In this document: piece by piece, positions 1 through 39,359 of the stretch
How positions within the stretch are numbered: the stretch's first letter is position 1
Layout of the letters: every line of letters begins with the position of its first letter
Assembly: GCA_017631035.1 (NCBI GenBank)
Contig: JAGBUB010000031.1
Span: 1 to 39,359 of the forward strand
DNA from: Alistipes sp.
Lineage (GTDB): Bacteria; Bacteroidota; Bacteroidia; Bacteroidales; Rikenellaceae
Length of the DNA stretch: 39,359 nucleotides
Direction of reading: 5' to 3'
Made by a program: the position numbers and the translations under genes
The notes under the pieces: generated by a model
What the model was told of the DNA's origin: nothing
The model's input: the letters and a program-made list of their open reading frames with translations, nothing else
Database searches by the model: none

Positions 1-54
1 AACGGTCACCGTCAGTACCTCACCCAGATTCTCGTGGAGGATATTGTTGCATAA
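1..54 (+). CDS. rplU: 50S ribosomal protein L21, C-terminal end only
   Basis: Only the last 17 codons and the TAA stop are in the window. The ending, with GHRQYLTQILVEDI, matches the C-terminus of L21, where a Gly-His-Arg-Gln motif precedes the last strand. rpmA follows 18 bases later, the usual rplU-rpmA order. L21 binds 23S rRNA in the large ribosomal subunit. The start lies outside the window. Confidence 0.85.
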   Translation, partial: NGHRQYLTQILVEDIVA

Positions 55-72
55 TTAAAACTTTTAGAGAAA

Positions 73-333
73 ATGGCACACAAAAAAGGAGTAGGTAGTT
101 CAAAGAACGGCCGTGAGTCAGAGAGCAAGCGACTCGGTGTAAAGCTTTTCGGTGGTCAGTTCGCTAAGGCCGGCAACATCATCGTTCGTCAGCGTGGTAC
201 TGTTCACAACCCCGGTAACAACGTGGGTATGGGTAAGGATCACACCCTCTTCGCATTGGTAGATGGTACTGTAGAGTTCTGCAAGAAGTCTTCAGGTAAG
301 TCTTACGTTAGCGTAACTCCTCTTGCAGAGTAG
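73..333 (+). CDS. rpmA: 50S ribosomal protein L27
   Basis: This 86-residue protein is full length for L27. It opens with the conserved [16 protein letters not shown], the flexible N-terminal arm that reaches toward the peptidyl-transferase centre, and continues with the family motif [17 protein letters not shown]. It begins directly in the mature-like AHKK form, without the cleaved N-terminal extension found in some Firmicutes. It lies 18 bases after rplU and is followed by a strong terminator, so it ends the ribosomal operon. Confidence 0.98.
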
Positions 334-353
334 TTGCGTCATCGCAAAAGCAA

Positions 354-385
354 TAGCGGAATCCAGTAGGGTTCCGCTTTTTTTG
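354..385 (+). terminator. Rho-independent terminator of rplU-rpmA
   Basis: The stem GCGGAA/TTCCGC is extended by CC/GG around a short loop. A run of seven T follows on the plus strand, 20-50 bases after the rpmA stop. Confidence 0.85.
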
Positions 386-408
386 TTTTGGGAGTCTTAT
401 GACAAAAT

Positions 409-436
409 AAAGGCTGCACCGTTTGGGGCAGCCTTT
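409..436 (-). terminator. Terminator of the DUF2461 operon
   Basis: This is a perfect 9-bp inverted repeat, AAAGGCTGC/GCAGCCTTT, with a 10-base loop. It lies ten bases past the stop of the minus-strand gene and continues into a T-rich stretch on the minus strand. It forms a convergent pair with the rpmA terminator. Confidence 0.75.
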
Positions 437-446
437 GTCATATCTC

Positions 447-1115
447 TTACCAGCCCATCTCGCGGGCGTACTCTATGGCTCGGTTGAGTGTGTCGTTGAA
501 CTGACGTGTGCGACTGAACTGCTCGGCCGCGCGCTCAATGAAATCCTCGCGTAGGAAGAACTCCTTATCCACCATCTTCACCAAAAGGTAGTTGCGCAGT
601 CGGTAATACTCCGAGTGTGCATCCTCGGCCGACCATCCCTGTGGCATACGCTTCAGGGCCGATGACCAATCCACTTCAAAGCCCTCGGCGGCCTTGATCG
701 TAGCTTCGAAATTCTCGCCCTCGGTCATAATCTCCTCACGTACGCTCTTTATCTCGCCAGGCGTGGGGCAGTAGGCTCCCGTGCAGAGCATATAGTGGTT
801 CTGGTCAGGCTCGACGTGCATATAGTATCCCGAGAGGCCCGACTTCTTGCCTCGCGGACAAACATAAACGCCAAACCAAGTCTTGTAGGGTGTCTTGTCT
901 TTCGAAAAGCGTGTGTCGCGGTATATGCGATAGGTGGCATCCTTAGCCTTTACACCCTCCACCGTAGGGTCGAACTCCGCCATAGCCGCGATGAACGCCT
1001 CGGCCACTTCGTCCATACGGATCTTTACGTGTTTGTAGCGCTCACGGTTGGCCTCAAACCAGGTACGGTCGTTATTCTGGGACAGATCCTGCAGAAAATC
1101 CAATATCTCTCTCAT
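447..1115 (-). CDS. DUF2461 family protein (TIGR02453-type)
   Basis: The 222-residue protein matches the DUF2461 family in length and motifs: an N-terminal NNDRTWFEANRERY block and the central YRIYRDTRFSKDKTPYKTW block, which is rich in basic and aromatic residues. Members are cytoplasmic, widespread and have no firm biochemical role that I know of. It has no signal peptide or membrane segment. It is the last gene of a three-gene minus-strand operon. Its ATG lies 12 bases after the stop of the metallophosphoesterase gene, and a terminator follows its own stop. Family assignment is confident; function is unknown. Confidence 0.85.
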   Translation of the reverse strand: MREILDFLQDLSQNNDRTWFEANRERYKHVKIRMDEVAEAFIAAMAEFDPTVEGVKAKDATYRIYRDTRFSKDKTPYKTWFGVYVCPRGKKSGLSGYYMHVEPDQNHYMLCTGAYCPTPGEIKSVREEIMTEGENFEATIKAAEGFEVDWSSALKRMPQGWSAEDAHSEYYRLRNYLLVKMVDKEFFLREDFIERAAEQFSRTRQFNDTLNRAIEYAREMGW

Positions 1116-1127
1116 CGTTTCCGGTGT

Positions 1128-2588
1128 TTACTCCTTGATAAATAGCCACTTGTCGGGTATAGCCTGTCGTGGCAGGCTGATGCTCTCGAGGCTAATCTCT
1201 AACCCCTCGCCCTGACAATCTTCGTAATATACAACGCGAATATCGTGATAACCAGCGTCAAGTGCCACCTTCGCCTTGGCTCGGTTGTCCATCGAGTGCG
1301 ACTCTCCGAAGTCAAGCACCAAACGCCCGTCAATGTAGAGCAGTGCGCCATCGTCGCAGACAATATGGAACTGATATACATCGCGCTGTGGGATGGATAT
1401 AATGCCCTCGAACTCATAGCCATAGTAATCCTCTGAAGGGGCATCTGTGACGATGAAGTTTTTCATCACACCCTCGCCAATGCGCTTGCCCTTGTGTGGG
1501 AAGTCGGGCAGATTCTTGTACGCACCCTCGTAGTATGTGTATGCTACGCCCTGCTGTGAGGGGGTGTATGTCTTGGCGGGGAGGTACTCCATTTCGTTGA
1601 TATCGTCCTCGGTGATGCCGATGGGGTAGTGGTAGAGCAGTTCGCTGAAGGAGGGTGTCGAAATCCACGTGTCGAAGCGTCGCTCGCCCTCATAGAGGTC
1701 GATGATACGTGCTCCGCGTGGCAGGCCTCCGTAGGCGTTGAAGCCCGATACGCGTCCGTAGGCAAGTGCTATGTCGAAGTGCTGACCAATATAATCGTTC
1801 TCGTGGTCGTGACCCACGAACATTCCTATAACATCGCCCATCTCCACGGCTGAAAGGAGAAAACCGCTATTGAGTTCTGCCGAGCCGATACCTGAGCCAT
1901 CGCCATTGCGGCCATACATCTCGGGGGCTTGGTCGATGAGACGATATTCGGGTGTGGGGATATGGCAGAATACCAGCGCAGGTATAGGCGTGCCGCCGTT
2001 TTGTGCGGTGTAGCGGGCGCTCTGCTCGCGATACCACGATGTTACCTCCCACGGCATCCAAGCGTAGGTGCCGAGTTGTGCCCAGTCGGAGGTGTAGTCG
2101 CCCGAATCGAGGCAGTAGAGCAGTGCACTGACTTTGTCCGAGTCGCTTGCCAGAACGGGAAGAGTGTAGTTGCCACAGCCACTCAGCTCAGGGCCCTTCT
2201 CGCCGATGAATAGCGGATCGGTGGCGAGGATGTCGTATATAGAGTCGCGTTGCATCACCTCGGGGTCGTGGTTGCCCATCGTTACGGCATAGGGTATGCC
2301 GGCGCGTTGCATAATGCTCATAATGTGTCGCCATCCCTTCTCGGCGGGCTGGCTTGTGACTATGTCTCCTGTGAGAATCACCACATCGGGACGCTCCTTC
2401 GCAATTACAGCGAGCAGTGTGTCGGCTACTGGAGCACTCTTGGGGTCATCTGCCGAGAGGTGTATGTCGGTGAATTGGGCAATGCGCAGTCGCCCATCGT
2501 GAAAACGTAACGTAGGCTTGTGGGCCGATGGCGACGAGCAGGCTACCAAACCAACGAAGAGCAATAGGAATAGGATTGTTCTTCTCAT
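1128..2588 (-). CDS. Lipoprotein metallophosphoesterase with C-terminal PA14 domain
   Basis: I chose the ATG at 2588 (486 residues) because it gives a clean lipoprotein signal, MRRTILFLLLFVGLVAC, with the lipid-bearing Cys at residue 17. The frame is open further upstream, but that stretch overlaps the preceding gene and reads as non-native. Calcineurin-like phosphoesterase motifs follow in order: D41-x-H43 (FTDIHL), GD at 74-75, GNHD at 105-108, a later CHIP histidine, and GHDHEND. Together they supply the two-metal site. Residues of about 360-475 look like a PA14 domain (VYQFHIVCDDGALLYIDG, then LDAGYHDIRVVYYE), which usually binds carbohydrate. The likely role is an envelope-anchored phosphoesterase tethered to a glycan or glycoconjugate. 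The substrate is unknown. The start lies seven bases after the small Cys-rich gene. Confidence 0.85.
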   Translation of the reverse strand: MRRTILFLLLFVGLVACSSPSAHKPTLRFHDGRLRIAQFTDIHLSADDPKSAPVADTLLAVIAKERPDVVILTGDIVTSQPAEKGWRHIMSIMQRAGIPYAVTMGNHDPEVMQRDSIYDILATDPLFIGEKGPELSGCGNYTLPVLASDSDKVSALLYCLDSGDYTSDWAQLGTYAWMPWEVTSWYREQSARYTAQNGGTPIPALVFCHIPTPEYRLIDQAPEMYGRNGDGSGIGSAELNSGFLLSAVEMGDVIGMFVGHDHENDYIGQHFDIALAYGRVSGFNAYGGLPRGARIIDLYEGERRFDTWISTPSFSELLYHYPIGITEDDINEMEYLPAKTYTPSQQGVAYTYYEGAYKNLPDFPHKGKRIGEGVMKNFIVTDAPSEDYYGYEFEGIISIPQRDVYQFHIVCDDGALLYIDGRLVLDFGESHSMDNRAKAKVALDAGYHDIRVVYYEDCQGEGLEISLESISLPRQAIPDKWLFIKE

Positions 2589-2595
2589 AGGGCGT

Positions 2596-2859
2596 CTATT
2601 TTTCCGCTGTGTGGTCGATGTCGCACGACGAGCAGTTGCCGTGACAACCCAAGTCGGCACAATCGGTACCGGTGTCTTCGCGTGACTCCTGCACGGCACA
2701 TTTAATGCCCAGGCGCTGCATATTCTTGTTGGTAGCAATCTCCGAGTCGATGTCGTGTCCTTTGAAAATCTGTGTGAGCGACATACCCAAAAAGAAGAAT
2801 CCGACCAAGCCGATTGAGATGAGTACGACTACTAATATGGTGGAAAATGATGTTGCCAT
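2596..2859 (-). CDS. Small Cys-rich single-pass membrane protein (possible NqrM-like)
   Basis: The 87-residue protein has one N-terminal membrane helix (about residues 6-28), a short polar linker and a Cys-rich tail with C54, C67, C72, C76 and C79 (CADLGCHGNCSSCD). I do not recognise it with certainty. The layout of one helix, a short basic turn and a Cys-rich cytoplasmic tail resembles NqrM, a small protein needed to install the iron centre of Na+-NQR. The related Rnf complex is encoded in this same window about 9 kb away. That link is inference. It is the first gene of the operon, 7 bases before the phosphoesterase, and has a well-formed promoter about 45 bases upstream. Confidence 0.6.
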   Translation of the reverse strand: MATSFSTILVVVLISIGLVGFFFLGMSLTQIFKGHDIDSEIATNKNMQRLGIKCAVQESREDTGTDCADLGCHGNCSSCDIDHTAEK

Positions 2860-2890
2860 AAGGTATATGGTGTTAAAAATGGTTATTTAG

Positions 2891-2921
2891 TTGAATTTCT
2901 CTCGACAAATTTATATATTTG
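2891..2921 (+). promoter_or_regulatory. Promoter of trkA
   Basis: TTG at 2891-2893, a gap of exactly 20 bases and TATATTTG at 2914-2921 fit the Bacteroidetes sigma consensus. Transcription should begin near 2927, giving a leader of about 75 bases before trkA. Confidence 0.75.
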
Positions 2922-2936
2922 TATGTTAATTTGCAA
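2906..2936 (-). promoter_or_regulatory. Promoter of the Cys-rich/phosphoesterase/DUF2461 operon
   Basis: On the minus strand TTG (2936-2934), a 20-base gap and TAAATTTG (2913-2906) form a consensus promoter. Its -7 box abuts the trkA -7 box without a single intervening base. Transcription should begin near 2899, about 40 bases before the ATG at 2859. Confidence 0.75.
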
Positions 2937-3000
2937 GATTATATGCCTTTTGCTGCTCGATGTGGCGCAAAGGTTGCCGATGAGCATTAAGATGTAAGCG

Positions 3001-4341
3001 ATGAAGATAGTAATTTCAGGAATTGGAGAGATGGGTAGCCACTTGGCACGTATGCTTAGTGGTAATGGCCACGATATTACCGTAATCGACAGCGACAGCA
3101 AGGCGCTGAACGAACTCGGCAACCTGGCCGACTTGATTACCGTTGAGGGTGACACCACAACCTTTGCCGTGTTGCGTCGTGCCGGCGTAAGACGTTGCGA
3201 TCTGTTCATTGCCGTTAATCACGACGAGAATATGAACATTCTCTCTGCAATTATGGCCAAGCAGCTGGGCGCTAAGAAGTCTATCGCCCGCATCGACCAT
3301 AACGAGTACCTCGAGCCAAATAACAAGGAGATGTTCATCGATATGGGTATCGACTACCTCTTCCACCCCGAGCAGGTGGCCGCCCTGGAGGTTACCAACC
3401 TTTTGGGTCACACCTCTACAACCGACTATGTCGACTTCTCGGGCGGATTGCTGGCGCTGGTAGTAGTTAAGTTGGAGCCCACATCACCATTGATTGGTCG
3501 CAAGTTGATGGATCTTGCCGACGATGGCTCAATCTCGGAGTTCCGTGCCGTAGCCATCACACGAGGCAGCCAGACTATCATCCCCCGCGGACAGGATGTC
3601 TTCTTCGAGGGCGATGTTGTGTATATCATCTCGCGTAAGGATGCAGCCAAGCGAGTGACCGAACTTTCAGGTCAGAAGAGTGTCGAGGTTAAGAATCTGA
3701 TGATTTTGGGAGGTTCGCGTATTGGCGTGAGAGTTGCTCTGGAGCTTCAGGACGATATGAATGTGAAGATGATTGAGTATAATGGCGAGAAGGCTTATCG
3801 CTTGGCCGAGGAGCTGGATCGTACGCTCATCATTCACGAGGATGGCCGTAATCTCGATGCAATGCTGGAGGAGGGACTCTCGACTACTGATGCATTCCTT
3901 GCCGTTACAGGCCGTAGTGAGACCAATATCCTTGCTGCTATGCAGGCCAAGCGAATGGGCGTGAAGAAGGTTATTGCCGAGGTGGAGAACCTGAACTATA
4001 TACGTCTTGCCGAGAGTGTAGGTATCGACACCATCATCAATAAGAAACGTGTCACGGCGTCGAATATCTTCCGCTTTACTATGTCTACCGATGTGCAGGC
4101 CATACGTTGCCTGTCGGGTAGCGAGGCCGAGGTGCTGGAGTTTATCGTTAAGCCCAATTCGCCTGCTACCAAGTGTATGATTAAGGATATGCGCCTGCCG
4201 CAGGATGTCATCATCGGTGGTATTGTGCGAGGCGACAAGGTGTTCATCGCTGTGGGTGATACACGTATCAATGCCTACGATAGAGTGGTTGTCTTCTCGA
4301 TGCCGGGATCGATTGCCACCGTGGGCGAGTTCTTTAACTAG
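3001..4341 (+). CDS. trkA: Trk potassium-uptake regulatory subunit TrkA
   Basis: At 446 residues this is a full-length TrkA: two tandem RCK modules, each an NAD-binding Rossmann domain followed by a TrkA_C domain. The first Rossmann loop is GIGEMGSHLA near residue 7, with the acidic VIDSD after it. The second begins LGGSRIGVRVA in the middle of the protein. TrkA is the cytoplasmic NAD(H)/ATP-responsive gate of the TrkH/TrkG potassium channel. The channel gene is not beside it here. Downstream lies a GH3-like gene after 92 bases without an evident terminator. Confidence 0.95.
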   Translation: MKIVISGIGEMGSHLARMLSGNGHDITVIDSDSKALNELGNLADLITVEGDTTTFAVLRRAGVRRCDLFIAVNHDENMNILSAIMAKQLGAKKSIARIDHNEYLEPNNKEMFIDMGIDYLFHPEQVAALEVTNLLGHTSTTDYVDFSGGLLALVVVKLEPTSPLIGRKLMDLADDGSISEFRAVAITRGSQTIIPRGQDVFFEGDVVYIISRKDAAKRVTELSGQKSVEVKNLMILGGSRIGVRVALELQDDMNVKMIEYNGEKAYRLAEELDRTLIIHEDGRNLDAMLEEGLSTTDAFLAVTGRSETNILAAMQAKRMGVKKVIAEVENLNYIRLAESVGIDTIINKKRVTASNIFRFTMSTDVQAIRCLSGSEAEVLEFIVKPNSPATKCMIKDMRLPQDVIIGGIVRGDKVFIAVGDTRINAYDRVVVFSMPGSIATVGEFFN

Positions 4342-4433
4342 AAGTTCTTACCAAACTTATTATAAACAGAAGACCGAACAGAGTGCTTTTTTCTGCCCCG
4401 ATAGTGGAGGCGGATAACTAAAATGTACTTTAT

Positions 4434-5900
4434 ATGTCGGTTTTGGGAGTATTGATGCGACGTGCTATGCTTTCGCGTTGTAGTCGTATCGAACGTGCAG
4501 TGCGACGTGCTGTCGAGGAGCAGTATTCGACACTCTATAGATTGATTGAGCGTGGCCGTAATACATCCTTCGGTTGCGATGTGGGACTCGGTCGGGTGCA
4601 CAATGCCGAGCAGTTTGCCCGCGCGGTGAGGCGCTTCGACTACGCCTCCTTTACGCCATACATCGAGCGTATGCGTGGTGGCGAGCCAAACGTTGCTGTC
4701 CCGGGACGGGTCGATATGTTTGCCCGCTCGTCAGGAACATCAGCTCGTAGTAAATATATTCCCATCACGCGCCGAGCCTTGTATGGCAACCATCTGCGAG
4801 GTATGGCCGATGCTGTGGCCTTGTATCTGAGGGCTAATCCATCGTCAGAGCTTTTCGATGGACGCACACTCACGATGGCAGGCCATTGCCAGCGCGAGGG
4901 CAGAGCCCTGGTGGGCGATTTGTCGGCACTGCTGGTTGTAGCCACGGGCCGTTGGGGTGAGTTGGTGCGAGCACCGAGCCGTAGGGCGGCACTCATCGAG
5001 GATTTCGATGCAAAGTGCGAGGCTATCTGCGAAGAGTGTGCGGTTGAGGATATCAGAGCCTTGGCAGGTGTGCCGTCGTGGAATATGGCTCTTGTAAGAC
5101 GCCTGTTGGAGTGGTCTGAAAAGGAGCACTTGTGTGAAGTGTGGCCCCGCATAGAACTCTTTATGCACGGTGGAGTCAGCTTTCATCCCTATCGAGCCGC
5201 TTTTGAGAGTGCGGTGGGGCGGAAGATTAACTATTGGGAGAGTTATAACGCCTCGGAGGGTTTCATTGCCGTGGCCGAGGAGTGTAACTCGGATGAGATG
5301 TTGCTTATGCCTCACTATGGGTGCTATTATGAGTTTGCCCGAGGCGAGAATGTCGTGCCATTGGAGGGAGTGCGTTGTGGTGCGGAGTATGCCGTGCTGA
5401 TGAGTAGCGAGAATGGTCTTTGGCGCTATGAGTTGGGTGATATGGTGAAATTTACATCAGTCGACCCATATAAGATAAAGATTGTTGGTCGTACCAAACA
5501 ATATATAAATGCCTTCGGCGAGGAGCTGATGATTGGCAATGTTGAGCAAGCTCTACTCTACACTTGCTCGGCGACGGGCGCTGTGGTGGAGGAGTTTACC
5601 GTCTCTGCGCAGTTCCTGCCCCGAATGGGTGGTTATCATAGATGGGTTGTGGAGTTTGTGCGTCGGCCCGATAGCGTGGAACGCTTTGCCGAGGTGTTGG
5701 ACTCCAAGTTGCGAAGCCTAAATTCGGACTACGATGCCAAGCGCAAGAGCGTGATGCAACCTCTACGGGTAGTGGTCGTGCCTCGTGGTACATTCCATCG
5801 CTGGCAGATCAAGGAGCGTAGACGCAAGATACCCCGCCTTAATGGTGACTCGGCTATGAGCGATGCGCTGATAGCAATGAGTAGGGCAGAGTCCTTATGA
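4434..5900 (+). CDS. GH3-like acyl-acid-amido synthetase
   Basis: The 488-residue protein belongs to the GH3 family, adenylating enzymes best known from plants, where they conjugate amino acids to hormones. The three nucleotide-binding motifs are visible: SSGTSARSKYIP (about residues 98-109), YNASEGF in the middle, and YELGDMVKF, followed by the hinge region IVGRTKQYINAFGEE. There is no signal peptide, so it is cytoplasmic. Bacterial members, common in Bacteroidetes, have no settled substrate; forming an acyl-adenylate and then an amide is the family reaction. It lies 92 bases after trkA and 38 before the kinase gene. The start is the first ATG of an otherwise unambiguous frame. Confidence 0.88.
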   Translation: MSVLGVLMRRAMLSRCSRIERAVRRAVEEQYSTLYRLIERGRNTSFGCDVGLGRVHNAEQFARAVRRFDYASFTPYIERMRGGEPNVAVPGRVDMFARSSGTSARSKYIPITRRALYGNHLRGMADAVALYLRANPSSELFDGRTLTMAGHCQREGRALVGDLSALLVVATGRWGELVRAPSRRAALIEDFDAKCEAICEECAVEDIRALAGVPSWNMALVRRLLEWSEKEHLCEVWPRIELFMHGGVSFHPYRAAFESAVGRKINYWESYNASEGFIAVAEECNSDEMLLMPHYGCYYEFARGENVVPLEGVRCGAEYAVLMSSENGLWRYELGDMVKFTSVDPYKIKIVGRTKQYINAFGEELMIGNVEQALLYTCSATGAVVEEFTVSAQFLPRMGGYHRWVVEFVRRPDSVERFAEVLDSKLRSLNSDYDAKRKSVMQPLRVVVVPRGTFHRWQIKERRRKIPRLNGDSAMSDALIAMSRAESL

Positions 5901-5938
5901 GGCCTAGAAAAGAAAATAAATGAAGAATAGATAAATAT

Positions 5939-6550
5939 ATGTATGTAGCAATAGCTGGAAATATTGGTAGCGGTAAGACTACGCTTACGGAGATTCTTAC
6001 ACGCCGCTATGGTGCAAAGGCATATTACGAGGAGAGTGATAACCCCTACCTCGGCGATTTCTATGAGGATATGAGCCGCTGGGCTTTTCAGTTGCAGATA
6101 TCGTTCCTTGGAAGCCGCATTGAGCAGACTTTGGATATGCTCCGCTCGGGCGGGAAGGATATATTTCAGGATCGCACCATCTACGAGGATGCCCATATCT
6201 TTGCCGACAATCTGCATCGTATGGGACTTATCTCGTCGCGCGACTTTGCTACCTATATGAAAATCTTCGATCTGACAACAACGCTCATCCCGGAGCCCGA
6301 TGTGCTTATCTACCTGCGTGCGAGCATCCCTACTCTGGTTACACAAATCAAGCGTCGAGGACGTGCCTACGAGATGAATATCGACGAGGGGTATTTGCAG
6401 CGCCTTAACGATAAGTATGAGCATTGGATTAATAATATATATAAGGGTAGGGTACTTATCATCGACAAGGATGTCGACGACTTTGTGGCCGACGAGAGTG
6501 TTGTCGACCGCATATGTGAGCAGTTGGATCAGTTAGCCGCCGAGTTGTAG
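5939..6550 (+). CDS. Deoxynucleoside kinase (dNK family)
   Basis: The 203-residue protein has a P-loop GNIGSGKT at residues 7-14. Next comes EESDNPYLGDFYED, the block that in dNK enzymes carries the catalytic acid and substrate contacts, then DRT at 78-80 with IYEDAHIF, and an Arg-rich lid (IKRRGRAYE). These fit bacterial deoxyadenosine/deoxyguanosine kinases, which phosphorylate salvaged deoxynucleosides with ATP. Exact base preference cannot be read from motifs alone. The gene is packed 2 bases before the methyltransferase gene, so the two are probably co-transcribed. Confidence 0.9.
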   Translation: MYVAIAGNIGSGKTTLTEILTRRYGAKAYYEESDNPYLGDFYEDMSRWAFQLQISFLGSRIEQTLDMLRSGGKDIFQDRTIYEDAHIFADNLHRMGLISSRDFATYMKIFDLTTTLIPEPDVLIYLRASIPTLVTQIKRRGRAYEMNIDEGYLQRLNDKYEHWINNIYKGRVLIIDKDVDDFVADESVVDRICEQLDQLAAEL

Positions 6551-6552
6551 TT

Positions 6553-7929
6553 ATGCAGTTACCAGAACTCTTTGTTGAGCGAATGCGTCGCGAATTGGGC
6601 GAGCAGGAGGCCGCGCTTCTGTGTGAGGCACTTGTGAGCGAGCCTTCAACCTCGGTCAGACTCAATCCGTGGAAGATGACTGAGCCACAGTGGCCGTCGG
6701 ATAAGGTGGCGTGGAGCCGTGATGGCTATTCGCTGCACGAGCGTCCCAACTTTACGTTAGACCCAGCGTTCCACGCTGGTGCATACTATGTGCAGGAGGC
6801 AAGTTCGCAGTTCGCGGGTTACATAATGGCACAGGCCGTTGGCGGACGTGAACGGTGCGAGGGGTTGCGAGTGCTTGATATGTGTGCCGCGCCCGGAGGC
6901 AAGAGTACCCACTATGCCTCGCTGGTTGGTCTGAGCGGATTGGTCGTTGCCAACGAGATAAATCGTAGCCGTGCCGCTGTGCTTGCCGATAATGCCCGTA
7001 AGTGGGGCTTGGGAAATATGGTCATCACGTGTAACGACTCCTCGCGTGTAGCCGAGTTTGAGCAGTGGTTCGACGTTGTGGCCGTAGATGCGCCTTGCTC
7101 GGGCGAGGGAATGTTTCGCAAATCGGAGGATGCCTGCGAGCAGTGGAGCGAAGCCAACGTGAAGATGTGTGCCGAGCGTCAGTGGGAGATTGTGCAGAAT
7201 GCCTTTGCAGCATTGCGCCCTGGTGGCGTGTTGATATATAGCACTTGTACGTTTAATCGCGAGGAGGATGAGGCCCTAGTTGGCCGCATCTGCGAGGAGT
7301 ATGGTGATGAGTTGGAGGCGGTAGACGCCATTCACGTATCCGATGAGTGGGGCGCTGTTGTAGGTCGCGAGGGTGTGTTCCAGACCTTCCGCTTCTTCCC
7401 GCATAGAGTCAAGGGTGAGGGTATGTTTATGGCCGTTGCACGCAAGCAGGGCCTGCCTACGTCGCGACGTCGTGCACCCAAGTCTCGCCGTGAGGTTATA
7501 ACCGCTGTGGATAAACAGGCTGTAAAGGAGTTAAGTCGCTGGGTGATGGAGCCCGAACAGATGCGTTTCTTTGCTGCCGGTGAGATGCTATATGCTTGTA
7601 GAGATGAGCATTATGACGAGATAAAGGCCTTGTCGTCGCGTCTGGCCGTGATTTATTCGGGCGTGGCTATGGGACAGATTTTTAAGAATAAACTAAAGCC
7701 CGATGGAGCGTTGGCCTTCTTCGTGGGGCTCAATCGTGAGGTATTGCCGGCGTGTGAGCTACCGCTCGAAGAGGCGTTGCAGTTCCTGCGTAAGCAGGAT
7801 ATGGCGCCAGGAGAGTTTACGGAGGGACTTAATTTGGTGCTCTATGAAGGTCGTGCGCTGGGTTTTGTAAAGCGAGTGGGTGGCCGAGTGAATAATATGT
7901 ACTCAAGTTCGCTCAGAATTTTGAAATAA
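6553..7929 (+). CDS. RsmF-like 16S rRNA m5C methyltransferase (NOL1/NOP2/Sun family)
   Basis: The 458-residue protein has a Rossmann SAM-binding motif DMCAAPGGKSTH (CAAPGGK at 111-117), motif IV VDAPCSGEGMFRK with Cys182, and motif VI YSTCTFNREED with catalytic Cys232. These are the two cysteines typical of RNA cytosine-5 methyltransferases. After about residue 290 comes a basic linker and a C-terminal region like the RsmF/YebU PUA-type RNA-binding tail. The expected product is m5C in 16S rRNA, probably the C1407 equivalent; the exact site is inference. It lies 2 bases after the kinase gene and 20 before the MerR-type gene. Confidence 0.9.
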   Translation: MQLPELFVERMRRELGEQEAALLCEALVSEPSTSVRLNPWKMTEPQWPSDKVAWSRDGYSLHERPNFTLDPAFHAGAYYVQEASSQFAGYIMAQAVGGRERCEGLRVLDMCAAPGGKSTHYASLVGLSGLVVANEINRSRAAVLADNARKWGLGNMVITCNDSSRVAEFEQWFDVVAVDAPCSGEGMFRKSEDACEQWSEANVKMCAERQWEIVQNAFAALRPGGVLIYSTCTFNREEDEALVGRICEEYGDELEAVDAIHVSDEWGAVVGREGVFQTFRFFPHRVKGEGMFMAVARKQGLPTSRRRAPKSRREVITAVDKQAVKELSRWVMEPEQMRFFAAGEMLYACRDEHYDEIKALSSRLAVIYSGVAMGQIFKNKLKPDGALAFFVGLNREVLPACELPLEEALQFLRKQDMAPGEFTEGLNLVLYEGRALGFVKRVGGRVNNMYSSSLRILK

Positions 7930-7949
7930 AACGAAAAAACCGATATACA

Positions 7950-8573
7950 ATGGCTGTTAAAAAAATCTATTACTCGATGGGCGAGGTGTCTGAGATGTTC
8001 GACGTGCGTCCGTCGCTTCTGCGTCATTGGGAGTCGCAGTTTGCGTGTCTGAAGCCTCATAAGAATCAGAAGGGTAACCGAATGTTCACCGAGGCTGATA
8101 TCGAGAAACTAAAGCAGATATATCATCTGGTCAAGGAGCGAGGTATGACCTTGAAGGGAGCTGCGCAGGTTATGCGTCGCAGTTCGCAAGACGAGCTTGC
8201 CCGCGAGACCCAGCTTCTGGAGCGTCTGCAGCGTATCCGTGCCGAGTTGCTGGAGGTGCGCGAGGAGCTTAAGAGTGCAGATGGCGAGCAGGTTATTGCC
8301 GTGTCGGATGGTGATGCGGAGCCTGCGGAGGGTGTAGAGATGCCCAAGAGCGTTGAGCCCAAGCCTAAGCGTGCGTCAGCAAAGCGAGTGAAGCAGCCCG
8401 CTCAGACAGTTGAGGCTGTGGAGGCTGTTGAGGAGGTTGCAGCGGCCGTTGAGCCTGCAGCCGAGAAGGAGCCTGTTGATGAGCAGCCCGTGCGTCGTTC
8501 GCCCCGCCGTAAGAAGAAGTCGGATGACGATAACAAGGAGTTGTTCCCATTTTATGAGCAGTCGCTCTTTTAG
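7950..8573 (+). CDS. MerR-family transcriptional regulator with long charged tail
   Basis: Residues of about 5-75 form a MerR-type winged helix-turn-helix: YYSMGEVSEMFDVRPSLLRHWE, then the wing FTEADIEKLKQIYHLVKERG. A short coiled-coil dimer helix follows at about 80-115. The last 90 residues are low-complexity, rich in Glu, Ala, Val and Lys and ending in a basic RRSPRRKKK patch. No metal or drug sensor domain is visible. MerR proteins of this size are common in Bacteroidetes next to nif3-like genes; their targets are unknown. The Nif3-like gene starts 3 bases after its stop. Confidence 0.88.
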   Translation: MAVKKIYYSMGEVSEMFDVRPSLLRHWESQFACLKPHKNQKGNRMFTEADIEKLKQIYHLVKERGMTLKGAAQVMRRSSQDELARETQLLERLQRIRAELLEVREELKSADGEQVIAVSDGDAEPAEGVEMPKSVEPKPKRASAKRVKQPAQTVEAVEAVEEVAAAVEPAAEKEPVDEQPVRRSPRRKKKSDDDNKELFPFYEQSLF

Positions 8574-8576
8574 CCT

Positions 8577-9359
8577 ATGAAAGTTAGAGAAATAACTTCG
8601 CTCATTGAGGCTTTTGCCCCTCTCTCCCTGCAGGAGTCGTACGACAACTCGGGTCTTATTGTCGGACGTGATGACGATGAGGTGCACGGCGTACTTCTGG
8701 CCGTTGATGTTACCGAGGAGGTGATTGCCGAGGCTGTGAGTGAGGGTTGTGATATGATTATTACCCACCACCCGATAATCTTCCACGCACTCAAGCGCTT
8801 TAACTCTGCCTCGCAGACCGAGCGTTGTGTCGAGGAGGCCATTCGTCGTGGCATAGTGTTATATGCGGCACACACCAATCTTGACTCCACGCCTCAGGGT
8901 ATGAGCTGGCGTGTGGGACAGATGCTTGGACTGGAGCATATGCAAGTCTTGCAGAGCAGTTCGCCCGAGGGAGCGGGCTTTGGTGTGGTAGGAGAGTTAC
9001 ATAGTGCCCTGCCCTCGGAGGTGTTTATGCGCGAGGTGATGGAGCGCTTCGGTGTGAAGGCTCTGCGACATAGCGATATTGTCAAGGAAAAAGTGCAGCG
9101 AGTTGCAATCTGCACAGGCTCGGGTGGCTCGCTTATCGACCAGGCCCGAGAGTCGGGTGCGGACATCTATTTGACGGCAGATTTGCGCTATAACGACTTT
9201 ATGCGACACGAAAATGCAATTATTTTGGCTGATATGGGCCATTTTGAAAGCGAATATTGCGCAATTCAAATTTTATTTGATATTTTATCAAAAAAAATAC
9301 CTATCTTTGCAGTTCGCAAGAGTGTGCGCTCGCGTAACCCGATAAATTACACTATTTGA
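8577..9359 (+). CDS. Nif3-like dinuclear metal-centre protein
   Basis: At 260 residues this is the short form of the Nif3/YbgI family, lacking the inserted PII-like domain of the ~365-residue form. Likely metal ligands are visible: H64-H65 in IITHHPIIFH, D103 in AHTNLD, and H222 with E226 in MGHFESE. Family members form toroidal hexamers with two metals per subunit. They are annotated as GTP cyclohydrolase type 2 homologues, but the physiological reaction is uncertain. The last 25 codons are unusually AT-rich because they overlap a promoter for the next gene. It starts 3 bases after the MerR-type stop. Confidence 0.9.
   Translation: MKVREITSLIEAFAPLSLQESYDNSGLIVGRDDDEVHGVLLAVDVTEEVIAEAVSEGCDMIITHHPIIFHALKRFNSASQTERCVEEAIRRGIVLYAAHTNLDSTPQGMSWRVGQMLGLEHMQVLQSSSPEGAGFGVVGELHSALPSEVFMREVMERFGVKALRHSDIVKEKVQRVAICTGSGGSLIDQARESGADIYLTADLRYNDFMRHENAIILADMGHFESEYCAIQILFDILSKKIPIFAVRKSVRSRNPINYTI
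9276..9309 (+). promoter_or_regulatory. Promoter inside the 3' end of the Nif3-like gene
   Basis: TTTG at 9276-9279, a 22-base gap and TATCTTTG at 9302-9309 lie in the coding sequence of the Nif3-like gene. They should start a transcript about 80 bases before the zinc-ribbon ATG. Confidence 0.65.
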
Positions 9360-9398
9360 GGGTGAAATTTAAGTGCGTCTAAAATAAATTTATAACAT

Positions 9399-10148
9399 AT
9401 GGCACAGAAGAAAACATCTGAAGTTGATTACTCTATGCAGGAGAAGATTATGGCTCTTTACGAGTTGCAGAAAATCGACTCTCAGATCGACGAGATCAAC
9501 AAAGTGAAGGGAGAACTGCCCTTGGAGGTGCAGGATCTCGAGGACGAAATCGCAGGTTTGAATACTCGCATCGAGAACATTAATGGCGAGGTTGAGGAGT
9601 TCAACTCACTCACCAAGCAGCGTAAGCGCGAGATCGATCAGGCCAAGATTCAGATTTCTCACTACAAGGAGCAGCAGAACAACGTTCGCAACAACCGCGA
9701 GTATGATGCCATCACCAAGGAGATCGAGTATCAGGAGTTGGAGATCGAGTTGGCAGAGAAGCGTTTGAGAGAGTATTCTACCGCCATCAAGAACAAGAAG
9801 GCTCAGTTGGAGAGCGCCGAGGCAGTTGTTGCCGATCGTGGTATCGACTTGGCTGCAAAGAAGGGCGAGTTGGAGAGCATCGAGGCTGAGACAGCCGATC
9901 AGGTAGCAGCACTTGAGGCTAAGGCCGACAAGGCTAAGTCGAAGATTGACGAGCGCCTGCTTACAGCCTACAACCGTATCCGTCGCAGCGTGCGTAATGG
10001 TTTGGCAGTGGTGACTGTAAAGCGTGATGCTTGTGGTGGTTGCTTTAACCGCATTCCTCCTCAGCGTCAGGTAGATGTACGTCAGGGCAAGAAGCTCATC
10101 GTGTGTGAGTATTGCGGTCGTATCCTGGTAGCCGATGGCGAGGAGTAG
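9399..10148 (+). CDS. Coiled-coil protein with C-terminal C4 zinc ribbon
   Basis: The 249-residue protein is almost all long heptad-rich helix from about residue 12 to 195 (a Glu/Lys/Gln-rich coiled coil). It ends in a zinc ribbon with C212-x-x-C215 and C236-x-x-C239 (CGGCFNRIPPQ and CEYCGRIL). This is the DUF164/zf-RING_7 family. It is commonly beside nif3 genes in several phyla and has been linked to nucleic-acid or ribosome-related roles in some; its role here is not established. It has its own promoter within the preceding gene and a strong terminator after it, so it can be expressed separately. Confidence 0.88.
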   Translation: MAQKKTSEVDYSMQEKIMALYELQKIDSQIDEINKVKGELPLEVQDLEDEIAGLNTRIENINGEVEEFNSLTKQRKREIDQAKIQISHYKEQQNNVRNNREYDAITKEIEYQELEIELAEKRLREYSTAIKNKKAQLESAEAVVADRGIDLAAKKGELESIEAETADQVAALEAKADKAKSKIDERLLTAYNRIRRSVRNGLAVVTVKRDACGGCFNRIPPQRQVDVRQGKKLIVCEYCGRILVADGEE

Positions 10149-10176
10149 TTGGCTCGAGTAGAATTATCGAAACAGG

Positions 10177-10208
10177 GGTAGAATCAGTTGTGGTTCTACC
10201 CCTTTTTT
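10177..10208 (+). terminator. Terminator after the zinc-ribbon gene
   Basis: The stem GGGTAGAA/TTCTACCC has a 10-base loop and six T follow. It lies 28 bases past the stop and separates this unit from nadE. Confidence 0.88.
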
Positions 10209-10234
10209 AGTGAAAAATCACAAGGGATTATTCC

Positions 10235-10262
10235 TTTGTTTATAAAATAATTACTACCTTTG
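10235..10262 (+). promoter_or_regulatory. Promoter of the nadE-rnf unit
   Basis: TACCTTTG at 10255-10262 is a full -7 match. The nearest TTTG is at 10235-10238, only 16 bases upstream, so the -33 element is weaker or shifted. No other promoter is obvious between here and the end of the rnf genes. Confidence 0.6.
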
Positions 10263-10306
10263 CGGCGTATTTGTATTGGAATGTTATTTAACCATTTCAC
10301 CTTAAG

Positions 10307-11890
10307 ATGAAAATTGCTCTCGCCCAATTAAATTACACTATTGGAGATATTGACGCCAATGTAGCGAAAATTATCGATGCTATCCGCAGAGCCGAGCGTG
10401 AGGGTGCCGATTTGGTCCTCTTTGCCGAGTATGCCATCAGCGGAACACCGGCGTATGATTTGTTGCGTAAATCAACTTTCCTCACACTCTGTGAAGAGGC
10501 TCTGGAGGAGATTGCAGAGGCTTGTACTCGTGTTACAGCAATTGTTGGTTCACCCTATTTGACCGAGCGTGGCGCAGTAAGTGCAGCCGCAGTATTGCGT
10601 AACGGATGTGTCGATCATATTGTCGCTAAGCAGCACGTTACGGCTCGTCGTGAGATGGGTTTCATTGTCGAGGGTGAAGGCTATCAGACTATCGACATCT
10701 GCGGTAGCAAGGTGGCTGTTTTGGTGGGCAACGATGTGGCGCACCTCTCGGAGATTGATTTCAATGCAGATCTCGTTGTTAATGTCAATTCACGCCGATA
10801 TGGTAAGGGCCTGCTCACACGCCGTCTGGAGATGTTGCGTAGCTTGGCTTTCACCGAGGGTCGCAGTATTATTATCATCAATCAGGTTGGTGGCTCGGGC
10901 GATATCGTCTATGATGGTACGTCGGGCATTCTAAACAAGGAGGGCAAGCTCGCTCTCATTATGAAGAGCTTCGAGGAGGATTTCCGCATCTACGACACTG
11001 AGGCCGAGAATACCCCCATCGAGGTTCCCTACACGACCTACAACGACCGCACACGCCTGGTGTATGAGGCAGCGTGCTTGGGTCTGCGTGATTACTTCCA
11101 CAAGAATGGTTATAAGAAGGCTTGTATCGGTCTTTCGGGCGGTATCGACTCGTCGGTTGTCGCTTGCTTGGCCGTAGGTGCTTTGGGCAAGGAGAATGTC
11201 AAGGGCCTGATGATGCCTTCACGTTTCTCGCCCGATGAGTCGGTTGAGGATGCAAAGGCTCTGGCCGAGAACTTGGGCATAGAGTTCAGCGTTCTGCCCA
11301 TCAACGAGGCATACTCAGCCATTATGGATACACTCAAGCCTGTAACAGGTGGTACCGAGTTTGATGCTACCGAGGAGAATATTCAGTCGCGTATCCGTAC
11401 CGTGTTGCTGATGGCTTTGCAGAACAAGGATGGCTATGTGTTGCTGAACTCATCGAATAAGAGTGAGAATGCCATCGGTTGGTGTACACTCTATGGCGAT
11501 ACAGCCGGTGCATTCAGCCCTACTGGCGATCTTTACAAGAGCGAGATGTACGATTTGGCTCGATATATCAACAGCCGTTTCAATAACGTTATTCCTGATA
11601 TCATCCTCAAGAAGGAGCCTTCGTCGGAGCTTCGTCCCGACCAGAAGGATAGCGACATCCTGCCTCCCTACGAGGTTGTCGATGCCATCCTCTATCGTAT
11701 GATCGAGAAGGGTCAGCACCGTGAGGAGATTATCAATGCAGGCTTCGACTCTGATGTTGTCGAGAAGATTCACTCGATGGTTATGACCAACGTAAAGAAG
11801 CGTTACCAGTATCCCCCTGTGTTGCGACTTTCTAACCGCTCGTTCCGCCACGAGTGCCACTTCCCATTGGTAAATAAGTACGGCTATTAA
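10307..11890 (+). CDS. nadE: NAD+ synthetase with degenerate N-terminal amidase domain
   Basis: The 527-residue protein has the two-domain plan of glutamine-dependent NAD+ synthetase: a nitrilase-fold amidase (about residues 1-245) and an ATP-dependent synthetase domain (about 250-527) with the ATP-PPi loop GLSGGIDSS at 275-283. The synthetase domain looks intact, including NSSNKSE and YGDTAGAFSP. In the amidase domain Glu41 (FAEYAISG) and Lys108 (VAKQH) sit where the catalytic Glu and Lys are expected. At the place of the nucleophilic Cys (usual context ICED) this protein reads LVGND with Gly141. It should therefore make NAD+ from nicotinate adenine dinucleotide using free ammonia. rseC-like and rnf genes follow after 10 bases. 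Confidence 0.92.
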   Translation: MKIALAQLNYTIGDIDANVAKIIDAIRRAEREGADLVLFAEYAISGTPAYDLLRKSTFLTLCEEALEEIAEACTRVTAIVGSPYLTERGAVSAAAVLRNGCVDHIVAKQHVTARREMGFIVEGEGYQTIDICGSKVAVLVGNDVAHLSEIDFNADLVVNVNSRRYGKGLLTRRLEMLRSLAFTEGRSIIIINQVGGSGDIVYDGTSGILNKEGKLALIMKSFEEDFRIYDTEAENTPIEVPYTTYNDRTRLVYEAACLGLRDYFHKNGYKKACIGLSGGIDSSVVACLAVGALGKENVKGLMMPSRFSPDESVEDAKALAENLGIEFSVLPINEAYSAIMDTLKPVTGGTEFDATEENIQSRIRTVLLMALQNKDGYVLLNSSNKSENAIGWCTLYGDTAGAFSPTGDLYKSEMYDLARYINSRFNNVIPDIILKKEPSSELRPDQKDSDILPPYEVVDAILYRMIEKGQHREEIINAGFDSDVVEKIHSMVMTNVKKRYQYPPVLRLSNRSFRHECHFPLVNKYGY

Positions 11891-11900
11891 TACATCTCTT

Positions 11901-12323
11901 ATGGCATCAGTCAAACATTGCGGTGAGGTTGTGCGTATCGAGGACCAGAGTGTCTTCGTGCGAATGACTGTCAATAGTGCTTGCAGTGCTTGTCACGCCA
12001 AGGGAGTATGTGGTGCGTCGGAGCAGATAGATAAGATAGTAGAGGTGACTACAGCGGATGCTTCTGCCTATAAGGTGGGGGAGAGTGTCGAGGTTGCACT
12101 TATGCGAAATGATATGGGTCCCAAATCGGTCTTTTTGGCCTATGTGGTGCCCTTTTTTGTTTTGACCATAGCACTTGTCGGTGCATTAGCCGTGGGTGCA
12201 AGCGAGGGTGTAGCCGTTGTGGCTGCGCTCGTTGGTGTGGTTGTATGGTACGTGGTGCTGTATGCGTTGCGCTCGAAGATTAAGGATAGAATAAAATTTA
12301 TAATAATTAAACAAACAAAATGA
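11901..12323 (+). CDS. RseC/MucC-family membrane protein
   Basis: The 140-residue protein has a Cys-rich N-terminal part (C7, C28, C31 and C37 in SACSACHAKGVC) followed by two membrane helices at about 78-100 and 105-125 and a short basic tail. This is the RseC layout. Members accompany Rnf/Rsx complexes and help in reducing SoxR in enterobacteria. Here there is no SoxR in view, so a role in assembly or redox control of Rnf is more likely. The stop overlaps the rnfB start (ATGA), which implies translational coupling. Confidence 0.88.
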   Translation: MASVKHCGEVVRIEDQSVFVRMTVNSACSACHAKGVCGASEQIDKIVEVTTADASAYKVGESVEVALMRNDMGPKSVFLAYVVPFFVLTIALVGALAVGASEGVAVVAALVGVVVWYVVLYALRSKIKDRIKFIIIKQTK

Positions 12324-13243
12324 CGGTATTATTATCAACAATTCTGACACTCTGCGTAGTGGGTATTCTTGCAGCCGTTATCTTGTACTTCGTGGCACAG
12401 AAGTTCAAGGTAGAGGAGGATCCTCGTATCGACGAGGTTGAGAAGATGCTCCCGGGAGCTAACTGTGGTGGTTGTGGATTTGCCGGCTGCCGTGCTATGG
12501 CCGAGGCTATGGTTGTGCGTGACGACATCTCTACACTGTTCTGCCCCGTTGGTGGTGCCGAGTGTATGAAGAAGATGGCTGCTTACCTTGGTAAGGTAGC
12601 ACCTGAGAAAGAGCCTACCGTAGCAACTGTTCGTTGCGGTGGCGTATGTAGCAAGCGTCCTCGTACTAACGAGTACAACGGCACCAAGAAGTGTTCTGTT
12701 GCTGCTTCGTTCTATGCTGGCGAGACTGCTTGTGCTTATGGTTGTTTGGGTTATGGCGATTGTGTCGATGCTTGCCAGTTCGACGCCATCAAGGTTAATC
12801 CCGAGACTGGTATTGCCGAGGTAGATCCCGACAAGTGTACCGCTTGTGGTGCTTGTGTTAAGGCTTGCCCCAAGGGTATCATCGAGCTTCGCAAGAAGTG
12901 GCCCAAGAACCGCGCCGTGTATGTGAGCTGTGTATCGAAGGACAAGGGTGCCGTTACGATGAAGGCCTGCAAGGCTGGTTGCATCGGTTGTGGTAAGTGT
13001 GCCAAGGTTTGTGCGTTCGGTGCTATTACAGTGGAGAATGGTGTTGCTTACATCGATTCACAGAAGTGTAAGTTGTGCCGCAAGTGCGTTAATGAGTGTC
13101 CTACGGGCGCTATCGTTTTGAAGGGTATGGATCCCCTTCCCAAGGAGCCCAAGGCTCCTGCAGCAAAGCCCGCAACACCCGCCGCTGAGCCCAAGAAGGC
13201 TGAGGCAGTGGAGAAGAAAGAGAGTGTAAACGAGCAGAAATAA
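12320..13243 (+). CDS. rnfB: Rnf electron-transport complex subunit B
   Basis: RnfB is the iron-sulphur entry subunit of the membrane ferredoxin:NAD+ oxidoreductase. The 307-residue protein has an N-terminal membrane anchor (about 4-26) and a 4Fe-4S domain with C49, C52, C57 and C75 (ANCGGCGFAGC, later CPVGG). Further ferredoxin-type motifs follow at about C142-C152, at C173/C176/C179/C183, at C221/C224/C227/C231 and at C250/C253/C256/C260. The tail is low-complexity, rich in Pro, Ala and Lys. The number of clusters is higher than in the E. coli RsxB form and fits the longer anaerobe type. It starts inside the stop of the RseC-like gene. Confidence 0.96.
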   Translation: MTVLLSTILTLCVVGILAAVILYFVAQKFKVEEDPRIDEVEKMLPGANCGGCGFAGCRAMAEAMVVRDDISTLFCPVGGAECMKKMAAYLGKVAPEKEPTVATVRCGGVCSKRPRTNEYNGTKKCSVAASFYAGETACAYGCLGYGDCVDACQFDAIKVNPETGIAEVDPDKCTACGACVKACPKGIIELRKKWPKNRAVYVSCVSKDKGAVTMKACKAGCIGCGKCAKVCAFGAITVENGVAYIDSQKCKLCRKCVNECPTGAIVLKGMDPLPKEPKAPAAKPATPAAEPKKAEAVEKKESVNEQK

Positions 13244-13253
13244 AGATTTTGGT

Positions 13254-14612
13254 ATGAAGACATTTCCTATAGGCGGAGTTCATCCGTCGGATAATAAACA
13301 ATGGAGCTGCAATAAGGCTATCGAGACTTTGGCTCTTCCCGATGTCGTAAACATTCCGCTCGGACAGCACATCGGTGCCCCCGCAACAGCTAAGGTTGCT
13401 AAGGGCGACAAGGTACTCACAGGTCAGCTCATCGCTGAGGCTACAGGCTTTATGTCGGCGAATATCCACTCGCCCATCTCGGGTACGGTTACAGCCGTTG
13501 ATATGTTGCCCAATGGACAGGGCGTGCGCCAGATGATGATTACCATCAAGCGCGAGGGCGACGAGTGGATGCCCGAGATTGACCTCTCGAAGGATATTAA
13601 GCGCGAGTGCGAGTTGGACTCAGCCGCTATCATTGCAAAGATTAAGGACGCAGGTATCGTAGGTATGGGTGGTGCTACATTCCCCACTCACGTTAAGCTC
13701 TCGATTCCTAATGGTTGCAAAGCCGAGTACTTGATTATCAACGGTGTAGAGTGTGAGCCCTACCTTACTTCAGACCACCGCACAATGTTGGAGCGTGGTG
13801 AGGAGTTGCTCATCGGCGTTGAGATCCTGAAGAAGGCATTGAACGTAGATAAGGCTATCATCGGTGTTGAGAACAACAAGCCCGATGCTATTGCTAACCT
13901 TAATAAGATTATCGCCGAGAAGAAGTTTGCTATTTCGGTTGAGCCCCTGAAGGTGCAGTACCCCCAGGGTGGTGAGAAGCAGCTTATTGCTGCCGTAACA
14001 GGCCGCGAGGTACCCCCTCCTCCTGCACTCCCTATCCACGTAGGTGCCGTAGTGTGCAACGCTTCTACAGCCGTAGCGGTGTATGAGGCTGTGCAGAAGA
14101 ATAAGCCCCTGATTGAGCGTGTAGTAACCGTAACAGGTAAGGATGTTAAGCAGACTCGCAACCTGCTCACTCGTATGGGTACACCTATCTCTACGCTGCT
14201 TGAGATGGCTGGTGGTCTGCCCGAGGGCGATGTTAAGGTTGTTAATGGTGGTCCTATGATGGGTCGTGCCATGTCTAACGTAGACTCGCCCGTAACAAAG
14301 GGTTGCTCGGGTATTACAATCTTTAGTGGCGAGGAGACTCGTCGTGTGGCCGAGAGCGAGTGTATCAAGTGTGCCAAGTGTGTGGCAGCCTGCCCGATGG
14401 GCTTGGAGCCCTACTTGTTGCAGCGCTTGGCTGCAAAGCAGATGTGGGACGAGATGGAGACTGAGCGCATCCCCGATTGTATCGAGTGCGGTTGTTGCCA
14501 GTACACCTGCCCCGCGGGTATCCCCTTGTTGGATTATGTACGCTTGGGTAAGCAGACCGTGATGGGTATCATCCGTGCACGTGCCGCTGCCGCAGCTGCT
14601 GCTAAAAAATAA
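13254..14612 (+). CDS. rnfC: Rnf electron-transport complex subunit C
   Basis: RnfC is the peripheral NADH/FMN subunit, related to NuoF. The 452-residue protein has the nucleotide-binding GMGGATFPTHVK block (about residues 137-148) with VNGVECEPYLTSDHR after it. Two C-terminal 4Fe-4S motifs follow: C370/C373/C376/C380 and C409/C412/C415/C419. It lacks the long Ala/Lys-rich C-terminal extension of enterobacterial RsxC and stops with a short poly-Ala tail. It lies 10 bases after rnfB and 21 before rnfD. Confidence 0.96.
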   Translation: MKTFPIGGVHPSDNKQWSCNKAIETLALPDVVNIPLGQHIGAPATAKVAKGDKVLTGQLIAEATGFMSANIHSPISGTVTAVDMLPNGQGVRQMMITIKREGDEWMPEIDLSKDIKRECELDSAAIIAKIKDAGIVGMGGATFPTHVKLSIPNGCKAEYLIINGVECEPYLTSDHRTMLERGEELLIGVEILKKALNVDKAIIGVENNKPDAIANLNKIIAEKKFAISVEPLKVQYPQGGEKQLIAAVTGREVPPPPALPIHVGAVVCNASTAVAVYEAVQKNKPLIERVVTVTGKDVKQTRNLLTRMGTPISTLLEMAGGLPEGDVKVVNGGPMMGRAMSNVDSPVTKGCSGITIFSGEETRRVAESECIKCAKCVAACPMGLEPYLLQRLAAKQMWDEMETERIPDCIECGCCQYTCPAGIPLLDYVRLGKQTVMGIIRARAAAAAAAKK

Positions 14613-14633
14613 CGAAAATAAAAGAAGAGAGAT

Positions 14634-15620
14634 ATGGCAAATAAATTTATTGTTGCGCCTGCACCTCATATGCACAATCCGCACTCGACACAGTCGTTGA
14701 TGCGCGATGTGATTTTGGCCTTGGTACCTGCTCTGCTGGTATCGGTCGTGGTGTATGGTTTGAGCGTACTCTACGTTACGGCTATTGCTGTAGCGAGTTG
14801 CGTAGTGGTGGAGTTCTTGATTCAGAAGTATCTTGTCAAGGGCAATCCCACCATCGGTAACCTGTCGGCTGTGGTTACAGGTCTTTTGCTTGCATTCAAC
14901 CTCCCCGCCAGCATTCCTTGGTGGATTATCGTTATCGGCTCGGTGGTTGCTATCGGTGTTGCGAAGATGACCTTCGGTGGCCTTGGTCACAACCCCTTCA
15001 ACCCTGCGTTGGTAGGTCGTGTGTTCCTGCTTATCGCTTACCCCGTGCAGATGACCTCATTCCCTGAAATTGAGCCCGTTATTGGCGGCATTGCCGATGC
15101 ATTCTCGGGTGCTACTCCTTTGGCAGCCATCAAGTCGGGTGCTATGTCGGTTACCGATGCTAACCTTATGACTATGTTCGGTGGCTTCACCTCTGGTTCT
15201 ATGGGTGAGCTCTCGGCTGCGGCTCTGCTTGTGGGTGGACTCTATATGTTGTGGCGTCGTGTTATCACTTGGCACATCCCCGTGGCTGTGTTGGGTTCGA
15301 TGGCAGCTTTCGCCTTTATCGTAGCCTTGATGCAGGGTGGTGGTGCTGAGTTGTATGCTCTGCCTTTGTTCCACCTCTTGGCTGGTGGTGCTATGCTCGG
15401 TGCAATCTTTATGGCAACCGACTATGTAACCTCGCCTATGACTACCAAGGGTATGGTTATTTATGGTGTAGGTATTGGTGTGATTACAATGGTTATCCGT
15501 TTGTGGGGTGCTTATCCCGAGGGTATGTCATTTGCAATCTTGTTGATGAATGCCGTTACACCTCTTATCAATAAGTATGTGAAGCCTCGCCGCTTCGGTG
15601 TAACAACAGCTAAAAAATAG
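14634..15620 (+). CDS. rnfD: Rnf electron-transport complex subunit D
   Basis: The 328-residue integral membrane protein has about nine to ten predicted helices. It carries the covalent FMN attachment motif D155-A-F-S158-G-A-T161 (ADAFSGATPLA), with Thr161 the expected attachment residue. It also has the conserved GGLGHNPFNPALVGR segment. RnfD is homologous to NqrB and takes part in ion translocation. It ends 12 bases before rnfG. Confidence 0.96.
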   Translation: MANKFIVAPAPHMHNPHSTQSLMRDVILALVPALLVSVVVYGLSVLYVTAIAVASCVVVEFLIQKYLVKGNPTIGNLSAVVTGLLLAFNLPASIPWWIIVIGSVVAIGVAKMTFGGLGHNPFNPALVGRVFLLIAYPVQMTSFPEIEPVIGGIADAFSGATPLAAIKSGAMSVTDANLMTMFGGFTSGSMGELSAAALLVGGLYMLWRRVITWHIPVAVLGSMAAFAFIVALMQGGGAELYALPLFHLLAGGAMLGAIFMATDYVTSPMTTKGMVIYGVGIGVITMVIRLWGAYPEGMSFAILLMNAVTPLINKYVKPRRFGVTTAKK

Positions 15621-15632
15621 GAGGACGGAGAT

Positions 15633-16277
15633 ATGAAGAGTACACTTTTTAATATGGTTGCCGTCCTGTTCACCGTAACCCTTATCGCTTCGGCTGGTGT
15701 GGGTGCAGTGAATATGATTACGGCTGATGCTATTGCCGAGGCTAACGCTGCGGCTACTACACAGGCTGTGTCGAATGTTCTGCCCGAGTTCGATAATACC
15801 GAGATCAGCGAGCAGACTATCGACGATATGACAATCACTGTATATACTGCAACCAATGCTGGCCAGACAGTAGGCTACGCCGTTGAGTCGATGACAAAGA
15901 ACGGTTTTGGTGGTGTTATCCGCCTTATGGTTGGCTTTGGTGCCGATGGCAAGATTCTTAACGTAAACGTATTGCAGCAGTCGGAGACTCCTGGTCTTGG
16001 TACCAAGATGGCCGACGAGGGCAACGCATTGCTTTCAAGCATTCAGAATAAGAATTCGTGGGAGATTGAGTTTAAGGTGAAGAAGGATGGCGGTGAGCTG
16101 GATGCTTTGACGGCTGCTACTATCTCTTCACGCGCCTATTACGAGGCTGTAGCTCGTGCCTACGAGGCTTATAAGGTAGCGTGTGGTTATCAGGAGTCAG
16201 CCGACAGCGTGTCGGGTGCTACTGCAACTGCCAACAATGCGGGCCAGCAGGCTCAGAAAGGAGGTCAGAATGAATAA
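15633..16277 (+). CDS. rnfG: Rnf electron-transport complex subunit G
   Basis: The 214-residue protein has one N-terminal membrane helix (about 8-30) and an extracytoplasmic FMN-binding domain, as in NqrC. The motif QQSETPGLGTKM is typical. At the usual flavinylation place it reads D157-A-L-T160-A-A-T163 rather than the common DxxSGAT; the Thr is kept. The C-terminal tail contains an exact D191-S-V-S194-G-A-T197. An AGGAGG Shine-Dalgarno sequence at 15619-15624 precedes the ATG. The last 8 bases overlap rnfE. Confidence 0.95.
   Translation: MKSTLFNMVAVLFTVTLIASAGVGAVNMITADAIAEANAAATTQAVSNVLPEFDNTEISEQTIDDMTITVYTATNAGQTVGYAVESMTKNGFGGVIRLMVGFGADGKILNVNVLQQSETPGLGTKMADEGNALLSSIQNKNSWEIEFKVKKDGGELDALTAATISSRAYYEAVARAYEAYKVACGYQESADSVSGATATANNAGQQAQKGGQNE
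16257..16265 (+). promoter_or_regulatory. Strong Shine-Dalgarno site for rnfE
   Basis: AAAGGAGGT lies inside the last codons of rnfG, 4 bases before the ATG at 16270. Such strong sites are rare in this phylum, and this one decides the rnfE start over upstream in-frame ATG codons. Confidence 0.75.
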
Positions 16278-16854
16278 GATGCAGATCATACTTAATGGTA
16301 TTTTGAAGAATAACCCCACCTTTGTGCTGGTGTTGGGTATGTGTCCTACGTTGGGTACTACCACCTCGGCCGTGAATGGTTTGGGTATGGGTGTGGCGAC
16401 TATGGCCGTGTTGATTATGTCGAACTTGGTTATCTCGCTCATCAAGAACTTTATCCCCGATAAGGTGCGTATCCCCGCATTTATCGTGGTTATCGCATCG
16501 TTCGTTACCATCATCCAGATGTTGATGCAGGCCTATGTGCCTTCGCTCTATGCAAGCTTGGGTGTGTTTATCCCCTTGATCGTAGTAAACTGTATCATCT
16601 TGGGTCGTGCCGAGGCCTTCGCGTCGAAGAATGGCGCTATGGACTCTATCCTCGATGGTGTGGGTATCGGCTTGGGCTTTACCATTGCGCTTACACTTAT
16701 TGGTGCTGTGCGTGAGATTTTGGGTAGCGGTGCTATCTTCGGTTTCTCGCTCGGTATTGCCGATTATATGCCTTTGGTATTCGTATTGGCTCCTGGTGCA
16801 TTCTTTGTGCTGGGCTATATGATGGTGTTGTTTAACAAATTAGCTAAGAAGTAG
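16270..16854 (+). CDS. rnfE: Rnf electron-transport complex subunit E
   Basis: The 194-residue integral membrane protein has six predicted helices and is homologous to NqrD. I chose the ATG at 16270 because of the strong Shine-Dalgarno site just before it and because the family begins with [16 protein letters not shown]. The upstream in-frame stretch is only rnfG read in another frame. The two conserved half-membrane cysteines are in LGMCPTLG and VVNCIILG. With the matching pair in RnfA they hold an iron centre within the membrane. It starts 8 bases before the rnfG stop and ends 2 bases before rnfA. Confidence 0.95.
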
Positions 16855-16856
16855 TT

Positions 16857-17435
16857 ATGGAGCTTTCATATTTCGCAATTATCATCGGTGCGATTTTCGT
16901 TAATAACGTTGTTTTCGCACAGTTCCTCGGTATCTGCCCCTTCCTGGGCGTATCGTCAAAGGTGAATACCTCGCTGGGTATGGGTGCTGCCGTAACCTTC
17001 GTTATGGCGTTGGCTTCGATTGTGGCGTGGTCTATCCAGACATTTATTCTTGTGCCCCTGCACATAGAGTATATGCAGACTATTGTCTTCATCCTCGTTA
17101 TTGCTGCGTTGGTGCAGATGGTAGAGATCGTGTTGAAGAAGGTATCGCCCTCATTGTATCAGGCATTGGGTATCTTCCTTCCCTTGATTACTACAAACTG
17201 TGCTGTGTTGGGTGTTGCAATCCTTATGATCCAGAAGGAGTTTAACCTCTTGCAGAGCTTTGTTTACTCGGTATCTACTGCAGTGGGTTTCGCTATGGCT
17301 TTGGTGCTCTTCGCTGGTATCCGCGAGCGTTTGGAGTTGGATGGTGTGCCCTCAGCATTGAAGGGTAATCCTATTGCACTTATCACTGCTGCTATCCTTG
17401 CAATGGCCTTTATGGGCTTCTCAGGCTTGGTTTAA
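16857..17435 (+). CDS. rnfA: Rnf electron-transport complex subunit A
   Basis: The 192-residue integral membrane protein has six helices and is homologous to NqrE. The cysteines in [10 protein letters not shown] and TTNCAVLG mirror those of RnfE and should complete the shared intramembrane iron site. The gene order rnfB-C-D-G-E-A is the standard one. RnfA ends the operon and a strong terminator follows 22 bases after the stop. The complex couples ferredoxin oxidation to NAD+ reduction and pumps Na+ or H+. Confidence 0.96.
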
Positions 17436-17457
17436 TAGAGTGTAATAAACAATATAC

Positions 17458-17493
17458 GACCGACAGGCTTTGCGGCTTGTCGGTCTTTTTTTT
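17458..17493 (+). terminator. Terminator of the nadE-rnf unit
   Basis: The perfect 8-bp stem GACCGACA/TGTCGGTC is extended by GC/GC pairs, and eight T follow. Confidence 0.92.
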
Positions 17494-17553
17494 GTGTATG
17501 AATGGTGAGTAGGGTATAAGCGGAACTTATAGAACTAAAAATTCTTTTTATCG

Positions 17554-17591
17554 TTTTTGTGATTTTTTACTGTTTTTATGTATTACTTTTG
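17554..17591 (+). promoter_or_regulatory. Promoter of the rubredoxin gene
   Basis: TACTTTTG at 17584-17591 is a full -7 match. The -33 side is T-rich (TTTTTG at 17554-17559, a 24-base gap) and is less certain. Confidence 0.6.
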
Positions 17592-17638
17592 CAATAGAGA
17601 AAGATAAACATTCATTAACAAACAAAAACAATAAGATT

Positions 17639-17797
17639 ATGGATAAGTACGTATGTAACCCCTGTGGATGGATTTATGACCCTACAATTGGTGACCCCGA
17701 GAATGGCATTGAGCCCGGAACATCTTTTGAGAATCTGCCCGATGATTGGGCGTGCCCTTTGTGCGGCGCTGGCAAGGAGGATTTCGACAAGATATAG
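17639..17797 (+). CDS. Rubredoxin
   Basis: The 52-residue reading frame runs from the ATG at 17639. It is a canonical rubredoxin with C6-x-x-C9 ([12 protein letters not shown]) and C39-x-x-C42 ([13 protein letters not shown]), which bind one Fe(Cys)4 centre, and full family length. It carries single electrons in the cytoplasm, typically in oxidative-stress defence of anaerobes (to rubrerythrin or similar). The partner is not in the window. It has its own promoter and terminator, and so is separate from the Rnf operon just before it. Confidence 0.95.
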
Positions 17798-17817
17798 TGT
17801 AATTAAAGTTTATTGAT

Positions 17818-17853
17818 GAGCCTGTCTGACTTAACGTTGAGACAGGCTCTTTT
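17818..17853 (+). terminator. Terminator of the rubredoxin gene
   Basis: The perfect stem GAGCCTGTC/GACAGGCTC (extendable by T/A) has a loop of about 14 bases. TTTT and a T-rich run follow. Confidence 0.82.
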
Positions 17854-17983
17854 CTTTCGTTCTTGTTCTGATGTAATAGACCCCGTTTCGTTAGTTATTT
17901 TAAGGCTATTTCTCTCTATTCACAATGCTGTCGGATAAAGTCTTTGCCGTTTTAAAGTAATAGCATATCGGGCTTAAATTGCA

Positions 17984-18015
17984 CAAAAAAAGAGGATGTC
18001 CATTGGGACACCCTC
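17984..18015 (-). terminator. Terminator of the left susC-susD operon
   Basis: On the minus strand the inverted repeat GGGTGTCC/GGACATCC extends to GAGG/CCTC around a 4-base loop. Seven T follow. It lies 23 bases past the susD stop. Confidence 0.85.
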
Positions 18016-18038
18016 CTTTAATTATATTGAGTATATTA

Positions 18039-19691
18039 TTACTCGAGAGCCTCGTTGTACTGAGTCTCGTGCAAAGGAATAATCCATACCCAGTCGTTAG
18101 TTGCCTCAGCGTTAGGACCGATGGTCTTAGCGAAGTTAGCACCGAATGTACCACCGTCGATTGTAGCACGACGTGAGATAGAAGCACCGGTACGCTTCAA
18201 ATCGAACCAACCGTGACCCTCGCCCCACAACTCTGCACGACGATAGAGCATAATCTCCTCGATCAACTCATCACCAGTCTTAGTAGACTTAGTGTATTCG
18301 GGATCACGCTGTGAGTTAACTGCGAAGAGCAAGTCCTGAGCTGTAGCATAGTCGGGAGTAGCCTGCTTACACAAAGCCTCAGCCTGAGTAAGGTACATCT
18401 CAGCAGCACGCATATAAACTGAGTGGTGAACACCGGGAAGATCGAATACACCAAACTTGAACTGCTGGTAAGCTGCCTGATAACCGGGATAGTAACCAGT
18501 TGCAGAGATGTTTGCTGAAACGCCAGGAATAGAGAACATATAGTCCCAGATATCGTTTGCCAAAGCGTAACCTGCTTCTGTGTCTGTGTCGGGCTCGCAG
18601 TACTCGTTAAGGTTACCAGTTGCGAACAACTCGTCAATCTCCTCCTTAGAGTAACCCATCAAAGCGGGGTCAGCGAACAACTGACGACGAACATCAGTAG
18701 TTGCAATTGCGTCAGTCAAATCACGGTTACCAATGATGTTGTAGCCATTAGCACTGTAGTAACCATTGTAGCCGTAGTATGTACCATATGTGTAGTACCA
18801 CATATTCTCACTTGCGCTACCCCAGCCACCGAAGATCCATTCGTCGTTTGCTGTGTGGAAACCACCCTGGAACTCATCAGCTGTCATAACATCGTATGAG
18901 CTTGTAACCTCGTTAGCGCAAGAAGCTGCTGTCTCCCAATCCTCGCGGCAAAGAGCTGCACGTGCCTTAACACCGTAAGCCAAAGCCAAGCTGGGCTCGT
19001 AGAAGTTCTTAGCGCTCATACCAGACTGCTTGAACAATGTGATGGCATCGTCGCAATCCTGATAAATCTGAGTGTAGCACTCTGCCAATGTAGAGATGTC
19101 CTGATTTGTATCAGTGTACATACCCTCCTCGTTAACGTCGGTGTGAAGGCGAAGGATAACGCCATCAGAAGCACCATTGTTAGAGTCCATCCAACGCTTG
19201 CTGAAGATCTGTACCAAGTACTGGTAGCAGTAAGCACGATAAGTCAAACCCTGAGCCTTGTAGAATGCCTTCAAGTCCTCATCACCCTGTGCGTTCTCAA
19301 GCTGTGCAAGCATACGGTTTGCCTGACCAATAATCTGGTAGAGGAACCACCAAGAATATGCTGAGTAAGCAGCGTTGTTGTTAGTTGTAAGAGTCATATT
19401 AGCTGAGTTGTAACCACCGAAAGCAACACCTGACCAGTCGTTACCACACTCGTTACCCAACTTGCTCAACAGGTTCATCATACCGCAGTAACCCTGACCG
19501 TATGCACCCTGCTGGTAAACCATCAACAAGTTGATACCGTTAATATAAGAGCCGAAGTTCTCTACACTCGAAGTCAACTGACCAGCGTCAAGTGCGTTGG
19601 TAGGAGAAGTCTCGAGATAATCCTCCGAACAAGCCGTCATCACCATCGCACCGAGGACGAGGGCGGCAAAATATTTCATCAATTTTTTCAT
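18039..19691 (-). CDS. SusD/RagB family outer-membrane nutrient-binding lipoprotein (left pair)
   Basis: The 550-residue protein has a lipoprotein signal ending ALVLGAMVMTAC, with Cys21 as the lipid site, then EDYLETSPTNALDAG, the typical SusD opening. The C-terminal part has the conserved EIMLYRRAELWGEGHGWFDL block. SusD proteins sit on the cell surface over a SusC barrel and hold the substrate like a lid. The ligand cannot be deduced; no glycoside hydrolase or regulator is adjacent. It starts 22 bases after the left susC stop and ends with a terminator. It shows no close identity with the right-hand SusD, so the two pairs probably bind different ligands. Confidence 0.95.
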   Translation of the reverse strand: MKKLMKYFAALVLGAMVMTACSEDYLETSPTNALDAGQLTSSVENFGSYINGINLLMVYQQGAYGQGYCGMMNLLSKLGNECGNDWSGVAFGGYNSANMTLTTNNNAAYSAYSWWFLYQIIGQANRMLAQLENAQGDEDLKAFYKAQGLTYRAYCYQYLVQIFSKRWMDSNNGASDGVILRLHTDVNEEGMYTDTNQDISTLAECYTQIYQDCDDAITLFKQSGMSAKNFYEPSLALAYGVKARAALCREDWETAASCANEVTSSYDVMTADEFQGGFHTANDEWIFGGWGSASENMWYYTYGTYYGYNGYYSANGYNIIGNRDLTDAIATTDVRRQLFADPALMGYSKEEIDELFATGNLNEYCEPDTDTEAGYALANDIWDYMFSIPGVSANISATGYYPGYQAAYQQFKFGVFDLPGVHHSVYMRAAEMYLTQAEALCKQATPDYATAQDLLFAVNSQRDPEYTKSTKTGDELIEEIMLYRRAELWGEGHGWFDLKRTGASISRRATIDGGTFGANFAKTIGPNAEATNDWVWIIPLHETQYNEALE

Positions 19692-19713
19692 AATTTCTTA
19701 CCCTTTCTTTTGA

Positions 19714-22700
19714 TTAGAGTTTGATGTTAAGACCAAATGTCCAAATGCGAGCAGCAACATATGTCTGATCCTGTGAACCAGAGAATGAGTACTGGGGGTT
19801 CAAACCGTCACGCTTTGTGAAGATGAAGGGGTTCTCAACGTTGAATGATACATTGATGTTGCTCAAATCAATAGCCTGAGCCCACTTCTTGGGAAGGTCG
19901 TATGAAAGGCCGATGTTCTTAACGATGAAGTAAGAAGCGTCAACCAACCAACGGTCTGATGCTGCATATGTGTAGTTTGAAGCAGCAGTATCATTACGAG
20001 GGAAGATGCTGTTTGAGATACGATCAGCTGAATCAGCACTCATACCAGCGGGAGCCGCTGTCCAAGAGTTCAAAATATCAGTGTGCAATGCCTGGGGACC
20101 CTTAAGGTAGGGGTACATCAAGCCACGGTATGTACCATCGTAGATCTTACCACCGATTGAGTATGAAGCCAATACGTTGAAGTGCAAGCCCTTCCATGAG
20201 AGGTTAGTCTGAACACCACCATATACCTTGGGCAATGCCTCACCTGACCAATCTTTCTTAGCGTAAGTAGTGTTGGTAGCATAGTATGTATCACCAATCT
20301 TGGTTGCATAGCCGTAGTATACCAAAGCATCAGCCAGATCGCCGTAATTTACATCATCCAATGTGTAGAGAGCATCACCGGTCATCTGATCAACACCCTG
20401 ATACTTGTACAACCAGAACTCGTACATTGAGTGACCCTCCTGGAAGCGGTAGTTACCAGAGATGTAACCGTTACCCTCCTCAGCAGTTGTGGGCAAAGTC
20501 TTAATCTTGTTCTTCACGAATGAAGCGTTAGCACCAATGCTCCACTTGAAATCGCGCTTCTTGAAGATGTCAACGTTTACAGCAACCTCAATACCTGAGT
20601 TGTCAACAGAACCGAGGTTCTGAGTCAATGAAGGATAAGTTGCATTGGGCTTCAAAGTACCATTAGAAGAAGAGTAGCTCTTTGAGAAGATAAGGTCCTT
20701 AGAACGCTTGTTGAAATAATCCAAAGTTACGTCAACAGTATCCCACAAACGAGCATCGAGACCGATGTCGAATGACTGAGTTGTCTCCCACTTCAAACCT
20801 AAGTTAGCGAACTGTGACTGTGAGTAAGCACCGTTACCGCCGTTTGTAGAGATTACAGAGTACAGACCCTTTGATGCAAAGTAACCTGCTGATGAGTCGT
20901 TACCTACCTCACCATAAGATGCACGAACCTTCAAGAAGTCAACCCACTGAGCATCCTCCATCCACTTCTCAGAAGAGATAACCCATGAACCACCGATTGA
21001 CCAGAAGTTACCCCAACGATTATCCTTAGAGAAACGAGAAGAACCGTCGCGACGGAATGAAGCCTCAACGAAGTAACGCTCGTCGAAGTTATAACGTGCA
21101 CGAGCCAAATAAGACTCTGAACGATACTGGTTGATATAACCATCGATGTACTGCATAGTAGAGAAGCCATCGAATACACCAGTCTGAAGTACCTCACCAA
21201 CCTTCATTGTGTAGTCATAGTTGTATCGGTACTCGTAGTTCTCGTGACCTACCATTGCGTCAACAGTGTGCTTGCCAAATGTCTTAGCATAAGAGAGCTG
21301 CTGCTGCAAGTTGATAGTGTTGTACTCGTAAGTATCCTTGCTCAAACGACCACCGTTAGAAGCACCGTCACCAATGTTCTGGTTGTTGTAGGCCTTAGAT
21401 GTCAAGTGACGACGATCGATAGAACCACGAAGAGTGAACTGGAAGTCCTTCAAGAAAGTGATAGTAGTGTAAGCAGAAGTATTCAAAGTAGTACGATAGT
21501 TGCGATCGTAGTCTGCGCGCAACTCGTAAGCGATGTTACGGTTGTCGAGGTACGATGCGTAGTTCCACTGTGCCTCACCATTCTCATCGCGTACGATAGC
21601 ACCATTCTCATCGTGCTCGTAGTAAGGATATACGGGAGCCTGCATACGTGCTGAGTAGAAGGGGTTAGCATAGTATGAAGAGTATGCTGTAGCACGGTAG
21701 TTCTGAGTCTGCAATGAACCAGAGAGGTTTACACCAGCCTTGAACCACTTCTTGGGAGTGAAGTTAGCAGCTACACGAGCAGTAGTACGCTCGAAACCTG
21801 TGTTGATAACGTAACCCTCCTCGTTCAAGTAGTTAACTGAAGCGAAAACGTCGTAGTTGTTGCCAGCAGCATCCAACTGAATGTTGTACTCACCACGGTA
21901 ACCAGTCTTCTCAATAGCGTCGAACCAGTTAAGGTCAGTATAGCCATCCTTAACAGCAGCCTGAACCTTACCAGTTGCGGGGTTGATGATAGCATCGTCA
22001 GCAGCATCGTAGATGTTGTTCTTGATGCTTGTACGGATGAACTGAGAGTTGGTGTAGTTACGAACCCACTCATCACCATACTTAGCGCCGTATGACTGAG
22101 AATAGTCGTTATATGCTGTATTCCACATAACCTCCATCCAGGGGTCTGCTGTCAATACATCGTACTCCTTCAAACCGCGAGTGTAAACACCCTGCTTAGT
22201 AGATACGTTAACGTTCAACTTACCGCTCTGCTTACCCTTCTTAGTAGTGATAAGTACAACACCCTGAGCTGCACGTGAACCGTAAAGAGCTGCAGAAGCT
22301 GCATCCTTCAAGATTGACATTGACTCGATATCGGCGGGGTTGATGTCGCTCATATTACCAGCGAAGATGTTACCGTCAACAACGTAAAGGGGAGCGTTGT
22401 TACCGTTGATTGAACCGAAACCACGGATCAAGATGTCGGTAGAAGCACCGGGCTCACCATATGAGCTGCTTACCTGCACACCAGCTGAAGCACCCTCGAG
22501 TGCGCTGGTTACGTCAGAAGTAGTACGCTGCTCAATTACGTCAGACTTAACCATTGTCACTGAACCGGTCACCGCCTCCTTAGAAGAGGTACCGTAAGCT
22601 ACGACAACGACGTCGTCGATTGACTGAGTATCGTCCTGAAGAACGATCTCGATAGAGGTACGAGCACCCACAGCAACTGTCTGAGTCTCATAACCGATGA

Positions 22701-22926
22701 ACGAAACCACGAGATTGGAATTAGCGGGAGCCTCCAATCGGAATGATCCGTCCGCACCTGTAGTGGCACCTACGTGAGAACCCTCAATAACAACGGTAGC
22801 ACCGATGATAGCCTGACCGGCAGAGTCCTTAACCGTACCACTCACTTGTCTGTTCTGTGCAAATGCCACAGCGGCAACTGCCAAAACAGCGAAGATAGAA
22901 AGTACAATTTTCCTAACCATAAGCAT
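19714..22926 (-). CDS. SusC/RagA family TonB-dependent outer-membrane transporter (left pair)
   Basis: The 1070-residue protein has a signal peptide (about 1-23, ending VAFAQNRQ), a carboxypeptidase-like regulatory domain (about 24-110), a TonB-box-like DDVVVVAYGT, a plug domain (about 120-240) with VYVVDG-type and ILKDAASAALYGSRAAQGV motifs, then a large beta-barrel to the C-terminal LNIKL. The start could be either of two ATGs (22926 or 22920). The first 28 codons are identical at the DNA level to those of the right-hand susC. A well-formed promoter lies just inside the adjacent invertible segment, so in this orientation this pair is the expressed one. Confidence 0.96.
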   Translation of the reverse strand: MLMVRKIVLSIFAVLAVAAVAFAQNRQVSGTVKDSAGQAIIGATVVIEGSHVGATTGADGSFRLEAPANSNLVVSFIGYETQTVAVGARTSIEIVLQDDTQSIDDVVVVAYGTSSKEAVTGSVTMVKSDVIEQRTTSDVTSALEGASAGVQVSSSYGEPGASTDILIRGFGSINGNNAPLYVVDGNIFAGNMSDINPADIESMSILKDAASAALYGSRAAQGVVLITTKKGKQSGKLNVNVSTKQGVYTRGLKEYDVLTADPWMEVMWNTAYNDYSQSYGAKYGDEWVRNYTNSQFIRTSIKNNIYDAADDAIINPATGKVQAAVKDGYTDLNWFDAIEKTGYRGEYNIQLDAAGNNYDVFASVNYLNEEGYVINTGFERTTARVAANFTPKKWFKAGVNLSGSLQTQNYRATAYSSYYANPFYSARMQAPVYPYYEHDENGAIVRDENGEAQWNYASYLDNRNIAYELRADYDRNYRTTLNTSAYTTITFLKDFQFTLRGSIDRRHLTSKAYNNQNIGDGASNGGRLSKDTYEYNTINLQQQLSYAKTFGKHTVDAMVGHENYEYRYNYDYTMKVGEVLQTGVFDGFSTMQYIDGYINQYRSESYLARARYNFDERYFVEASFRRDGSSRFSKDNRWGNFWSIGGSWVISSEKWMEDAQWVDFLKVRASYGEVGNDSSAGYFASKGLYSVISTNGGNGAYSQSQFANLGLKWETTQSFDIGLDARLWDTVDVTLDYFNKRSKDLIFSKSYSSSNGTLKPNATYPSLTQNLGSVDNSGIEVAVNVDIFKKRDFKWSIGANASFVKNKIKTLPTTAEEGNGYISGNYRFQEGHSMYEFWLYKYQGVDQMTGDALYTLDDVNYGDLADALVYYGYATKIGDTYYATNTTYAKKDWSGEALPKVYGGVQTNLSWKGLHFNVLASYSIGGKIYDGTYRGLMYPYLKGPQALHTDILNSWTAAPAGMSADSADRISNSIFPRNDTAASNYTYAASDRWLVDASYFIVKNIGLSYDLPKKWAQAIDLSNINVSFNVENPFIFTKRDGLNPQYSFSGSQDQTYVAARIWTFGLNIKL

Positions 22927-22929
22927 TAA
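22811..22929 (-). repeat. Inverted repeat over the susC start, left copy
   Basis: 22847-22929 is identical for 83 bases, in inverted orientation, to 24754-24836. With two mismatches the match extends to 119 bases (22811-22929). It covers the start codon, signal peptide and first residues of the mature protein. Further in, the genes diverge to ordinary paralogue levels. Confidence 0.95.
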
Positions 22930-22959
22930 TTTTATTTGTACATATAAATAATAATAAGT

Positions 22960-22982
22960 ATATTTTCACTCTAATGTAAAAA
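22960..22982 (-). repeat. 23-bp inverted repeat, left copy (candidate crossover site)
   Basis: Read toward the left susC it is TTTTTACA, TTAGAG, TGAAAATA and a final T, identical to 24705-24727 in inverted orientation. The outer 8-base arms are imperfect palindromes of each other (6 of 8 positions) around a 6-base asymmetric spacer. That is the usual form of a tyrosine-recombinase core site. Confidence 0.85.
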
Positions 22983-22990
22983 TACAACTG

Positions 22991-23021
22991 CAAAGATAAG
23001 AATTTAATCTTTTATTATCAA
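22991..23021 (-). promoter_or_regulatory. Promoter of the left susC, inside the invertible segment
   Basis: On the minus strand TTG (23021-23019), a 20-base gap and TATCTTTG (22998-22991) match the Bacteroidetes consensus fully. The start of transcription should fall near 22984, at the edge of the 23-bp repeat. The whole promoter is therefore inside the invertible segment and nearly the whole leader outside it. Confidence 0.85.
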
Positions 23022-23302
23022 AAAAATTTAATATAAAATTAACATTGTTAAAAAAATGCTAATGCTGTGGCTCAGCAAGTTAAGTTTTGTAAGCAAAGTT
23101 TGCGAAATTATGACAGTTCGCAATGAGTTTGGATGTGGTAATTATGCTGAATACATTTTTATTCATTAGTCACAGCTGTCATAATGCCCAAATATTGCTA
23201 ATAAACATTGCTTTTTGGCCATAATCTAGGCTTTTTTGCACCCATTCCGCGCTGACAGGTTACAATTTTCTATGCCTGAAACGACCAAATACAGACATCT
23301 CT
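23022..23302. other. Noncoding stretch within the invertible segment, structured
   Basis: No reading frame of note. It is AT-rich between the susC promoter and the recombinase stop. A hairpin at 23100-23123 has a 7-bp stem TTGCGAA/TTCGCAA and a loop ATTATGACAG. The exact complement of that loop, CTGTCATAAT, occurs at 23176-23185. An AT-rich palindrome TTAACATTGTTAA (23039-23051) could act as a weak terminator. It may hold accessory recombinase sites or an RNA. Confidence 0.5.
23100..23185. repeat. Hairpin whose 10-base loop has a perfect complement downstream
   Basis: The stem is 23100-23106 with 23117-23123, the loop is 23107-23116, and the loop complement is 23176-23185. As RNA this could form a pseudoknot-like or alternative fold. 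As DNA it is a pair of 10-bp inverted sites plus a 7-bp palindrome. Confidence 0.6.
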
Positions 23303-24523
23303 TCAGACGTAATTTTCAAAATACATATCAATTTGGTCTGATACTCGGGTCATTTCTGAATTTATTGTGGTTTTTAGCACCTTGGCATATATTTGGGTGG
23401 TTTTAATGTCAGTATGTCCCAACATTCGGCTCACAATCTCGATAGGCACACCATAGGCCAGAGTAACCGTTGTGGCAAACGTGTGTCGAGCAGTGTGAAA
23501 TGTCACTCTTTTGGTTATGCCTGCGCGCGAGGCGATGCTTTTAATGAGTTTATTGCACCAACAATTTGTAGGCAGGGGAAATATCGGTGCATTATTATTC
23601 CGCGAATAGCGCTTCTGTAATATACGCAACGGCAATTGCAGGAGCGGAACGTCGACCGAGGTGCGGGTCTTTTTTCTGCGGATAACGATGTGCCACTGCT
23701 CGCCAATCTTAACAACATCATCATACGTAATTCTTTTTATATCAGCATAGGCCAATCCGGTGAAGCAACTGAACAGGAAGGCTTCTAGCACGATACTCTC
23801 CATTTCGTTTCGAGGGAGTTCATTTGCCATAGAGCGCAACTCCTCCTTCATCAAGAAACAGCGCTGCGAACTCTCGCTATGGAGCTGATAGCCCGTAAAT
23901 GGGTTGATGGGGATCTCTCCTTGTGTAACAGCCAGCATCAAAATATGCTTAAAAGCAGTGAGGTAGGTGCGTGCAGTATTGACGTTGCATCCAGCCTCTA
24001 CACTAAGGTAGCGATGGAAGTCATATATAAACTCTCTATCAACCTTCCTCAGGGGTAGATCGGTCGCCCGCATATGCGACATTATAAAGTTTTGAAGGTG
24101 GTTGCATACATACCTATATTTATATAAAGTACTCGATTGACGAGTTATTCCAACCATTTTCTCAAAATCCTGATTGTGGCGGTTAAAGAAGTTCACAATG
24201 CCCTCCGATGTGTTATGTCTACCCTGATGCATACGTCGCAACTCTTGCGGCGAGGGCTCCATTTGCGAACGTAGCAGTGTTTGATAATCTTCGTGAAGCG
24301 AATAGTAGATCTTGTCGAGTAATGCGTTTGTGCGTCGCGCAACCTCATCACGCCCTTTTACCCGTCTGCGGATGTTGTTCCATCGAAACTTCTCGACCGA
24401 GAGATGCGTTGAGAAGGTGCACGTTTTCTTGTTGATGGATATGCGACAGAAAATAGGCAGTTTGCCACATTTGAGAGGCTGCTGCTTCTTCACATAGAAG
24501 AATATGCTAAAGTAATGTCTCAT
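23303..24523 (-). CDS. Tyrosine recombinase (Bacteroidales integrase family)
   Basis: I chose the ATG at 24523 (406 residues). The family opens with a short strand-rich domain like MRHYFSIFFYVKKQQPLKC, and the open stretch upstream reads as non-native and overlaps palindromes. The order is an arm-type N-terminal domain (about 1-95), a SAM-like core-binding domain (about 105-210) and the catalytic domain (about 220-400). Catalytic features are the Lys in RRKKTR, HTARHTF (His-x-x-Arg), LGHTDIKTTQIYAKV with the second His and the nucleophilic Tyr. At the first catalytic Arg position the sequence is FTGLAYAD, an Ala, as in several Bacteroidetes integrases such as IntDOT that lack this Arg. Location between inverted repeats argues that it acts on them. 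Confidence 0.92.
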   Translation of the reverse strand: MRHYFSIFFYVKKQQPLKCGKLPIFCRISINKKTCTFSTHLSVEKFRWNNIRRRVKGRDEVARRTNALLDKIYYSLHEDYQTLLRSQMEPSPQELRRMHQGRHNTSEGIVNFFNRHNQDFEKMVGITRQSSTLYKYRYVCNHLQNFIMSHMRATDLPLRKVDREFIYDFHRYLSVEAGCNVNTARTYLTAFKHILMLAVTQGEIPINPFTGYQLHSESSQRCFLMKEELRSMANELPRNEMESIVLEAFLFSCFTGLAYADIKRITYDDVVKIGEQWHIVIRRKKTRTSVDVPLLQLPLRILQKRYSRNNNAPIFPLPTNCWCNKLIKSIASRAGITKRVTFHTARHTFATTVTLAYGVPIEIVSRMLGHTDIKTTQIYAKVLKTTINSEMTRVSDQIDMYFENYV

Positions 24524-24704
24524 AAAACGTATGGGATTAAGTAATAAAATGAAACCTACGTGACAAAAGGGCAGTCTGCTATATAACTGAGATATAGCAG
24601 AAAATGTTATGCGACCAAGGTCACAAATAGGTAACATTTTACAGTATTTAGGGCATAAATTAGGTTGTGCACCCCTTTCATAGGCAGATCTAAGGGGTGT
24701 TTAG
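24524..24704. other. Recombinase upstream region with clustered inverted repeats
   Basis: No gene. It holds the inverted repeats at 24576-24600 and 24601-24640 and the terminator-like hairpin at 24670-24699. I find no full TAnnTTTG box on either strand. The closest on the plus strand is TAgtTTTT at 24702-24709, with no -33 partner. The recombinase promoter is therefore not identified and the right susC appears to lack one. Confidence 0.6.
24576..24640. repeat. Two adjacent inverted repeats upstream of the recombinase
   Basis: The first is CTGCTATAT/ATATAGCAG (24576-24584 and 24592-24600), 9 bp with a 7-base loop. Directly after it, AAAATGTTA/TAACATTTT (24601-24609 and 24632-24640) encloses the smaller palindrome GACCaaGGTC (24613-24622). 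Possible operators for recombinase control or accessory recombination sites. Confidence 0.65.
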
Positions 24705-24709
24705 TTTTT
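24670..24709 (+). terminator. Terminator-like hairpin facing the right susC
   Basis: The perfect 8-bp stem CACCCCTT/AAGGGGTG (24670-24677 and 24692-24699) has a 14-base loop. On the plus strand TTTAGTTTTT follows, whose last five T belong to the 23-bp repeat. On the minus strand no T run follows, so it is directional toward the right susC. Confidence 0.7.
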
Positions 24710-24727
24710 ACATTAGAGTGAAAATAT
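24705..24727 (+). repeat. 23-bp inverted repeat, right copy (candidate crossover site)
   Basis: Identical to the reverse complement of 22960-22982. It lies 29 bases before the right susC ATG; the left copy lies 33 bases before its ATG. Flanking bases differ on both sides, so the identity ends sharply. Confidence 0.85.
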
Positions 24728-24753
24728 CATTGTTTTTTTATGTATCAATAAAT

Positions 24754-24872
24754 TTAATGCTTATGGTTAGGAAAATTGTACTTTCTATCTTCGCTGTTTT
24801 GGCAGTTGCCGCTGTGGCATTTGCACAGAACAGACAGGTGAGCGGTACGGTTAAGGACTCTGCCGGTCAGGC
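24754..24872 (+). repeat. Inverted repeat over the susC start, right copy
   Basis: 83 identical bases (24754-24836), then a match with only two mismatches to 24872, compared with the left copy at 22811-22929. It codes for the signal peptide and the start of the mature protein. Confidence 0.95.
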
Positions 24873-27753
24873 CGTTGTTGGCGCTGCTATCGTAGTTGAG
24901 GGTTCTAACGTAGGTACCACCACCGACGTGAACGGAGCATTCCGCATTGAGGCTGCTGCTAATGCGAATCTGATTGTTTCGTTTATCGGCTATGAGGCAC
25001 AGACAGTTGCTGTGGGTAGCCGTACTTCAATTGACGTCGTTCTTGCTGACGACTCTCAGTCTATCGACGAGGTTGTGGTAACAGGTTACGGCGTACAGCG
25101 TAAGGTATCGTTTACTGGTGCTGCATCAGTAATCGGCGAGGAGTTGCTTGACAACAAGACCGACGCCAACTTCGTTAAGTCGTTGGAGGGTAGTGTTGCC
25201 GGTGTTCAGATGAACAACTCTAACAGTATGCCCGGTGCTTGGGGTGAGATTTTCGTACGTGGTCAGGGTTCGCTCTCTTCTGGTAGCGCGCCTTTGTACG
25301 TTGTCGATGGTATGCCCGTTAACTCTGACGTTGACGGTCTTCAGACAAACCTCTACCTCGATCCTATGGCTGCTATCAACCCCGCTGATATCGAGTCAGT
25401 AACCGTATTGAAGGATGCTGCTGCAACTTCTATCTATGGTGCTCGTGCTGCTAACGGTGTTATCATCGTTACTACTAAGAAGGGTACCGAGGGTCGTGTT
25501 AACGTTAATGTTGACATCAAGCAGGGTGTGACTTCAATCGCTAACCACAACATGAACTTCGCTAATGCATCAGAGTCTATGGACTTGTTTGCTCGTGGTT
25601 ATGCTGCAGCTTATGGTGCAGATTATGACGAGGCTTATGATTATTTGAGTGGTGTATACGGTTGGGATGGTAAGTCATCATACGACTGGATGGATGCTGT
25701 TACTCGCGAGGGTTACTACCAGGACTACAACGTTAACATTCAGGGTAAGACTGGTAACACTGGTTACTTTGCCAGCCTTGGTTACCTCGATAGCGAGGGT
25801 ATCGTTATCAACTCTGATATGACTCGTTTCACTGGCCGTTTGAACTTGGATTCTAAGTTTAAGATTGTTACCGTTGGTGTTAACTCTTCTTACAGCTACT
25901 CTATCCAGAACGGTTTCTCTCAGTCAACAGGTGGTTCAATGACTAGCCCCATCGTAGGTGCGTCAACTCAGATGAAGCCTTTCTATCCTTTCTACAACGA
26001 GGATGGTACTTATAACACTACATCAGCAACATACAACCCCTTGGCTGTATGGGATGAGAAGCTTGGTGATATGAGCCGCGTTTGGAACCAGACTATCAAC
26101 ATCAATCCTTATGTACAGCTCGACTTCGGTTACGGTATCTACGCTAAGTCTACTTTGGGTGTAAATATCTCTAACCAGCGTGAGTATCAGTACTGGGGTG
26201 CTATTTACAATGCACAGGGTGTTAGCTACAATGGTTTGGGTCAGCAGTACAACACCAACAACCACGTTATCACTTGGAACAACGTATTGGGCTGGAACTA
26301 CACATTCGGTGAGAAGCACGACGTAAGCTTCTTGGTAGGTCAGGAGATGCAGCACAAGATGTCAGGCTACGAGTACTTGAGCGGTAATGACTTCCCCTTC
26401 GCAACTAGCGGTATGCGTGATTTGTCAACCGTAGGTACTTGGGGCGATTCTGAGTACTACACATCTGAGGCTAAGTTGGCTTCATACTTCCTCGATGCTC
26501 ACTACTCATTCAACGATCGTCTTTACATCTCTGGTTCATTCCGTCGTGATGGTTCATCAGTATTCGGTGCTAACCACCGTTGGGGTAACTTCTGGTCAGC
26601 AGGTGCTAAGTATCGTTTCAGCGAGGACCTCTTCGCCGACAACGAGATCTTCACTAACGCAGCTTTGCGTGCATCTTATGGTACAGTAGGTAACCAGGAT
26701 ATTGGTTGGTATGCAGCTCGTGGTTTCTATGTATCTGGTTACAACTACGCAGGTGTTCCGGGTATGGTTCCCACATCAATCTCTAACCCCGACCTTACTT
26801 GGGAGGTATCAAAGAAGTTGGATATCGGTATCGACCTTTCTTTGTTGGATCGCATCCACTTCACTTTGGATTACTATAACGAGCTTACCGACGATGCTCT
26901 CTACAGCGTGCCTTTGTCTTTGACTACAGGTATGAGCTCTGCAATGCAGAACATCGGTTCTATCCGCAACAGCGGTTGGGAGTTGTCAGTTAACGCTAAC
27001 ATTATCAACCGTGGCGATTTCGCTTGGAATGCTTACGCAAACTTCTCTTGGAACAAGAACGAGGTTGTTCGTTTGAACGGCGAGCCTATCGAGGGTACTA
27101 TTACCATCGTTGAGGAGGGTCGTCCTTACAACCAGTTCAAGATGAAGGAGTGGGCAGGTGTTGATTATGAGACTGGTCTTCCTTTGTGGTACAAGAACGA
27201 GTCAGGCGAAGAGACTACTTCAGACTTCAACGAGGCTGCTAAGCGCTATGTAGGTTCTGCTGAGCCTAAGATGGTAGGTGGTTTCGGTACAAGCCTTAAC
27301 TGGAAGGGTCTTGACTTCAACGCTTCATTCACATTCCGTACAGGTGGTAAGGTATACGACTACGGTGCAGCATTTACCGGTTTCGGTATGGCATTCCGTA
27401 CTCCCCACAAGGACATTGTTTACGATTCTTGGACTCCCGAGAACAAGGATGCTAAGCACCCCGAGTATATCTATACTGACCCCTATTCAACAACTGACGA
27501 CTCTTCACGTTTCCTCTATGATGGTGACTACTTGAAGCTCAGCAACATTTCATTGGGTTACACATTGCCTAAGAAGTGGACTCGTAAGTTTGCAGTTGAG
27601 AAGTTGCGTGTATACGTATCAGCTGATAACCTCTATACATTCCGCGCTAAGAACTTCGTTGGTTACACCTCTGAGACCTACTCTGACGGTTATATCTCTT
27701 GGCAGTATCCTTCAACCAAGACTATCACTGGTGGTGTGCAGATTACATTCTAA
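24757..27753 (+). CDS. SusC/RagA family TonB-dependent outer-membrane transporter (right pair, probably off)
   Basis: The 998-residue protein begins at the ATG matching the left susC (24757; 24763 is an alternative). The frame is open further upstream, but that part runs through the 23-bp repeat and is not coding. Domains are as in the left copy: a signal peptide (about 1-23), a carboxypeptidase-like domain (24-110), a TonB-box-like DEVVVTGYGVQ, a plug with VTVLKDAAATSIYGARAANGV, then the barrel, ending GGVQITF. Beyond the first 110 residues it is clearly different from the left SusC. No promoter is visible before it and a terminator-like hairpin lies just upstream, so it should be silent in this orientation. 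susD follows after 41 bases. Confidence 0.95.
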   Translation: MLMVRKIVLSIFAVLAVAAVAFAQNRQVSGTVKDSAGQAVVGAAIVVEGSNVGTTTDVNGAFRIEAAANANLIVSFIGYEAQTVAVGSRTSIDVVLADDSQSIDEVVVTGYGVQRKVSFTGAASVIGEELLDNKTDANFVKSLEGSVAGVQMNNSNSMPGAWGEIFVRGQGSLSSGSAPLYVVDGMPVNSDVDGLQTNLYLDPMAAINPADIESVTVLKDAAATSIYGARAANGVIIVTTKKGTEGRVNVNVDIKQGVTSIANHNMNFANASESMDLFARGYAAAYGADYDEAYDYLSGVYGWDGKSSYDWMDAVTREGYYQDYNVNIQGKTGNTGYFASLGYLDSEGIVINSDMTRFTGRLNLDSKFKIVTVGVNSSYSYSIQNGFSQSTGGSMTSPIVGASTQMKPFYPFYNEDGTYNTTSATYNPLAVWDEKLGDMSRVWNQTININPYVQLDFGYGIYAKSTLGVNISNQREYQYWGAIYNAQGVSYNGLGQQYNTNNHVITWNNVLGWNYTFGEKHDVSFLVGQEMQHKMSGYEYLSGNDFPFATSGMRDLSTVGTWGDSEYYTSEAKLASYFLDAHYSFNDRLYISGSFRRDGSSVFGANHRWGNFWSAGAKYRFSEDLFADNEIFTNAALRASYGTVGNQDIGWYAARGFYVSGYNYAGVPGMVPTSISNPDLTWEVSKKLDIGIDLSLLDRIHFTLDYYNELTDDALYSVPLSLTTGMSSAMQNIGSIRNSGWELSVNANIINRGDFAWNAYANFSWNKNEVVRLNGEPIEGTITIVEEGRPYNQFKMKEWAGVDYETGLPLWYKNESGEETTSDFNEAAKRYVGSAEPKMVGGFGTSLNWKGLDFNASFTFRTGGKVYDYGAAFTGFGMAFRTPHKDIVYDSWTPENKDAKHPEYIYTDPYSTTDDSSRFLYDGDYLKLSNISLGYTLPKKWTRKFAVEKLRVYVSADNLYTFRAKNFVGYTSETYSDGYISWQYPSTKTITGGVQITF

Positions 27754-27794
27754 TGATGCGCTTAGTAAATGTTTAATTTAAAGACAAAGTAACA

Positions 27795-29276
27795 ATGAAA
27801 AAATCGATATTGAAAATTTTTGCTGTACTTGCTCTTGTTGGCGGCGTGTCGAGTTGTGGTAACGGTTACCTCGAGACAGATTACTCTCGTGGTATCGACA
27901 TCGACACAGGCCTCAACTCTGTAGCCACTATCGGTACAGCTTTGAACGGTACCTACTACCGTTTGTTCTACTACGGTTTTGCTGGTAACTATGCTATCTC
28001 AATTGGTGATGTTCCTACCGATTTGACATACTGGAACTCTAAGACCGGTCACTGGGATAAACTCTATCAGTACACTCACGTTGATACTGACTCTTACTTG
28101 AGCGGTATTTGGAACTATGGTTACAAGGTAGTTGACAACTCAGCTCGTATCATCAAGGCTGCTAAGGAGATGTATGAGGGTGCTACAGAGAACGAGCAGG
28201 CAGAGTTGGATCTCTATCTTGCTGAGGCTTACGCTTTGCGTGGTTACGCTTCTTTGATGCTTACCAATATCTTTGGTCATCAGATCAAGGTTGCTGGTCA
28301 GGACTTCTCTAACGAGTTGGGTATCGTAGTAGTAGATGAGCCCGTTGCTGCTTACGCTGAGGTTCAGCGTTCTACAGTAGGTCAGAGCTATGCTGCTATT
28401 TTGTCAGATTTCCAGGATGCTCTTACTCACTTCGCTGCTGCTGGTGGCGACCGTGGCGACCTCAACTACTTCAACGTAGCTGCTGTTCAGGGTTTGATGG
28501 CACGTACTTACCTCTATATGGAGAACTGGGGTGCTGCTAAGAAGTCTGCTGCTGATGCTTTGGAGACTGCAGGTATTACATCATTGGCTTACACTGCTTC
28601 TGACTACGCTGCTTTGTATGCTTCAGGTGTTTCTAACAACGAGAGCTTCTTCGCTTTGGCTATTGACTCTAACAACAACTGGTCTGCAAACTCTTGCGGT
28701 ACTTTGTGGTCAACTTATAACTTTAGCCCTAGCCCCAAGTTGCTCGCTATGTATGGTGAGAACGATGTTCGTAACGCTATCTTTGAGTGGGATGCATTGT
28801 CAACTCCTGACGTGCCCATCTTCAAGGCTGGTAAGTTCGCTCACAAGTCATCAGGCAACTCAGCTTACGGTACTAACTATATCGTAAACGCTCCTGAGAT
28901 GTTCTTGATCATTGCTGAGGCTGAGGCTCAGAGCAACACTGATATGACTCCCGCACAGGAGGCTTTGTTGACAGTTGCAAAGCGTAACACTGACATCACT
29001 TCAGTTGATGATCTTCCCTCAACTAAGGAGGAGATCTTGTCATTCATCCAGGACGAGCGCGCTCGCGAGTTGTTCCAGGAGGGTCTGCGTCTTTACGACT
29101 TGCGTCGTTGGGGTGTTAAGGCAAGCGTGACAGCTTATAAGGCTCCCGCTGTTGATTTCACCTTCAACAACTATGAGATTTCTAGTCTCGTTTATCCTAT
29201 CCCCGCATCAGAGATTAACGCTGGTTACGGTGTAGTACAGAACGACACTTGGTCATCAGTTCGTCCTAAGAGATAA
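27795..29276 (+). CDS. SusD/RagB family outer-membrane nutrient-binding lipoprotein (right pair)
   Basis: The 493-residue protein has a lipoprotein signal ending LALVGGVSSC, with Cys21 as the lipid site, then NGYLETDYSRG. The C-terminal region has the SusD block ERARELFQEGLRLYDLRRWG and ends in the typical YPIPASEINAGYG. It is the surface lid of the right SusC. Sequence differs strongly from the left SusD, including length (493 against 550), so a switch would change ligand or surface antigen. A strong terminator follows. No enzyme or regulator gene accompanies the pair. Confidence 0.95.
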   Translation: MKKSILKIFAVLALVGGVSSCGNGYLETDYSRGIDIDTGLNSVATIGTALNGTYYRLFYYGFAGNYAISIGDVPTDLTYWNSKTGHWDKLYQYTHVDTDSYLSGIWNYGYKVVDNSARIIKAAKEMYEGATENEQAELDLYLAEAYALRGYASLMLTNIFGHQIKVAGQDFSNELGIVVVDEPVAAYAEVQRSTVGQSYAAILSDFQDALTHFAAAGGDRGDLNYFNVAAVQGLMARTYLYMENWGAAKKSAADALETAGITSLAYTASDYAALYASGVSNNESFFALAIDSNNNWSANSCGTLWSTYNFSPSPKLLAMYGENDVRNAIFEWDALSTPDVPIFKAGKFAHKSSGNSAYGTNYIVNAPEMFLIIAEAEAQSNTDMTPAQEALLTVAKRNTDITSVDDLPSTKEEILSFIQDERARELFQEGLRLYDLRRWGVKASVTAYKAPAVDFTFNNYEISSLVYPIPASEINAGYGVVQNDTWSSVRPKR

Positions 29277-29298
29277 TTGAGTGACGATTAAATAAAAG

Positions 29299-29334
29299 AA
29301 CCTGTCTAATCTTTTGGTTAGACAGGTTTTTTTT
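29299..29334 (+). terminator. Terminator of the right susC-susD operon
   Basis: The perfect 11-bp stem AACCTGTCTAA/TTAGACAGGTT has an 8-base loop, and a run of T follows. Confidence 0.92.
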
Positions 29335-29354
29335 ATGATAACATTATTGTGTTG

Positions 29355-29396
29355 CAAAAAAAATACCCTGCTAACAACTCTCTGTTAGCAAGGTAT
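29355..29396 (-). terminator. Terminator of aspS
   Basis: On the minus strand ATACC, one unpaired base, TGCTAACA and its partner form a long stem around a 6-base loop. A run of T follows (A run at 29356-29363 on the plus strand). It lies 22 bases past the aspS stop. Confidence 0.85.
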
Positions 29397-29418
29397 TTAC
29401 GTGTTATAGCTTATTTAT

Positions 29419-31173
29419 CTACTCGGGCTTAACCAACGAGATAAACAACTCATCGAGCTGAGCCTGATCAATTGTCGAAGGTGCATCGAGCATCACATCG
29501 CGGCCTGCGTTGTTCTTGGGAAATGCGATGAAGTCGCGGATAGACTCCGAGCCTCCGAAGAGAGAACACAAGCGGTCGAAACCGAATGCCAAACCACCGT
29601 GAGGAGGCGCACCGAACTTAAACGCGTTCATCAGGAAGCCGAACTGCTCCTGAGCCTTCTCGGGTGTGAAGCCCAAGATCTTGAAGATAAGAGCCTGCAA
29701 CTGTGCGTCGTGGATACGGATTGAACCACCACCGATCTCTGTGCCATTACATACGAAGTCATATGCGTTAGCGCGCACGCGACCGGGATCGCTCTCAAGG
29801 TAGGGAACATCCTCGGGCTTAGGCGAGGTGAAGGGGTGGTGCATAGCGTAGTAACGCTCTGTCTCATCGTCCCACTCGAACATCGGGAAGTCAACAATCC
29901 ACAACGGAGCAAACTTCTTGGGATCACGCAAGCCCAAAAGTTCTGCAACGTGCAGACGCAAGGCGCAGAGCTGTGTGAGAGCCTTGAACTTCTTGCCACA
30001 CAATACGAGCATAAGGTCGCCATTCTGTGCACCCATACGCTCGGCAATAGCAGCCAAATCCTCTGCTGAGAAGAACTTATCGATAGACGACTTGAGGTTA
30101 CCCTGCTCGTCTTTGCGAATCCATACCAAACCCTTGGCACCCACCTGCGGACGCTTAACGTAGTCGGTCAGGGCGTCAATCTGCTTGCGAGTGTAGCCTG
30201 CGCAACCTGTTGCGGCGAAACCTACAACGTACTCGGCATCGTCAAATACGGGGAATGAGTGGCCGTGAGCGAGGTCGGTGATGTCGTGGAACTCCATACC
30301 GAAACGCAAATCGGGCTTATCTGAACCATACTTCTCCATAGCCTCAATCCACGGCATACGCTGGAAAGGCTCCGAGAACTCTACGTTCATAACATCCTTG
30401 AACATATACTTTGCCCAACGCTCGAAGATCTCCAAAACATCCTCCTGCTCTACGAACGACATCTCGCAGTCGATCTGAGTAAACTCGGGCTGACGGTCAG
30501 CGCGGAGGTCCTCATCGCGGAAGCAGCGTACAATCTGGAAGTAGCGGTCGTAACCTGCAACCATCAACAACTGCTTCAGAGTTTGGGGCGACTGCGGAAG
30601 AGCGTAGAACTGGTTGGGGTTCATACGGCTGGGTACAACGAAGTCGCGCGCACCCTCAGGTGTAGAGCCCACCAGGTAGGGAGTCTCAATCTCGAGGAAT
30701 CCCTCCTTGTCGAGGAATGTGCGGATTGCGTGTGCCATACGGTGGCGCAACTCCATATTGCGCTGCAAGGGAGGACGGCGAAGGTCGAGGTAGCGATACT
30801 TCATACGAAGGTCGTCGCCACCGTCAGAGTTCTCCTCGATAGTAAAGGGAGGAGTCTGAGCCTCGTTGAGAATCTTAATCGATGAGGTAGCCACCTCTAT
30901 GTCGCCCGTAGGCATCTTCGGATTTTTTGATGAACGCTCGATAACGGTACCCGTAACCTGCAACACAAACTCGCGACCGAGAGCTGATGCCACTTCGCGT
31001 GTTTCGGCGGGCGAGTTCTCCTCTACAACGATCTGTGTCAGACCATAACGGTCGCGCAAGTCGATAAAGGTCATCGCACCAAGATTACGCACTTTCTGTA
31101 CCCAACCGGCCAGAGTTACGCTTTGGCCTACGTTGTTGATTCTGAGTTCACCACAAGTATGACTTCTGTACAT
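29419..31173 (-). CDS. aspS: Aspartate-tRNA ligase
   Basis: The 584-residue protein is of bacterial AspRS type. An N-terminal OB-fold anticodon-binding domain (about 1-105, with [20 protein letters not shown]) leads to the class II catalytic core with motif 2 [16 protein letters not shown] and motif 3 [10 protein letters not shown]. The bacterial GAD insertion lies between them (about 290-420). It charges tRNA-Asp in the cytoplasm. Whether it also charges tRNA-Asn cannot be told from the sequence alone. It diverges from tadA. Confidence 0.97.
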
Positions 31174-31214
31174 AACTATATCTGTTTTTTTTGATTATTT
31201 GCTCTAATAACACG

Positions 31215-31222
31215 CAAATATA
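31215..31222 (-). promoter_or_regulatory. Probable -7 element of aspS
   Basis: TATATTTG on the minus strand lies 41 bases before the aspS ATG. No clear TTG is present at the -33 position, so the promoter is only partly supported. Confidence 0.45.
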
Positions 31223-31289
31223 CGAAAAAATGGATATTTTCCACCATATTTGGATTTTCCTCGTTAAATTATTAAATTCGCAATCACTT

Positions 31290-31745
31290 ATGGAAAAAGC
31301 AAGAAATCAAGCCGAGCAGGATAAAAAATATATGCAGATGGCAATATCCGAGGCCCAAAAGGCGTTAAAAGAGCAGGAAGTGCCCATCGGAGCAGTCATC
31401 GTCAGCGGAGGACAGGTTGTTGGCCGAGGTCATAATCTTGTGGAGACATTGTGCGATGCCACCGCCCACGCCGAGATGCAGTGTATAACGGCTGCGGCGT
31501 CGACCCTCGGAGGAAAATACCTCAAGGGCTGCACGCTCTACGTTACGGTCGAGCCCTGCATTATGTGTGCCGGAGCCTTGGCCTGGAGCCAGATCGATAG
31601 GGTGGTGTATGGTGCCGACGATCCCAAGCGAGGCTATACAACCGTCGAGGGCCGTGTGTTCCATCCCAAGACAAAAGTCGAAAAAGGCGTTTTGCGAGAG
31701 GAGTGTGAGGCCTTGATGAAGGATTTTTTTACAAAATTGAGGTAA
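31290..31745 (+). CDS. tadA: tRNA-specific adenosine deaminase TadA
   Basis: I chose the ATG at 31290 (151 residues), which gives the usual TadA length. The 33 in-frame codons upstream overlap the aspS promoter and read as non-native. The zinc deaminase motifs are H60-A-E62 (ATAHAEMQ), where Glu62 is the proton shuttle, and P-C90-x-x-C93 (EPCIMCAGA). The loop ADDPKRGY follows as in TadA. It converts A34 to inosine in tRNA-Arg(ACG). Divergent from aspS. Confidence 0.93.
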   Translation: MEKARNQAEQDKKYMQMAISEAQKALKEQEVPIGAVIVSGGQVVGRGHNLVETLCDATAHAEMQCITAAASTLGGKYLKGCTLYVTVEPCIMCAGALAWSQIDRVVYGADDPKRGYTTVEGRVFHPKTKVEKGVLREECEALMKDFFTKLR

Positions 31746-31782
31746 ATTTCCTGAAATTAGGACTGATATAACGCAATAAAAA

Positions 31783-31813
31783 TTGTTGTAATAAGAAAAA
31801 AAATATATCTTTG
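31783..31813 (+). promoter_or_regulatory. Promoter of the TPR protein gene
   Basis: TTG at 31783-31785, a 20-base gap and TATCTTTG at 31806-31813 match the consensus exactly. They are followed by a leader of about 75 bases. Confidence 0.85.
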
Positions 31814-31892
31814 TATTTCGTTTGGGGTGAGCATACCCCTAAATAAGCTGCAAATTTTAACAAATTACTAATAATAAACACGATTTTAGATT

Positions 31893-32864
31893 ATGAGAAA
31901 GATTGTTTTGTTGGCAGTCGCGCTGATGGGCTTTACAGCTGCTTTTGCGCAGACTGATGTACTCGCAGTAGCACAAGAGGCAAACGACGCTCTCGGTGCT
32001 AAGAATTACGCAAAGGCTGTTGAGTTGCTCGAGCAGGTTATCACCAGCGGTTCAGAGTCTGATGATGAGGCTATCCTCGAGCAGGTAAATAGCGCAAAGA
32101 AGAACCTTCCTATTGCTTACTTCCGCGTAGGTCAGAGCGCTGCATCTGCAGCTCAGAAGCTCACCGACGCTGCTGCACAGAGCGCAAAGTATGACGAGGC
32201 TATCGCTGCTTTGGATAAGGCTATGCAGACCGGCTCTTCTTACAAGGTTGTTGCTGCTGTGAATAACGCAAAGAAGATGAAGGGTATGGTTTACAACGCA
32301 CAGGCTGCTGCTCCCTTCAACTCAGGTGATTATGCAAAGGCTGCTGAGCTCTTCGCTAAGGCTTACGAGGCTGATAAGACTAGCAACAGCGCTGCTTTGA
32401 ATTTGGCTGAGAGCTACTTCAAGTTGGATAAGTATGCTGAGGGTGTAAAGGTTTGCTCTGAGGTTGCTGCTCTTCCCGCAGGTCAGAAGAACGATGCTGC
32501 TATCGCACAGGCAAAGGCTAAGATTACTCAGTACACAAACAACAAGATCGCTGCTTTGCAGCAGGCTAACGATTTCGATGGTATCATCTCAATGGCTGAG
32601 ACTATCGATAACCAGGCTTTGGCTCAGAAGCTTATGGTTCAGGCTTATTTCTTGAAGAAGGACTACGATAAGGTAATCGAGATTGGTGATGCAGCTGCTG
32701 AGTTGCAGGCTGACGAGGCTGACAAGAGCGCTGTTTACTTCAACCTCGCTTCTTCTTACAACGCAAAGGAGAACAAGGCTAAGGCTATTGAGACTTTCAA
32801 GAAGGTTACCGCTGAGCCTTATGCAACTCCCGCTAAGGAGGCTGCTGCTGCTCTTGCACAGTAA
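31893..32864 (+). CDS. Secreted tetratricopeptide-repeat protein
   Basis: The 323-residue protein has a signal peptide (1-19, ending TAAFAQTD) followed by Ala-rich helical repeats of TPR type. Examples are ALGAKNYAKAVELLEQVI (about 33-50), FNSGDYAKAAELFAKAYEAD and FLKKDYDKVIEIGDAA, ending in ASSYNAKENKAKAIETFKKV. No enzymatic domain is seen. It is likely periplasmic and acts as a scaffold. Strong promoter, strong terminator and regular GCT/AAG codon use suggest high expression. The partner is unknown. It stands alone between two terminated units. Confidence 0.85.
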   Translation: MRKIVLLAVALMGFTAAFAQTDVLAVAQEANDALGAKNYAKAVELLEQVITSGSESDDEAILEQVNSAKKNLPIAYFRVGQSAASAAQKLTDAAAQSAKYDEAIAALDKAMQTGSSYKVVAAVNNAKKMKGMVYNAQAAAPFNSGDYAKAAELFAKAYEADKTSNSAALNLAESYFKLDKYAEGVKVCSEVAALPAGQKNDAAIAQAKAKITQYTNNKIAALQQANDFDGIISMAETIDNQALAQKLMVQAYFLKKDYDKVIEIGDAAAELQADEADKSAVYFNLASSYNAKENKAKAIETFKKVTAEPYATPAKEAAAALAQ

Positions 32865-32884
32865 TCGTTTGTCGATACAAGTAA

Positions 32885-32913
32885 AATCCCGTCCTTCAAG
32901 GCGGGATTTTTTT
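32885..32913 (+). terminator. Terminator of the TPR protein gene
   Basis: The stem AATCCCG/CGGGATT, with further pairing inside the loop (CTT/AAG), is followed by a run of seven T including the stem end. Confidence 0.85.
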
Positions 32914-32944
32914 GTTTGTATATATCTCTATTTTTGATTTGATT

Positions 32945-35386
32945 CTATCGCAACGCAACCAGCTCTTTTACGCGGGTGTTAAACTCCTCCTCCTGCAGTA
33001 ACTGCTCAAGGGGCAGATGCATACGCCAGCGCCAATAATGGTTGGGGTCGGCAGGTATGTTTATGCGCTCGGCATTGGCGTCGGCAAAACGTAGCTTCTC
33101 GTCAATAGCGAGCCAATCCTGCAATGGCAGAATGGCAAGCATCGAGTTCGACAGCATCTCTCGCTCAATGATGCGGTGAGCCGTTGTGCCCGAACACTCA
33201 GCGGGGGCTGAGCCTGAGTTGTGCAACACATCACTCCAATAGTGCTGTGTAAGTGCGGCATCCTCCTGCCACCAGCCACGAATGGTTGACATATCGTGTG
33301 TTGAGGTGGCTGCAACCGACAGATAAGGATAGCGGCGCGTGTCGCCAAAGGCTGCACCCATCTGCTTGGGCATACGCTCAATTTCGAGCGCTAGAATGCT
33401 CTCCGAAGCCATCACATCGGGCACGCAGGCGGGAATCATTCCCAAATCTTCGCCACAAGTGAGCATATCGGTGGCCTGCATCAGGGCAGGTAGGCGGCGC
33501 ATAGCATTCTCGTGCCAGAAGTCGTTATGACGGTGATAGTAGAAATCCTCGTGTAGGCGCATATATGCTGCCTGCTGAGCATCGCTCAGTGCCGAATACA
33601 TCGTGGTCCTGTAACCCTCGATGCGGGGTGTATAGCCCTCAGCATAGGGGTAACGTACGAAGAGTACATCTTTAGGACTCTCCTCATTTGAGGTATGCAA
33701 CTCGGCATCGAACTCAAATCCAAACGAGGCTATCTCCTGCTCGGTGTAGGGCTTCGAGGGGTTGAAGTAGCCGAGTATGGCACTCTTCATTGTGCGCGGC
33801 ACCTCCCATATGCGGAAGAAACCGAGTATGTGGTCGATGCGGTAGGCGTCGAAGTAGCGAGCCATCTTCTTTAGGCGGGCACACCACCACGCATATCCGT
33901 CCTCGCGCATACGAGCCCAATTATATGTGGGAAATCCCCAATTCTGACCATCCTCGGCAAAGGCGTCGGGTGGGGCACCTGCCGATGCCGATAGGTTGTA
34001 TAGATGCGGGGCACACCAAACGTCCACACTGGTTGGTGACACGCCGATGGGAATATCACCCTTCAGCGTAACACCTCTCTTGTGGGCATAGTCGCGTGCT
34101 TGGGCAAGTTCTCTATCGAGCAGATATTGTGCGAAGTAGTAGTAGCCAACACTCTCTTTCTCCTTCTGGGCATACTGCTCGGCAAGCGAGGCGTCGTAAC
34201 TGTCTAACGATCCCCATTGCCTCTTGTCGGCCGAGTGTCTATCTCGCAGCGAGCAGAATACGGCATAGGGCAACAGCCACTCGCGACTCTGCTTCAGGAA
34301 TTGCTGAAAACTGCGCGAGGCCAGCACTGCTGCGCCACAGAGTGAGTATATCTTGCGAAGGAATTTCTCTTTTAGGTGTGCCGTAGCCTCATAATCCACT
34401 TTGGGCAGAGCGTTTAACTCGGCACCACGCTTGGCGCAGGTGTTGAGCACCTCATTCATCTGCTGACGGATGTCGGGTGTTGCGTAGCGGTTGCAAACCT
34501 TGATCACCTCGTAGGGGTTGATATAGATAGGATGCAGTGCGAACGACGAAATGGCATTATAGGGATATGAGTCGCGCCACGTGCCACTCGACGTGGTGTC
34601 GTTCACGGGCAGGACCTGAATGATTGACATACCTACGCTTGCAGCCCAGTCGGCCATAGCCTTCAGGTCGTGGAAATCACCACAGCCCCAGCCTCGCTGG
34701 CTACGCAACGAGAATACGGGTATGGCAACACCGGCTCCACGCCACGGCTCGCGATCGCTTTTTAGGCGCAGTCCGCGCACGATGGCACGTCCGCTCTGCG
34801 TGTGAGGCACTATGCGGTTGTCGCCCTGCTCGTAGAATTTAAGAGCGCCCGATTGGGCCTCTCGTACTATGAATTTATACTCGCTACCCATCGTCTGGCG
34901 CGGAATTGCTATGCGCCATAGGGGTGCTGCCCAATCACTTAATTTGAGAGCCTTTGCTGTGTCCCAACCGCCAAGCAATGGGTGGGCACCCACCAAAGCT
35001 ACCTCCTCGTCGCTACGAATCTGTGTAGCCTCCACCTCGATGATTATTTCACCTTCGGTTACCTCGGGCGAGGGCTCCGTACGGCGGAAAACACTCTCGG
35101 TGAATAGAGTGGAGTAGAAGGGCCTTTCACCCTCTGAGTCGTACCAACGATCGAATATCTCTACATCACCATCGCCCTTCTCTAAGCTGTGCTGACGGCT
35201 CTCTGAGCGCAAGCATTGTCCTTCGGCGTTGAGCACCTGATAGTAGTATTTGTCGCCTTCTGCTATGTCAAGCGAGATGCTCCATTTACCACCCTCGGTG
35301 CGGTGCATCGCGTGGGATGCACCGCTCAAGAAGTGTATGTGAAGTGTGTCTGAAGTGTGATATTCGATGTTGAAGATAACTCTCAT
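32945..35386 (-). CDS. malQ: 4-alpha-glucanotransferase with N-terminal starch-binding domains (GH77)
   Basis: I chose the ATG at 35386 (813 residues), where the first starch-binding domain begins (MRVIFNIEYHTSDTL). Upstream codons overlap the end of the preceding gene. Two CBM20-like domains (about 1-95 and 113-210) precede the GH77 barrel (about 220-800). Catalytic residues are Asp518 in YRIDH (nucleophile), Glu646 in GEDLG (acid/base) and Asp698 in STHDM (stabiliser). No signal peptide, so it works on glycogen or maltodextrin in the cytoplasm, as plant DPE2 does. It begins 10 bases after the barrel-protein stop, so the two are co-transcribed. Confidence 0.94.
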   Translation of the reverse strand: MRVIFNIEYHTSDTLHIHFLSGASHAMHRTEGGKWSISLDIAEGDKYYYQVLNAEGQCLRSESRQHSLEKGDGDVEIFDRWYDSEGERPFYSTLFTESVFRRTEPSPEVTEGEIIIEVEATQIRSDEEVALVGAHPLLGGWDTAKALKLSDWAAPLWRIAIPRQTMGSEYKFIVREAQSGALKFYEQGDNRIVPHTQSGRAIVRGLRLKSDREPWRGAGVAIPVFSLRSQRGWGCGDFHDLKAMADWAASVGMSIIQVLPVNDTTSSGTWRDSYPYNAISSFALHPIYINPYEVIKVCNRYATPDIRQQMNEVLNTCAKRGAELNALPKVDYEATAHLKEKFLRKIYSLCGAAVLASRSFQQFLKQSREWLLPYAVFCSLRDRHSADKRQWGSLDSYDASLAEQYAQKEKESVGYYYFAQYLLDRELAQARDYAHKRGVTLKGDIPIGVSPTSVDVWCAPHLYNLSASAGAPPDAFAEDGQNWGFPTYNWARMREDGYAWWCARLKKMARYFDAYRIDHILGFFRIWEVPRTMKSAILGYFNPSKPYTEQEIASFGFEFDAELHTSNEESPKDVLFVRYPYAEGYTPRIEGYRTTMYSALSDAQQAAYMRLHEDFYYHRHNDFWHENAMRRLPALMQATDMLTCGEDLGMIPACVPDVMASESILALEIERMPKQMGAAFGDTRRYPYLSVAATSTHDMSTIRGWWQEDAALTQHYWSDVLHNSGSAPAECSGTTAHRIIEREMLSNSMLAILPLQDWLAIDEKLRFADANAERINIPADPNHYWRWRMHLPLEQLLQEEEFNTRVKELVALR

Positions 35387-35396
35387 ACAGTGTTGT

Positions 35397-37805
35397 TTAG
35401 AAGTCCTTACCCTCAAACGAAGCGCTTGAAGAGATGGCTCCACCGCCGTGCTCCTTGGTCTTCGAGTTGAAGGCGTAACTTATCGAGAACATAATGTTCG
35501 GATATCGCGGCTTTACGTGCGTTTCCGATGTAAGTGTATTGGGTGCGCTACGGTAGTTGTAGTATCGTGCTGTGCGGAATACATCGTGGAATACTACCGA
35601 TGCCGACACTCTGCTCTTGAATAGCTGCTGACGCAGAGCCAGGTCGAAGTAGTAGTATGCATCCTCGCGACCCTGAGTAAGCACCTTAGGACCTACGAAA
35701 TTGGCATCGAACTGCAGACGTGTGGTGCGACCGAGGGTGAAGTTGTTCATCATCATAGCCGAGTAACTTGTATTCTCAGCGTCGGTACAACCCTCATAGT
35801 CGGCCTCAAACTTATAGTTGAAGAGGCTGGCGTTGAGTGTAATGTTCCACCAGCGAGTAGCCTTGGTGTGGGCGCTGAACTCAACGCCGATGGTGCGGTC
35901 AACACCCGCATTGATGAGCGAGTCGAGTGTTACACCGGGCTCGTGAGCCACACGGATGGTCTCACGTACGCCGTCGCGGTGACGATAGTAACCAGTGAGT
36001 GAAATAGTGTGCTCCTCGGCAATGGTCTTGCGGTAGCCAATCTCGGCCGAGTGGATATACTCGGGGTTGATATCGGGGTTACCCACCTTCTTGGTGTAGT
36101 AATCCTCGTAGGTGATATAAGGCTCCAACTGCCAGATACCTGGGCGGTTGGTACGATATGAATAACCTGCTGTGATGACGTTGTTACCGGGTGCCTGGTA
36201 AGAGATGTGAGCCGAGGGGAAGAACTCGGTGCGCTTGATGTAGCGGTGGCGATTCTGCTCCTCCTGCACCTCGATATCCATCCAGTCGATGGTGTGGTCG
36301 GCACGAACACCCGCCTCAACTGATACAGGACCAAACTGGTCGGTCAGCATAGCGTATGCCGAGTGAATCTGGCGGCGGTAATAGAAGGGGGCGTAGAGGT
36401 CCTTCTGCGGCACAAACTGCTCCTCATCGCGATTCCAGTAGGTGATGTTGTAGTCACCGTGCTCGCTGTATGAGGTGAACTGATAGCCGATATCGAGCTT
36501 ACCGCTCTCGCGATAGTTCAGGTTGTAGTTTACAGTAGCGTCGCTATCCCAGTGGTGCTCACTTTCATAACCGCGTGTACCCTCGTAGCGTGCGCCTGCC
36601 ATATCGAACATATTACTCTCAGTGTACTCGAGCGAGTAACCATCGTAACGCATACGACCAACGACTGAAATGTTGTCGCCACGATCGTTGAGCTTCCATA
36701 CATAGTCGGCCGAGAGCTGAGTCAGATGGCGCTCCAGCTCGTAGCGGTCGTGGCTGTCGTAGAGGTTGTCGTTAATCACCTCGCCAGCCTTTGTGCGGTG
36801 CTCGTCGTAGAGCATATCACCACCTCGCGTGGTCTTCAATGCACCAGCTTGAAACTCGAGAAGGAGCTTGTGATTATTCTTGTTGTACTCCCAACCTGCG
36901 CGACCAATGTATGAAGCATTGATACTCATACGCTCACCGTCGGCAATTGAGGTGGTCTCGTAATCATCCACATAGGTGGTCTTCTTCTGGTAGAAATCAC
37001 TATTACCGCGAATCTCCGAGCCAGCACCGCCAATGTACCAACGGCTATTGCCCTTGCGGTAGTTAAGCAACAGGTCGGCATTCCACGTGCCGATGGTGCT
37101 TGCCGCAGCATTTACCGAGCCGCTGAAGCCATCGGTTGTCAGACGCTTTGTAATGATGTTGATAATACCGGCGTCACCCTCGGTCTTGTAGCGAGCCGAT
37201 GGTGTGGTGATAATCTCGATATCTTCGATATTCGATGCGGGAATCTGCTGAAGCGAGAGGGGGCTCTCCTTGCCATCGATATATACCAAGAAGCCAGAAC
37301 TGCCACGGAACGATACGCCACCCTCCTCATCTACACGAATCGAGGGCGATGTACGCAATACATCGGCAGCCGTACCGCCCGATGCGGCTAGTGACGACGA
37401 GCCGCTGATAGTCTGACGGTCAAGTTTATATACGATCTTGCTCTTCTCGCCTGTAACGACAACCTCCTCGAGTCCGGTCTCGGCCATAGCGAGCGAGATA
37501 GTACCCAAATCGAGGCTCTTACCACGAGAGAATGTAATCGGGTCGCTCATATAGGGCTGATAGCCTACGAGCATAATGGTAAGCACAAACTCTCCGTCAC
37601 GCACGCGGTCGATCGCAAAGGCACCGTTACGCACCGTAGTCGATGCTATGGTGTTGTTCTCGGCGTCGGTAATGATTACGTCGGCATAGTCGATGGCATT
37701 ACCTGTTGTTGCATCAAGCACTCGTCCCTTCACTGCGGGAGAGGTCTGTGCAAAGAGTGTGGTTGCGCAGAGCAGAGCCAGGATGGTTAGAATAAAATTC
37801 TTCAT
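35397..37805 (-). CDS. TonB-dependent-receptor-like outer-membrane beta-barrel protein
   Basis: The 802-residue protein has a signal peptide (about 1-19, ending TTLFAQTS). A carboxypeptidase-like regulatory domain (about 24-110), a TonB-box-like LEEVVVTGEKSK and a plug domain (about 125-220, with IEIITTPSARYKTEGDAGIINIITK) follow. The rest is barrel of the OMP_b-brl_3 type (outer membrane protein beta-barrel family). It is not a SusC: the barrel is shorter and there is no SusD partner. Substrate unknown. It lies 10 bases before malQ. A near-consensus TACCTTTA (37853-37860, minus strand) could be its -7 box. Confidence 0.9.
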   Translation of the reverse strand: MKNFILTILALLCATTLFAQTSPAVKGRVLDATTGNAIDYADVIITDAENNTIASTTVRNGAFAIDRVRDGEFVLTIMLVGYQPYMSDPITFSRGKSLDLGTISLAMAETGLEEVVVTGEKSKIVYKLDRQTISGSSSLAASGGTAADVLRTSPSIRVDEEGGVSFRGSSGFLVYIDGKESPLSLQQIPASNIEDIEIITTPSARYKTEGDAGIINIITKRLTTDGFSGSVNAAASTIGTWNADLLLNYRKGNSRWYIGGAGSEIRGNSDFYQKKTTYVDDYETTSIADGERMSINASYIGRAGWEYNKNNHKLLLEFQAGALKTTRGGDMLYDEHRTKAGEVINDNLYDSHDRYELERHLTQLSADYVWKLNDRGDNISVVGRMRYDGYSLEYTESNMFDMAGARYEGTRGYESEHHWDSDATVNYNLNYRESGKLDIGYQFTSYSEHGDYNITYWNRDEEQFVPQKDLYAPFYYRRQIHSAYAMLTDQFGPVSVEAGVRADHTIDWMDIEVQEEQNRHRYIKRTEFFPSAHISYQAPGNNVITAGYSYRTNRPGIWQLEPYITYEDYYTKKVGNPDINPEYIHSAEIGYRKTIAEEHTISLTGYYRHRDGVRETIRVAHEPGVTLDSLINAGVDRTIGVEFSAHTKATRWWNITLNASLFNYKFEADYEGCTDAENTSYSAMMMNNFTLGRTTRLQFDANFVGPKVLTQGREDAYYYFDLALRQQLFKSRVSASVVFHDVFRTARYYNYRSAPNTLTSETHVKPRYPNIMFSISYAFNSKTKEHGGGAISSSASFEGKDF

Positions 37806-37895
37806 ATTGTGGTTAGTTAGTAATTATTCTTATTTTGTTGAAAACATTGCCATAAAGGTAATAAAAAAAGTAGATATAGCGTCGTTTCGCAGAAA

Positions 37896-37930
37896 AAAAC
37901 TCCTGCTGATAGGTATTCAGCAAGAGTTTT
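37896..37930 (-). terminator. Terminator of the ribokinase gene
   Basis: On the minus strand a 14-bp stem with one mismatch, AAAACTCTTGCTGA/TCAGCAGGAGTTTT, has a 7-base loop. It is followed by more T, lies 71 bases past the rbsK stop and precedes the barrel-protein leader. Confidence 0.88.
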
Positions 37931-38001
37931 ATGTCGTTTGACACGCAATTTTAGTCGCTGTCAGAGTGGTTTCTCACGACAAGCGAAGAGCCGGCAAAAG
38001 G

Positions 38002-38925
38002 CTATTTCTGTTTTTTCTTCTCGTTAATCTCCTCTCGGGTAGGTGCGGCAGGTTGTGCGCCCATACGTGTAACGCTTATTGCACCTGCTATGCTTGCTTC
38101 GCTGGCGGCCTCAAAAAGAGTCTTACCCTCGGCGATAACACTCGCCAGTACGCCGTTATAGGTATCGCCTGCGGCTGTTGTATCGACGGCCTTAACCTTG
38201 AGCGCCTCGATATGCATAAATGTTTCTCCGTCGTAGATGAGCGAACCCTTGCTACCCAGCGTGATTATCACATTGCGGGGCCCCATTGCGTGAATAGCCT
38301 TGGCTGCACGTTGAGCACTCTCCATATCAGTAACCTCGATGCCCGAGATGCGTGAGGCCTCGCTACGATTGGGCGTAATCAGGTATAGATTCTGCATAAG
38401 TTCTGCGCTGAGTGGCTCTGCGGGTGCCGGCGCAGGGTTCAGTATTACGGGCACACCCGCCTGAGCGGCTATGCGTGCTGCGTAGGTAACCGTCTTAACA
38501 GGGCACTCCAACTGCATAAGCACTACATCGGCCGAGCGAATCTCTTCGGCGGCGTGGTCAATATCATCTGTCGAGAGGTACATATTTGCCCCCGATGCCA
38601 CCACGATACAGTTCTCGGCATCCTTGTCAATGGTAATCAGAGCTACACCCGAGGGGTGCTCCTTGTCAACGAAGACGTAGTCGGTAATTATGCCGTCTTG
38701 CTTCATCTGTTCGCACACCTGTCTGCCGAAGAGATCATCGCCCGTTTTGGCTACAAAGACCACACGGTTGCCATAACGTGCCGCCGCAACAGCCTGATTG
38801 GCACCCTTGCCTCCGGCATTCATAAAGAAGTCGCCTCCCAGCACCGTCTCGCCACCAATGGGCAGGTGCGATGTCTTGACCACCATATCGGTGTTACTGC
38901 TACCTATGACTACAATGTTTTTCAT
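38002..38925 (-). CDS. rbsK: Ribokinase (PfkB family)
   Basis: I chose the ATG at 38925 (307 residues), since MKNIVVIGSSNTDMV is the standard ribokinase opening and the upstream codons cover the promoter. The substrate loop is GGKGANQAVAAARYG (about 39-53). The C-terminal anion-hole motif is TTAAGDTYNG, with the catalytic Asp; the usual GAGD reads AAGD here. It phosphorylates D-ribose at O5 with ATP. The tail is short and basic (KKKQK). No ribose transporter is adjacent. The upstream gene is deoD, so a nucleoside-salvage context fits, with ribose or deoxyribose as substrate. Confidence 0.92.
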   Translation of the reverse strand: MKNIVVIGSSNTDMVVKTSHLPIGGETVLGGDFFMNAGGKGANQAVAAARYGNRVVFVAKTGDDLFGRQVCEQMKQDGIITDYVFVDKEHPSGVALITIDKDAENCIVVASGANMYLSTDDIDHAAEEIRSADVVLMQLECPVKTVTYAARIAAQAGVPVILNPAPAPAEPLSAELMQNLYLITPNRSEASRISGIEVTDMESAQRAAKAIHAMGPRNVIITLGSKGSLIYDGETFMHIEALKVKAVDTTAAGDTYNGVLASVIAEGKTLFEAASEASIAGAISVTRMGAQPAAPTREEINEKKKQK

Positions 38926-38949
38926 CTGGTATGATTGTTTTCTGCTTAC

Positions 38950-38980
38950 CAAAGTTAAGAAATTCCCGCTAAACATCAAA
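38950..38980 (-). promoter_or_regulatory. Promoter of rbsK
   Basis: On the minus strand TTTG (38980-38977), a 19-base gap and TAACTTTG (38957-38950) are seen, about 25 bases before the ATG. The -33 box lies just past the deoD terminator. Confidence 0.7.
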
Positions 38981-38983
38981 CGA

Positions 38984-39014
38984 AAAGGGCAGGCAAAATT
39001 AGTGCCTGCCCTTT
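38984..39014 (-). terminator. Terminator of deoD
   Basis: The perfect 12-bp stem AAAGGGCAGGCA/TGCCTGCCCTTT has a 7-base loop and is followed by TTTT on the minus strand. Confidence 0.88.
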
Positions 39015-39031
39015 AATCTCAGCTATGGGGA

Positions 39032-39359
39032 TTAGATAATCTCAAAAGCAATCTCCATCATATTGGTAAACGAGGTCTGTCGCTGCTCGGCCGAGCAAGC
39101 CTCTCCCGTAACGAGTGAATCCGATACGGTGCAGATACACAGAGCCTTGTTGCCACTGCGTGAGGCGTTCATATAGAGTGCCGCTGCCTCCATCTCTACG
39201 CCCATAACGCCCATCTTCTGCCACTGCTTCCAGCGCTCCGCATCGTCGCCGTAGAAGACATCGCTCGAGAGGATGTTACCTACACGATAGCGTATACCCA
39301 TCTGCTCGGCCTTCTCCACAGCAGCGCGTGCCATATCGAAGTCGGCCGTAGGCGAGAAT
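39032..39359 (-). CDS. deoD: DeoD-type purine-nucleoside phosphorylase, C-terminal part
   Basis: Only the last 108 residues are present; the start lies beyond the window edge. SPTADFDMARAAVEKAEQ, VGNILSSDVFYGDD and GVMGVEMEAAALYMNA are DeoD signatures, and the Glu-Met-Glu in the last is the ribose-binding motif. The Asp in CTVSDSL is the purine-site acid. The enzyme cleaves purine (deoxy)nucleosides with phosphate. The terminator after it separates it from rbsK. Confidence 0.9.
   Translation of the reverse strand, partial: FSPTADFDMARAAVEKAEQMGIRYRVGNILSSDVFYGDDAERWKQWQKMGVMGVEMEAAALYMNASRSGNKALCICTVSDSLVTGEACSAEQRQTSFTNMMEIAFEII

Follow-up and report, generated by a model that had tools for sequence, protein, structure and literature searches.

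The nutrients, and perhaps also the phages and antibodies, that a gut Bacteroidota cell encounters depend in part on its SusC/SusD receptors. Two recombinases are useful points of reference for inversion: Tsr0667, a member of the tyrosine recombinase family, and Salmonella Hin, a serine recombinase whose alternative flagellin is controlled via a repressor. In the region EE shufflon of Bacteroides fragilis, inverted repeats lie at the susC start codons and one promoter serves alternative SusC/SusD pairs; from strain to strain, divergent pairs also replace one another at the locus (PMC5729914). In B. fragilis, three SusC/SusD clusters and nine other regions are targets of Tsr0667 (PMC4747536). 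TonB/SusD cluster inversions in the PVR of Bacteroides intestinalis are often flanked by a dedicated recombinase, and transcription at the CPS loci of that species starts within the proximal repeat (PMC8375218). Among described invertons, group 131 lies close to genes for TonB-dependent receptors and SusD (PMC11892184), and SusC-proximal orientations differ in IBD (PMC10939037).

Here we describe a locus in Alistipes that is very likely a self-contained site-specific inversion switch, with its own recombinase and a single promoter for two receptor pairs. It resembles the B. fragilis shufflon in having repeats at susC starts, one promoter for alternative pairs, and pair replacement. In the shufflon as described, however, large gene-bearing segments invert behind the promoter (PMC5729914), whereas in Alistipes the genes are fixed and the promoter and recombinase move. 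Tsr0667 serves many regions (PMC4747536); the Alistipes repeat was found only as its two arms, in an assembly that is 57% complete. Bacteroidota invertons share with the Alistipes locus the inverted repeats, a Bacteroides-type promoter and receptor genes downstream, but five inverton examples measure ~0.2-0.7 kb (PMC11892184); the Alistipes unit is 1.77 kb long, contains the recombinase and has a receptor pair on either side. Entire gene clusters invert in the B. intestinalis PVR with the recombinase flanking them (PMC8375218), unlike the Alistipes arrangement of an internal recombinase and fixed genes. The Hin switch is like the Alistipes locus in that the recombinase gene lies within the inverting segment (PMC5903667). 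In the Hin switch one alternative is controlled via a repressor, whereas both alternatives appear to be directly driven in Alistipes.

A first-pass annotation of this DNA had called the unit unusual. That holds in part: dedicated recombinases that invert SusC/SusD loci are already known from Bacteroides, and the novelty of this locus is a promoter and recombinase that travel as one while both gene pairs stay put. We found no description of the Alistipes arrangement in the open-access literature, a scope outside which most subscription papers lie. The class may be under-reported, since one survey dropped invertible regions containing or overlapping coding sequence (PMC8748976) and short-read analysis may overlook long inversions (PMC10939037).

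The window, by which we mean the whole stretch of 39,359 nucleotides that was analysed, lies on a 117.6-kb contig of a MAG (1.25 Mb, 57% complete). The two divergent susC-susD operons sit between rnfC-D-G-A and a tRNA synthetase gene. Features of the window are as follows.

13254-17435: Rnf operon; rnfC-D-G-A lie left of the switch.
18039-19691, minus strand: SusD1, 550 aa, matching PF14322 and PF07980.
19714-22926, minus strand: SusC1, 1070 aa, TIGR04056 at 790 bits (cut-off 368); ON as assembled.
22847-22929, minus strand: SusC1 5' arm, a perfect inverse match of 83 nt to the SusC2 5' arm (24754-24836, plus strand).
22960-22982, plus strand: left arm of the inverted repeat, ATATTTTCACTCTAATGTAAAAA, perfect over 23 bp, beside the promoter; putative recombination site.
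22983-24704: putative invertible segment, 1722 bp between the arms; homologous segments were found inverted in relatives.
22991-23022, minus strand: strict Bacteroidota promoter, TTTG-N20-TATCTTTG, the only strict match in the segment, reading left into SusC1.
23303-24523, minus strand: tyrosine recombinase, 406 aa, with Arm-DNA-bind_5, SAM_5 and Phage_integrase domains.
24669-24700, plus strand: terminator-like hairpin and T run (-14.1 kcal/mol, z -1.76) at the promoterless end, toward the OFF pair.
24705-24727, minus strand: right arm of the inverted repeat, exact reverse complement of the left arm (23/23 identical).
24757-27753, plus strand: SusC2, ~996 aa, TIGR04056 at 799 bits (cut-off 368); OFF as assembled.
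27795-29276, plus strand: SusD2, 493 aa, matching PF07980 and PF14322.
29419-31173: class-II tRNA synthetase gene right of the switch, of the aspartyl type by its GAD domain.

The first-pass annotation had described a perfect 23-bp inverted repeat enclosing 1722 bases between divergent susC-susD operons, a tyrosine recombinase and one full-consensus outward promoter (left end only) within it, and two complete receptor pairs. Each of these elements was recovered. The arms are exact reverse complements; across 200 order-1 Markov shuffles of positions 22901-24800 the longest perfect inverted repeat was 15 bp. With up to three mismatches allowed, the 23-mer occurs in the host assembly (57% complete) only as these two arms, and no matches to it were obtained in viral contigs. 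The left start codon lies 33 nt from the repeat and the right one 29-35 nt, so a full promoter cannot fit outside the segment; as in invertons, the promoter lies between the inverted repeats. Inverted similarity extends outward into the susC genes (22592-22948 and 24735-25091, 83%), a feature absent from the earlier annotation. That annotation also placed a terminator on the flipping segment. The hairpin and T run are indeed present, but were not among the calls of a consensus scan; a terminator here is plausible, not strong. For the sequence that separates recombinase and promoter, folding was no better than that of shuffled copies (z -0.88).

The recombinase start was placed at ATG 24523 because relatives start there, and a listed 444-aa frame from upstream position 24637 was set aside. 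The protein matches PF00589 (Phage_integrase) at 65.8 bits against a cut-off of 27.1, and residues R283, K285, H343, R346, H370 and Y379 are invariant in 14/14 aligned recombinases. The usual box-I arginine is missing (TGL[AS][YF]), which we take to be a likeness to IntDOT. NCBIfam tyrosine recombinase models did not reach their curated cut-off (best 77.4 bits vs 220), and PADLOC returned no match that would indicate a defence role. Both SusC proteins pass TIGR04056 and both SusD proteins match the SusD Pfam models; for SusC2 the listed GTG start at 24697 was dropped in favour of ATG 24757 or 24763. The nearest solved structures are SusC homologues and RagA for the window SusCs and assorted SusD proteins for the SusDs, and no substrate could be named from this comparison.

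Related loci were surveyed across the genus. The window recombinase protein alone gave no match as a query against named genomes, and an alignment query was needed to find matches there. A recombinase match at E <= 1e-40 is present in 96 of 180 Alistipes genomes. We examined 79 recombinase neighbourhoods (mostly the best among the matches listed; L191 was excluded) for a diverging SusC start within 1.5 kb on both sides of the recombinase. This two-sided layout was found in 18 of the 79, in 18 genomes, and in the window, which places the toggle layout in at least 19 of 180 Alistipes genomes. A single such SusC occurs at six loci, five of them at contig ends (L038, L052, L148, L173 and L175); the sixth, L036, lies inside its contig and may be a one-sided switch. 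The other 55 neighbourhoods have no adjoining divergent SusC, some of them being cut by contig ends. In a tree of 50 of 80 recombinases (30 were left out), all 19 toggle recombinases fall among 34 rows behind a 100/100 branch. The other 15 of these rows are the six one-sided loci, seven recombinases flanked by a SusD-side gene and a regulator, and two others. The toggle loci form no separate clade within the 34 rows (9 label changes).

For the comparison of promoter position across the 19 loci, the recombinase and not the promoter served to define the segment ends. The 3' end of the recombinase holds the best promoter in 19/19, which reads outward toward one susC and scores 10/10 in 12 loci, 9/10 in six and 8/10 in one (L181), and the last 200 nt of the opposite end never score above 8/10. 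A score of at least 9 is thereby reached at 18/19 recombinase 3' ends vs 0/19 other ends (Fisher p = 1.1e-9). L037 has an extra strict match within its segment, reading inward. From the end of the -7 box to the T-rich core of the repeat there are 7-9 nt in all 18 measurable loci; L037 was left out of this count, as the core pattern did not fit. No strict consensus promoter for the recombinase itself was found in the 19 loci, where the best candidates match 6-9 of 10 positions (8/10 in the window, 9/10 in L033 and L133). At the level of sequence, the shared layout and the coupling of promoter to recombinase are apparent from this comparison.

Other arrangements were seen in and around the lineage. 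At L047, L048, L050, L136, L174, L176 and L179, lineage recombinases lie between a SusD-side gene and a response-regulator gene, presumably PorX-like from the start of its protein. One of these seven, in L218 (G104), belongs to a toggle variant with a promoter-only segment of ~0.5 kb between divergent susC genes (L218:16450-17283) with long inverted arms (22+83+74 bp); its recombinase, of the same lineage, lies outside the segment (L218:9505-10701), beyond one susCD operon. Another lineage member, L040:7682-9433 (G013), has a 19-bp repeat and a promoter and no adjoining SusC. Head-to-head susC genes ~100 bp apart occur at L214:5227-5357 (G051) and match only from about codons 64 and 84; either a deletion or inverted 5' ends that collapsed during assembly would account for this. 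In G147 (L034, L221) the switch is also near rnf, aspS and a TPR gene, yet on the opposite side of aspS, and three further genomes (L035, L036, L033/L220) have one or two neighbourhood genes in common with the window. In a wider search, of which the best 80 of at least 583 loci were considered (L053 and L054 being L033 and L034 again), divergent SusC genes directly around the recombinase were seen outside Alistipes only in L061. This locus (L061:1340-2740) comes from a sheep-omasum Bacteroidales MAG; its start codons are marked by a 33-bp inverted repeat, and no promoter in it scores above 8/10.

Flipping was proposed in the first-pass annotation to hand the promoter from one pair to the other, with related genomes expected to carry the opposite orientation. 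Two species pairs with orthologous receptor pairs are inverted in just this way, and the inversion, the breakpoints and the one-ended promoter (19/19) all agree with such a hand-over. In the clearest pair, L041 (G154) and L042 (G158), the two receptors correspond at 97% and 99%, the recombinases are 95% identical, and the states are opposite. By blastn, 7010-7920 is collinear at 98.5%, 7898-9662 is inverted at 88.2%, and 9640-10800 is collinear at 98.3%; the overlaps, 7898-7920 and 9640-9662, are exactly the 23-bp repeats. The receptor 5' regions are collinear and the inner segment alone is inverted, so the receptor genes do not change place as they do in a shufflon. In the second pair, L043 (G179) and L138 (G137), receptors are 95.5% and 96.7% identical and recombinases 73%; the matching flanks (87.7% and 90.6%) stop at the inner repeat ends, and the interior is inverted at 72.7%. 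L049 (G152) is in the state of L041, and L051 and L133 are in one state. When receptors with 85% identity or more were compared between loci, 9/16 comparisons show opposite states and 7/16 the same, the comparisons not being independent. The nearest relative of the window, L033, has a recombinase 59% identical and a SusC1 ortholog (86%) that is OFF there vs ON in the window; its second receptor differs from that of the window, and the two are therefore not a clean inversion pair. Comparison of sequences thus finds both orientations, as expected of an inverton, between related species. Inverted repeats can be misassembled, and the host assembly is a MAG; an inverted interior that is 12% divergent between species would be hard to put down to misassembly.

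We propose that the segment's own recombinase brings about recombination between the two 23-bp repeats and so inverts the 1.77-kb unit, in which one strong promoter of the Bacteroidota type sits at the 3' end of the recombinase gene. This promoter would fire through the repeat into SusC1-SusD1 or, after inversion, into SusC2-SusD2. Since it serves one side per orientation, one pair at a time would have a promoter, and we infer from this that flipping in this species would make transcription of the pairs exclusive. With the -7 box 7-9 nt before the repeat core, crossover would fall close to where transcription begins, leaving each pair nearly all of its own leader. That position is probable given that CPS promoters of B. 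intestinalis are described as starting inside the proximal repeat (PMC8375218). The benefit would be bet-hedging of surface receptors.

The two susC genes of a locus are also alike at their 5' ends. In the window the SusC1 and SusC2 proteins are 35% identical, while the first 30 codons of their genes agree at 98% of nucleotides and 15/15 fourfold sites, with most of the rest at ~50%; over these codons SusC1 is less like its own ortholog (89%) than like SusC2. L046 shows perfect inverted identity across 350 bp. Within loci (15 pooled, four near-copies left out), fourfold sites of codons 1-30 agree in 141/191 cases vs 1300/2379 beyond codon 110 (p = 2e-7) and vs 172/365 in a between-locus control of 40 ON/OFF pairs from different loci (p = 1e-9). 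SusC 5' ends tend to be homogenised within a locus. The case is weakened by later codons, where within-locus agreement is also above the control (0.46-0.58 vs 0.40-0.44), an effect to be expected from shared codon usage, and by codons 31-110, where agreement is not raised overall (264/510). Little homogenisation is seen in L041, L042, L044 and L049 (56-57% in the first 30 codons). A general step in SusC identity at codon 110 was considered and dropped on alignment evidence.

This likeness bears on other ways to explain the locus. Homologous recombination at the inverted susC 5' arms, and not the recombinase, might drive inversion, and the perfect arms of up to 350 bp in L046 and the homogenised 5' ends on the whole would suit such a route. 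The segment is nonetheless inverted between L041 and L042, where the susC genes are only 56-57% identical over the first 30 codons and no perfect inverted repeat exceeds 23 bp, and a single recombinase lineage is present at all 19 loci; we think this route improbable. It would be harder still to regard the repeats as shared leaders of duplicated divergent susC genes and the integrase as an inserted mobile element. The 5' homology does run beyond the repeat, and related integrases occur in apparent mobile elements within the genus (L134, L137 and L180), but those integrases lie across the 100/100 branch from the toggles, the promoter is inside the segment in 19/19 loci, and the segment is inverted between relatives with its breakpoints in the repeats. 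We give this reading almost no weight.

The segment might instead have inverted once and now be locked in this species, a frozen relic whose repeats persist merely as leader sequence. The recombinase lacks a strict promoter, and locking does seem to happen in the family: the L042 (G158) recombinase (8158-9375) has an in-frame stop at codon 160, so that this copy may be broken and perhaps now locked, or else the assembly is in error. As L042 is one half of the clearest inversion pair, the stop also weighs slightly against the switch reading. The other 18 of the 19 toggle recombinases have no stop in the matched part (the N-terminal part is unaligned in L162 and L181). In the window, by contrast, the arms are 23/23 identical, the recombinase frame is intact with its conserved residues, and the susC genes match at 98% over the first 30 codons vs ~50% elsewhere, suggesting recent exchange. 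A relic is accordingly unlikely in our judgement, and an inversion switch run by its own recombinase is the reading we retain.

The receptor operons themselves may be replaceable. L041 and L044 have a common outer flank (92-95%) and are also alike over 9.5 kb that take in the segment, the B receptor (98.6%) and sequence beyond it. Their A-side susCD operons differ, with SusCs 34% identical and a SusD-family gene after each. The outer break lies at most ~150 nt past the SusD stop and the inner break after ~33 SusC codons, where near-identity ends; a junction near codon 111, where the blastn match ends, was dropped because the alignment falls off sharply after ~33 codons. A 4.9-kb SusC1-SusD1 block, which begins at the inner repeat edge and runs to the SusD1 end, is common to the window and L033, and their second pairs differ. 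One clean case (L041/L044) and one suggestive case (window/L033) suggest that susCD operons are exchangeable cassettes. L045/L177 are more mosaic, and L138/L181 have a common receptor pair beside a different recombinase; neither fits the simplest version of this idea.

We tentatively suggest, with slightly less than even confidence, that the Alistipes switch is both a toggle and a docking site, a two-slot changer in which the 5' ends at a locus stay alike and whole operons are swapped on one side through recombination within them, while the promoter, the recombinase and the other pair remain. If this is true, fast toggling via inversion would be combined with slow reloading of the slots via homologous replacement, and operon exchange at a fixed site would give a hint of how receptor repertoires get refilled. 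With a single locus in two defined states and a recombinase whose removal could lock it, this compact unit, which would force the cell to choose one receptor or the other, would also be a clean system for study.
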